DNA of 45,512 nucleotides. Source: an uncultured Porphyromonadaceae bacterium (GTDB lineage: Bacteria > Bacteroidota > Bacteroidia > Bacteroidales > Muribaculaceae). Below are positions 1 to 45,512 of this stretch, in pieces (position 1 is the first letter of the stretch; every line of letters starts with the position of its first letter). The position numbers and the translations under genes are program-made. The notes beneath the pieces were generated by a model, which did no database searches, was not told the DNA's origin, and saw only the letters and a program-made list of their open reading frames with translations. The stretch covers positions 1 through 45,512 of the forward strand of contig CAMWSN010000002.1 in the NCBI GenBank assembly GCA_947176925.1, read 5' to 3'.

Positions 1-1380
1 GGCGTTATAGCTGCTAAGGGTGTGGAGCGGCGGGAGTTCCGGCGCATATCCGTAAAATTGGCGTGACAGGGTAACCAGGCCGCCGGCTTTTCGGTCATAT
101 ACCGGGAATTTTGCAGCGGTCTCTTCGCCGATACCGGATTTCAGGGGTTCGAGGAAGCCGATTGATGCCACTCGGTCATGCCATGCCTGCGGGTCTTTAT
201 AGTAGCGTGAAAGCAGGCGCGCCATGCCTATGTTGCTGGACTGTTCGATAATGCCGCCTACGGTCAGCTGGGAGTTATAATGTGAGTCCGTGATTGCCGG
301 GCCTTGGCCGAAAGCCTTGAAGGTAGCGCCGATGTCAACCACTTCGTCAATGTCGGTCACAAATCCGTCTTCCACGGCTATCATCATGCTCAGCGGCTTG
401 ACCACTGAGCCCGGTTCATAGCCGCGCACCGCGCGATTCATTGCCTCGACATATTCTCCGGAGCCGGAGCCCAAGGGGTATTCTTCAAGATTGGAGATAG
501 CTTTGATTTCGCCCGTGGCAACTTCCATCAGGACTGCCGTGCCCCATTCGGCGCGGGTTTCTTCCAGGCGTTTGAGCAGGGCGTTTTCGAGGATATCCTG
601 CATCTGGATGTCGATGGTGCTGACCACGTCCCAACCTCTGACGGCGGCCGTGTCGGTCCAGTTGCCGATGCCGCGGTTGAAGTTGACCTTCTTGGCCACT
701 CCGGGTTTGCCGTAGAGCAGTGAGTCAAGGGCCTTTTCCAGGCCCGACATGCCGTGAACCTCGCCCGTCTTTTCGTCTTCACTGACCACTCCGATTGACA
801 GGCGCGCCATGGTCCCGTAAGGATTACGGCGACGCTTGACCGCCTCGGCAATCAGTCCGTGGTTGCCGGTGCGGCGACCATTGAAAAACGGGAAAGTCTT
901 TATGAGCTGATAGTCAGCATAGCTGGCGTTTTTTAGCAGGCGCCAGCCGCGCGGACGTTTTTTGTAACGGGTGGTGTCAACCGGCTCGCGCAGCTTCTTT
1001 TGCCATGCGGCCAAACCTCCCGGTATCGGGAAGTGGACGTTTAGCGAGTCGGCCAGGGAGTCAATTGCTGAGAAGTAGCCGCGCCAGTGGAATCCCTCGG
1101 AGCCAAAGTCCATGCGCAGGTCATAGAATTGCATCGTGGTGGCAAGTACGGAGCCGTCGGAGGCAAGAATGTCGCCGCGTTCGGGCTGAATGATTGTCGA
1201 TGAGCGGCTGAGCTCCTTGTGGGCCAGTTCGTTCCAGTGGGGAGCGTCGATCACTGCATTCTTGAATCCGTTGTAAAGAATCCAGGCAGACAGCAGCAGA
1301 ATCGCCGCGCAGACCAGCAGGATGCGGGTCATGACGGCGCCACGTTTGGTGGTCTTTTTCGGTTTAATTTGCTTCTTCAT
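1..1380 (-). CDS. ftsI: Peptidoglycan transpeptidase FtsI (PBP3), 3' end cut off by window edge
   Basis: Septal class B penicillin-binding protein that cross-links peptidoglycan during division, anchored in the inner membrane with a periplasmic catalytic domain. The visible 460 codons are open from ATG at 1380 to the window edge. A basic N-terminus (MKKQIKPKKTTKRG) precedes one membrane segment at about residues 18-36, then the PBP dimerisation region containing the class B signature RGDILASDG. The transpeptidase domain shows the catalytic SxxK motif (S325-V-V-K328) and the SxN motif (S381-S-N383). The KTG motif and C-terminus lie beyond position 1. The start overlaps the end of ftsL by 17 bases, which is normal for dcw clusters and suggests translational coupling. 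FtsI, rather than PBP2, is indicated by the neighbours rsmH and ftsL; a separate PBP2 is present near the right edge. Confidence 0.93.
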   Translation of the reverse strand, partial: MKKQIKPKKTTKRGAVMTRILLVCAAILLLSAWILYNGFKNAVIDAPHWNELAHKELSRSSTIIQPERGDILASDGSVLATTMQFYDLRMDFGSEGFHWRGYFSAIDSLADSLNVHFPIPGGLAAWQKKLREPVDTTRYKKRPRGWRLLKNASYADYQLIKTFPFFNGRRTGNHGLIAEAVKRRRNPYGTMARLSIGVVSEDEKTGEVHGMSGLEKALDSLLYGKPGVAKKVNFNRGIGNWTDTAAVRGWDVVSTIDIQMQDILENALLKRLEETRAEWGTAVLMEVATGEIKAISNLEEYPLGSGSGEYVEAMNRAVRGYEPGSVVKPLSMMIAVEDGFVTDIDEVVDIGATFKAFGQGPAITDSHYNSQLTVGGIIEQSSNIGMARLLSRYYKDPQAWHDRVASIGFLEPLKSGIGEETAAKFPVYDRKAGGLVTLSRQFYGYAPELPPLHTLSSYNA

Positions 1381-1717
1381 CATTGCCTGAAAGTTGATAG
1401 GGTGGTTGGGCTTGGACTGAAAGAGGGATGCCGAGCGAGTCAAGGCGCTGGCGCATGGCGCTTTCGCGGATTCGGCTCATATAAATTCCGCGCACCCGGA
1501 AACTCTCCGTCTCGACGACCTGGAGGCGCGACGTAAGGGTGCGTATCTGTTCCATGGAGTGCTGACAGCTGTAGCGGTTGGTGATGTAAGCCAAGACCAT
1601 AATCAGCACGGCAAAAATCTGAAGCCAATAGCGCAAAAAGAATTGGCCGTTGACCAGACGCCCCTGAACCAGGCGGCGAAACATCGAATCTTGGAGTTTG
1701 GGTTCTTCGTTGCTCAT
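1364..1717 (-). CDS. ftsL: FtsL-like cell division protein
   Basis: A 117-residue protein with the bitopic layout of FtsL: a cytoplasmic N-terminus of about 28 residues, one hydrophobic segment (about residues 28-47, FLRYWLQIFAVLIMVLAYI), then a periplasmic stretch with heptad-like spacing (MEQIRTLTSRLQVVETESF) suited to a short coiled coil. FtsL pairs with FtsB/DivIC and FtsQ and regulates septal wall synthesis by FtsW-FtsI. Sequence conservation in this family is low, so the call rests on topology and position between rsmH and ftsI. An FtsB/DivIC-like partner is encoded at 30507-30791. Start is ATG at 1717, 15 bases after the rsmH stop. Confidence 0.85.
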   Translation of the reverse strand: MSNEEPKLQDSMFRRLVQGRLVNGQFFLRYWLQIFAVLIMVLAYITNRYSCQHSMEQIRTLTSRLQVVETESFRVRGIYMSRIRESAMRQRLDSLGIPLSVQAQPPYQLSGNDEEAN

Positions 1718-1732
1718 CAGGTTTTCGGGGGA

Positions 1733-2641
1733 TTAAAGTTTTTCAGCTATGCGGAGTTTGGCACTTCGTGAACGCGGGTTGCGTTCCACTTCGGCTGCAT
1801 CGGCCACTATGGGTTTTGAGTTAATCAGTTTCAGGGGCGAGAGGTTGCGTCCATAGAAGTCCTTTTGCTCTTTGCCGTCAAGGCTGCCCGTCTTCATGAA
1901 GTTTTTTACCAGGCGGTCTTCGAGTGAATGGTAAGTGATAATTACCAGGCGCCCTCCGGGGGCAAGGGACTCAAGGGCCTGGTTCAAGAACTGACGCAAG
2001 GCGCCGATTTCGTCGTTGACTTCGATTCGCAGGGCTTGGAAGACTTGCGCCAATTCCTTTTTTTCGCTCTTGGGTGAGATCAGCGGGCGGATAACCTCCA
2101 ACAGTTGTTCGACGGTCAGGAGCTGACGTTCGGCGCGGGCCTTACAGATTGCTGCGGCAAGGCGGCGGGCCTGGCGCAATTCGCCGTAGAGGTGAAAAAG
2201 ATCGGCAAGTTGCTGCTCTGAGGCTTCGTTGATGACCTGAGCGGCGCTGCGTCCTCCGCGGCGGTTCATGCGCATGTCCAAGGGGCCGTCAAAGCGGAAG
2301 GAGAAACCGCGCTCGGGGTCGTCAAAATGATGAAACGAAACGCCAAGGTCTGCAAGGATGCCGCTGACGCGGCCCTTGACGCCGTGGAGGCGCAGGTATT
2401 GGGCTATGAATCTGAAATTCCCGTGAATGGGGGTCAGCCGCGGATCTTCCCAGGCGTTGGCCAAGGCTTCCTCGTCACGGTCAAAGACAAAGAGCTGACC
2501 TTCCGGACCGAGCCGGCCGAGGATGGCGCGCGAATGGCCGCCGCCGCCAAAAGTGGCGTCAGCGTAAATGCCGTCGGGGCTGATATTTAGCCCCTCAAGG
2601 GTTTGCGGCAGCAGGGCGGGAATGTGATAGATAGGCTCCAT
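1733..2641 (-). CDS. rsmH: 16S rRNA (cytosine(1402)-N(4))-methyltransferase RsmH
   Basis: SAM-dependent methyltransferase (formerly MraW) that N4-methylates C1402 of 16S rRNA in the ribosomal P site. The 302-residue length is typical. The N-terminus (YHIPALLPQTLEGL) and the SAM-binding glycine motif DATFGGGGHSRAIL (about residues 28-41) are diagnostic. Further conserved stretches are ILADLGVSFHHFD, GFSFRFDGPLDMRM and the late VIITYHSLEDRLVKNF. It is the first gene of the visible dcw cluster. The usual upstream partner mraZ is not adjacent; the next gene upstream runs the other way. Start is ATG at 2641. Confidence 0.97.
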   Translation of the reverse strand: MEPIYHIPALLPQTLEGLNISPDGIYADATFGGGGHSRAILGRLGPEGQLFVFDRDEEALANAWEDPRLTPIHGNFRFIAQYLRLHGVKGRVSGILADLGVSFHHFDDPERGFSFRFDGPLDMRMNRRGGRSAAQVINEASEQQLADLFHLYGELRQARRLAAAICKARAERQLLTVEQLLEVIRPLISPKSEKKELAQVFQALRIEVNDEIGALRQFLNQALESLAPGGRLVIITYHSLEDRLVKNFMKTGSLDGKEQKDFYGRNLSPLKLINSKPIVADAAEVERNPRSRSAKLRIAEKL

Positions 2642-2652
2642 AAATATGCCCT

Positions 2653-2660
2653 CAAATTTA
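2653..2660 (-). promoter_or_regulatory. Candidate -7 box of the rsmH-ftsL-ftsI promoter
   Basis: The minus strand reads TAAATTTG (2660 to 2653), matching the Bacteroidota -7 consensus TAnnTTTG. A TTG at 2685-2683 is a possible -33 element with a 22-base spacer, slightly long. Only 11 bases separate the box from the rsmH ATG, so the predicted 5' leader is under about 10 bases. Confidence 0.5.
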
Positions 2661-2816
2661 CGAAAAATCCTCCAATAATTTGCAAATAAAAACAGAAATA
2701 TTTTTTATTATTTGATAACTAACTTTAAATCATTAGGTTGGTTCATTTGCAAATGCAAAATCCGTCGACCTCGCTTCATATAATGATTTGGAATCTTTTT
2801 AATACTGTTATTGAAA

Positions 2817-2848
2817 TTTGGCAAATTGTAATTATTTACTTAACTTTG
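2817..2848 (+). promoter_or_regulatory. Bacteroidota sigma-70 promoter for the secreted protein at 2901
   Basis: TTTG at 2817-2820, a 20-base spacer, then TAACTTTG at 2841-2848 match the Bacteroides -33/-7 consensus. Predicted transcription starts near 2853, giving a leader of about 48 bases. The rest of the 2642-2900 gap is AT-rich with no further gene. Confidence 0.7.
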
Positions 2849-2900
2849 CATATAAAATGATAGAAAAATAAACCAATATAGTTACATATTTCCAAAACAA

Positions 2901-4730
2901 ATGAAGAAAATTCTACTTTTTTTTATTGCGGCATTGACGCTGTCGGCACTTTGTCCTGCGGCTTCTGCTGCTGTTTATCGTGTTGATATTGATGATGTTA
3001 GTAACGTGACTGCCGTTATTAACTTAGATGATGACCCTCTGACTCTCCAAAACGGCCTCAATGAAATCGATATGGGTGATCAGCAGTGGCTTCGTATCAT
3101 TGCAAACGACGGCGTGCTGTTCACTGACCTGACCGTCATTGACAGTTATGATAATTCGGAGCGCAGTGTGGCCGGAGGAATTCAGAATCTTCCTGACGGA
3201 CGCATGTATTTTGACTTCAGGGCTTCTTTCCCCGAGGATGAAAGCCTTCGCGTGCGCACTCAGGCTGCCGCCGATGCCCGAACCGCCTCGTTTACGCTCA
3301 ATATTGACAATCCCGCCAAGGCAGACCTCCAGCTCAAGGATGTCAGTATTCCCCTCACTCAGGGCAGCAACGTCATCAAGTTTGAACCAGCCTCCGAGTC
3401 AGTTTATGAAATTGTCCCCTTGGATTATTACTCAATCTATTCGTTGACCCACAATGGTCAGCCCGTGGATCGCGGCGAAGGCTATCGCTATCAGGTCAAG
3501 GTGGCCGACGGTGATGTCGTTGATGTAGTAACCACTTATCCCGACGTGGATTGCGCAATCTCATTCTCCCTCTCCGGCGATGATGTCGATGACTTCATTC
3601 GCGAGGTTGACGTCAACGGCCGTCCCGCCACTGATTGGAATAAACCCGGCTTCTCCGTCAAGTGTGGTTCTGTCCTGACCTTGCGCGGGCGCACGGACGA
3701 GTATGAGGTAATGTCGTTCACGGTCAATGGCGCTGTGGAGACTTTCTCTGCTGAGGTATCCCTCTTCATAGCCAAAGATACGGAACTCAAAATCGACGTT
3801 AGAAAATACGCCTCATATAAGATTACGCTCAACGTTGACGATCCCGCCCGCGTGACGGCTTATCGCGGCTATATCAACGATGGAGAAACCTTTGAACTCC
3901 AGGCTGGAGCGAACACCCTTGAGATTCTTCGCAAGAACCCCTTCTTCACTCTCAAACCGGCCGAAGGATGCTATATCAAGACTCTGACCGTTACCGGTCA
4001 GGAAGATTTTACCCCGGATGAACTGACCAAGTCCTCGGTTCAGGTTCCCGTGGTTGATGACGACGTAGTTACCGTCGTTACCGCCGAAATTGTCCGTGAC
4101 CAAAAGGCGATGGTTTATGTCCATAACTCCAAATCTGCCGGCGAGGATTTCAGCGTCAAACGCGCCGATAATTCTGCCGTTTCGCTTACCGACGGATATA
4201 ATGAATTGCCTTTCTATGACCGTGATAACACGTTTGTTATCACCAAGGCCCTTGAGGCGTCAACCGCCGTTTACCAGAACGAAGAACCCGTGGAACTCGA
4301 CTTTGCCGGATATAATTTCTACGTTGACCTTTGGCATGGCGACGTCCTGAAAATTTTCTATGACTATGCGCCCAAGACCTATCAGCTGACCATCGAATCT
4401 GATGACGAACTGAGCGATGTCGATGTCCTGATGGATCATATTCGTCCCCTTGCTGTCGGTCAGGCTAAGGCCTTGGAATTCAGTCATGTTACTGTCGCCC
4501 CGAAGGCCGGAGCACAAGTGGGCGTGGAAGTAAATGGCGAACCTATCGTCGCCGAATCTGACGGCTCGTTTGCGCTGACCGTGGATGCCGACAAAACCGT
4601 CAAGATTACCCGTGAAGAAAGCTCTATGACCGAGATTTCTGCTGACAAGGCTCAGCGAGCCTACGACCTTCTTGGCCGTCCCGCCTCAAAGGGTCTCCTG
4701 ATTCTCCAAGGCAAGAAAATCGTCAAGTAA
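2901..4730 (+). CDS. Secreted repeat protein of unknown function with C-terminal sorting-like tail
   Basis: I do not recognise a named family. The 609-residue protein starts with a signal peptide (MKKILLFFIAALTLSALCPA, cleavage after ASA near residue 23). The mature part reads as about six tandem beta-rich modules of 80-100 residues (roughly 24-125, 128-215, 217-302, 306-400, 403-490, 493-571). The modules share a pattern of an opening hydrophobic strand, a Leu/Val-rich turn, a V-x-V-N-G segment and a closing D-x-V/T-x-x-I strand. The C-terminus (YDLLGRPASKG...GKKIVK, 588-609) matches the tail of three other secreted proteins in the window and resembles a type IX secretion sorting signal, so export to the cell surface is inferred. 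Residues 399-487 align with part of the product of 6708-8900 (VRDQ...MV, EPVE, GDVLKI), so the two are paralogues. It has its own promoter and terminator. Confidence 0.85.
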   Translation: MKKILLFFIAALTLSALCPAASAAVYRVDIDDVSNVTAVINLDDDPLTLQNGLNEIDMGDQQWLRIIANDGVLFTDLTVIDSYDNSERSVAGGIQNLPDGRMYFDFRASFPEDESLRVRTQAAADARTASFTLNIDNPAKADLQLKDVSIPLTQGSNVIKFEPASESVYEIVPLDYYSIYSLTHNGQPVDRGEGYRYQVKVADGDVVDVVTTYPDVDCAISFSLSGDDVDDFIREVDVNGRPATDWNKPGFSVKCGSVLTLRGRTDEYEVMSFTVNGAVETFSAEVSLFIAKDTELKIDVRKYASYKITLNVDDPARVTAYRGYINDGETFELQAGANTLEILRKNPFFTLKPAEGCYIKTLTVTGQEDFTPDELTKSSVQVPVVDDDVVTVVTAEIVRDQKAMVYVHNSKSAGEDFSVKRADNSAVSLTDGYNELPFYDRDNTFVITKALEASTAVYQNEEPVELDFAGYNFYVDLWHGDVLKIFYDYAPKTYQLTIESDDELSDVDVLMDHIRPLAVGQAKALEFSHVTVAPKAGAQVGVEVNGEPIVAESDGSFALTVDADKTVKITREESSMTEISADKAQRAYDLLGRPASKGLLILQGKKIVK

Positions 4731-4752
4731 CCATAAACTTCACGATAAAAAC

Positions 4753-4790
4753 AAGCGGAAGCATCTCCACTTCGGATGCTTCCGCTTTTA
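4753..4790 (+). terminator. Rho-independent terminator after the secreted protein gene
   Basis: A 13-bp perfect stem (4753-4765 with 4775-4787) and a 9-base loop are followed by TTTTATTTT. It lies 22 bases after the stop codon. Confidence 0.9.
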
Positions 4791-4810
4791 TTTTGGGGTA
4801 ATCGTATTGA

Positions 4811-5179
4811 TTAGGCAACGTTAGGTACGGGACCGTATTGGTTAGGTACCGGCTGGCTTTCCTTGACGAACCAGATGATCAGAATGATGGTACCTACAAC
4901 GGGGATGAGCTGAAGGAAAATCCACCATCCGGATTTGTCAATGTCATGAAGGCGACGCACACCGAGACCCAACGAGGGGAGAAGCAGAGCAAGTACACAA
5001 ATGGTCGGAAGCAATGTGATATTGATAATTCCGCCGATAACTCCGGCAATGGCGCCCACGATGAAACAGAACAGAGCGAACCACCAGTATTCGCTGCGGG
5101 AGGCGCGGCCGTTGAAGTCACAATACTTGTTGAGGGCCATATTGACAGCCTGGCCAAAGCTTACTTGATACTGATACAT
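4811..5179 (-). CDS. DUF805 family inner-membrane protein
   Basis: The 122-residue protein has the DUF805 pattern: an N-terminal NKYCDFNGRASRSEYWWF motif, then hydrophobic segments (about residues 30-53, 55-72 and 86-106), with the conserved GVRRLHDIDKSGWW between the second and third. The molecular function of this family is not established. I chose ATG at 5179 rather than the in-frame codon at 5221 because a good promoter (5249-5219) would start transcription near 5214, making the upstream start untranscribed; the shorter form also begins like other family members. It is a single-gene unit between two terminator-bounded regions. Confidence 0.88.
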   Translation of the reverse strand: MYQYQVSFGQAVNMALNKYCDFNGRASRSEYWWFALFCFIVGAIAGVIGGIINITLLPTICVLALLLPSLGLGVRRLHDIDKSGWWIFLQLIPVVGTIILIIWFVKESQPVPNQYGPVPNVA

Positions 5180-5218
5180 AAACAAACTAAATATAATTAA
5201 AGTGTTACTAATCAGCTG

Positions 5219-5249
5219 CAAAGTTAAGCATTTTCCATTGGACTGCCAA
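5219..5249 (-). promoter_or_regulatory. Promoter of the DUF805 gene
   Basis: On the minus strand TTG (5249-5247), a 20-base spacer and TAACTTTG (5226-5219) match the Bacteroidota consensus. The -7 box overlaps the alternative upstream start, which supports the start at 5179. Confidence 0.7.
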
Positions 5250-5275
5250 GCGAAATGAAATAAAATGAAATAAAT

Positions 5276-6130
5276 TTAGGTTGTGAGGTGACGTAGGGTA
5301 GGGTCGCGTTTAAGCCAGGTGAGTTGTTTTTTGGCGTAGACGCGGGTGTTTTTCTTGATGCGTTCAATGGCGGTTTGGCGGTCCATCAGGCCGTCAAACC
5401 ATGCAAACATCTCTTTGAATCCCACGGTGTTGAGGGCGTTTTCGCCACGCAGGGGGAGCAGGCGCTGCGCCTCCTCTTCGAGCCCGTTGGTGATCATCAA
5501 GTCTACCCTCCGGTTGATGCGGTCAAAAAGCTCCTCGCGTGCCATGTCTATGGCGTATTTTTCAATCTCAAAGGGGCGTTCTTTTGCGGCTCCCGTGCGC
5601 AGCTCGCTGACGGGAATGCCGCTTTGGCGGATAATTTCAAGGGCATGGATGAGTCGCCGATGATTGCGGAGGTCTGCCTCGGCATAATATTTCGGGTCGA
5701 GGCGCCGGAGTTCTTCACGCACTGCCTCAATTCCTTCTTGCTCAAAGAATTGGAGTGTCTCCTGACGTACCTCTGCCGAAATCGTCGGCAGCGAGTCAAG
5801 TCCTCGGGTCAGTGCGTCGATATACATCATTGATCCGCCGCAGACTATCACCCGGTCCAGCCCGCGCCGTTCCATATCGGCAATCAGCCGCAGGGAGTCT
5901 TCTTCGAAGCAGGCGGCCGAGTAGTAGTCCGCGGGCTCTAAGAATTCAAGCAGATGATGAGTGACACCGCCGCGCTCTTCTTCGGAAGGCACAGCTGTGC
6001 AAATAGGCATGTGGCGGTAGACCTGGCGCGAGTCGGCAGAGATGATTTCACAGCCCATTTCCCGGGCCCATTTTACCGCCAAAGCCGATTTTCCCGAGGC
6101 CGTTGGGCCTGTCAGGACAATAACTTTCAT
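5276..6130 (-). CDS. miaA: tRNA dimethylallyltransferase MiaA
   Basis: Transfers a dimethylallyl group to N6 of A37 in tRNAs that read codons starting with U. The 284-residue protein opens with the P-loop GPTASGKSALAVKWA (residues 8-22), followed by the conserved ISADSRQVYRHM, which recognises the isopentenyl donor site. CGGSMMYIDALTRGL and the C-terminal KKNTRVYAKKQLTWLKRDP are also typical. It is somewhat shorter than many MiaA proteins (about 300-315), lacking a C-terminal extension. Its ATG shares one base with the stop codon of the upstream cupin gene (TGATG), which suggests the two are co-translated. Confidence 0.96.
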   Translation of the reverse strand: MKVIVLTGPTASGKSALAVKWAREMGCEIISADSRQVYRHMPICTAVPSEEERGGVTHHLLEFLEPADYYSAACFEEDSLRLIADMERRGLDRVIVCGGSMMYIDALTRGLDSLPTISAEVRQETLQFFEQEGIEAVREELRRLDPKYYAEADLRNHRRLIHALEIIRQSGIPVSELRTGAAKERPFEIEKYAIDMAREELFDRINRRVDLMITNGLEEEAQRLLPLRGENALNTVGFKEMFAWFDGLMDRQTAIERIKKNTRVYAKKQLTWLKRDPTLRHLTT

Positions 6131-6558
6131 CAGAACTGGTCCCAGTCAACCCAGTTTGATGCCGGGTAGCGCCACGAGTCAAGCAGGGCCACAGGCAACT
6201 GCTTGTCGCTCCAAACCTGGAGAATCGAACCGGGCTCGGTCGCTTTCAGGCAGTTGGCATAGCCGGCGGGCACGCAGAGGACCTGGCTCTTTTGGTCTGA
6301 GATATGAAATATTTCCGGCTTGAGGTCCGGCGAGGGATTTTCCCAGTCGTCAGGTTGCACGAAGGCCATGGTGAAGCCGCCTTTGATGCAGTGAAACCAT
6401 TTGCGCTCGTGTTGATGACCATGCCAGCCGCGGACAACAGAGGCGTCGGGGTGGTGAATCGTGTAGGTGCGTTCCACTCCTTCAAGGTGGAAATCGTTGA
6501 GCGACATGATGACGCCGCGATGGTCGCGAAAAATTTCGCCGTCAATTACTGTGACCAT
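6130..6558 (-). CDS. RmlC-like cupin, dTDP-4-dehydrorhamnose 3,5-epimerase family
   Basis: A 142-residue small cupin. The segment SVVRGWHGHQHERKWFHCIK corresponds to the RmlC core, in which an Arg-Gly-x-His motif precedes the barrel strand, and VLCVPAGYANCLKA matches the later RmlC strand (VPxGxAHGF in classical members). This suggests a nucleotide-sugar epimerase or isomerase, but it is shorter than classical RmlC (about 180 residues) and no sugar-nucleotide genes are adjacent, so the substrate is open. It is the first gene of a two-gene unit with miaA, from a strong promoter about 65 bases upstream. Confidence 0.75.
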   Translation of the reverse strand: MVTVIDGEIFRDHRGVIMSLNDFHLEGVERTYTIHHPDASVVRGWHGHQHERKWFHCIKGGFTMAFVQPDDWENPSPDLKPEIFHISDQKSQVLCVPAGYANCLKATEPGSILQVWSDKQLPVALLDSWRYPASNWVDWDQF

Positions 6559-6624
6559 TTGTTTATTAAAGGTTTAGTGTTTAGTGTTTGGTGAGACCCC
6601 GGAGCGGGTCGCATTATCTTTGTG

Positions 6625-6655
6625 CAAATTTACGCATTTTCCCTCGTAAAAGCAA
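6625..6655 (-). promoter_or_regulatory. Promoter of the cupin-miaA operon
   Basis: On the minus strand TTG (6655-6653), a 20-base spacer and TAAATTTG (6632-6625) match the Bacteroidota consensus. The leader before the ATG at 6558 is about 60 bases. Confidence 0.7.
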
Positions 6656-6660
6656 GAAAA

Positions 6661-6690
6661 AAGCGGGACTCTTCGCGAGCCCCGCTTTTT
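6661..6690 (-). terminator. Terminator of the 6708-8900 gene
   Basis: Stem AAGCGGG/CCCGCTT (6661-6667 with 6681-6687) extends inward by CTC/GAG across one mismatch, with loop TTCGC. A-runs on the left and T-runs on the right make it potentially bidirectional. The gene reading into it ends at 6708 on the minus strand. Confidence 0.82.
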
Positions 6691-6707
6691 AAGATCACAT
6701 TTTTACC

Positions 6708-8900
6708 TTATTTCATAACTTTCTTACCATTTATGATAGTCAGACCGCGATGGTTGGTATTTACTCTGCGGCCCATCAGGTCGTAAGCCTTGGAGGCATC
6801 TTCAGCGCCGATTTCGGCAATTGAGGTTGAGGGATCATTGTCAATCTTGATCTCCTTGTCGCCATCGGCGGTGACGGTGAAGACTCCGTCTGCTCCGGGC
6901 TCGATAGTCTGGCCGTTAACCTTAACGCTGAGGCCGGTAGCGGCGGCGCGGGCCATGGCCATAGCTGGCTTGATGTGGATTTCTGTTCCGGGAAGTACTG
7001 CATGAGTGGCAGGTGACTCTACGGCTACGACATGGTCATGATAAACCTCAGCATTAACATCCTCGGCAATCTGATAAGTAACAGTGTGAGTATCCTTCTC
7101 CTCACTATAAATCTTCAGCACATCTCCGGCCTTGATCTTGTCAAGTCCTACGGGATAGGGATAGCGGCCATACTTTAAGTCGATTTCTACGGGCTCATCG
7201 TTGAGATACATTGCATAGTCATCTGGATCAATAGCCCATGAATCATCATTGAAATCACCCGTGCCGAACATCACGTGGTTGTAACCGGGTTCGAGCGTAA
7301 TCTTTTTCTCCTGGTCAGTATAGGAAGCGAGGTAAATATCGGTAGACGTCCATTCTGCGTCTTCAAGATAGATAACCATTTCCTGGTCACGAACAAATTC
7401 ATTGGCGTCAATGACGATAGTCATACCATCAGAGAAGTTGCGAATCTGCATATTGCCATAGTAGCCCTCAACAAGCAGGTCTGTGCCGGTGGCTTCATCC
7501 GTTACGGAGTTGAGAACATAGCCGTCCTTGGTTGAGATGCCGAAGTATTCGGGCAGAGCAACTTTTTCATAGACTGTTTCAGCACCGGTAAGCGTTATTT
7601 TTTTGCCCCAATCATCTTCAAGAGCAATGTGTTCCCACGCTTCACACTTGAAGGTAACTTGTTTCATGGGACGCTTGGTAGCCGTAATGGTTACGACATA
7701 TTCATCTTCGGTCAGGATTTCGCCGCGGTATCCGTCTTCTCCATTGTAGAGGATGCTCTCCACTTCATAGTCATCTTCATTCAATTCAATGTAGAAGATG
7801 CTGCCATAGTTGAGGGTAAAGCCTGCAGTGGTACATTCTTCGGCGGTATAAGTTTTGCCGTCACAAGAGAGGCGGCTGAGTACGCCTTCTGTTCCCTCAT
7901 TGGTGAACACGAACTTAACCGGAATGGGTTTGACGGGTGCATCAACAGTGATTACGAGGTTAGAGCCATCTTTCGGGTTGAAAGAATGATAGTAGTTGCT
8001 GTAAGGAATATCTTCGCCGTCAAGTTCAACCTTAAAGAGCTTCTTGCTCCAGGGATTGCGGCCGACTTTGAAATCGGCTTCATTTTCGGGGTCGAATTTA
8101 ACTACGAACTCAGTGCCTTCAATGGTCATGGTTTTACCGCCACGATAAAAGTCAACGTCGGAAGCTGTGCCATTAACTATGCTGACATTTAATGATGCGG
8201 TGCGAAGGTCATCCTTCGATGTGCTGGAGACGATGAAAGTGGTGCTTCCTTCAAAATCGCCCGGTCTGATGGATATGTAGTTATTATAGGAGCTATAAGT
8301 ATAGTTGACTTCATTGCCTTCTTCATCCGTAACAGTATTGAGTACGCAGTCGTCATTGAGATAGAGGTAGAAAGTGTAGACATCTGTAACATCGTAGCTC
8401 AATTCGCCGCTTTCATCCATATAAACATATTTGCCGCTAACGTAAGCGTACTTTATATGGTCAGGATTACCCTTGAAAGTGAAGACCTTGGACTCTACCT
8501 TAGTGGTTTCGATATTGATTACCTGTCCTTCTTCAACATAGAATCCGTCAGAAGTATCATATCCGGTAAATTCTACTTCTGATTGCGGGTTTGTATTCGG
8601 ATTGGGATAGAGAACCCAAGAACTGCTGAATTCAGTCCCGTCAGCTTTCAAGATTGAGGAAATTTTGTAATCGTCAGCGGCATTGAATACCAATTTGCGA
8701 AGTTCATAGTCTTCGCCAAACGTAACCTGAAGGTCGTTGTTTTCGTCAAACGTCAGGGTGACGTCCGAACTGTATCTCTGAACCGGTTGCAGGTGAGTGG
8801 CGTCGTCAACGTGGAATGTGACGGTGCGGGTTTCGGCTTGCGCCGCAATGCCAAAGAGCGATGCGACGAATAGCGTCAATAGAGTGTAGATTTTTTTCAT
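6708..8900 (-). CDS. Large secreted repeat protein, paralogue of the 2901-4730 product
   Basis: Not a family I can name. The 730-residue protein has a signal peptide (MKKIYTLLTLFVASLFGIAAQA, about 22 residues) and then about seven tandem beta-rich modules of 85-95 residues, rich in Asp, Glu, Tyr and Val. The sixth module (VRDQEMVIYLED..., NDEPVEIDL, KAGDVLKIYSEE) aligns with module 5 of the protein at 2901-4730 (VRDQKAMVYVHN..., NEEPVELDF, HGDVLKIFYDY). In both the next and last module ends in a V-x-VNGxxI stretch, so the two genes share a common origin. The C-terminus (AYDLMGRRVN...NGKKVMK) is the shared sorting-like tail. The acidic repeats could bind calcium or polysaccharide, but nothing in the sequence proves this. 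It is a monocistronic unit with its own terminator. Confidence 0.85.
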   Translation of the reverse strand: MKKIYTLLTLFVASLFGIAAQAETRTVTFHVDDATHLQPVQRYSSDVTLTFDENNDLQVTFGEDYELRKLVFNAADDYKISSILKADGTEFSSSWVLYPNPNTNPQSEVEFTGYDTSDGFYVEEGQVINIETTKVESKVFTFKGNPDHIKYAYVSGKYVYMDESGELSYDVTDVYTFYLYLNDDCVLNTVTDEEGNEVNYTYSSYNNYISIRPGDFEGSTTFIVSSTSKDDLRTASLNVSIVNGTASDVDFYRGGKTMTIEGTEFVVKFDPENEADFKVGRNPWSKKLFKVELDGEDIPYSNYYHSFNPKDGSNLVITVDAPVKPIPVKFVFTNEGTEGVLSRLSCDGKTYTAEECTTAGFTLNYGSIFYIELNEDDYEVESILYNGEDGYRGEILTEDEYVVTITATKRPMKQVTFKCEAWEHIALEDDWGKKITLTGAETVYEKVALPEYFGISTKDGYVLNSVTDEATGTDLLVEGYYGNMQIRNFSDGMTIVIDANEFVRDQEMVIYLEDAEWTSTDIYLASYTDQEKKITLEPGYNHVMFGTGDFNDDSWAIDPDDYAMYLNDEPVEIDLKYGRYPYPVGLDKIKAGDVLKIYSEEKDTHTVTYQIAEDVNAEVYHDHVVAVESPATHAVLPGTEIHIKPAMAMARAAATGLSVKVNGQTIEPGADGVFTVTADGDKEIKIDNDPSTSIAEIGAEDASKAYDLMGRRVNTNHRGLTIINGKKVMK

Positions 8901-8953
8901 TCGTGTAACTATTTGTTGGTTTATTTTTGAGTTCTATTGGAAATTCAATGGTG

Positions 8954-8987
8954 CAAAATTACGCAAAATTCTTAAAAATCCTACAAA
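8954..8987 (-). promoter_or_regulatory. Candidate promoter of the 6708-8900 gene
   Basis: The minus strand has TAATTTTG (8961-8954) as a -7 box and TTTG (8987-8984) upstream with a 22-base spacer, longer than the usual 19-21. The predicted leader is about 50 bases. Confidence 0.45.
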
Positions 8988-9033
8988 AAACTTGAAAATT
9001 TTTACTTTTTCTTTAAAATTTGCGGCATTTTGG

Positions 9034-9063
9034 TTGTTTTCTCGCCAATTTTGACTAAATTTG
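9034..9063 (+). promoter_or_regulatory. Promoter of the 9107-10834 gene
   Basis: TTG at 9034-9036, a 19-base spacer and TAAATTTG at 9056-9063 match the Bacteroidota consensus. Together with the opposing box near 8954 it forms a divergent promoter region. Confidence 0.65.
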
Positions 9064-9106
9064 CAATCAAATTAAACCCAAGTTACACAATTTTCCACAA
9101 CTCTAA

Positions 9107-10834
9107 ATGAAGAAAATTTACTTTACCATTGCTCTCGCTTTCGGCGTGGCCTCCGTTCAGGCCGCATTGCCCCATAAAGCTCCCGCAATGTATGCCGACG
9201 CTCCCGGGCAGGAAGAAACCTCTGACTGGCAAACGATTGGCGAATGTGCCTACACCGACGACCTTGCTACCACTTTCTGGAGCGTCGGTACTCAGACCTA
9301 TAACGTGACGGTTCAGGAAGATGCTCTCCACCCCGGAATGTATCGAATCATCAATCCCTGGAAAAACTATCCCGCGCCAGAGCGAGCCGCAATTGAAAAT
9401 CATGAAGATTATCCCGGTGACCTACTCAGCGGCGATGAATATTACATCCTGATTGATGCCACTAACCCCGAGAAGGTGAAAATCAAACCCTCGCCCCTCG
9501 GCATTGTCTATAAACCCAAGTCCATCAATTATGACGTTCAGCCCCCGGTGGAGGCTCAGCAGAGTCGTATATGTACCGCCTATGGCAAAAGCGAACTTAT
9601 CGGCAAATATAACATTTCGGCCGAAGCGGCCGATAAGGCTTGCGGAACCTTGGTGGACGGAGTGATCACCTTCCCTCAGCGTCAGGCCGTATATATTATA
9701 AGCGAGAATGCCGACAACCCGGATGACCTTGACTGGCATATCGGCAACAAGTACGGCGGATTCTCACTAAACCTCAACGGCACGACCGTCCCCGTAAACT
9801 ATGACTTTTCCGTAGTGACCAAGACCGCTTACTGCCCCTCTGAAGCCGGAAATTATCAGTTCTACGTAGTTGGTGACGAAAATATCCCCGTGCTCCGCTA
9901 TGCTGTGGTCTACGAATGGCCTGACCATCCCGTGGCTGCCGACGAATGTATCCAAACCGGAAAAAATATCCGTCCGGACCAGGTGACGGTGGTCAGCACT
10001 AAGGGAATGCCCACTCGCTGCGCCCACGTCTACATCATGGCCGCCGATGCCGAGGGAACCATCAAGAAGGCGCAATACTTCGAAGTGTTCAACCCCGAAT
10101 TTGAAGCCGAAGAGTGGGAACCCTTCTCGGAAGGCACTATGACCGAAGGCTTCCTCTCGTCGCTATATCCTACGCTTTTCAAGTCAACGGACGTGGCTGT
10201 AACAATCGAAAAGCATAAGACCAAAAAGGACTATTATCGCGTCGTTAACCCCTATGATAACTTTGCCGAAGCTGAACAATATCTCACCTACGGACATGGC
10301 CATGACCATCACCTCTACATTAACGCCTCTGACCCTGAAAACGTCTACATCGAACGTTCACCCTTAGGCCTTGAAGTGCTTGAAAGCGAACTCTACATTG
10401 GCCATGACTGGGCTGACCTGCTCTGGATGTGGGGCTCTGACGACTATGAGAGCGACAAAAACTTCTTTGAAATGTATTATGGCGTGACCTCCAGCGGCAG
10501 CACGTTTAAGGACGGAGTCCTGACCTTCGCTCCCTCGGCCGGAATTTACCTGAGCCTCAGCGGCGGTGCGCTATATGATACCAACGTCACTCCCAACCCT
10601 GACTTTGACTATGAAGCATACAAGGCCGCTCAGGAAGCCGGCACGAGCTACAATGTCGCTCCCTATCTTCCCGGCAACTTCAAGCTGACCATCAATAAGC
10701 TCACCGAAAGCAGTATCGATGCAATCATGGCCGCTACGCCTGACGCTCCCGTCTATGATCTGCAGGGACGCCGCGTTGCCAAGCCTTCAGCCGCCGGCAT
10801 TTACATCGTCAACGGCAAAAAAATTAAGAAGTAA
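9107..10834 (+). CDS. Secreted two-repeat protein with C-terminal sorting-like tail
   Basis: Function unknown. The 575-residue protein has a short signal peptide (MKKIYFTIALAFGVASVQA). Two copies of one module are visible. The first is around residues 37-130, with W-QTIGECAYTDD, then YRIINPWKNY, then YYILIDATNPEKV and KPSPLGI. The second is around 345-430, with W-PFSEGTMTEGF, YRVVNPYDNF, HHLYINASDPENV and ERSPLGLEV. Each is followed by a segment ending in G-V-(I/L)-TF, then an aromatic strand (QAVYIIS, AGIYLSL). Between them is a distinct region (about 225-335). The protein ends YDLQGRRVAKP...GIYIVNGKKIKK, the clearest of the four sorting-like tails in the window, so cell-surface or extracellular location is inferred. 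It is not homologous in its body to the two neighbouring secreted proteins. Confidence 0.85.
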   Translation: MKKIYFTIALAFGVASVQAALPHKAPAMYADAPGQEETSDWQTIGECAYTDDLATTFWSVGTQTYNVTVQEDALHPGMYRIINPWKNYPAPERAAIENHEDYPGDLLSGDEYYILIDATNPEKVKIKPSPLGIVYKPKSINYDVQPPVEAQQSRICTAYGKSELIGKYNISAEAADKACGTLVDGVITFPQRQAVYIISENADNPDDLDWHIGNKYGGFSLNLNGTTVPVNYDFSVVTKTAYCPSEAGNYQFYVVGDENIPVLRYAVVYEWPDHPVAADECIQTGKNIRPDQVTVVSTKGMPTRCAHVYIMAADAEGTIKKAQYFEVFNPEFEAEEWEPFSEGTMTEGFLSSLYPTLFKSTDVAVTIEKHKTKKDYYRVVNPYDNFAEAEQYLTYGHGHDHHLYINASDPENVYIERSPLGLEVLESELYIGHDWADLLWMWGSDDYESDKNFFEMYYGVTSSGSTFKDGVLTFAPSAGIYLSLSGGALYDTNVTPNPDFDYEAYKAAQEAGTSYNVAPYLPGNFKLTINKLTESSIDAIMAATPDAPVYDLQGRRVAKPSAAGIYIVNGKKIKK

Positions 10835-10852
10835 TAATGCAAAATGCAAAAT

Positions 10853-10890
10853 AATAACGAACCCCGAGCCGAAGCCCGGGGTTCGTTATT
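10853..10890. terminator. Bidirectional terminator between convergent genes
   Basis: A 14-bp perfect stem (10853-10866 with 10877-10890), a 10-base loop and flanking A/T runs. Its right arm ends exactly one base before the stop codon of the leftward ATPase gene at 10891, so it can serve both transcripts. Confidence 0.88.
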
Positions 10891-12453
10891 TTAATTGATC
10901 TGCGCGCGGATGGCGCGGCGGATTCTTTCGGCTGCAGGTGAGGGAGACTTCAGTATGTTGAGAATCGCGGCGATGTAGCCCCGATGGTCTCCGCTGCCGG
11001 TCAGGGTGCCGACATTACTCTGGGAAAGCATTGACTTCTGATTATAGACGCGGAGTACCGACTGGTAATCATCATCACGGATATAACCGTGGAAATCGCG
11101 GCAAAACTGCTCATAGATGGCCCGCGGATTAATTTCATACACCAGGTCCATCATGTGCTCCTCAAGCTTGGAAATCGTGGCAAACCGTCCGTCAATACGA
11201 TGTTCAATCGTGCGCTTGACGTAATGGCGCGTATGTTGCAGGGCCTGGGATTTCGAGTCGGCCTTGAAGAGATTCATAACGGCGGCTTTAACCCTGGCAA
11301 AGGCTTTGTTTTCATCGCGCCCGTGGGCCGAGGCTACGGCGCGGATCACCTCCTCAACCATCAGCATATTTTCGATTTCAGCCACTTCTGGGACCATGAT
11401 TTTCTTCTTTCGCAAATAGTTGACCTCCTGAGGCGAGCGGCGGTCGCGGTCCACTATGCCGATGCTGTCAAGATGGTGAAATGCCCCTAAGGAGTTGAAG
11501 ACGCGGGTTGATTCAATCACGCGGTCACATGACCCGAGGGCTTTGACCGTATATTCCGGGAAAATCAACGGGTAAAGTTTGGCGTCGATGGAGCGCGTGG
11601 CGTCACCTTCGATAAACAATACCGGACGGCGGGCACCGAGTATGGCGAGATACATCTCCTCGCTCAGCTGTGAATCGCGCGGGAGCAAGTCGTAATCAAA
11701 CACGTCGGCCTCGGCCGAACATCCGCGCACCCAGACCGTGGCGGCCGACGAACGGGTCGAAGCAAAGTCAAGGTCATGAGTGGTGTAGATAAACGTGCAG
11801 TCCGGACGTAGGGCCTCCACGCGGTCCCATACGGTCCGGATGGTCGAGGGATGGAGAAACAGTTCCGGCGAATCAACGGGAATCACCGCATCTGCCGGAG
11901 CATAAAGTGCTGCACCGAAGTAGTACAAGACGAGTTTTTCGCCCGTAGAGAGTCGGTTCTGGGATCGCGTTTCACCGTCGGTCGCCGACGCGAACTCTAA
12001 TGAGCCGTTATGGCGTAAAATGTCATTTTCCGGAAAGATTTCGCGCCAGAGGTCCAGCACGCGGTCCAGTTTGGTCGGCGTCACGGGCTCGTCGTTACGT
12101 CCGGATAATTTGCGGGCAAGCAGATTGACCATCTCCTCCTGGAGCAGCAGTGACATCAGTCGCTCGGCCTCAGTGGGCGGCGCAAAATTCTCGGCATTTC
12201 CTGAGGTAAGGGGGGAGCGGGCCGCGGCTTCGGCATAGAGGGCGTCGATGCTCCCGGCCTCAGCTTCCGGCTTGTAGGCCCCGAAGAGCGCACGCAGGGG
12301 CGAGAGGGAGAAAATTTTCTCCGGAGCCACCGAGGATAGAAGGCGCGAGGTGAATCGCGTCTTGCCCGCGCCGTTGGCGCCGATGATTACCAGCTGGCGG
12401 GTCTCCGGCCCCAATTCGGGGCGTTCACCTGATTTTTTCGGAGGGAATATCAT
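10891..12453 (-). CDS. AAA/ABC-type ATPase fused to DUF4435 (TOPRIM-like) domain
   Basis: The 520-residue protein has two parts. Residues 1-250 form an ABC-like AAA ATPase: Walker A GANGAGKT (25-32), signature-like LSTGEK (168-173), Walker B AVIPVD (D194) continuing SPELFLHPS, and a TTHD switch histidine (H226). The residue after the Walker B Asp is Ser195, where related SMC/RecF-like ATPases normally have the catalytic Glu. Residues about 277-500 match DUF4435, a TOPRIM-like nuclease fold: FIEGD (E282), GIVDRDRRS (D335, D337) and AEIENML. This layout resembles OLD-family nucleases and the fused form of the PARIS AriA-AriB anti-phage system. However, it sits in a housekeeping setting: its ATG overlaps the ribE stop (ATGA), so it is co-translated with riboflavin synthase. 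Either a defence or a core DNA-metabolism role is possible. Confidence 0.85.
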   Translation of the reverse strand: MIFPPKKSGERPELGPETRQLVIIGANGAGKTRFTSRLLSSVAPEKIFSLSPLRALFGAYKPEAEAGSIDALYAEAAARSPLTSGNAENFAPPTEAERLMSLLLQEEMVNLLARKLSGRNDEPVTPTKLDRVLDLWREIFPENDILRHNGSLEFASATDGETRSQNRLSTGEKLVLYYFGAALYAPADAVIPVDSPELFLHPSTIRTVWDRVEALRPDCTFIYTTHDLDFASTRSSAATVWVRGCSAEADVFDYDLLPRDSQLSEEMYLAILGARRPVLFIEGDATRSIDAKLYPLIFPEYTVKALGSCDRVIESTRVFNSLGAFHHLDSIGIVDRDRRSPQEVNYLRKKKIMVPEVAEIENMLMVEEVIRAVASAHGRDENKAFARVKAAVMNLFKADSKSQALQHTRHYVKRTIEHRIDGRFATISKLEEHMMDLVYEINPRAIYEQFCRDFHGYIRDDDYQSVLRVYNQKSMLSQSNVGTLTGSGDHRGYIAAILNILKSPSPAAERIRRAIRAQIN

Positions 12454-13052
12454 ACGTTCATCAGGGCGGCAGCATACTTGCCGATGATGTCAAACTCCAA
12501 GTTTACCACCGTGCCGACTCGGATCTGGCTGAAGTTGGTGTGTTCAAGGGTGTAAGGGATTATGGCGACGCTGAATTTTCCGGGCTCGCTGAGGCAGACG
12601 GTAAGGGAGACGCCGTTGACCGTGATTGATCCTTTTTCTACGGTAAGGTAGCCGCGGCGGCGCTTTTCATGGTCAACGTCATATTCAAACGTGAACTCTA
12701 CGGAGCCGTCAAGCTCGCGGCGCTCCGTGCATCGGGCCGTGCAGTCTACGTGGCCTTGCACGATATGGCCGTCCAGTCGCCCGTTCATCAGCATTGACCG
12801 CTCAAGGTTGACCAGGTCTCCCGGGCGGAGCAGGCCCAAGTTTGAGCGCCTGAGAGTCTCTTCGATGGCCGTCACCGTGTAGTGGCGCTCGTCAGGCAGC
12901 GAGGTTACCGTCAGGCAGACACCATTGTGAGCCACCGATTGGTCTACCTTAAGCTCCGGCGCAAATGAACACTCGACGGTAAGCTCTACGTTACCACCCT
13001 CGGATTTCACGGCGGCTACTTTGGCCGCTTCTTCAACTATTCCGGAAAACAT
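12450..13052 (-). CDS. ribE: Riboflavin synthase, alpha subunit
   Basis: Catalyses dismutation of two 6,7-dimethyl-8-ribityllumazine molecules to riboflavin plus a pyrimidine by-product, the last step of riboflavin synthesis. The 200-residue protein shows the two lumazine-binding half-domains: MFSGIVEE at the start, NGVCLTV (about 43-49) in the first repeat and NGVSLTV (about 145-151) in the second, plus GHIVQGHVD at the hinge. It is the first gene of a two-gene unit with the ATPase-DUF4435 gene. No FMN riboswitch is evident upstream. Confidence 0.97.
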   Translation of the reverse strand: MFSGIVEEAAKVAAVKSEGGNVELTVECSFAPELKVDQSVAHNGVCLTVTSLPDERHYTVTAIEETLRRSNLGLLRPGDLVNLERSMLMNGRLDGHIVQGHVDCTARCTERRELDGSVEFTFEYDVDHEKRRRGYLTVEKGSITVNGVSLTVCLSEPGKFSVAIIPYTLEHTNFSQIRVGTVVNLEFDIIGKYAAALMNV

Positions 13053-13058
13053 ATTTTA

Positions 13059-13091
13059 AATTAGGAATTAGCAATTGGGAATTAGGAATTA
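13059..13091. repeat. Short AT-rich direct repeat upstream of ribE
   Basis: AATTAGGAATTA occurs at 13059-13070 and again at 13080-13091. Such degenerate 10-20-base AT-rich direct repeats also occur before dnaE (17255-17285) in this window. No function is evident. Confidence 0.6.
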
Positions 13092-13102
13092 TTCTTTTTC
13101 AG

Positions 13103-13110
13103 CAAAGTTA
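13103..13110 (-). promoter_or_regulatory. Candidate -7 box for ribE
   Basis: The minus strand reads TAACTTTG (13110-13103), a consensus -7 box. No TTG is found at the expected -33 distance, so this is tentative. Confidence 0.4.
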
Positions 13111-13185
13111 CTTATAATTTAGTTTAAAAGGGAGGTTTGCGTGTTAATTTTTGTTAAGGGTTTCAGATTTTCGTGTTTTATTTCG

Positions 13186-13193
13186 TAACTTTG
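13186..13193 (+). promoter_or_regulatory. Candidate -7 box for mdh
   Basis: TAACTTTG at 13186-13193 lies 37 bases before the mdh ATG. TTTC at 13161-13164 occupies the expected -33 position, with a 21-base spacer, one base off consensus. Confidence 0.55.
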
Positions 13194-13230
13194 TAACACC
13201 GAAAAATAACCAAATATAAGTAATACAGAT

Positions 13231-14160
13231 ATGTCAAAAGTTACCGTTGTCGGCGCCGGAAACGTAGGCGCCACTTGTGCAAACGTACTCATCACCACCG
13301 GCATTGCCGATGAAGTAGTCCTCATCGATATCAAGGAAGGTCTCAGCGAGGGCAAAGTCATGGATATCATGCAGACTGCCAATATCCTTAACGTTCAAAC
13401 CCGCGCTACGGGCGTCACCAACGACTATTCAGCCACTGCCGGCTCAGACGTCGTTGTCATCACTTCAGGTATCCCCCGCAAGCCCGGCATGACCCGCGAA
13501 GAACTCATCGGTGTGAACGCCGGTATCGTCAAGAGCGTGACTGACCAGGTTCTGGCTCACTCTCCCAACGCCGTTATCGTCTGCGTATCCAACCCGATGG
13601 ACACCATGACTTACCTTATCCACAAGACCTCCGGCCTGCCCAAGAACCGCATTATCGGCATGGGCGGCGCACTTGACAGCGCCCGCTTCCAGTACTTCCT
13701 GAGCAAGGCTCTCGGCGCAAACCCTGCTGAAGTTGAAGGCATCGTTATCGGCGGACATGGCGACACCACCATGATTCCCCTGACCCGCTATGCCGCTCAC
13801 CGCGGTATCCCCGCATCAACCCTCCTGCCCGCTGAAACCCTCGCTAAGGTAGCTGCTGACACTATGGTGGGCGGTGCTACCCTGACCGGCCTGCTCGGCA
13901 CCTCCGCCTGGTATGCTCCCGGTGCAGCCGCTGCAAGCGTGGTTGACGCCGTGATCCATGACACCAAGCGCATGATCTCATGCTCAGCTCTCCTCGACGG
14001 CGAATATGGCCAGAAGGACATCTGCATTGGTGTGCCCTGTATCCTCGGAAAGAACGGTATTGAAAAAATCGTTGAATTTGACCTCAACGACGAAGAAAAA
14101 GCCCTCTTTGAGAAGAGCGCTGAAGCCGTTCGCAAAACCAACGCTGCCTTGAGTTGCTAA
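13231..14160 (+). CDS. mdh: Malate dehydrogenase, NAD-dependent, LDH-like type
   Basis: Interconverts malate and oxaloacetate; in anaerobic Bacteroidales it serves the reductive branch leading to fumarate and succinate or propionate. The 309-residue protein has the Rossmann motif GAGNVGATCA (G8xG10xxG13) and IDIKEGLSEGKVMDI. Its substrate loop GIPRKPGMTREEL carries Arg in the RKPGM motif, which marks malate rather than lactate specificity. VSNPMD and the catalytic histidine region IGGHGDTTMIPL are also present. A strong terminator follows 16 bases after the stop. Confidence 0.97.
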   Translation: MSKVTVVGAGNVGATCANVLITTGIADEVVLIDIKEGLSEGKVMDIMQTANILNVQTRATGVTNDYSATAGSDVVVITSGIPRKPGMTREELIGVNAGIVKSVTDQVLAHSPNAVIVCVSNPMDTMTYLIHKTSGLPKNRIIGMGGALDSARFQYFLSKALGANPAEVEGIVIGGHGDTTMIPLTRYAAHRGIPASTLLPAETLAKVAADTMVGGATLTGLLGTSAWYAPGAAAASVVDAVIHDTKRMISCSALLDGEYGQKDICIGVPCILGKNGIEKIVEFDLNDEEKALFEKSAEAVRKTNAALSC

Positions 14161-14176
14161 ACTGAAAAATTACGGA

Positions 14177-14222
14177 CCGCTCACTTCGTCGGCCAACCCT
14201 TTTTGACCGACGAAGTGGGCGG
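14177..14222 (+). terminator. Terminator of mdh
   Basis: A 16-bp stem (14177-14192 with 14207-14222, one G-T pair) and a 14-base loop, followed by a T-rich stretch. It ends 16 bases before the next ATG, so it could also limit read-through into, or affect translation of, the peptidase gene. Confidence 0.82.
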
Positions 14223-14238
14223 CTCATCTTATTTTATC

Positions 14239-16389
14239 ATGAACAAGTTTTTGAAACCAATCGCTATCGCCGGGCTGGCCGCAATGACCGCCGCCTCCAC
14301 CTCCTGCTCCAAAGACGAAGAAAACGTCATTGACCGCCCCGAATTTACCTCGGCCGACGGAGTATTCTCTATCAGCGCCCTCGAGGCTCTGGGCCGCGTA
14401 AATGCCCCTGTCCTCAGCCCTGACCGCTCCAAAATCCTCTATGCCGTCAGCTACGAAAGCGTAGAGCAAAACCGCTCGAACGCTGACCTTTACCTGATGG
14501 ACATTGACGGCAAAAATCAAACCCGTCTGACCAAGTCGGCTAAAAGTGAAAGTAACTACTGCTGGATCGACGGAGGCAAGAAAATCGCCTTCCTTTATCC
14601 TGATTCTGACGGCAAACAGCAAATTTGGACCATCAATGCCGATGGCTCCGGCCGCACTCAAATATCCAAGGAAGAAAAGGGAGTGGAAGGTTTCCTCTTC
14701 TCGCCTGACGAAAAGAAAGTCCTGATGATTCAGTCGGTCAAGTGGGCCCGTACGGCTCAGGAAGCCTATCCTGACCTCCCTGACGCTACCGGCCGTATCA
14801 TTGATGACCTGATGTACAAACACTGGGACGAATGGGTGACCGAGATACCCCATCCTTTCATTGCTGATTTCGACGGCGCAGGCCTTTCCAATCAGAAAGA
14901 CATCATGGATGATGCAGAAGATCCCCTCTATGAAGCCCCGATGAAGCCCTTCGGCGGAGTCGAATCATTCGCATGGACCCCTGACAGCAAGAAATTAGCC
15001 TACGTTTCCCGCAAAAAGACAGGCCTGGAATATGCCATCTCAACCAACTCTGACATCTTCCTCTACGACCTTGAGGCCGGAACTACCGAAAACCTCACTT
15101 CCGGCATGATGGGCTATGATACTGCCCCGACCTTCAGCCCTGACGGCTCAAAGCTGGCTTTCCTCTCCATGGAACATGACGGCTATGAAAGCGACATGAA
15201 CCGCATTATGGTGCGCGACATGGCCTCCGGCGAAATCACCGACCTGACCGCTGAATGGGACTACACCGTCGACCAGATTGCCTGGCAGCCCGATTCGCGC
15301 GGCCTCTTCTTCCTCGCCTACCGTGACGGAGTCAAGCCCGTGTTCTCCATCCTGCTTGACGGCACAATCTCCGTAATCTCCGCCGGTGAGGTTGACTACG
15401 AGTCTCTCCAGCCCGTCAGCGAAAACGAGGTTATCACGATGGCTCACTCCATGATTTTCCCCAACGAAATCTATCATGCCGCCAACGGCTCGGCTCAAAA
15501 GCTCACCGGAGTCAACGACGACATCTTCAATCAGCTCCGCATGCCGACTGTGGAGCGTCGCCTTGTACCGACTACTGACGGCAAAGAGATGCTCACCTGG
15601 ATTGTCAAGCCCCAAGACTTTGATTCAACCAAGCAATACCCCGCTATTCTTTACTGCCAGGGCGGTCCACAGCAGGCCGTCAGCCAGTTCTGGAGCTTCC
15701 GCTGGAATCTCGCCCTTATGGCCGCCAACGGCTATGTGGTCATCGCTCCTAACCGCCGCGGCCTTCCCGGCTTCGGCAAGGAATGGAACGCTCAGATTTC
15801 CGGCGACTACGGCGGTCAGAACATGAAGGACTACTTTGCCGCAGTGGATAACGTCAAGACCGAACCTTGGGTCGACGAAAAGCATATCGGCGCCGTCGGT
15901 GCCAGCTACGGCGGATTCTCCGTCTATTGGCTCGCCGGTCACCATGAAGGCCGCTTTGCCGCTTTGATTGCCCACGCCGGCATCTTCAATATCGAAGCCC
16001 AGTATCTCGAAACCGAAGAAATGTGGTTCGCCAACTGGGATATGGGTGGCGGCGCGGTCAATGCTCCGGCCGATACCAAGGATGACCCTGACTATGGCGC
16101 ATACTGGAACACGGCCAATCCCATCGCTCAGGCTACCTTCGCCACCTCCCCCCATAAGTTTGTCGACAAATGGGACACCCCGATTCTGATCACTCACGGC
16201 GAACTTGACTATCGCATCCTCTCATCTCAGGGCGAGATGGCCTTTAACGCCGCCAAACTTCGCGGAGTCCCCGCCGAAATGCTCATCTTCCCCGACGAAA
16301 ACCACTGGATTCTAAAGCCTCAAAACGCTATCCTCTGGCAACGGGTCTTCTTCCGCTGGCTCGACAAATGGCTAAAACCCCAACAATAA
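14239..16389 (+). CDS. S9 family (prolyl oligopeptidase-type) peptidase, lipoprotein
   Basis: Serine peptidase of the acylaminoacyl-peptidase/DPP IV group, expected to cleave short peptides at the cell envelope. I chose ATG 14239 (MNKFLKPIAIAG) because it starts a lipoprotein signal with lipobox ASTSC, lipidated Cys23; the longer in-frame start at 14203 would place sequence from the mdh terminator in the protein. The N-terminal half is a beta-propeller with repeated blades such as APVLSPDRSKILY, FLFSPDEKKVL and PTFSPDGSKLAF. The C-terminal alpha/beta hydrolase domain has the nucleophile elbow GASYGG (Ser556), Asp657 in HGELDYRI and His689 in DENHWILK, so the catalytic triad is complete. The length of 716 residues is typical. 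Confidence 0.94.
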   Translation: MNKFLKPIAIAGLAAMTAASTSCSKDEENVIDRPEFTSADGVFSISALEALGRVNAPVLSPDRSKILYAVSYESVEQNRSNADLYLMDIDGKNQTRLTKSAKSESNYCWIDGGKKIAFLYPDSDGKQQIWTINADGSGRTQISKEEKGVEGFLFSPDEKKVLMIQSVKWARTAQEAYPDLPDATGRIIDDLMYKHWDEWVTEIPHPFIADFDGAGLSNQKDIMDDAEDPLYEAPMKPFGGVESFAWTPDSKKLAYVSRKKTGLEYAISTNSDIFLYDLEAGTTENLTSGMMGYDTAPTFSPDGSKLAFLSMEHDGYESDMNRIMVRDMASGEITDLTAEWDYTVDQIAWQPDSRGLFFLAYRDGVKPVFSILLDGTISVISAGEVDYESLQPVSENEVITMAHSMIFPNEIYHAANGSAQKLTGVNDDIFNQLRMPTVERRLVPTTDGKEMLTWIVKPQDFDSTKQYPAILYCQGGPQQAVSQFWSFRWNLALMAANGYVVIAPNRRGLPGFGKEWNAQISGDYGGQNMKDYFAAVDNVKTEPWVDEKHIGAVGASYGGFSVYWLAGHHEGRFAALIAHAGIFNIEAQYLETEEMWFANWDMGGGAVNAPADTKDDPDYGAYWNTANPIAQATFATSPHKFVDKWDTPILITHGELDYRILSSQGEMAFNAAKLRGVPAEMLIFPDENHWILKPQNAILWQRVFFRWLDKWLKPQQ

Positions 16390-16391
16390 TC

Positions 16392-16437
16392 AAAAAATTG
16401 AGAACTCCTTAGTTGTCTTTGGAGTTCTCAATTTTTT
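16392..16437 (+). terminator. Terminator of the S9 peptidase gene
   Basis: A 17-bp perfect stem (16392-16408 with 16421-16437) with A6 on the left and T6 on the right. It begins 2 bases after the stop codon and is symmetrical enough to act in both directions. Confidence 0.9.
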
Positions 16438-16466
16438 ATCGTTACTTTTTTAGAAAACAGAACTGC

Positions 16467-17179
16467 ATGAAGAAGAGTTATTCAAACCCTGATAAGAACT
16501 GTGACCTGGTCACAAATTGTGACCGGTTCACGTCCCTTAAACATTCTTCGGTAAATCCGTTTGTATTCACTGAACAGTGCGTTGCAATGCTTTCAGCTGT
16601 AGTAAAACGGCGGTTCGGACAAGTATCCGAATTATCGAAGCATTTGTTGCTATGCGCAGTTTTCTGATGAATAATGTGTCGATATTTCAGAGAATAGAAA
16701 GAATTGAAAAGAGGCAGGTTAAAACAGATGAGAGAATTGATGAGATCTTCAATAAGCTTGGAGATAATGATAAACTGATAGAAGGCGTCTTTTTTAACGG
16801 CCAGATTTTTGACGCATACGCGTTGGTAGCCAAGTTGATCCGCAAGACCAAGAATCGAATAGTTGTGATTGATAATTACATTGATGATTCTGTGCTTGTA
16901 CAATTATCAAAGCGCGCTTCCGGAGTGAAAGTTGATATATATTCAGACCGGATAACTAAGCAACTTTATCAAGATGTTGATACTCATAATGGGCAGTATC
17001 CGGGGGTAACGATTCATAAGTTTACTAAAGCCCATGATCGATTTCTGATTATTGATGAAGAAGTGTATCATATCGGTGCTTCTTTAAAGGATCTCGGCAA
17101 GAAGCTTTTTGCTTTCTCCAAGATGGAAGTTATAACCGGCAGTGAACTAATGAAACGACTTGAGGCAGGGATGGGATAA
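16467..17179 (+). pseudogene. Truncated, frameshifted ORF6N-PLD-like gene (phage antirepressor-like remnant)
   Basis: Two overlapping frames together recover a family known in Bacteroidota: an ORF6N (KilA-N-type) DNA-binding domain fused to a phospholipase D-like domain. Frame 1 from ATG 16467 gives SSVNPFVFTEQCVAMLSAVV, the end of ORF6N. The continuation TAVRTSIRIIEAFVAMRSFL lies in another frame, joining at an A-run near 16604-16607. That frame continues to 17179 through a coiled-coil segment (IERIEKRQVKTDERIDEIF) and the complete-looking C-terminal domain (VVIDNYIDDSVL, AHDRFLIIDEEVYHIGASLKDLG). The N-terminal half of ORF6N is absent, and the usual TEQG is TEQC. A truncation plus a frameshift indicate a decayed gene; the C-terminal domain might still be expressed from an internal ATG near 16625-16670. 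The stretch is visibly more AT-rich than its neighbours. Confidence 0.8.
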
Positions 17180-17200
17180 GTTTATTCAGTAATAGACAAA

Positions 17201-17246
17201 AAACAAATCGGAGTTGTCAGAGAAATCTGATGACTCCGGTTGTTTT
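17201..17246 (+). terminator. Terminator after the ORF6N remnant
   Basis: A long imperfect stem centred on a GAAA loop (GGAGTTGTCAGA paired with TCTGATGACTCC, including G-T pairs) extends outward through ACAA/TTGT and ends in T-rich sequence. It insulates dnaE from upstream transcription. Confidence 0.75.
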
Positions 17247-17294
17247 GTTGATAAATTTTTCATTTTTCATTCGTCATTTTTCATTTTAATTGCG

Positions 17295-17302
17295 TATCTT
17301 TG
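17295..17302 (+). promoter_or_regulatory. Candidate -7 box of dnaE, very close to the start codon
   Basis: TATCTTTG at 17295-17302 matches the Bacteroidota -7 consensus, but only 7 bases separate it from the dnaE ATG. A clear -33 TTG is not seen; the region upstream is a TTTTTCATT direct-repeat tract. If active it would give a leaderless or nearly leaderless mRNA. Confidence 0.45.
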
Positions 17303-17309
17303 CAAGCGT

Positions 17310-20300
17310 ATGGAAGCGTTTGTTCATTTGCATGTGCATACTCAGTATTCTCTGCTCGACGGTCAGGCCTCGGTTAAGGCTCTGGTCGACAAAGCTATTG
17401 CTGACGGTATGCCCGGCCTGGCCATCACGGACCACGGCAATATGTTTGCTATCAAGGAGTTTTTCAACTATGTCAATAAGGTCAACAAAGGCCTTAAAGA
17501 GGAAGGTAAACCCGAGTTCAAGCCTATTTTCGGCTGTGAAATGTATGTGGCAAACAAGCTGATGACCGAACATACGGACAAGAATGACCGCGGACGCCAC
17601 CTGATTGTCCTCGCGAAAAACGAAACCGGCTATCATAACCTCATAAAACTCGTCAGCCGCGCCTACACCGACGGCTATTATGGCCATCCCCGAACCGACA
17701 AAACCGAGCTGGCCAAACACCACGAAGGACTTATCGTGGCCTCCGCATGTATTGGCGGCGAAGTCCCCAAACTGATTCTCAGCGGTCAACTTGACGAGGC
17801 CGAGAAGACCATACTATGGTTCAAGGAGACTTTTGGCGATGATTATTATCTTGAACTGCAGCGACATAAAGCCACGGTGCCCCGCGCAAACCATGAAGCT
17901 TATCCTATGCAGGTCCAGGTCAATAAAGTCCTTATGGAGTTTGCCAAGAAACATGGTATCAAGGTTATATGCACTAACGACGTCCACTTCGTCAACGAAG
18001 AAGACGCCGAAGCTCATGACCGCCTCATCTGTATCAACTCCGGCAAGGACCTCAATGACCCGACGCGTATGCTCTATTCCAAACAGGAATGGATGAAGAC
18101 CACCGCCGAGATGAATGAGCTATTTGCCGACGTCCCCGAGGCTTTGGCCAACACCATTGAGATTCTTGATAAGGTTACTCCCTATTCAATTGACCATAAG
18201 CCGATTCTGCCTAACTTCCCGCTTCCCGACGGATTTACCGACAATGACGACTACCTGCGTTACCTGACCTATCAGGGCGCATATCGCCGCTGGGGCAAGG
18301 ATCTGACCGATGAACAGAAGGAACGCATTGACTTTGAACTTGATACGATTAAGAACATGGGCTTCCCGGGTTACTTCCTCATTGTGCAGGACTTTATTGC
18401 TGCCGGTCGCGCCCGCGGTGTCAGCATTGGTCCGGGGCGTGGTTCCGCTGCCGGTTCGGCCGTGGCCTACTGCCTGGACATCACTCAGATTGATCCGATT
18501 AAATATGACCTCCTCTTCGAACGTTTCCTCAATCCGGACCGAATCTCGCTGCCCGATATTGATATTGACTTCGACGATGACGGTCGCGCCGATGTACTGG
18601 CCTACGTTACGGAAAAATACGGCGAAGAAAAAGTTGCCCGCATCATCACTTACGGTACTATGGCGGCCAAGAGCGCCATCAAGGACGTGGCCCGAGTGGA
18701 ACAACTCCCCCTGGCTGAGAGTAACCGCATAGCCAACCTCGTCCCCAAGCGTATGCCCGAGGTCAACGGCAAGGAACTCAAGCCGACTCTCAAAAACTGC
18801 TATGAATACGTCCCCGAATTCAAGGATGAACTTCGCAGCCAGAACCCCCTGGTGCGTGATACTCTCAAATATGCCCTTGAGCTCGAAGGCAATGTCAGAA
18901 ACACCGGCGTACATGCCTGCGGCGTAATCATTTGCCGCGACGACGTCAGCGACTGGGTCCCTCTTTCTACGGCCACTGATAAGGACTCCGGCCTCAAGAT
19001 GCTCGTTACGCAATATGAAGGCTCCGTTATTGAAGATACCGGCCTTATCAAAATGGACTTTCTTGGACTGAAAACCCTTTCGATTATCAAGGAGGCCCTG
19101 AACAATATAAAGCTCACCCGCGATATTGACGTCGACATCGACTCCATCCCTATTGACGACCCCAAGACCTATCAGCTCTACTCCGAAGGGCGCACCGTCG
19201 GTACCTTCCAATTTGAATCTGCCGGCATGCAGAAATATCTCCGCGAACTCCAGCCGACGACCTTTGAGGACCTCATTGCCATGAACGCCCTCTATCGTCC
19301 CGGTCCTATGGACTATATTCCGGACTTCATCAACCGCAAGCAGGGGCGCTCACCCATCGTCTATGATATTCCCGAGATGGAGAAATATCTTAAGGACACC
19401 TATGGCGTTACCGTCTATCAGGAACAGGTGATGCTCCTGAGCCGCCTCCTTGCCAACTTTACACGCGGCGAGAGCGATACCCTCCGTAAGGCTATGGGTA
19501 AGAAGCTCATTGACAAGATGAACCACCTCAAGGGTAAGTTCATGGAAGGCGGTCAGGCCAACGGACATAAGCCTGAGGTCCTTGACAAAATCTGGAAGGA
19601 CTGGGAAAAGTTCGCTTCTTACGCATTTAATAAGAGTCACGCCACCTGCTACTCTTGGGTGGCTTTCCAGACGGCCTATCTCAAGGCTAACTATCCCGCA
19701 GAATATATGGCTGCAGTCCTCAGCCGCAACAAAAACGACAATGCCAAGCTGACCGTCTTTATGGACGAATGTAAGGCAATGAAAATCAAGGTTAAAGGTC
19801 CGGATATTAACGAATCGTTCAGTAACTTCGGTGTGAACGCCGCCGGCGATATCCGCTTCGGAATGTCAGCAATCAAGGGCGTCGGAGAGGGAATAGTCAA
19901 CGCTATCATTGCCGAGCGCCGCGCCAATGGGCCCTTCAAGGATATCTATGACGTGGTCGAACGCGTCGACATCTCTGCCGGACTGAACCGACGCACCCTC
20001 GAAAATATGGTTTTGGCCGGAGTCTTCGACTGCTTTGCTGACGACATCAAGCGCGAAGACTTCTTTGAAACCAATTCCAAGGACGAATCCTTCTCCGAAC
20101 AGCTCATTCGCTATGGCCAGGCCTATCAACGCGACAAGCAAGAGCAGACATCATCGCTCTTCGACATGTTTGCTGACGATATGTCGATTTCTCAGGCCGG
20201 ACGTCCACCCATAAAGCCCGCAGTCCCATGGGTGAAGTCCGAATTGCTCACCAAGGAGCGGGACCTCGTGGGCATGTATCTTTCCGCCCACCCCCTGGAA

Positions 20301-20876
20301 CCTTATTATATGGAGCTGACCTACGGCTGCACCTCAATCAAGGAGTTTACCGACGAAGAAACCACTCCGATTGAAGACCGGGAAGTGCGCCTGGGCGGAA
20401 TGGTCGTCAGCTTCGAGACGCGACCCGGCAATAAAGGCCCATGGGGTATCCTCAAGATGGAAGACCTTACCGGTAGCACAGAGATGCGACTTTTCGGCCA
20501 GACCTATGCCCAATTCAACGGTTACTGCACAACCGGACAGCAAATCATCGTCACCGGAAAGTATCAGCGGCGCTACAGCGGCGAGGAACTTCGCTTCAAC
20601 ATTACTGACATTTCCCTGCTTAGTAACCGAAAGGGTAACGTCGTCAGCGGAATAACTATCTTTATTGACTCTGATACCATCAATCCGGCTCTTGCCGAGA
20701 TTCTTTCCGATGCGTCCTCGACCATCATCGAAGGAGAGATGGCCGCTCTGAAAATCATGCTCTATGATCCCTCGCTTAACCGTCGCCTTTCTTTGACCGG
20801 GGCAAAGCAAATCGCCCTCAATAAGCGTTTAATTGATAAACTAGAATCCCTTGATATTGAATATCATATTAATTAA
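17310..20876 (+). CDS. dnaE: DNA polymerase III alpha subunit
   Basis: Replicative polymerase of the C family. From ATG 17310 the protein has 1188 residues, a usual DnaE1 length. It starts with the PHP domain (MEAFVHLHVHTQYSLLDG, ITDHGNMF), which keeps its metal-binding histidines. The palm carries GPGRGSAAGS and the catalytic PDIDIDF (residues 415-421, D416, D418 and D420). YRPGPMDYIPDFI and YQEQVMLLSR follow in the fingers region, then a helix-hairpin-helix region (about 820-900), and an OB-fold near residues 1010-1100 (VRLGGMVVSFETR...WGILKMEDLTG). I rejected the in-frame extension to 17214 because it would translate the preceding terminator and a TTTTTCATT repeat tract. trxA follows after 26 bases and is probably co-transcribed. 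Confidence 0.97.
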   Translation: MEAFVHLHVHTQYSLLDGQASVKALVDKAIADGMPGLAITDHGNMFAIKEFFNYVNKVNKGLKEEGKPEFKPIFGCEMYVANKLMTEHTDKNDRGRHLIVLAKNETGYHNLIKLVSRAYTDGYYGHPRTDKTELAKHHEGLIVASACIGGEVPKLILSGQLDEAEKTILWFKETFGDDYYLELQRHKATVPRANHEAYPMQVQVNKVLMEFAKKHGIKVICTNDVHFVNEEDAEAHDRLICINSGKDLNDPTRMLYSKQEWMKTTAEMNELFADVPEALANTIEILDKVTPYSIDHKPILPNFPLPDGFTDNDDYLRYLTYQGAYRRWGKDLTDEQKERIDFELDTIKNMGFPGYFLIVQDFIAAGRARGVSIGPGRGSAAGSAVAYCLDITQIDPIKYDLLFERFLNPDRISLPDIDIDFDDDGRADVLAYVTEKYGEEKVARIITYGTMAAKSAIKDVARVEQLPLAESNRIANLVPKRMPEVNGKELKPTLKNCYEYVPEFKDELRSQNPLVRDTLKYALELEGNVRNTGVHACGVIICRDDVSDWVPLSTATDKDSGLKMLVTQYEGSVIEDTGLIKMDFLGLKTLSIIKEALNNIKLTRDIDVDIDSIPIDDPKTYQLYSEGRTVGTFQFESAGMQKYLRELQPTTFEDLIAMNALYRPGPMDYIPDFINRKQGRSPIVYDIPEMEKYLKDTYGVTVYQEQVMLLSRLLANFTRGESDTLRKAMGKKLIDKMNHLKGKFMEGGQANGHKPEVLDKIWKDWEKFASYAFNKSHATCYSWVAFQTAYLKANYPAEYMAAVLSRNKNDNAKLTVFMDECKAMKIKVKGPDINESFSNFGVNAAGDIRFGMSAIKGVGEGIVNAIIAERRANGPFKDIYDVVERVDISAGLNRRTLENMVLAGVFDCFADDIKREDFFETNSKDESFSEQLIRYGQAYQRDKQEQTSSLFDMFADDMSISQAGRPPIKPAVPWVKSELLTKERDLVGMYLSAHPLEPYYMELTYGCTSIKEFTDEETTPIEDREVRLGGMVVSFETRPGNKGPWGILKMEDLTGSTEMRLFGQTYAQFNGYCTTGQQIIVTGKYQRRYSGEELRFNITDISLLSNRKGNVVSGITIFIDSDTINPALAEILSDASSTIIEGEMAALKIMLYDPSLNRRLSLTGAKQIALNKRLIDKLESLDIEYHIN

Positions 20877-20902
20877 CTAACATAAAAATTCCATTATTTA
20901 TT

Positions 20903-21226
20903 ATGGCACAGACTTTTACTGACGAGAATATCCATGACATCATTGCCTCCGGCAAGCCCGTGATGATTGATTTTTGGGCCACCTGGTGTGGTCCTTGCGT
21001 CGGCATGAGCCCTGCAATCGATGCCGTAGCCGAAGAATATGCCGGCCGCGTCGAAGTTGGCAAGTACAATATTGACGAGCAGAACGACCTCGCCATGCAA
21101 TATCGAATCATGTCCATCCCCACTATCCTTACCTTCAAGGATGGCAAGAAGACGGACCTGCGCCTCGTCGGCGGTCAGAGCATCGAAAAGCTCCGCGAAA
21201 CCCTCGATGCCCTCCTTGCTCTCTGA
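20903..21226 (+). CDS. trxA: Thioredoxin
   Basis: A 107-residue cytoplasmic thiol-disulfide oxidoreductase with the active site WCGPC (Cys29, Cys32) after FWAT, and the cis-proline loop SIPTILTFKDGKK. There is no signal peptide, so it is a cytoplasmic thioredoxin that reduces targets such as ribonucleotide reductase and peroxiredoxins. It lies 26 bases after dnaE and 51 bases before the DUF4301 gene, so the three may share a transcript. Confidence 0.95.
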   Translation: MAQTFTDENIHDIIASGKPVMIDFWATWCGPCVGMSPAIDAVAEEYAGRVEVGKYNIDEQNDLAMQYRIMSIPTILTFKDGKKTDLRLVGGQSIEKLRETLDALLAL

Positions 21227-21277
21227 GAATTATCTCTCAGACCTTAACTAATGACCTCATAACCTTACATTCTCCCC

Positions 21278-22798
21278 ATGAAATTCACTGAAACCGACCT
21301 GAAAACACTTGCCTCGAAGGGAATCTCTCCCGAACAGGCCGAAGCTCAACTTGAGCGATTCAAGACCGGTTTTCCGGAGCTGACCGTAGTGGATTCCGCT
21401 ACGGTCGGCCACGGAATATGCCGCCTTGACGAAGCTGCTCAAAAAGCTGCCGAAGCCCGCTGGGAACGCTATCTTGCCGACGGTGGGACCGCATGCAAGT
21501 TCGTGCCCGCTTCGGGCGCCGCCTCCCGTATGTTCAAATCGCTTTTCGCTTTCGTTGATGGCGCGGACGAGCAGGCCAAACCCGGCTCCGACGTGGCCGA
21601 AGTTATCACCCGTATTCATGACTTCGCCTTCTATCCGGCCCTCAACGATGTCTGCCGCGAGCTCTACGGGCAAAGCGTTGACGAACTTTGCTCCGCCGGA
21701 CGCCATAAGGATATTATCCGCGCTATTATCGACGGCTCAGGCCTTAATTACGGACAGTTACCCAAGGGACTGCTCCAATTCCATGCCTACGGCACTGACG
21801 GCCCACGCACTCCCGTTGCCGAACATATCGCCGAAGGAGCTGCCACTGCTGTTGCCGCCGGAGGAACGCTTAACCTCCACTTCACGGTCAGTCCTGCCCA
21901 TCGCGCGCTCTTTGAGGCCGAGTTGGATCGTCTGATTCCTGCTGCCGAAGCTAAGTATGGAGTGAAAATCAATGCCTCCCTCTCTGAGCAGAAAGCCTTT
22001 ACTGACACCATCGCCGCTAATGCCGACGGTACTCCTTTCCGAGACGCAGATGGAAAACTTCTTTTCCGTCCGGGCGGACACGGCGCTTTGATTCAGAACC
22101 TTAATGACATCGACTCAGCCGTTGTTTTCGTTAAAAACATTGACAACGTAGTCCCCGATTCAAAGCGTGAGTCTACCGTCAAATGGAAGAAAATCCTTGC
22201 CGGCTATCTTGTGCAGGTCCATGACCAAATCGCCGGATACCTCCGCGAACTTCGCTCGGGTCATTCTTCAATTGAACGCCAGCGCGAGATGATTGCCTTT
22301 CTCCATGACGTCCTTCAGGTGCGTGACCCGCGGATGAAGACCCTCTCCGATGCTGACCTCGAGCAGTTCCTGCTGGCCAAATTTGACCGCCCGCTGCGCG
22401 TCTGCGGCATGGTTATCAATGAGGGTGAACCCGGCGGCGGTCCATACCTGACGGTTAACCCTGACGGCTCATCATCGCCTCAGATTCTTGAAAGCCACCA
22501 GATTGCCCCGCAGTTTAAGGACCTGATGGCTAAGGCGACTCACTTCAACCCCGTGGACCTCGTTTGCTATATTCAGGGCCCTGACGGGAAACCTTACGAT
22601 CTGCCCGGATTCGTTGACCACGCTACCGGATTCATCTCATCCAAGTCGGCCCAGGGGCGCGAACTTCGCGCGCTGGAATTGCCCGGACTTTGGAATGGCG
22701 CGATGAGCGACTGGAATACGGTCTTCGTTGAAGTCCCCGCCTCAACTTTCAATCCGGTCAAGACGGTCAATGACCTTCTGCGCCCGGTTCACTCGTAA
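21278..22798 (+). CDS. DUF4301 family protein
   Basis: A 506-residue protein of the Bacteroidota family DUF4301, whose function is not established. The segment ACKFVPASGAASRMFKSLF (about 72-90) resembles the phosphate-binding loop of sugar-nucleotidyltransferases, and RPGGHGALIQNLNDIDSAVVFVKNIDNV (about 263-290) fits a metal/nucleotide-handling core. CGMVINEGEPGGGPYL and the C-terminal ELPGLWNGAMSDWNTVFVEVP are also characteristic. No signal peptide or membrane segment is present. Its last 10 bases overlap the 3' end of the convergent permease gene. No intergenic terminator is possible there. Confidence 0.85.
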   Translation: MKFTETDLKTLASKGISPEQAEAQLERFKTGFPELTVVDSATVGHGICRLDEAAQKAAEARWERYLADGGTACKFVPASGAASRMFKSLFAFVDGADEQAKPGSDVAEVITRIHDFAFYPALNDVCRELYGQSVDELCSAGRHKDIIRAIIDGSGLNYGQLPKGLLQFHAYGTDGPRTPVAEHIAEGAATAVAAGGTLNLHFTVSPAHRALFEAELDRLIPAAEAKYGVKINASLSEQKAFTDTIAANADGTPFRDADGKLLFRPGGHGALIQNLNDIDSAVVFVKNIDNVVPDSKRESTVKWKKILAGYLVQVHDQIAGYLRELRSGHSSIERQREMIAFLHDVLQVRDPRMKTLSDADLEQFLLAKFDRPLRVCGMVINEGEPGGGPYLTVNPDGSSSPQILESHQIAPQFKDLMAKATHFNPVDLVCYIQGPDGKPYDLPGFVDHATGFISSKSAQGRELRALELPGLWNGAMSDWNTVFVEVPASTFNPVKTVNDLLRPVHS

Positions 22799-23976
22799 CG
22801 CATGGTCTGAGCCGGCGATATGCGGGCAATCGTGATCGCCGGCAAAATCAATACTAACCAGCTGATGATTAGTGAACCGAGATTAATGCCCAAGAACCAC
22901 ATCACTGAAAGGCTCACCGGGACATGGTCAACATAATATGACGCCGGGTCAAGCGGAATAACGTGGGTGAAGTGCTGCACTCCGATAATCAGCAGCGCGA
23001 GCACGTTGCCCCAGATGAGTCCGCGAATGACCAGTCGCTCCGCCATCAGCATAAACGTACGTCGGATCTGCCTGTTGGAAGCTCCCAGAGCTTTCAGTAG
23101 GCCGATTGTTTGCACTCGCTCCAAGATAATGATGAACAGTGATGAAATCAGGGTCACAGCCGCCACTACGGCCATCAGAATCAGGATGACAACAACGTTG
23201 GTGTCAATCAGGTTGAGCCATGAAAAGAATTGGCTGTCAGTTTGATAGATGTCGGTTAGTGCGTATGCTCCCGTCAGGTCTCCTTGATAATATGCCGTCA
23301 ACAGCTCTGAATGGAACTGTGAGGCCAATGCCTGGATTTCCTCCGGTTTGACGTTGCGGAAACCTATGGTTTGAACGTAACCTTCCGGAAGGTTTAAGAG
23401 TTGCCTCGGCAGAAGGGGAGAGCAGTAGGCCACTTCCCGGTCATGTTCACCAATGCCGGTGAAGTAAATCGAATCAACAGTCAGTGATCGGACGCGCAAG
23501 CGGTTGTCAACAAAGAAATAAGCCGGAATTTTATCACCGACCGTGAGGTTCAGCGCATCAGCCTGTGACCGACTGAGATAGACTGAGTTGACGCTGTCGC
23601 CCATCATTGAGGGATTTCCCTCGAGACTTACGGCAAGAAAATCCTCCGGAGTCTTCAAGATGCAGGAAATAGACGTGTGGCCGACAGACTCAACTCCCTC
23701 CGGAATGGTTATTGCCGCTAAGGGCTCAGCCATTGGGAAAGGCGCGGGATTATCGTCAAGGTCATATCCCGTAAGCGTTATGGCGTCGCTGAGAGTGAAA
23801 ATCGATTCCTGAACCTCATTCTTAAACCCCCTCATTATCGCCCCGGAAAGGAGCATGACTAAGATTGAAAGAGCCACACCGGTAATCGCCACCCCGACGG
23901 CGGCAGATACCCGTCGCTGTCCTGGTTGTTTCCAGGCCAGGCGTCGGGCTAAGGTCAGCTCAATCCCGTTCTTCAC
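22789..23976 (-). CDS. FtsX/LolE-like ABC transporter permease
   Basis: A 395-residue membrane protein with the MacB/FtsX/LolE layout: one N-terminal membrane segment (about 23-47, VGVAITGVALSILVMLLSGAI), a large periplasmic domain (about 50-265), then three C-terminal segments (about 268-290, 320-340, 360-383). The typical permease motif LIIILERVQTIGLLKALGASNRQIRRTF follows the second segment. Such permeases act mechanically with a cytoplasmic ATPase to move lipoproteins or other envelope molecules; LolC/E-type lipoprotein release is the best guess. No ATPase gene is adjacent. The start is GTG at 23976, overlapping the phosphatase gene by 17 bases. It is the last gene of the nine-gene leftward run. 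Confidence 0.85.
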   Translation of the reverse strand: MKNGIELTLARRLAWKQPGQRRVSAAVGVAITGVALSILVMLLSGAIMRGFKNEVQESIFTLSDAITLTGYDLDDNPAPFPMAEPLAAITIPEGVESVGHTSISCILKTPEDFLAVSLEGNPSMMGDSVNSVYLSRSQADALNLTVGDKIPAYFFVDNRLRVRSLTVDSIYFTGIGEHDREVAYCSPLLPRQLLNLPEGYVQTIGFRNVKPEEIQALASQFHSELLTAYYQGDLTGAYALTDIYQTDSQFFSWLNLIDTNVVVILILMAVVAAVTLISSLFIIILERVQTIGLLKALGASNRQIRRTFMLMAERLVIRGLIWGNVLALLIIGVQHFTHVIPLDPASYYVDHVPVSLSVMWFLGINLGSLIISWLVLILPAITIARISPAQTMRYE

Positions 23977-24460
23977 TCTCTAATTGCGTGAAAAGATTCC
24001 GGCAGCCGTCCTGCAGCAGGTCCAGGACCAATTCGAATCCCTCGGCACCCTCATAATAAGGGTCCGGAACATGGTCATATCTTGCACCGGGACTGAAATA
24101 TTCGGCCATACCGTGGATTTTACGGGCGGCCTCGATACTTGGGGCCATGCGGCGCAGATTCGTTAAATTGCTCGCATCCATGCCGATTATGAGGTCAAAT
24201 TTCTCAAAATCTTCCGTATCAACCTGGCGGCAGTGATGGGTAAGATCCAGACCGCGCTGACGAGCATGGATTCTCATGCGTCTATCTGGCAGTTGGCCGA
24301 TGTGATAGCCTCCCGTGCCTGCAGAATCTACCTCATAGTGGGTTTCGGCACCCTGTTCGCGCAGTAGGTCAAGGAAGACGCCCTCAGCCGCCGGACTCCG
24401 GCAGATGTTACCTAAGCATACAAAAAGTATTTTTTTTGGTTTTACCTCTGCCTTATTCAT
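23960..24460 (-). CDS. Low-molecular-weight protein tyrosine phosphatase
   Basis: The 166-residue protein begins with KKILFVCLGNICRSPAAEG, containing the CX5R phosphate-binding loop (Cys15, Arg21), and has the general-acid Asp in VPDPYYEG. Its substrate is likely phosphotyrosine proteins, although some relatives act in arsenate reduction or capsule control. I chose ATG 24460; a TTG start at 24472 is also open. It overlaps the end of the acyl-CoA synthetase gene by 8 bases and the permease gene by 17 bases, so all three are probably co-translated. Confidence 0.94.
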   Translation of the reverse strand: MNKAEVKPKKILFVCLGNICRSPAAEGVFLDLLREQGAETHYEVDSAGTGGYHIGQLPDRRMRIHARQRGLDLTHHCRQVDTEDFEKFDLIIGMDASNLTNLRRMAPSIEAARKIHGMAEYFSPGARYDHVPDPYYEGAEGFELVLDLLQDGCRNLFTQLESEERD

Positions 24461-26246
24461 ACATTTTGTCAATCTCGTTAGCGTAATGGTCGAGAATCAC
24501 GCGGCGGCGCACCTTCAGGGTGTTCGTGATCTCTCCGCGCTCCATGGTGAAGGGGGTGGTGAGCAGCGTGAAGCGCTTGATGTGTTCATAAGGAGCCAAG
24601 TCTGCTGTCAGCTTTTCAATTTTCTGCATGACGTAATCGTTGACTTTCGGGTTCTTGGCAAGTTCTTCGCGGTTCAGGACTCCAAGGTGATTATCGGCGG
24701 CAAACTTGGCCAGCGCCTTATAGTCCGGCACGATAAGAGCCGAAACAAACTTGCGCTGATCGCCGATGATGGCCACCTGCTCAAAAAGCGGGTCTGCGCC
24801 CAATCGGCTTTCCAGGGCCTGCGGTGCTATGTATTTGCCGTTTGATGTCTTGAAAAGGTCCTTGATGCGGTCGGTGATATAGATGTTGCCCTGTGAGTCG
24901 ATGCGGCCGGCGTCGCCCGTGTGGAACCAACCGTCGTCGGTAAACGCTTCGGCAGTAGCTTCCGGCATCTTGTAATATCCGGTCATTACTGTCGGCCCGA
25001 AGACCTGAATCTCGCTGTTGTCGCCAATGCGGACTTTCAGGCCGCTGAGGGCCGTGCCGACCGAGCCGATGGCATATTCCGTTTCGGGGAAACAGGAAAC
25101 GGTGGCCGTCGTCTCGCTCAGGCCGTAGCCGATACACATATTGATACCGACGCTTTGACAAAATTCAACTATTTCTGCGGCAATCGGAGCGCCAGCCGTC
25201 GGATAGAGTTTGCCGTCCTGTACTCCGATAGCCGTGCGAAGTTTGCGGAATATGCGGCCGTTGTAGAGCTGGTATTCGCGCTCAAGCATTGCGGGAACTT
25301 TAAGACCCATGCGAACATATTCCAGGTTCCTGCGCTTGCCGACGGCAATGGCGCGCTTGGCCATCGTGCGGCTGATTGCTCCCATCGCCTCGATTTTCTC
25401 CATGACCGCGGTGTAGACCTTCTCCCAGAAGCGGGGAACGGCACACATGCAGTTCGGAGCCACCTCCCTGAGGGCCTGCTGAATCTTGGCCGTGTCGCGA
25501 TTGACGTAGATAGGCATCGAGTAGGTCAGACAGAAACAACTCCACGCCATTTCGAAAATATGGCTCAGCGGGAGGAATGAAAGGGACGTGTCGCCCGGTT
25601 TCAATATCGTGAGCCGTCGGTGGTTAAGTTCGATGGCCGATGAAAAATTCCCGTGGGTAAGGATGGCGCCTTTGGGTTGGCCGGTGGTGCCGGAGGTGTA
25701 AAGCAGTGTGGCGATATCGTCCGGCATACATTGGCCGGCTCGGAGGGTCACTTCGTTTTTAACCTCATCCGAGGCCGCCGCGCCGCGGCTCAGCAGGTCC
25801 GTGAACCTGATGCTGGTGGTGTCATCCTTGTCAAATTCTATCGCCGGGTCTGCGGTGATAATCTGCTTGACGCCAACTTTGCGGGCCGTATCGTAATGAC
25901 TCTGATTGCCGACCAAGATAAACTTGACTTCGGCATTTTCTACGATGTATTTTACCTGGTCCGCTGACGACGTGGCATAGATATTGACCGGAAAAGACCG
26001 GAGTTGCCATGCCGCAAAGTCCGTAATCAGAATCTCGGGACGGTTTTCTGAGAAAATGCCGATTGATTCTTGTACTCCCAAGCCCATCTCAGCCAAGGCG
26101 GCAGCCACGGAGAGTACATTCTCGGCGAAGTGCTGACGGCTCACGGGTAGCCACTTGGTTTTGCCGTTGATTTCCGCCGGGAAAAAGAGGGCGGTCATTT
26201 CCGGATTCGTTATATTGCGGGGTAGGGAAGTCAATACCGGGATCAT
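24453..26246 (-). CDS. AMP-forming long-chain acyl-CoA synthetase
   Basis: Activates fatty acids to acyl-CoA through an acyl-adenylate. The protein of about 597 residues has the AMP-binding P-loop TLLYTSGTTGQPKGAIL (about 184-200), the GYGLSETTATVS motif, the WFHTGDAGRIDSQGNIYITDRIKDLFKTSNGKYI block that binds ATP and acyl chain, and a C-terminal lid. These match the FadD15-like bacterial group. Start choice: ATG 26246 gives MIPVLTSLPRN; a TTG three codons upstream (26255) is also open. It sits between a CorC/HlyC-type gene and a phosphatase in a tight operon, consistent with recycling or remodelling of envelope lipids. Confidence 0.93.
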   Translation of the reverse strand: MIPVLTSLPRNITNPEMTALFFPAEINGKTKWLPVSRQHFAENVLSVAAALAEMGLGVQESIGIFSENRPEILITDFAAWQLRSFPVNIYATSSADQVKYIVENAEVKFILVGNQSHYDTARKVGVKQIITADPAIEFDKDDTTSIRFTDLLSRGAAASDEVKNEVTLRAGQCMPDDIATLLYTSGTTGQPKGAILTHGNFSSAIELNHRRLTILKPGDTSLSFLPLSHIFEMAWSCFCLTYSMPIYVNRDTAKIQQALREVAPNCMCAVPRFWEKVYTAVMEKIEAMGAISRTMAKRAIAVGKRRNLEYVRMGLKVPAMLEREYQLYNGRIFRKLRTAIGVQDGKLYPTAGAPIAAEIVEFCQSVGINMCIGYGLSETTATVSCFPETEYAIGSVGTALSGLKVRIGDNSEIQVFGPTVMTGYYKMPEATAEAFTDDGWFHTGDAGRIDSQGNIYITDRIKDLFKTSNGKYIAPQALESRLGADPLFEQVAIIGDQRKFVSALIVPDYKALAKFAADNHLGVLNREELAKNPKVNDYVMQKIEKLTADLAPYEHIKRFTLLTTPFTMERGEITNTLKVRRRVILDHYANEIDKMYE

Positions 26247-26272
26247 ACTTTTCAAAGGGGGATTTATGGTTT

Positions 26273-27565
26273 TTATTCTGAGGCGTCGTCGGCGGGAGAG
26301 GTGTGCGGAGCGACGCGGATAAGTTCAAGTTTGGTGGCCGTTGAGCGCTTTATGGTGTAAGTGTAAGGCGGGAGGTCCACTTCATCGCCTTGGGTGGGGA
26401 TGGTGCCGGTCGAGTGGAGAATATATCCAGCAAGGGTTTGGTAATCATCGCTTTCTGGAATGTCAAGGCCAAATTGCTCACGAAGCAGGTCCACCTCTAT
26501 TCGTCCGGAGAATTCAAATGTCCCGTCGGGGAGTCGGCGCGCTATTTCGTTGTTGCGGTCGTGCTCGTCCTGAATGTCGCCTAAGATTTCCTCCATAAGG
26601 TCCTCCAAGGTGACCATTCCCGCCGTGCCCCCGAATTCGTCAACGACTACGGCCAGCGAGCGCTTTTCCGTCAGCAGTCGTTTCATCATTTTGTTGGCAA
26701 GCAGGGTTTCCGGGGCGAAAATTACCTCCTTGAGGTTCTCTTTCCAGTCCGTCTGCGGGTTGAGCAGTTCGGAGACGTGGATGTAGCCCAAGACCGTGTC
26801 AATATCGTGGCGGTAGACAAGGATTTTCGAGCGGCCTGACGAAGTGAAGAGCTGCGAAAGCTCGGCGCGGGTCGTCGTGTCGATATTGACGGCGACAATT
26901 TCATTGCGCGGAATCATGCAGTCGCGCAGGTGGAACGTCGAGAAGTCTATGGCGTTATGGAAAATCTTGACCTCATTTTCGAGCAGCGAGCGCGCCGGAG
27001 CATCCGGAGCTTCCATGGTCCGTTCGATATATTCATTAAGTTCCACGACGCTCAGCGGCGAATCATCGTCGGTGGCCCGACGGATGCCCGCAAGGTGCAT
27101 CAATCCGCGCGAAAGTGCCGTCGTGAACCATGAGATAGGCCAAAGAACCATGTAAAAGAGATACATTGGAGTCCCGGCTACCCGAAGCGACGCATTGGGA
27201 TTAATGCGGAACAGTGTCTTTGGAATGAATTCGCCCGTCAGGATTATGACCGTTGTGGTGATAATTGTCTGCACTAAAAGGACAAGGAGCTCGTTATGGT
27301 CTAACCAGACTTGAAGCGACGGCTCTATGAGCTTAGCAGCGGCCATACCGTAGATGACCAACACGATGTTGTTGCCCACGAGCATCGTCGTGATGAAAAA
27401 GTCCGGGCGCGAAAAATAGCGATCTATAATCCGGGCGCTGAGGCCTCCTTTGTGAGTATCAAGTTCCGCACGCACCCGGTCGGCCGACACGAAGGCTATC
27501 TCCATGCCCGAAAAGAGCGCCGAGAAAAAAAGCGAAACCAAAACTATGATTATCCAGTTAATCAT
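26273..27565 (-). CDS. CorC/HlyC (CNNM-CBS) family membrane protein
   Basis: The 430-residue protein has an N-terminal CNNM/DUF21 membrane domain with four hydrophobic stretches (about 3-22, 58-80, 90-112, 130-150), then a tandem CBS pair (about 205-325; MIPRNEIVAVNID and FAPETLLANKMMKRLLTEKRSLAVVVDEFGGTAGMVTLEDLMEEILGDI regions) and a C-terminal CorC_HlyC domain (about 345-420). Family members export magnesium or other divalent cations. The Bacteroidota gliding protein GldE belongs to the same family, but nothing here indicates gliding. Its ATG overlaps the lptC stop (ATGA). Confidence 0.93.
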   Translation of the reverse strand: MINWIIIVLVSLFFSALFSGMEIAFVSADRVRAELDTHKGGLSARIIDRYFSRPDFFITTMLVGNNIVLVIYGMAAAKLIEPSLQVWLDHNELLVLLVQTIITTTVIILTGEFIPKTLFRINPNASLRVAGTPMYLFYMVLWPISWFTTALSRGLMHLAGIRRATDDDSPLSVVELNEYIERTMEAPDAPARSLLENEVKIFHNAIDFSTFHLRDCMIPRNEIVAVNIDTTTRAELSQLFTSSGRSKILVYRHDIDTVLGYIHVSELLNPQTDWKENLKEVIFAPETLLANKMMKRLLTEKRSLAVVVDEFGGTAGMVTLEDLMEEILGDIQDEHDRNNEIARRLPDGTFEFSGRIEVDLLREQFGLDIPESDDYQTLAGYILHSTGTIPTQGDEVDLPPYTYTIKRSTATKLELIRVAPHTSPADDASE

Positions 27566-28122
27566 TCCGTGAAGCTAAACTGTTGTGTGGGGATTATTCC
27601 CGTCGGGCGGCGGATGGTGTAGGTCGTGATTTGCTCGTTGGAGTTAAATCCGAAGCCCTCGAGGATGCTTCCGCTCCGCTCGATATGGATAAAGGAATCC
27701 GAATAAACCGTATGGGCCTCCTGATTCCAAAATAGTTGTTCGGTAAGAAATTTATCGCCGTCCACGTTGCGCATTCTGACGTTGCCGTCAAGTTTCCACA
27801 GCTTCTGACGTGAAAAATAGCGTGCCGTGTCGGCCTGAATTGCCGCGTCGGGCTTCATCTTGTCGTCAAATCGTTTTAGCTTCAACCCGTCAGGGAAAAT
27901 CCAGAAGGGTTCGTCAGCTTCGTCATACATTAACCAGAGAGGCGCTTCGATATGGTAACGAGTAATCCCCGAGTCGGAGACGAATGAGTTTACCGAGTCG
28001 GTAATCATCGTCGGGGTGACGTTGCCGTCGGGAGCCTCGGGTCGTGGCCCTTCGTCTTCGTTACACGAGGCGGCAAGACCGAGACCTAAGGTTATAAGTA
28101 TGAACGGAAGGGGTGAACGCAT
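27562..28122 (-). CDS. lptC: LPS export component LptC, lipoprotein form
   Basis: The 186-residue protein has a lipoprotein signal (LAASC, Cys20) followed by an LptC/OstA-like beta-jellyroll with the typical run DTARYFSRQKLWKLDGNVRMRN and FLTEQLFWNQEAHTVYSDSFIHI. LptC passes lipopolysaccharide from the LptBFG ATPase to the LptA bridge. Bacteroidota LptC proteins often use a lipid anchor instead of a membrane helix. The position next to an outer-membrane barrel gene and a CorC/HlyC-type gene recurs in Bacteroidales, which supports the call. The start shares one base with the preceding stop. Confidence 0.88.
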   Translation of the reverse strand: MRSPLPFILITLGLGLAASCNEDEGPRPEAPDGNVTPTMITDSVNSFVSDSGITRYHIEAPLWLMYDEADEPFWIFPDGLKLKRFDDKMKPDAAIQADTARYFSRQKLWKLDGNVRMRNVDGDKFLTEQLFWNQEAHTVYSDSFIHIERSGSILEGFGFNSNEQITTYTIRRPTGIIPTQQFSFTE

Positions 28123-29366
28123 TATCTAATCTTGGAGGGGAGGAACCAGATTTCGTTCAGTGCGATGCCGAGCGTAACCATATAATAATTTTCCGTAACG
28201 GTGGCTCGCGGCGAGGAGGAGCGGTGGCGATACTCGAATCCGAGGTTGACGGTAGTGCGCAGCGGAGTGGGGAATCCGAAACCGCAGGTCAGGCCCATGT
28301 CGTTGACGTGGTTGCCGTCAATGACCATGTAGTCGCGGCTGCGGAACGCGCCGATGCGATAACTCATGCGCTTGAAGTAGCCTCCGCGTTTGGCTGGGGT
28401 GAATTCCGCACCGATGCTGTACTTGGTGCGGTTTGAGAAGGTTTGGTCCTGACTGAAACCCTCGATGCCCGGAAATTTGGCATTGCTCCAGGGTTGATAA
28501 GTGAAGTCGGCGGCGACGAGGATGCGATTGTCAAACTCGTAAGCCAGGCCCGCGCCCAAGCTCCAGGGCATCGTATATCCGGCTTTCGCAAGGTGGATAG
28601 TCGGGGTCGATTCGGGGTTTGAGGACCCTTGGGTGACGTCATAGCGGGTGCCGAATGCGGTTCCGTGCACCTTTCGCGGAAGCGTAAAGGTGGCGCCTGC
28701 GCTGAGGTGGTGCTTATGGTTGACAGTCAGACCGTATTGCAGGCCGAACTCCACGTTGTAGTCGCGGATTTTGTGGACGCGCTCATAGAGCGACACTGAC
28801 CCGTTGGAGGCCGTGGCGTAAACATCGTTTATGACGTTGCCGAAAAGATAACCGCCGCTGACGCCAATGGTCAATCCTTTCACCGGGCGTGCCGCCCAGC
28901 CGAGATATACCTCGCTGATACCGCCTTGGCCCGAGTAGGAGCCGACACCGTTAGTAACTTCCTGGCCAAAAGAGTAGCCGACGGAGCTGAATGGCAACAG
29001 GCCGATTGACGCACCCATCCATTTGCCGATGGGTACCTGCATCGTTATATAATCAAGGCCGCCCTGAGGCTTGGTAACGTGAAGGTCTTTTTCGTGGGCC
29101 AGGACGGCGCCGGCGTCTACCCCCATGTCAAAAAGGAAAGTCATGGAGTCTATGGCGGCGAAGCTCGCGGGATTTTTGGCGTTGATTTTGCCGCGCTGCT
29201 GAACGGCATAGCCCGTGCCGCCCATCGCGCGCTGAGTCGAGGTAGTCCGGTCGTTCAACACTCCGTAACCGATCATTGAGTAGGGCGAGGTTTCCTGAGC
29301 TTCCGCGCTCAGGAGGCCGCAAACAAGCGTCAGCGGTACTAATATCTTACGCAAAAGTTTCTTCAT
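28122..29366 (-). CDS. Outer-membrane beta-barrel protein
   Basis: A 414-residue protein with a signal peptide (MKKLLRKILVPLTLVCGLLS, cleaved near AEA-QE) and alternating amphipathic strands throughout. It ends with an aromatic-rich last strand (YYMVTLGIALNEIWFLPSKIR). The N-terminal SPYSMIGYGVLNDRTTSTQRAMGGTGYAVQ and NPASFAAIDSMTFLFDMGV resemble the FadL-like barrel group of Bacteroidota. Its substrate is unknown. It overlaps coaX by 20 bases and lptC by one base, so it is embedded in the envelope operon. Confidence 0.85.
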   Translation of the reverse strand: MKKLLRKILVPLTLVCGLLSAEAQETSPYSMIGYGVLNDRTTSTQRAMGGTGYAVQQRGKINAKNPASFAAIDSMTFLFDMGVDAGAVLAHEKDLHVTKPQGGLDYITMQVPIGKWMGASIGLLPFSSVGYSFGQEVTNGVGSYSGQGGISEVYLGWAARPVKGLTIGVSGGYLFGNVINDVYATASNGSVSLYERVHKIRDYNVEFGLQYGLTVNHKHHLSAGATFTLPRKVHGTAFGTRYDVTQGSSNPESTPTIHLAKAGYTMPWSLGAGLAYEFDNRILVAADFTYQPWSNAKFPGIEGFSQDQTFSNRTKYSIGAEFTPAKRGGYFKRMSYRIGAFRSRDYMVIDGNHVNDMGLTCGFGFPTPLRTTVNLGFEYRHRSSSPRATVTENYYMVTLGIALNEIWFLPSKIR

Positions 29367-30120
29367 TGGTCTTAATAAGTAGCGAGGGATGGTTATGTGT
29401 CAGGATTCGGAGAAGCCCGAAGTTGACAAGGTGAGGATGAATTTCATAATTTACGTCGGGAGGAAGCAGCGCGCCGATTTCCGGAGCCCAGCCCCCGGAT
29501 AGCATCAGGCGCCTGTTACGTCCGAACCCGCTGTAAAGCATCAGTTCGGCCACTACGCCCTGCATTGCGCCGGAGCGCATAGCTTCTTCCGTAGTGGTGC
29601 CGTAGCGGGGAATGTTCTCGAAATGGCCGCTGACAAGGGGGAGACGGGCCGTGTAATGATGAAGGGCGCGAAGCCTCATGCCCGGTCCGCAGGCAATGTT
29701 TCCGCCAAGAAATTCGCCGGCGGAGGATACAAAATCATAAGTGCATGCAGTCCCGATGTCGGCCACGAGGAGGTCTTCTTCCGGGCGGAGCGCGGCGGCG
29801 CCTACGGCTGCCGCCATGCGGTCGGCGCCAAGAGTGGCCGGCGTTCCATAGCGGTTAGTAAGGGGGACTGAAGTCTGTGGCGTCAGTTCCAACTGCACCG
29901 CGGCCCCCGTCAGTTCAAGCAAGGCCGGAAGATTTCCTCCGGAGACCGAACAGCCTACGGCCGCCGTAACATATTCTAAGGACTCGATGGTGCGCTTAAG
30001 GGTTGTCATGGCCGACGCTCCGCGAAGGACCGCACAACATGTTTCCGTGCCGCTGAGAGCGTCGTAGCCAACAAGCTTTGTCGAGCTGTTGCCTTGGTCA
30101 AAAGTTAGAATCGTGCTCAT
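29347..30120 (-). CDS. coaX: Type III pantothenate kinase
   Basis: Phosphorylates pantothenate in the first step of coenzyme A synthesis. The 257-residue protein belongs to the ASKHA fold: N-terminal phosphate loop TFDQGNSSTKLVGYD (residues 5-19), GADRMAAAVGA (about 97-107) and the second phosphate motif VADIGTACTYDFV (about 119-131). GGNIACGPGMRLRALHHYTARLP is the substrate-binding segment. The ATG overlaps the stop of the small membrane protein gene (ATGA). Confidence 0.95.
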   Translation of the reverse strand: MSTILTFDQGNSSTKLVGYDALSGTETCCAVLRGASAMTTLKRTIESLEYVTAAVGCSVSGGNLPALLELTGAAVQLELTPQTSVPLTNRYGTPATLGADRMAAAVGAAALRPEEDLLVADIGTACTYDFVSSAGEFLGGNIACGPGMRLRALHHYTARLPLVSGHFENIPRYGTTTEEAMRSGAMQGVVAELMLYSGFGRNRRLMLSGGWAPEIGALLPPDVNYEIHPHLVNFGLLRILTHNHPSLLIKTNEETFA

Positions 30121-30485
30121 TTCTTAGCCGATTTAGAAGCGGCGATATTCAGCATTATGGAGCTATAGATCTGTAAGGCCGCGCCTGCAAGCGTAAACGC
30201 CAGCCAGTCTCTGATGACCGGAGCGGAATAAAAGGCGAAAAAGGCGGCGACGCAAAAAAACAGCGAACTCCAGGATTCCATGCGCATCAGGCGCTTGATT
30301 CGTATCGGAGTGCCCGCCGGGGCGCTCGGTTCCATGAAGCGGGCAAGGATCGTAAGCCCGGCGCCTACGGCAAAGACGTAGCGGAATGCTGTGCCTTCGG
30401 GACTCCCCGACATTATAGGCATCAGGACTCCTACTGCGATGGTCAAGAGTCCGATAATCAGCATAATGGGCGCGAATTTCTTCAT
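30117..30485 (-). CDS. Small four-helix membrane protein, unknown function
   Basis: I do not recognise a named family. The 122-residue protein has four hydrophobic segments (about 5-25, 33-47, 72-88, 92-112) and positively charged loops (RIKRLMRMES before the third helix). It lies between the FtsB/DivIC-like gene (21-base gap) and coaX (4-base overlap), so it is surely translated within this operon, but its role cannot be deduced. Confidence 0.78.
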   Translation of the reverse strand: MKKFAPIMLIIGLLTIAVGVLMPIMSGSPEGTAFRYVFAVGAGLTILARFMEPSAPAGTPIRIKRLMRMESWSSLFFCVAAFFAFYSAPVIRDWLAFTLAGAALQIYSSIMLNIAASKSAKK

Positions 30486-30506
30486 CTATAAATAGTTGTT
30501 TTTTAG

Positions 30507-30791
30507 TCAATCAGTAATAATATATACATCTTCGCTCGGACGCTGCATGTGATAATGCTCGCGGACTATCCTCTCCAATTCTTCCGGATTGGAGTCAAGA
30601 CGCTTATTCAGAGCTTCGTAGTGGCGCAAAGTGTCCTCACATTGGGCGATCTTTGCCTCCAGCTCACGAATCTCTGACGCATAGTCCATTGACTTCATCA
30701 GCGAGTTCTCATTAAAAAACAAGACATACGCCAAAAAGCCCATGACTATAAGCAAGGGCAGCGAGATATAGCGTTTCAGCCAGTTAATCAT
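30507..30791 (-). CDS. Septum formation initiator (FtsB/DivIC-like)
   Basis: The 94-residue bitopic protein has one membrane helix (about 10-27, SLPLLIVMGFLAYVLFF) followed by a coiled coil (about 34-65, YASEIRELEAKIAQCEDT) and the conserved tail N-P-E-E-L-E-R-I-V-R-E-H-Y-H-M, which matches the FtsB/DivIC consensus in which a residue ExxAREeygm follows the coil. It should pair with the FtsL-like protein at 1364-1717 in the divisome. It is the first gene of the nine-gene leftward operon. Start is ATG 30791. Confidence 0.92.
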   Translation of the reverse strand: MINWLKRYISLPLLIVMGFLAYVLFFNENSLMKSMDYASEIRELEAKIAQCEDTLRHYEALNKRLDSNPEELERIVREHYHMQRPSEDVYIITD

Positions 30792-30796
30792 AGGCG

Positions 30797-30804
30797 CAAA
30801 GATA
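30797..30804 (-). promoter_or_regulatory. Candidate -7 box of the nine-gene operon
   Basis: The minus strand reads TATCTTTG (30804-30797), with only five bases before the ATG at 30791. The expected -33 region is A/T-rich without a clear TTG at 20 bases (nearest TTTG at 30834-30831). If real, the operon mRNA would be essentially leaderless. Confidence 0.42.
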
Positions 30805-30852
30805 CGAAAAAAAATTAAAAGTTAAAAATGCAAAATAAAAAATTTAAAATTG

Positions 30853-31049
30853 GTTGAAGGTCGAAGGTTTAAAGTTGAAGGTATAGAGTTTATAGTTTAT
30901 GGTGATTCTTCCGTATTATTTTATCTAAGTAGTCATAGTCCGGAAGGCTTTAACCGTTATTAACCGCGGGTTGCGCTTTGAGAGCGCTACCCGTAGATTA
31001 TCAATATCCCGGGCTATTATGATTGAACCTTAAACCTTCAACCTTCAAC
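30853..31049. repeat. Intergenic element with 24-bp inverted ends and a central hairpin
   Basis: The 352-base gap between the FtsB-like gene and parA contains no gene. Its left end 30853-30876 and right end 31026-31049 are inverted copies matching at 22 of 24 positions (core GTTGAAGG-T/C-GAAGGTTTAA). Inside, CGGGTTGCGCT (30967-30977) pairs with AGCGCTACCCG (30983-30993) around a TTGAG loop at 10 of 11 positions. The layout resembles a miniature inverted-repeat or palindromic intergenic element; no transposase is present. Confidence 0.6.
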
Positions 31050-31078
31050 GCCCCGTCTGCCTCCCCTCAATCCCAAAT

Positions 31079-31110
31079 TTTGGCTGTTTCCGAAATTTTT
31101 ACTAAATTTG
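31079..31110 (+). promoter_or_regulatory. Promoter of the parAB operon
   Basis: TTTG at 31079-31082, a 20-base spacer and TAAATTTG at 31103-31110 give a full match to the Bacteroidota consensus. The leader before parA is about 29 bases. Confidence 0.75.
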
Positions 31111-31143
31111 TGGTCTGAAACTTGACTGAAATTTTTATCCGTT

Positions 31144-31914
31144 ATGGGAAAAATTATAGCTATTGCTAACCAAAAGGGCGGTGTGGGCAAGACGACTACC
31201 GCCATCAATCTCGCTGCCTCACTGGCGGCCGAGGGTAAAAAGGTATTGATTATCGATGCCGACCCTCAGGCCAATGCGACCAGTGGCTACGGCATAGACC
31301 CGCGCAAGGTGGCCGGCTCGATTTATGACTGTCTCGTTGACGGCTATCCCGTCAGCGGCTCGCAGATGGCGACGTGTGTTGACGGGTTGGAAATCTTAGG
31401 CTCAGACATCAACCTTGCCGGTGCCGAAATCGAACTGGTCAATAAACCCGAACGCGAATCGCTCCTCAAACGCGCTCTCCAGCCCGTCCTTGACCAATAT
31501 GACTACATACTGATTGACTGCTCGCCCTCCCTTGGACTCATTACGGTCAATGCGCTCACTGCCGCCCATTCCGTAATTATCCCCGTCCAGGCCGAGTATT
31601 TTGCCCTTGAAGGTATCTCCAAACTCCTCAATACTATCCGAATCATCAAGTCAAAGCTCAACCCCAATCTGGAAATCGAAGGGTTCCTTCTGACCATGTA
31701 TGACGCCCGCCTGCGCCTTGCCAATCAAATCTACGAAGAACTCAAAGGCCATTTCGGCGACATGGTGTTTGACACTGTCATCCCCCGCAATATACGCCTC
31801 AGTGAGGCCCCCAGTCATGGTCTTCCCGTCTTGATTTATGACCCGACCAGTCGAGGGGCTACGAGCCATCAGCAACTTGCTCGCGAAATTATTAAGAAAC
31901 ACACTCAAAAGTAA
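31144..31914 (+). CDS. parA: Chromosome partitioning ATPase ParA (Soj)
   Basis: The 256-residue deviant Walker A ATPase has KGGVGKTT (residues 11-18), the A' motif LIIDADPQANATSGYG and Walker B YILIDCSPSLGLITVNAL. It binds DNA non-specifically as an ATP dimer and positions ParB-origin complexes. Length and the absence of an N-terminal HTH match the chromosomal Soj class rather than plasmid type Ia ParA. parB follows after 6 bases. Confidence 0.96.
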   Translation: MGKIIAIANQKGGVGKTTTAINLAASLAAEGKKVLIIDADPQANATSGYGIDPRKVAGSIYDCLVDGYPVSGSQMATCVDGLEILGSDINLAGAEIELVNKPERESLLKRALQPVLDQYDYILIDCSPSLGLITVNALTAAHSVIIPVQAEYFALEGISKLLNTIRIIKSKLNPNLEIEGFLLTMYDARLRLANQIYEELKGHFGDMVFDTVIPRNIRLSEAPSHGLPVLIYDPTSRGATSHQQLAREIIKKHTQK

Positions 31915-31920
31915 TCAATT

Positions 31921-32814
31921 ATGGCAGCTCCCCGACGTAACGCTTTAGGCCGTGGCCTTGACTCGCTCATATCTATGGACGATGTGCCCGCCCGCGGCTC
32001 TTCGGCCATCAATGATATCCCTCTGGAATCCATCAAGCCGAATCCGGACCAGCCCCGACGCACTTTTGACTCCGAGGCGCTTGAAGAACTCGCCTCCTCA
32101 ATCCGCGAATTGGGTATCATTCAGCCCCTTTCGCTCCGCAAGGTCGGTCCCAATGAGTATCAGATCATTGCGGGCGAGCGCCGTTACCGCGCCGCTACCT
32201 TGGCCGGACTGACCTCCGTTCCCGCGTATATCCGCACGGTCAATGATACGGAACTGACCGAGATGGCGCTGATTGAAAATATTCAGCGTGAGGATCTTAA
32301 CGCTATTGAAATTGCCCTTACGTTCAAAAAACTTCTTGAACAGTATGAGATGACCCAGGAGCGCCTGAGTGAACGTATCGGTAAAAAACGCGCCACTATT
32401 GCAAACTTCCTGCGCCTGCTCAAGCTTCCCGCTGAGGTCCAACTCGGCCTGCGTGACAAGCGCCTCGATATGGGGCATGCACGCGCACTCCTGAGCATCG
32501 AGAATCCAAAGCTGCAGCTTAAACTCTATGGCGAAATTCTTGACCAGGGCCTCTCAGTGCGTCGCGTTGAAGAACTTGCCAAGGCTTATAATCAGGCTGA
32601 TAGCAAAGGTGAGGACGTTGCCGCTGAAAAAAATGCGCGCTCAAAGGTTGCCGGCGAGTTCGAGCAACTCAAGCGGCATCTTAGTGCGGCCTTCCAGACC
32701 CGAGTGCAATTCACTTGTAATAAGGATGGCAAGGGAAAAATCACCTTCCCTTTTGCCAACGATCGGGAACTCGAGCGGCTTCTTGCCCTCTTTGATTCAA
32801 TGAAATCCGAATGA
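31921..32814 (+). CDS. parB: Chromosome partitioning protein ParB (Spo0J)
   Basis: CTP-dependent clamp that binds parS sites. The 297-residue protein shows the N-terminal ParA-interacting stretch RRNALGRGLDSLI, the CTP-binding ParB/Srx domain with NPDQPRRTFD, GERRYRAATLAGL and ENIQREDLNAIE, a HTH region with KRATIANFLRLLKLP and DMGHARALL, and a C-terminal dimerisation domain. I see no parS-like TGTTTCACGTGAAACA site in the window. Its stop overlaps the next start (ATGATGA). Confidence 0.96.
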   Translation: MAAPRRNALGRGLDSLISMDDVPARGSSAINDIPLESIKPNPDQPRRTFDSEALEELASSIRELGIIQPLSLRKVGPNEYQIIAGERRYRAATLAGLTSVPAYIRTVNDTELTEMALIENIQREDLNAIEIALTFKKLLEQYEMTQERLSERIGKKRATIANFLRLLKLPAEVQLGLRDKRLDMGHARALLSIENPKLQLKLYGEILDQGLSVRRVEELAKAYNQADSKGEDVAAEKNARSKVAGEFEQLKRHLSAAFQTRVQFTCNKDGKGKITFPFANDRELERLLALFDSMKSE

Positions 32815-33554
32815 TGACTTTAGGAGCCAAATCAAATATCTATTTAGTGAACTCGGTGAGAGCCCTTCTTGCCGCCCTCATTCTGCTGTTCATGGCTCCT
32901 TCTTCCTTTGCCCAAAGCGAACAACCGGACTCCCTGGAAGTAGTCCCCGAAGTGAAGGTCGACCTCCTTGGAATCACCTCTCCCAATCCCGCCGATACTC
33001 TCCCGGCTATTTATGTCAGTCCGGATACTCTGCTGATTGCTCACGGCGGCGGAGTCCGCGTGTTCAACCCGGACCCCGTCAGGGCCGTATGGCTCTCCGC
33101 CCTGTGTCCCGGCCTCGGACAAATTTATAACCGTCGCTATTGGAAGCTCCCGATTGTCGTCGGCGGTTACATGGGCTTGGCTTATGCCACGGATTGGAAC
33201 AACGCGATGCTTCGAGATTACACCAAGGCCTATCGCGACTTGATGGACAATGACCCCGATACGAAAAGCTATATGGACTTCTTTGCCCCGGGAGTCTCTG
33301 AGTCGCAGCTGAGCAAATCTTGGCTTGAAAGCGTATTCCAAAGTCGCCGAAACTATTTCCGCCGAAACCGCGACCTTTGTATCATAGGTATGGTCGGCGT
33401 CTATATTCTCGCTATCGTCGACGCCTATGTCGATGCCTCCCTCGCTCATTTCGATATTTCTCCGGACCTTAGTATTAATTGGTCTCCGGTTTTAATACAG
33501 GAAACACGCTCGCCCTTGCCCTCGGTCGGCATCCAATGGGCCTTATGCTTTTAA
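32811..33554 (+). CDS. DUF5683 family membrane protein
   Basis: The 247-residue protein has a signal-like N-terminal helix (about 16-34, SVRALLAALILLFMAPSSFA) and the DUF5683 core AVWLSALCPGLGQIYNRRYWKLPIVVGGYMGLAYA (about 92-126), followed by a second membrane segment (about 191-208, LCIIGMVGVYILAIVDAYVDA). The family is common in Bacteroidota, and the PGLGQIYNR motif resembles that of TM2-type proteins. The role is unknown. It is coupled to parB by a 4-base overlap and followed closely by the lytic transglycosylase, so it probably acts at the envelope. Confidence 0.86.
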   Translation: MMTLGAKSNIYLVNSVRALLAALILLFMAPSSFAQSEQPDSLEVVPEVKVDLLGITSPNPADTLPAIYVSPDTLLIAHGGGVRVFNPDPVRAVWLSALCPGLGQIYNRRYWKLPIVVGGYMGLAYATDWNNAMLRDYTKAYRDLMDNDPDTKSYMDFFAPGVSESQLSKSWLESVFQSRRNYFRRNRDLCIIGMVGVYILAIVDAYVDASLAHFDISPDLSINWSPVLIQETRSPLPSVGIQWALCF

Positions 33555-33575
33555 CCTTAAAACAACTATTTATTT

Positions 33576-35315
33576 ATGAACAAATTCATCCGACATACTC
33601 TCCCGCTACTTATGGCGCTGATACCGGCGGCAATCTCCGCGCTGAATATCCGTGACCTGCGCTATGAAATCACCGATACGGCCATTGTTTTCCCCGAATC
33701 AATGCAGACCGACGTCCATCAGCTCCAGAAGAATTGGTATCTCCAGAATTATACCGTCTTGGAGCGCGAATCGTCGCCCACGGCCGGAGATATGTCTGAC
33801 GAAACTATCATCAAGAACCTCCGGGCTATACCGACTACTATCGAGATGCCCTTCAATTCCGTGGTAAAGAATCATATTGACCTTTACGTCAACCGCAGGC
33901 GTTCACTCGTTGAGGCTATGCTTGGCATGAGTCTATATTATATGCCTATCTTCGAGGAAGCCCTTGAACGCGAGGGTGTACCCCTGGAGCTTAAGTATCT
34001 CCCCGTGATTGAATCGGCCATGAACCCTGACGCCGTCAGCCGTGCCGGAGCCACCGGTCTCTGGCAGTTCATGCTTCCCACGGCCAAAGGACTCGGTATG
34101 GAGGTCACGACCCTTGTGGACGAACGCCGTGATCCCATCGTTTCTTCAGCCATGGCAGCAAAATATCTCAAGCAGCTCTACGGTATTTATAATGACTGGG
34201 GCTTGGCTATCGCGGCCTATAACTGTGGCCCCGGTAATATTAATAAGGCGTTGGCCCGCTGCGGAGCATCCGCCGATAATCCGAAAAGCTATTGGGATAT
34301 CTACTATCATCTCCCGGCTGAAACCCGCGGTTACGTCCCCGGATTCATCGGTGCCACTTACGCCATGACCCATTACGCAGACCATGGTATCAGTCCCTCA
34401 CTGGCCAAACGCCCGATTCTGACCGATACTATCCATGTGAATGACCGCCTGTACTTCAATGCCATTTCCCAGGTGCTGGATATCCCCGTCGAGGAGCTTC
34501 AGGTGTTGAATCCGCAGTATCGCCAGCGGATCATTCCCGGCGATATCAAGCCGTATCCCTTGCGTCTTCCCTCGCAACTTATCTATAATTATCTGATGCT
34601 GGAAGATTCCATTGTCGCTCAATCCGGCAAGTTGGCGCCTCGCGCCGTCGTCGAAATCGGGCAGCAAAGCAATGGCGGACGCTCCGATTCCGGATATCGC
34701 GACGTGACCAAATGGCATAAAGTCCGTCGCGGCGAAACTTTGGCCTCTATTGCTCGGAAATATGGCGTCACCGAACGTCAACTCCGCCGATGGAACGGCC
34801 TGCGCTCAGGCAAGGTCTCTCGCGGAAAGAGCCTCAAGATAGTTACCCGGGAGGCCGTCCCGCAGTCTAAGTCTGAACCCGTGGTAACTACTGAATCGGC
34901 TCCTGCCGAGTCTGACGGTCAGGTTGACGTGGTCTATGAGGACCCGGAGCAGGAAGCGGCCCCCGCTGAGGCCGTTTCTGATGCCGCTGAAGCTGCCGCG
35001 GCAGTAGTGGCCGGAGCCGAACCCTCCGAGCCTGACGTCAAGGTTGATGAGGAGGTTGAGGAACCTAACTATGAGCCTCAACCCGCACCCGTAAAGGCGG
35101 AAGCCCCCAAAAAGGCACCCGCGCCAGCGCCTAAAAAGAAGACTGAAACCACCAAGGCCTCAGCCAAGTCACGCGTCCACAAGGTCAGCAAGGGTGATAC
35201 CCTCTTCTCCCTCTCAAAGCGCTATGGCGTTTCGGTAGACGCTATCAAAAAGGCAAATAACATGAAAAAAGACGCTATCAGTATCGGTCAGCGTCTGACT
35301 ATCCCTGCAAAATAA
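33576..35315 (+). CDS. mltD: Membrane-bound lytic murein transglycosylase D with two LysM domains
   Basis: Cleaves the glycan strands of peptidoglycan to 1,6-anhydro products. The 579-residue protein has a signal peptide (about 1-22), a GH23 SLT domain (about 95-270) with catalytic Glu146 in LKYLPVIESAMNPDAVS, ATGLWQFM and AAYNCGPGNINKA, and a LysM at about 381-424 (HKVRRGETLASIARKYGVT). A low-complexity Ala/Pro/Glu linker (about 430-530) leads to a second LysM (about 533-578; HKVSKGDTLFSLSKRYGVS). The LysMs bind peptidoglycan and hold the enzyme on its substrate. There is no lipobox at the N-terminus, unlike E. coli MltD. Its gene follows DUF5683 after 21 bases. Confidence 0.93.
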   Translation: MNKFIRHTLPLLMALIPAAISALNIRDLRYEITDTAIVFPESMQTDVHQLQKNWYLQNYTVLERESSPTAGDMSDETIIKNLRAIPTTIEMPFNSVVKNHIDLYVNRRRSLVEAMLGMSLYYMPIFEEALEREGVPLELKYLPVIESAMNPDAVSRAGATGLWQFMLPTAKGLGMEVTTLVDERRDPIVSSAMAAKYLKQLYGIYNDWGLAIAAYNCGPGNINKALARCGASADNPKSYWDIYYHLPAETRGYVPGFIGATYAMTHYADHGISPSLAKRPILTDTIHVNDRLYFNAISQVLDIPVEELQVLNPQYRQRIIPGDIKPYPLRLPSQLIYNYLMLEDSIVAQSGKLAPRAVVEIGQQSNGGRSDSGYRDVTKWHKVRRGETLASIARKYGVTERQLRRWNGLRSGKVSRGKSLKIVTREAVPQSKSEPVVTTESAPAESDGQVDVVYEDPEQEAAPAEAVSDAAEAAAAVVAGAEPSEPDVKVDEEVEEPNYEPQPAPVKAEAPKKAPAPAPKKKTETTKASAKSRVHKVSKGDTLFSLSKRYGVSVDAIKKANNMKKDAISIGQRLTIPAK

Positions 35316-35353
35316 TAAATAACTAATTAATAATCCCTTAATCCTTATTCAAG

Positions 35354-36010
35354 ATGAAAAAGATTCTTGCCGGCGCTCTCATGATTTGCGCCATGCTCCT
35401 CTCGGCTCCCGCCGCTCAGGCTGCCGGATTCAAAGTTGGTCCCAAAGTAGGTCTTAACATCAACAAGTTCTCGATGGACAAGAGCGCACTTGGCTCTGAT
35501 AACCGTTGCGGCTTCACCGCCGGTGTCGCTGCTCAGTTCACTGTGCCCCTGATTGGCGTAGGCGCTGACGTAAGCGTGATGTACACCCGTCGCAATAACG
35601 AGGCCAACGTTCCCCAGCTTGATGGACTCAATGGCATTAAGGAGGTCTTCAATAATAAAACTCATTATGACTATATCTCCGTGCCTGTTCACCTGATGTA
35701 TAAGCTTGATCTTCCCGCAATCAACAATATCGTTGCTCCCTACGTGGTTACCGGTCCGGACTTCTCATTCCGCGTCAGCAAGGAAATCATGAACGATTTC
35801 TATGCCAAGAAATGCAACGTAGCATGGGACTTCGGCCTGGGCGTCGAACTTATCAAGCACCTCCAGATCAGCGCGACTTACAGCCTCGGCATGAACAAGG
35901 CCGTTAAATATGTAGGCATGGTGAGCAGCACCGTTGGCAGCATTGATACCAACTCAGGTATCAAGGGCAACACCAACGGCTGGACCGTATCTGCTGCCTG
36001 GATGTTCTAA
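35354..36010 (+). CDS. Small outer-membrane beta-barrel protein (OMP_b-brl_2-like)
   Basis: The 218-residue protein has a signal peptide (MKKILAGALMICAMLLSAPA, cleaved after AQA), an opening strand FKVGPKVGLNINKF and alternating strands such as GFTAGVAAQFTVP and VGADVSVMYTRR. Turn regions are rich in Asn and Lys, and it ends in the aromatic strand NGWTVSAAWMF, as in OmpX/OmpW-type barrels of Bacteroidota. A specific transport role cannot be assigned. It has its own terminator. Confidence 0.87.
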   Translation: MKKILAGALMICAMLLSAPAAQAAGFKVGPKVGLNINKFSMDKSALGSDNRCGFTAGVAAQFTVPLIGVGADVSVMYTRRNNEANVPQLDGLNGIKEVFNNKTHYDYISVPVHLMYKLDLPAINNIVAPYVVTGPDFSFRVSKEIMNDFYAKKCNVAWDFGLGVELIKHLQISATYSLGMNKAVKYVGMVSSTVGSIDTNSGIKGNTNGWTVSAAWMF

Positions 36011-36015
36011 AGTAT

Positions 36016-36050
36016 AATAAGGGGTGGCGAAGATATCGCTACCCCTTATT
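36016..36050 (+). terminator. Terminator after the barrel protein gene
   Basis: A 15-bp stem (36016-36030 with 36036-36050, one G-T pair), loop AGATA, then a T-run. Confidence 0.87.
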
Positions 36051-36081
36051 TTTATCATTTTTGCAAAATTTCTTAAAAAAA

Positions 36082-36113
36082 TTTGCATATCTGAAAAATT
36101 GTGCGTAACTTTG
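36082..36113 (+). promoter_or_regulatory. Promoter of the tRNA-Glu/rpsT unit
   Basis: TTTG at 36082-36085, a 20-base spacer and TAACTTTG at 36106-36113 give a full consensus match. It precedes the first tRNA-Glu by 20 bases and probably reads through rpsT and the second tRNA. Confidence 0.75.
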
Positions 36114-36133
36114 CACTCGCATTTAAGCCTTAT

Positions 36134-36205
36134 GGCCCATTCGTCTATCGGTTAGGACGCAAGATTTTCATTCTTGAAAGAGGAGTTCGACTCTCCTATG
36201 GGCTA
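36134..36205 (+). tRNA. tRNA-Glu (UUC), copy 1
   Basis: The 72-base cloverleaf folds with acceptor GGCCCAT/ATGGGCT (one G-T pair), D arm GTC...GAC, anticodon stem CAAGA/TCTTG with loop TTTTCAT (anticodon TTC at 36167-36169), a 4-base variable loop and T arm AGGAG-TTCGACT-CTCCT. Discriminator is A. The 3' CCA is not encoded. Confidence 0.97.
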
Positions 36206-36247
36206 CTAATTAATAAAAGAAACTGATTTAAATTATATCAACTTAAA

Positions 36248-36505
36248 ATGGCAAACCACAAGTCATCTCTTAAGCGTATCCGCCAGACTGAAAGCCGTCG
36301 CCTGCGCAACCGCTACTACGAGAAAACCGCCCGTACCGCTGTTCGTCGCATCCGCAAAATGACCGACAAGGCTGAAGCAGAAAAGGCATTCTCTGCCCTG
36401 ACCGCTCTCCTTGACAAGCTGGCTCGCAAGAACACCATCAGCAAAAACAAGGCTGCCAACCTGAAGAGCGCGCTCCAGAAGCACATCAACTCTCTCGCTG
36501 CTTAA
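36248..36505 (+). CDS. rpsT: 30S ribosomal protein S20
   Basis: The 85-residue basic protein opens [24 protein letters not shown] and continues with the helical bundle ending [21 protein letters not shown], typical of S20, which binds the 5' and 3' minor domains of 16S rRNA. It sits between two identical tRNA-Glu genes on the same strand, 42 bases after the first and 24 before the second, so mRNA and tRNAs are probably processed from one transcript. Confidence 0.98.
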
Positions 36506-36529
36506 GCCTTACACCGTCTTTTTTAGAGC

Positions 36530-36601
36530 GGCCCATTCGTCTATCGGTTAGGACGCAAGATTTTCATTCTTGAAAGAGGAGTTCGACTCTCCTATGGGCT
36601 A
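36530..36601 (+). tRNA. tRNA-Glu (UUC), copy 2
   Basis: Identical base for base to copy 1 over all 72 positions, with the same anticodon TTC and discriminator A. The following bases are CCC, so CCA is again not encoded. Confidence 0.97.
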
Positions 36602-36645
36602 CCCAGGCGCATTACCACTCCCCGTGGATGCGCCTTTTGATTGTT

Positions 36646-37371
36646 ATGCACAAGACCATCCGGATAATTCCCCTGAAGTTAGTCCCACACTCTGACCGCA
36701 CGGCAATTCTTGCGGCGTATTCCCGTGAGCTGGGCCGGGTAAGCTTCGCCGTAAACGCCGGCTCCGGACCCGCTGCCGCACGACGCAGGGCTCTACTGAT
36801 GCCACTGAATCCAATTGAGGTGGTCTCCTCCGCGCGTCCGGGCCGTGAACTCCTGACCATGCGCGAGCCACGCGCACTGATGCCGCTCCACCAGATAATA
36901 TCCTCGCCTGAGCGCTCCGCCGTAGCCCTTTTTATGGCCGAAGTGCTTGAGCGTGTCCTTCGCCAGTCTGACCCCGAACCCCTTATTTTTGACTTTATCA
37001 TTGACGCCATCAGTCGCCTCAACGATTTGCGTACGGCCCCGGCTAACTTCCATCTGTGTTTCATGATTCGCCTGGCAAATATGCTCGGAATTGCCCCTGA
37101 CCCGACAGATTTTCACCCCGGGATGATCTTTGACATGGCCGATGGTATTTTCCGCCTCTCCGCGCCTCTCCATGGCCGCAGTCTGTCAGCCGCTGACTCT
37201 GCTGTTGCCGCCAGACTCTTTAAGATGACCTGGCAAAACCAACATGCCTTCAGCCTCAATCGCGCCCAGCGAAACCAAATCCTATCATTGATTCTTGACT
37301 ACTACTCCCTCCACCTGACCGACCTCTCAAACCTCCGCTCTCCCTCAATTCTCCATTCCCTCTTCCTGTAA
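36646..37371 (+). CDS. recO: DNA repair protein RecO
   Basis: RecF-pathway mediator that loads RecA on SSB-coated DNA and anneals strands. The protein has an N-terminal OB-fold (KTIRIIPLKLVPHSDRTAILAAYSRELGRVSFAV), then a helical domain containing FMAEVLERVLRQ and FHLCFMIRLANMLGIAPDP, where other RecO proteins have the conserved L-x-x-L-G segment. I chose ATG 36646 (MHKTIRII), 241 residues, because RecO proteins start right at the OB-fold; ATG 36628 would add six residues. It follows tRNA-Glu copy 2 by 44 bases. Confidence 0.9.
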   Translation: MHKTIRIIPLKLVPHSDRTAILAAYSRELGRVSFAVNAGSGPAAARRRALLMPLNPIEVVSSARPGRELLTMREPRALMPLHQIISSPERSAVALFMAEVLERVLRQSDPEPLIFDFIIDAISRLNDLRTAPANFHLCFMIRLANMLGIAPDPTDFHPGMIFDMADGIFRLSAPLHGRSLSAADSAVAARLFKMTWQNQHAFSLNRAQRNQILSLILDYYSLHLTDLSNLRSPSILHSLFL

Positions 37372-37451
37372 ATATCACCAAATTGTCACTGGTATGACTC
37401 CTTGAGGTTGTTAAACGTATGTGACGTGGAATCCTCTAAATTAGACGATTT

Positions 37452-38234
37452 CTATACAGTAGTAAACAGCGTTTCCAGACGATCCAACAGATTCTGTGGA
37501 GTGATTTTGCGTAACCCCATGTCTTTTATAAGACTAACGTCAGGCATATCCGTTTCTACGTGTTGGCGGAACGAAGCCACATCATCATATAGGTTCTTAG
37601 AAAGTGCGAATGTCTTCTCTCCTGAAGAAATGGACGCGACAAGACGAAAGACATCATTGCGATGTTTGCGAATATGTTTCTCATCTCCTACGCCGGTTTC
37701 CTGCTTGCGCTTCTTCATCTCAAGATAGGCCTTACATTTTAGGGTTATCAGACTTTCAACATTTGAGATATGCACATTTTCTTCCACCGTGCTATGTTGG
37801 AGGGTATAGTAGTAATATTCATCATCAAGAAGTATGGCTGACAGGCTCGACAGATCAGCGTCAGTCGGAATCGGAGTGATATGCACATCTTGTGGGAGTT
37901 CAATTACATCAAGTGAACGGGAGAATAGCTCCACTTGAGTGGGATATTCCGGATTCTCCGGCTTGTTAAACCGATAATACTGCTGTTTCGGTTCTTCGCC
38001 TTTCTCTCCAACTTGTTTTTCCTCATAACGGGCAGCCTTCACAAATTCCCAGAACTCTGCTACAAAATCATGGGAAAGTGCTTCGATTATGAGTATCATA
38101 TCTATGTCTTTGGTCGCTCTCGGTTTCTGACCGGCAGCATCTTCGTGGACCTCACACGCGGTACCACCTATTATGACGTAGTTATCCTGATATTTGCCGA
38201 AATGTTCTTTAAATTTTTCTATTCCTTTTACCAT
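37452..38234 (-). CDS. AbiEii-like nucleotidyltransferase, putative type IV toxin
   Basis: A 260-residue protein with the minimal nucleotidyltransferase layout of AbiEii/AbiGii toxins: GG at 23-24 in IIGGTACEVHE, the metal pair RATKDIDMIL (D43, D45) and a third acidic position in QVELFS (E102, where many family members have Asp). A C-terminal helical region contains LITLKCKAYLEMKKRK and HIRKHRNDVFRLV, matching the K-x-x-A...R and K-x-x-x-D segments of the family. Related toxins transfer nucleotides to target RNAs or proteins; the target here is unknown. It lies downstream of, and overlaps by 7 bases, the AbiEi-like gene, and both are more AT-rich than their flanks. Confidence 0.8.
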   Translation of the reverse strand: MVKGIEKFKEHFGKYQDNYVIIGGTACEVHEDAAGQKPRATKDIDMILIIEALSHDFVAEFWEFVKAARYEEKQVGEKGEEPKQQYYRFNKPENPEYPTQVELFSRSLDVIELPQDVHITPIPTDADLSSLSAILLDDEYYYYTLQHSTVEENVHISNVESLITLKCKAYLEMKKRKQETGVGDEKHIRKHRNDVFRLVASISSGEKTFALSKNLYDDVASFRQHVETDMPDVSLIKDMGLRKITPQNLLDRLETLFTTV

Positions 38235-39208
38235 ATAATGTCATTTATCATATTTTCAAGTTCTATCTGCACCCTCTCGTCCTCGTAGTCTTTCAAAAGA
38301 AGATACAACGACAATTTATCGACTACTCCTGTTCCGGAAAGCAGGGCAGGATCATATTTCCATACTTCAATGCCAGCCTCTCCAAACGGATCCCAATAGA
38401 TATCCTTTTTCTTTAGATTTTTGTATTCTTCTTTCGATATGGCTATACGGTAAGGGCCTCCGTTCAAAAGGGAATATTCAGCCAATGCGTTTTGTTCTGA
38501 CACAAGTCCTTTTTCGCTAATTCCCAATTCAGGAGTGTAAACGATAAAATCTACCGGAGTGTCCAGATATGGCAACGCATTTTCCCATAAGTCTTGTCCC
38601 TGATAGCTGAATTGTATATGCTTTTCTTTGCCTCCTGTCAGGGTTATAAAACCTTTTTCTTTCATCCATCTGATTCCTCGGTTCACTGTCGCATAGGAGG
38701 TTTTCAACTTTTCGGCGAGTGTCTGCATTGTTATTCCATCTATGTTTTCCTTTTCAAGATGGTACAATACGGCTAATTGGAAAAGCACGGGAGGCTTTTC
38801 AGGTTCTTTGTGCAGCACCGGCTTCTCACGGCTTACAACCAAATAAATCGATGGTAGAAATAGTTGGCGATTCCCAACAACTATATCGATATTATTTTTG
38901 GTGTAACGGTGAAACAGGTAAGAAGGAATCTTATTGAATACAAAAATTGGCACAATTCCTGTTTGCTTTAAAATAACATTTCTATGCTTGGCTAATATTG
39001 TAGGTCCAATTTCTTCGTCATCGCCAACTCCGGCTATGATGAAAGACGTGTTGTAGATCTCGGTCTGGTAGTAGTCGTAGGCTCCACTCAGACCGAACGG
39101 AATCGTATTTTTTATGCTTGGTTGAAGTTCCTTTACTTTTGTTTGTTCAGGAAGAAACTCGTTAATACGTGCTATAGCAGTAATTATGTAATCGGGAATA
39201 TTGCTCAT
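38228..39208 (-). CDS. AbiEi-like winged-helix antitoxin/regulator
   Basis: The 326-residue protein has three parts. Residues 1-135 are a mixed alpha/beta region of unknown fold, including IVPIFVFNKIPSYLFHRYTK and NIDIVVGNRQLFLPSIYLVV. Residues about 140-205 form a winged helix: LFQLAVLYHLEKENIDGITM, then recognition helix KTSYATVNRGIRWMKEKGF and wing TLTGGKEKHIQF. Residues about 206-326 are a C-terminal domain starting DLWENALPYLDTPVDFIVYT. It is first in a pair with the nucleotidyltransferase, as antitoxins usually are in AbiE systems. The HTH is central here, whereas classical AbiEi has it at the N-terminus, so the assignment is by context and DNA-binding fold. Strong own promoter. Confidence 0.72.
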   Translation of the reverse strand: MSNIPDYIITAIARINEFLPEQTKVKELQPSIKNTIPFGLSGAYDYYQTEIYNTSFIIAGVGDDEEIGPTILAKHRNVILKQTGIVPIFVFNKIPSYLFHRYTKNNIDIVVGNRQLFLPSIYLVVSREKPVLHKEPEKPPVLFQLAVLYHLEKENIDGITMQTLAEKLKTSYATVNRGIRWMKEKGFITLTGGKEKHIQFSYQGQDLWENALPYLDTPVDFIVYTPELGISEKGLVSEQNALAEYSLLNGGPYRIAISKEEYKNLKKKDIYWDPFGEAGIEVWKYDPALLSGTGVVDKLSLYLLLKDYEDERVQIELENMINDIIW

Positions 39209-39230
39209 AATCTCGTGGCGTGATTTTGTG

Positions 39231-39262
39231 CAAATTTAGAGATTTTATCCGAATTTTCCAAA
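39231..39262 (-). promoter_or_regulatory. Promoter of the AbiE-like module
   Basis: On the minus strand TTTG (39262-39259), a 20-base spacer and TAAATTTG (39238-39231) match the Bacteroidota consensus exactly. The leader before the ATG at 39208 is about 19 bases. Negative autoregulation by the winged-helix product would be expected here, but no clear operator palindrome is visible. Confidence 0.75.
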
Positions 39263-39304
39263 AGTTACATGCTTTTTTTATTTCAGAAATGTGATATTGA
39301 AGGA

Positions 39305-39335
39305 GGAGGCCGCCTAAACTTGTTAGACAGCCTCC
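39305..39335 (-). terminator. Hairpin after the C10 protease gene
   Basis: GGAGGC (39305-39310) pairs with GCCTCC (39330-39335), and CTAA with TTAG inside. On the minus strand no strong U-run follows, so it may be a weak or factor-dependent terminator. Confidence 0.45.
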
Positions 39336-39357
39336 AAACGTATTTGGGGTGATTTGA

Positions 39358-41619
39358 TTAGAGGCGGATGAGTTTTCCGGCGCGGATGTAGATGTGACCT
39401 CGGGCGGGGTTGCTGATCTTACGGCCCTGCAGGTCATAGATTGCAGAGTCAGCTGATTCAGGCGTCAATTCCTCGATGGTTGTGGTATGTTCGAGATATG
39501 AGAATGGCGTTTTATATTGCATTCTGTTATCATAGTAAAGGGCGCCTGAATAATAGCCGAAATCCCGGTCGCTAAGGGGTACTTCAATAGTGCATTGTTT
39601 GCTTTCGCCAGCGTTAAGATAGGGGCTGACGCTTCGGTATGTTTGAATTTTATCCGCGCTGTCAAGAATGTAGAGGGTCATTGAGTCGTCATAGTAGCCC
39701 TCGGTACATGTAATGGTCCATGAGAACTTGGCGATATCGCCGGGTTGTATTCCGTCAAATTTGAAGTCGGTAACTTCGATGGTGGTCTTTGCCGGGCGTT
39801 CTGCCAAGATGACGGGTATCGGATCATTGATTGCCTGATTGGATTGCTGACTGTAGAAATATAGGAGATATTCTCCAGGTTCCAGGGTGGCGCTGGCATC
39901 AGCAGTAAGCTCCCCTACGTATTCGAACGGCATGGTCTCGCTCCCGGCCAGCTGAATGTTGGTGCTTGAGCCCCATGCCAATACTTTTTCAGAGCCACTT
40001 TTGATGATTCTTGGGAACATGCTGCCGAGATATTCTGTATCAGTCTTGTTGGTCAGCGTCATGGAAAGGCTGAAAGTTGTGCCGATATAGATAGTTTTGT
40101 TCTCGGGTAGGTCGGTAATGGTGAATCCCGGTGCATTCTCGGCCACGAAGTTGATGTAGTTATCCTTAACCGTGGCAGTCAGTTCGCTGATATTGGATTT
40201 GGGAATGAATACGCGTTGCCATTCGCCACCGGGTACTTTGTAGACGGGACGCGCAGTGTATGTACCCTCGGGGAGACTTGTCGGAATCAGGAAGGAAAGG
40301 GTAGAATATCCTGCAGTCGTGGGGACGTTCGGAGTGGTCGTATATCTAATGTAGGTGGGTTCGCCGCCATCAGCGGGGATTAATTCTAAGTCAATTTCTG
40401 TCCCGGCGGGAATGGGTAATGAGCCGATATTTTGAAGATACCAGTAGAAAACTGCGTAACCACCTAATTGAACTTTGGAATTGTTGGGCTTGAAGTCTTC
40501 AGTTGAGCCGAACATATAGACGGGTTTGGAGCCTTCAACCGGCTTTTGTACGCCCAGGATTGCATGTTGGTTCAAGTTGTAACCGCCGTCAAATCCGCCG
40601 GTTCCTTGTGCAGCGGGATTGAGGGCATTGAGTTTGAAATAACCGTCGCTCAGGCCTCCCCAGCCCCAGTTGAAGTGGAAGAGCCCATCTTCTGAGTAGC
40701 CGTCGCAGACGAACTGGTGTCCGCCTTGTTCGCTTGCACCGCCGTAGATTACAGGCATCCCGGCAGAGATGTCAGCGTAGATCAGGTCTTCCCATTCGGT
40801 TGAATCAAAGAAGTTACGCTCGGCTTTCCAGATGGCCTGGTCATAGTCAAAATAATTGATCAGGGCGCCGCCAATACGAACCTGGTTTGCAGCTGAAGCC
40901 GAGGTTGAGTAATCCATCTCCACGGAGTAACCGCAAGCTTTCATCAGAGTAGCCACGGCAAGTTTCTGTTCATCGGTTGAGTAGCTGTTATAATTATCGG
41001 TCATATTATTCCAGTCGAAGGAAGTTTCGCTGAAATTCATTGATTCGGTTTTGTTGCCCGTTTTCCAGGTATAGGAGATTGAACCTTGACCTTGGACTGG
41101 CCATTGGTGATAGTTCATTACCTGGGCCATAGCCGTAGCTACGCATCCTGTATAGCACTTTCTGCCGTAAAGTTCGGGACACAGTTCATTATAGGGATTT
41201 CCTTGATCCCACGTGGTTTTCAGCAGGGGCTCAATGGGCTGGCGTTCGGGAGTGGTGGCGTCGGCATGGGTTGAAACTCCGGTTGCGGCAGCGTAAGCAA
41301 TTTGCTGGGAATAGGTTGAGAGCCACCATTTCAGCGCCGGGATTTCCTCGGGATTAAATTCTCCCGAATCAGCATAAGCCAAAAGGGGTAGGGCAATGTC
41401 GTCGGCCGGGAGAATCATGAAGCCGTCGCCGGAGGAGAAGACGTAGAGTTCCGGAAGCTCGGCAATCAGCTGAGGCGTAGCCTTTCTGTTGCCGATAACC
41501 TTGCGGGCCTGAGAGTTGCCCTTGACTCGAGCCAAAGCCTGAGTCGGACTCAGATGCTCGGCGGAGATGGTGCCGGCTCCGAGAAGGGACAGAAGAACTA
41601 AGGTAAGGGTCTTTTTCAT
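39358..41619 (-). CDS. Secreted C10 family (streptopain-like) cysteine protease
   Basis: I chose ATG 41619 (MKKTLTLVLLSLLGAGTISA, signal peptide); the longer in-frame start lies inside rodA. The 753-residue protein has a Spi/prodomain-like region (about 21-115, LSPTQALARVKG...YVFSSGDGFMILPADD), then the C10 catalytic domain (about 125-360) with Cys159 in CYTGCVATAMAQ, His301 in GGHQFVCDGY and FHFNWGWGG. The C-terminal half (about 365-720) is beta-rich, probably several immunoglobulin-like domains, and the protein ends AIYDLQGRKIS...GHIYIRAGKLIRL, the sorting-like tail. Relatives include streptococcal SpeB, Prevotella interpain and the Bacteroides fragilis bfp proteases. It begins only 22 bases after rodA with no promoter visible between them, so it may be transcribed with the cell-shape genes. 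Confidence 0.93.
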   Translation of the reverse strand: MKKTLTLVLLSLLGAGTISAEHLSPTQALARVKGNSQARKVIGNRKATPQLIAELPELYVFSSGDGFMILPADDIALPLLAYADSGEFNPEEIPALKWWLSTYSQQIAYAAATGVSTHADATTPERQPIEPLLKTTWDQGNPYNELCPELYGRKCYTGCVATAMAQVMNYHQWPVQGQGSISYTWKTGNKTESMNFSETSFDWNNMTDNYNSYSTDEQKLAVATLMKACGYSVEMDYSTSASAANQVRIGGALINYFDYDQAIWKAERNFFDSTEWEDLIYADISAGMPVIYGGASEQGGHQFVCDGYSEDGLFHFNWGWGGLSDGYFKLNALNPAAQGTGGFDGGYNLNQHAILGVQKPVEGSKPVYMFGSTEDFKPNNSKVQLGGYAVFYWYLQNIGSLPIPAGTEIDLELIPADGGEPTYIRYTTTPNVPTTAGYSTLSFLIPTSLPEGTYTARPVYKVPGGEWQRVFIPKSNISELTATVKDNYINFVAENAPGFTITDLPENKTIYIGTTFSLSMTLTNKTDTEYLGSMFPRIIKSGSEKVLAWGSSTNIQLAGSETMPFEYVGELTADASATLEPGEYLLYFYSQQSNQAINDPIPVILAERPAKTTIEVTDFKFDGIQPGDIAKFSWTITCTEGYYDDSMTLYILDSADKIQTYRSVSPYLNAGESKQCTIEVPLSDRDFGYYSGALYYDNRMQYKTPFSYLEHTTTIEELTPESADSAIYDLQGRKISNPARGHIYIRAGKLIRL

Positions 41620-41641
41620 CGTGAAGTATAATAAAAGTTGA

Positions 41642-43117
41642 TTATGAGCGGATGCGTTTGCGTGCGGAGTCCAATCGCAGCAAGATAAAGAGCAGGATGG
41701 TGAAGCCCCAGAGCGAGGACCCGCCATAGCTGAAGAATGGGAGCGGTATACCGATTACGGGACAAAGCCCGATGACCATGCCGATGTTGATACACAGATG
41801 GAAGATGAAGTAAGAGGCCACGCAGTAGGCGTAGACGCGGCTGAACGTGGCCGGTTGCCGTTCCGCTATGTGGATAATCCTAAGTATCAATATCAGGAAG
41901 AGTAGAATCACCGTAGTGGTGCCAACAAAGCCTTTTTCCTCGCCGATGGTACAGAAGATGAAGTCCGTATGCTGTTCGGGGACATACTTGAGCTTTGTTT
42001 GCGTGCCGTTGAGGAATCCCTTGCCGTGGATTCCGCCCGAGCCGATTGCTATCATTGACTGGTTGACATTATAGCCGGCGCCGCGTGGGTCGGCTTTGAT
42101 ACCGAAGGATACGAGGATACGGTTTTGCTGGTGGGGTTGAAGATGGTCAAAAAGCACGTTGACCGAAAAGCTGAAAGCGATAGCTCCGATGGCAAAAATC
42201 GAACATACATAGAGCTTGGGCAGATGATTGCGCAGGCCGCTCAGCGCCATATAGATTGCCGAGGCGACAATGACACCGACAAAAATCCAGAACCAGGGCA
42301 GATGAACCCCTAAGGAATTAAGTCCAAAGGCCAGGCCGACAAGGGCCCCGTAGGCAAAAAACAGATTGCGCATGACCTCAAATGAACGTGCATAAAGTCC
42401 GGACATCACCGTCGCGGTAAACATTGTCAGCACGCTGACAATGAATTGACCCTTGGCCATCCCTAAGAGCATCGGGTCTGTATACTTGACCGCAACGACG
42501 AAAATCACCACCGCCGCCAATGCCGCTAAAAGAATCAGGCCGCTCATGCCTTCACGATAGAGCACGAAAAACAGCGCTAAATAGACGAGAGCCGAACCCG
42601 TTTCATTCTGTAGGATAATCAGAATGATCGGGGTGATGATGATGCCGACGGCCTTGAAAAAATTTGACGGAGGGTCCGTCAGTTTGAAACCGTAGGACGA
42701 CAGCAACTTGGCCAGACACAAGGCTGTGGCACACTTGGCAAACTCCGCCGGCTGGAGACTCATAGGTCCGAATTTGAGCCATGAGCGGGAGCCTTGGGTT
42801 TCCGGAGCTATGAATATGGTGACCACCAATAGCAGAAGCATGATGATGTAAAACGGATAGGCATACGTCTCATATATCCTGTAGTCCGTTAGTAGAATAA
42901 CCAGTCCAATGACCAGGGCAAGGCCAATCCAGCGGAATTGCTTGCCGGAAAATTCCGCGAAGGAAAATATCGACGCATGGTCAAAGTCATAGCTCGCGGC
43001 ATAGATACTGATTGCGCCGAGCACAACCAGCACTAAATACAGGCCGATAGTGAACCAGTCCAGGGAGCGGAAGACGGAGTCTTCGGCGTTATTGCTTGGG
43101 CTTAAGTTTGGTGACAC
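41642..43117 (-). CDS. rodA: Peptidoglycan glycosyltransferase RodA
   Basis: SEDS-family polymerase of the elongasome. The 491-residue multi-spanning protein contains the family motifs GPMSLQPAEFAKCATAL, NETGSALVYLALFFVLYREG and, near the end, CPVIGIPLPFFSYGGSS. It is longer than E. coli RodA (370), with extra sequence between the central helices, as seen in other Bacteroidales. Start is GTG 43117 inside the end of mrdA (29-base overlap); no nearer ATG precedes the first helix. RodA works with the PBP2 encoded just upstream. Confidence 0.94.
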   Translation of the reverse strand: MSPNLSPSNNAEDSVFRSLDWFTIGLYLVLVVLGAISIYAASYDFDHASIFSFAEFSGKQFRWIGLALVIGLVILLTDYRIYETYAYPFYIIMLLLLVVTIFIAPETQGSRSWLKFGPMSLQPAEFAKCATALCLAKLLSSYGFKLTDPPSNFFKAVGIIITPIILIILQNETGSALVYLALFFVLYREGMSGLILLAALAAVVIFVVAVKYTDPMLLGMAKGQFIVSVLTMFTATVMSGLYARSFEVMRNLFFAYGALVGLAFGLNSLGVHLPWFWIFVGVIVASAIYMALSGLRNHLPKLYVCSIFAIGAIAFSFSVNVLFDHLQPHQQNRILVSFGIKADPRGAGYNVNQSMIAIGSGGIHGKGFLNGTQTKLKYVPEQHTDFIFCTIGEEKGFVGTTTVILLFLILILRIIHIAERQPATFSRVYAYCVASYFIFHLCINIGMVIGLCPVIGIPLPFFSYGGSSLWGFTILLFILLRLDSARKRIRS

Positions 43118-44951
43118 GGTTTCCCAGAGTATTGGCGTTCAACATGTTTGATTCTATATGTTTTCTCGCGGGTGAAATCTCGCCCTTGAGATAGCGTTCA
43201 ATGATGAGCGAACCGATGGGGACACCGTAGGTAGCGCCGAAACCGCCGTTCTCGACGTAGACTGCCACGGCAATTTCCGGGTCTTCGTATGGAGCGAAGC
43301 CGATGAAGGCCGAATGGTCCTTACCGTGAGGGTTCTGGGCCGTTCCCGTCTTGCCGGCCACCTGGATGTCAGGCAGGTTTGCCGTGCGACACGTGCCGCC
43401 CGTAACGGCCATCCTCATGCCTTCGGCCACAGCCTCGAACCATTTCCGATCAATGTCAGGCTTGCGGATGTCAAGGAGTCCGGCGGGCATCACGGTGTCC
43501 TCGATCGCCTTGACTGTGTGGGGGGTGATGAAATGACCGCGATTGGCTATCGTGGCGCTCAGATTAGCCATCTGAAGGGGAGTGGCCAAGATTTCTCCCT
43601 GACCGATGGAGACGGAGATGATAGTGTTTGCGCTCCAGCGCCCTTCGCCGTAAAACTTATTGTAGAATTTTTCGTTGGGAATGAATCCACGGCCCTCGTT
43701 GGGAAGGTCTACTCCGAGTTTGTAGCCATATCCGAGTTTAACTAAATGATTCTTCCAGATCTCAAAGGCGTTGGCGCTGGTCCCGTATTTTGAGTGTCGG
43801 TCAATCATGTTTTTGAATCCCCAGCAGAAGAAGGCGTTACATGAAGTCTGCAGGGCGGGCTTGACGGGGATGGGGGAGCCGTGGCCGTGACACCCGACTC
43901 GAAGTCCGCCATTGATGTAGCCCCGATAACAAGGGTAGGCTGTCGTGAGGTCTATGATTCCCTCCTGGAGCAGGATCAGTGCCTGACCCGGCTTGAATGT
44001 GGAGCCGGGAGGATAGGCGCCCATCAGTGCGCGGTCAAAAAGCGGATGGTCATCATTTTCAACCAACGCCTGATAATTCTTTCCTCGGTCACGACCAATC
44101 AGCAATGTCGGGTCGTAAGTCGGCGACGAAACCATGCAGAGAATCTCGCCCGTCTTAGGTTCGATGGCCACCACTGCACCTATTTTATTGACCATCAGGC
44201 TCTCGGCATACTGCTGGAGCTTCATGTCGATACTCAAGGTCAAGTTGCGGCCCGAACGGGGCGCGATGTCCATGGCGCCGTCCTCAAAACGCCCCTGAAT
44301 TCGCCCGTAGGCGTCGCGCATCAGGATTTCAACTCCTTTCTCGCCGCGAAGATAAGGCTCGTAGCTTTTCTCTACGCCCAAGTCGCCGGTATAGTCCCCC
44401 GGGCTATAATAGGGATCATTGTCAATATCGGTCTGGTTGACTTCGCGGATATTGCCTAATATGTTGGCCGCGGTCTTGAAATTGTATTGACGGAGGATGC
44501 GCTTCTGAGTGTAAAAGCCCGGATAGCGATAAAGCTTCTCCTGGAGGCGCCCGTAATCGCTTGCCGAAAGGTGTGACATAAACCGCTGGGGCGTATAGAC
44601 CGAATAGCCCGGCTGACGCTTCATCTCGGCTATGCGGTTGTCAAACTGCTCGCGGGTTATGCCGATGGTTTTGCAGAAGTCAAGAGTGTCGATTCCCTTC
44701 ATGTCGCGTGGAATCATCATGACGTCGTAGGCAGGCTGATTGTAGACCACCAATTCGCCGTTGCGGTCATACATCAGGCCGCGGCTCGGATACTGGATCT
44801 TGCGCAGGAAAGCATTGTTTTCCGCAAAAACCGTGTACTTATCATCTGCCACCTGAAGCGAATACAAGCGGGCGATAAAAATTAACGCAATGACGACTAT
44901 GAAACCAGCCACCACGTATTTTCTCTTCTCTAGCTTATAATCTTTTCTCAC
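43089..44951 (-). CDS. mrdA: Penicillin-binding protein 2, elongasome transpeptidase
   Basis: Class B PBP that cross-links the side wall with RodA. The 620-residue protein has one N-terminal membrane helix (about 12-31, VVAGFIVVIALIFIARLYSL), the RGLMYDRNGELVVYN class B motif, a PBP dimerisation region, and the transpeptidase motifs SxxK (Ser317-Lys320 in PPGSTFKPG), SxN (TSCNAF) and KTG (Lys534 in AGKTGTAQNP). The start is GTG 44951, overlapping the mreD stop (GTGA). Gene order mreD-mrdA-rodA identifies it as PBP2 rather than FtsI. Confidence 0.96.
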   Translation of the reverse strand: MRKDYKLEKRKYVVAGFIVVIALIFIARLYSLQVADDKYTVFAENNAFLRKIQYPSRGLMYDRNGELVVYNQPAYDVMMIPRDMKGIDTLDFCKTIGITREQFDNRIAEMKRQPGYSVYTPQRFMSHLSASDYGRLQEKLYRYPGFYTQKRILRQYNFKTAANILGNIREVNQTDIDNDPYYSPGDYTGDLGVEKSYEPYLRGEKGVEILMRDAYGRIQGRFEDGAMDIAPRSGRNLTLSIDMKLQQYAESLMVNKIGAVVAIEPKTGEILCMVSSPTYDPTLLIGRDRGKNYQALVENDDHPLFDRALMGAYPPGSTFKPGQALILLQEGIIDLTTAYPCYRGYINGGLRVGCHGHGSPIPVKPALQTSCNAFFCWGFKNMIDRHSKYGTSANAFEIWKNHLVKLGYGYKLGVDLPNEGRGFIPNEKFYNKFYGEGRWSANTIISVSIGQGEILATPLQMANLSATIANRGHFITPHTVKAIEDTVMPAGLLDIRKPDIDRKWFEAVAEGMRMAVTGGTCRTANLPDIQVAGKTGTAQNPHGKDHSAFIGFAPYEDPEIAVAVYVENGGFGATYGVPIGSLIIERYLKGEISPARKHIESNMLNANTLGNRVTKLKPKQ

Positions 44952-45472
44952 TTTGCCGTAGAGAGCTGAGAACGTGAAAAAATAAAGTCTGTGACCATGA
45001 TGAGCATGGAGGTCAGTAACGTTGACCCTATGGCTCGCTCGGTCAATAGCAGCGGATGGTCAAAACGGAACGATTCAATCAGATTGACCATGACGCAATA
45101 GAGCAACGACATAGTCAGGATATATTTCGAAAACACTGCCCATCCTAAGGAGGAAATGCCCAGTATCCGATGAATCACGTCATCTTCGCGGGGAACGTAA
45201 AGCCTCAGGACCGTGTGCCGACAGCCGCCCAAATAGGTACATGCCAGCGCGTTCATCCCCGGAGTATCCGAAAAGACGTCGACGCAGAACCCGATGAGAA
45301 ACGACAGGAAGATAACCTTTGAGGAACTCGTATTCATCGGCAATTTGATGATGAAGTATATGAACAGGAAAGCTAATGCCACGGAAAAGAGCACCAACCG
45401 ATTGAAGATGACGGCCTGTAACAGAACCATCACGACAAACATCACCGAAAATTGCAAAAAAGTCTTTGACAT
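44948..45472 (-). CDS. mreD: Rod shape-determining protein MreD
   Basis: The 174-residue inner-membrane protein has about five hydrophobic segments (about 7-37, 46-66, 78-90, 101-125, 142-165) and a central loop, with no enzymatic motif, as typical for MreD, which links MreB/MreC to PBP2-RodA. The assignment rests on size, topology and position directly before mrdA-rodA. mreC, normally just upstream, is not visible in the remaining 40 bases. Confidence 0.87.
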   Translation of the reverse strand: MSKTFLQFSVMFVVMVLLQAVIFNRLVLFSVALAFLFIYFIIKLPMNTSSSKVIFLSFLIGFCVDVFSDTPGMNALACTYLGGCRHTVLRLYVPREDDVIHRILGISSLGWAVFSKYILTMSLLYCVMVNLIESFRFDHPLLLTERAIGSTLLTSMLIMVTDFIFSRSQLSTAK

Positions 45473-45498
45473 TTAATGTATGCTACATGTTTAAGACG

Positions 45499-45506
45499 CA
45501 AATTTA
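45499..45506 (-). promoter_or_regulatory. Candidate -7 box upstream of mreD
   Basis: The minus strand reads TAAATTTG (45506-45499), 26 bases before the mreD ATG. The -33 position would lie beyond the window, so the promoter cannot be confirmed. Confidence 0.4.
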
Positions 45507-45512
45507 CTAAAT

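Follow-up and report, generated by a model that had tools for sequence, protein, structure and literature searches.

The DNA analysed here (the window, 45,512 nucleotides) comes from the genome of a gut Muribaculaceae bacterium. It carries two related genes, each standing alone in its own locus, whose products are here called proteins A and B. Both are real open reading frames, on opposite strands, as the first-pass annotation had them. Their features, in window coordinates, are as follows.

2901..4730, + strand: protein A, 609 aa, six beta modules (ORF; full-length match to the family HMM)
2901..2969, + strand: A signal peptide, Sec-type (by eye: Lys, hydrophobic stretch, AxA; low pLDDT at residues 1-22)
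2970..3278, + strand: A module 1, aa 24-126, the least conserved (module profiles/HMMs, conservation)
3279..3551, + strand: A module 2, aa 127-217, the most conserved (module profiles/HMMs, conservation)
3552..3815, + strand: A module 3, aa 218-305 (module profiles/HMMs)
3816..4106, + strand: A module 4, aa 306-402 (module profiles/HMMs; residues 303-399 folded alone, pLDDT 94)
4107..4376, + strand: A module 5, aa 403-492 (module profiles/HMMs)
4377..4625, + strand: A module 6, aa 493-575 (module profiles/HMMs)
4626..4727, + strand: A C-terminal sorting domain of the short T9SS type, aa 576-609 (tail HMM, E 1.5e-10; motifs as in an excerpt of PMC11969387)
6708..8900, - strand: protein B, 730 aa, seven beta modules (ORF; family HMM match)
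8829..8900, - strand: B signal peptide, Sec-type (by eye)
8487..8828, - strand: B module 1, aa 25-138 (module HMMs, including a held-out HMM)
8205..8474, - strand: B module 2, aa 143-232, the weakest B assignment (module HMMs, including a held-out HMM)
7926..8204, - strand: B module 3, aa 233-325 (module HMMs)
7665..7925, - strand: B module 4, aa 326-412 (module HMMs)
7380..7664, - strand: B module 5, aa 413-507 (module HMMs)
7089..7379, - strand: B module 6, aa 508-604 (module HMMs)
6822..7091, - strand: B module 7, aa 604-693 (module HMMs)
6711..6821, - strand: B C-terminal sorting domain of the short T9SS type, aa 694-730 (tail HMM, E 5.5e-14)

By sequence comparison the two proteins are paralogues well beyond chance (BLASTP E 2e-28, 24% identity), as had been proposed. 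Their likeness had been placed near the C-terminal ends. It is clear there, of course, but it extends further, since the alignment joins residues 110-609 of A to residues 216-730 of B. Likewise, of the shared motifs once assigned to the last module, VNG does lie there, but VRDQ ends module 4 of A and GDVLKI ends module 5.

The genes converge, as first described, across a block of about 2 kb that encodes a DUF805 protein, an IPP transferase (MiaA) and a dTDP-sugar isomerase/FdtA-like protein. This arrangement is not conserved, because in a genome of the same genus the block at 5.3-16.4 kb is inverted and the A-type and B-type genes run in the same direction. Comparison of eight loci from the clade of A gives no conserved neighbour past the closest genome.

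Repeated modules and their predicted fold

Module HMMs tile A with six and B with seven modules of about 90 residues, the numbers that had been counted by eye; both proteins were part of the training set of these HMMs. A module-1 HMM built without B and other long members still finds residues 25-138 of B (i-E 2.4e-7) and residues 144-232 (i-E 1.3e-3). Among reversed controls over four proteins the best reached 7e-3, and the second module of B therefore stands on weaker evidence.

The modules of A were also compared with one another, using a profile for each module position built from 30 full-length relatives. Pairwise hhalign gives probabilities of 98.2% for modules 2 and 4, 97.8% for 1 and 4 and for 2 and 5, 97.1% for 3 and 6, and 96.6% for 1 and 2, while all 21 reversed-profile controls stay at or below 20.9%. 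Some pairs have no match by this measure (for example 1 and 5, 1.2%; 3 and 5, 14.9%; 1 and 3, 15.4%). By profile comparison, then, the modules of A are homologous across many pairs, and A apparently uses a three-module unit twice, with 1 resembling 4, 2 resembling 5, and 3 resembling 6.

The number of modules varies within the family. The module HMMs count six in A, seven in B, nine in each of two relatives and 16 in another, as a stalk would lead one to expect. Module 1 is the least conserved (mean pairwise identity 22%); between A and its orthologue in a second genome it is 63% identical, against 80-90% for modules 2-5. Module 6, which adjoins the anchor, also evolves fast (mean identity 26%; 70% in the same orthologue pair), and divergence is therefore not limited to the tip.

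AlphaFold2 models the modules of A as confident seven-strand beta sandwiches; a single module (residues 303-399) reaches pLDDT 94 and pTM 0.82. For the whole of A, pLDDT is 83.9 and pTM 0.47, the latter meaning that a rod shape is not confidently predicted. Searches with Foldseek and VIA find resemblance to CnaB/pilin, MSCRAMM and VHL/prealbumin-like domains, of the Ig/CnaB type and none close: every Z lies below 8, and the best against CnaB-like folds is 6.7 for the whole of A and 6.0 for a single module, middling scores of a kind that is commonplace. A viral structure library yielded nothing at E<=0.001. The structure matches listed include neither BACON nor a classical CBM entry, an absence that carries no weight.

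The sequence family is another matter. That the repeats fit no nameable family holds for Pfam and NCBIfam, where A, B and 30 relatives give scattered sub-threshold matches only. BACON is missing both from the Pfam matches of A and B at E<=1 and from the 25 (of 55) families listed for 30 members, and no PDB entry matches B by sequence at E<=1. The best PDB match of the family profile, the GH43 arabinanase 4kca (1e-8), aligns mostly over the shared C-terminal tail. PF18998 (Flg_new_2) likewise consists of short beta repeats in tandem, patterned GY...W/NG...T, and its profile likeness to modules 3 and 6 is 33-36%; the other modules, however, give 0.5-7.7%, and the full range against 30 PF18998 stretches (0.5-35.6%) is not significant. 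Thus, the predicted fold appears to be of a known class, and the sequence family is absent from Pfam and NCBIfam. The suggestion of a new adhesin or glycan-binding class is overstated as to class, the predicted folds being ordinary; as to function, adhesion or glycan binding may be what these proteins do.

Sorting tails, relatives and gene partners

The sorting-like tail noted by eye in both proteins is recovered by a tail HMM whose training set included the tails of A and B; it matches about 48 places in this genome. An excerpt of PMC11969387 describes experimentally studied short C-terminal domains (CTDs) with a Motif B (Tyr-x-x-x-Gly), a Motif D (Gly-x-x-Ile, with Tyr/Asn in third place) and a Motif E that is basic. 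The tails of A (AYDLLGR, GLLI, GKKIVK) and B (AYDLMGR, GLTI, GKKVMK) fit this pattern except in Motif D, where L (A) or T (B) takes the place of Tyr/Asn as third residue. The long-CTD family PF18962 (Por_Secre_tail) matches neither protein at E<=1. The same genome encodes the translocon and sortase (SprA_N, 5.8e-182; T9SS_sortase, or PorU, 3.6e-252, the latter over the cut-off). On these tail motifs, together with that machinery, A and B classify as putative T9SS cargo of the short-CTD type. They resemble the short-CTD cargo of Prevotella intermedia, as excerpted from that source, in tail motifs, signal peptide and the presence of PorU; they differ in their passenger modules, which come from another, unnamed family.

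Relatives were found in Muribaculaceae only, where the family is large; the scan of viral contigs gave none. Modules also occur with extracellular domains: a sulfatase, a calycin-like domain and a beta-propeller. A belongs to a clade of eight sequences (support 100/100), and long branches make the placement of B in the tree doubtful. PADLOC gives no anti-phage defence match for A or B at E<=0.01.

Genes for a secreted subtilase and for a leucine-rich-repeat (LRR) protein of about 1200 residues, both T9SS-tailed, accompany those of many relatives. Both partners lie within 8 kb, all on the same strand, at at least 54 of 86 LRR loci; the other 32 lack one or both among the matches listed, some of them lying at contig ends. 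In the 33 of these 54 loci tabulated, the order is family gene, subtilase, LRR gene in 26 and subtilase, LRR gene, family gene in 7, with median gaps of 110 and 50 bp. This genome has such a trio on contig 11, while A and B have no linked protease or LRR gene. The first-pass annotation omitted this trio context of the relatives. The partner subtilase matches a generic subtilase model in PADLOC.

What the proteins may do

The best reading, held with middling confidence, is that A and B are adhesive or scaffold arms displayed by the T9SS, with a variable N-terminal tip. Here, both would leave the cytoplasm by Sec and cross the outer membrane via SprA. Judging from the tails, a PorU-type sortase would then trim the short CTD and join the new C-terminus to a surface polysaccharide. 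Outside, their Ig/CnaB-like beta-sandwich modules would line up as a rod in which the middle ones form a conserved shaft. The N-terminal module, the farthest from the anchor and the fastest-diverging, would be the likely contact with a ligand of host, dietary or bacterial origin. In relatives with the trio, the co-encoded secreted subtilase and LRR surface protein suggest that the arm keeps substrate close to the surface protease or presents it there; A and B would be duplicates working without a local partner set.

A more ambitious version is that an active subtilase, the LRR protein of about 1200 residues as a receptor, and the arm form an undescribed three-part T9SS-exported machine in Muribaculaceae, a single complex that captures and cuts host or dietary glycoproteins, with the stand-alone A and B extending its range of ligands. 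This is a tentative proposal, and rather doubtful. Tannerella and Porphyromonas export BspA-type LRR proteins and gingipain proteases by the T9SS, and so likewise place an LRR protein and a protease on one surface; those systems are not known to have a beta-module third gene.

The modules might instead be carbohydrate-binding accessories, with A and B binding mucin or dietary glycans for degradation at the surface or on vesicles. In one relative two modules and a tail are indeed joined to a sulfatase that has an SGSH C-terminal domain, a rhamnogalacturonan lyase gene lies beside another, and 2 of 30 members match Pfam Gal-bind_lectin weakly (best E 0.0018). The Pfam matches are scattered and sub-threshold, however, the commonest partners found are the protease and the LRR protein rather than glycosidases, and the subset of neighbours scanned around A and B holds no SusC/D-like gene, all of which makes this idea unlikely. 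It is less probable still that the arm serves the co-encoded subtilase as regulator, scaffold or dedicated substrate, with A and B as spare copies that serve the same enzyme from other loci. The same-strand co-location and the trio on contig 11 would suit such a role, but in 29 of 100 listed genomes with family genes no LRR partner gene passes the cut-off used, and none of the eight members of the clade of A is trio-linked.

Least probable is that A and B are structural units from which a surface layer or fibre is assembled in the manner of Gram-positive pilins. Such pilins and pilus adhesins are indeed among the top hits of A in Foldseek and VIA, and proteins such as PitA, the GAS T-antigen pilin, Cpa and UafA likewise carry tandem seven-strand beta sandwiches on the cell surface. 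Yet Z does not exceed the 6.7 given above, and there is no significant sequence match. A CnaB domain has a conserved Lys-Asn isopeptide with an acidic residue. In A, Lys is conserved at 70% or more only inside modules 2 and 5 (K160, K484); CnaB isopeptide chemistry is not indicated, because modules 1, 3, 4 and 6 have no such Lys. Further, Gram-positive pilins are anchored by LPXTG, whereas A and B come from a Gram-negative host with a T9SS.

The reading as T9SS-displayed arms bears on a group of abundant gut bacteria. The surface proteins of Muribaculaceae are little studied, and in the literature searched few papers join the group to the T9SS. In the excerpt of the 2025 paper cited above, short T9SS tails, together with long ones, are reported only from Prevotella intermedia (PMC11969387); the tails of this family suggest that they may be common in Muribaculaceae. 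The analysis delimits an unnamed family of putative surface proteins and describes the modules and sorting signal of its members; the gene trio of arm, subtilase and LRR protein is a directly testable target.

Paralogy and repeat architecture

The two proteins of the window are encoded by the following open reading frames.

2901-4730, + strand: protein A, 609 aa
6708-8900, - strand: protein B, 730 aa

Residues 110-609 of A align with residues 216-730 of B at 24% identity (BLASTP, 2e-28), which bears out the paralogy proposed in the first-pass annotation. Its count of beta modules also stands, as module HMMs tile A with six and B with seven. Module 1 of B is found even with B left out of training (i-E 2.4e-7); module 2 of B has weaker support (1.3e-3 vs 7e-3 for the best reversed control). 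Other members carry six, nine (loci L044 and L055), or sixteen modules (L047).

Thirty full-length relatives were aligned, A was divided into six slots, and the slot profiles were compared pairwise. The best pairs were 2-4 (98.2%), 1-4 (97.8%), 2-5 (97.8%), 3-6 (97.1%), and 1-2 (96.6%); pairs 1-5 (1.2%), 3-5 (14.9%), 1-3 (15.4%), and 4-6 (21.2%) gave no match by themselves, and 21 reversed-profile controls reached at most 20.9%. At the level of sequence profiles, these scores have the pattern of a unit of three modules that occurs twice: slots 1, 2, 4, and 5 are apparently of one type and slots 3 and 6 of another. Conservation is lowest in module 1 (mean pairwise identity 22%; A vs its orthologue 63%) and highest in module 2 (34% and 90%); module 6 is also fast-evolving (26% and 70%).

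The source genome (195 contigs, 2.14 Mb) holds a third full-length copy (contig 11, 23743-25887). A same-genus genome, G001, retains orthologues of both A and B (78% and 74%), with the block between them inverted. In the window this block is 5279-16386, and the change may be an inversion or an assembly difference. Within it, at 10894-12453 (-), lies a protein with AAA_21 and DUF4435. Three ORFs that come after its orthologue in G001 are unmatched among the window ORFs compared.

Predicted fold and export

AlphaFold, given A and seven other sequences, modelled A with pLDDT 83.9 and pTM 0.47. Module 4, folded singly with 32 other modules as input, was predicted to be a seven-strand sandwich (pLDDT 94.0, pTM 0.82). 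Foldseek and VIA match A to Gram-positive pilins, to Cna B repeats, and to VHL, with Z 6.7 at best; they match the single module to UafA (Z 6.0 over 84 residues, 3.2 A) and, with Z up to 5.8, to VHL. None of the Foldseek matches of the single module had E below 0.001, and neither program found a close structural relative, the arrangement itself being common. These comparisons do not establish a new fold. Of the suggestion that the proteins might form a new adhesin or glycan-binding class, what survives is that the family is real and was previously without a name; it is of a known kind.

Motifs of the short T9SS C-terminal sorting domain (CTD) are present in the last 34 residues of A and the last 37 of B. 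The source genome has SprA_N and T9SS_sortase, found respectively in 36 and 35 of the 37 genomes of the sample drawn. An HMM built from 22 tails (matches counted at E<=0.01) places four short tails in the window, near 4617, 6711, 10712, and 39373. According to PMC11969387, no species other than Prevotella intermedia has been reported to carry long and short CTDs together, and the short tails described there are from that species only. The source genome has 48 short-tail places vs 10 for the long-CTD PF18962 (Pfam); these counts suggest that Muribaculaceae also possess both.

Two further window proteins carry the short tail. One, of 575 aa (9107-10834, +), adjoins B, as its orthologue adjoins that of B in G001; it has no match in Pfam or NCBIfam, and its two halves look alike by eye. 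The other (39364-41727, -) joins a C10 peptidase to a Spi inhibitor domain. At L049, a locus of a relative, the family member likewise has a C10 peptidase as its neighbour.

Distribution and gene neighbourhood

A 14-sequence HMM (E<=1e-10) matches 171 of 397 genomes of the same taxonomic family, where hits with E near 1e-11 to 1e-14 may cover the tail alone; the 150 stronger rows tabulated give 137 family genes in 100 genomes. At the level of the order, a threshold of 1e-20 leaves three matching genomes among 393, and each of them belongs to that same taxonomic family.

Relatives are adjoined by genes for a secreted subtilase and a leucine-rich-repeat (LRR) protein. Asp155, His210, and Ser632 (numbering of the first sequence) are invariant in all seven subtilases aligned and, judged by surrounding motifs, are probably the catalytic triad. 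Pfam finds S8 in seven of ten scanned neighbours (two lack a match; one is FeoB), and LRR in all five scanned LRR neighbours and in L058. At least 86 LRR loci occur in at least 85 of the 397 genomes. At least 54 have a family member and a subtilase both within 8 kb, on the same strand in all 54; at least 16 have the subtilase only, at least five the family member only, and 11 have neither among the matches listed. Conversely, an LRR gene lies within 8 kb of 67 of the 68 best subtilase loci, and at least 60 of the 137 family genes have a linked LRR gene. Among the 33 complete trios that were tabulated, 26 run family member-subtilase-LRR and 7 run subtilase-LRR-family member, with median gaps of 110 and 50 bp. 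The source genome's own trio is on contig 11.

Role of A and B

A and B are themselves located outside the trio. The clade of A (8 rows, support 100/100) has no linked member and, beyond the closest genome, no conserved neighbour. B clusters in the tree with its orthologue and one linked member, a placement to which a long-branch warning applies.

Most likely, A and B would be arms displayed by the T9SS, and the function that we infer as the best fit is adhesion or scaffolding. Elsewhere, modules are fused to a sulfatase, a calycin-like domain, or a beta-propeller; the sulfatase at L056:5049-7289 ends, on its C-terminal side, in two beta modules and the tail. Beside adhesion or scaffolding, A and B may bind glycans, may regulate the subtilase that adjoins their relatives, or may form a structural fibre, pilins being among the structural matches of A. 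The interest of the family lies in the gene neighbourhood seen in those relatives.
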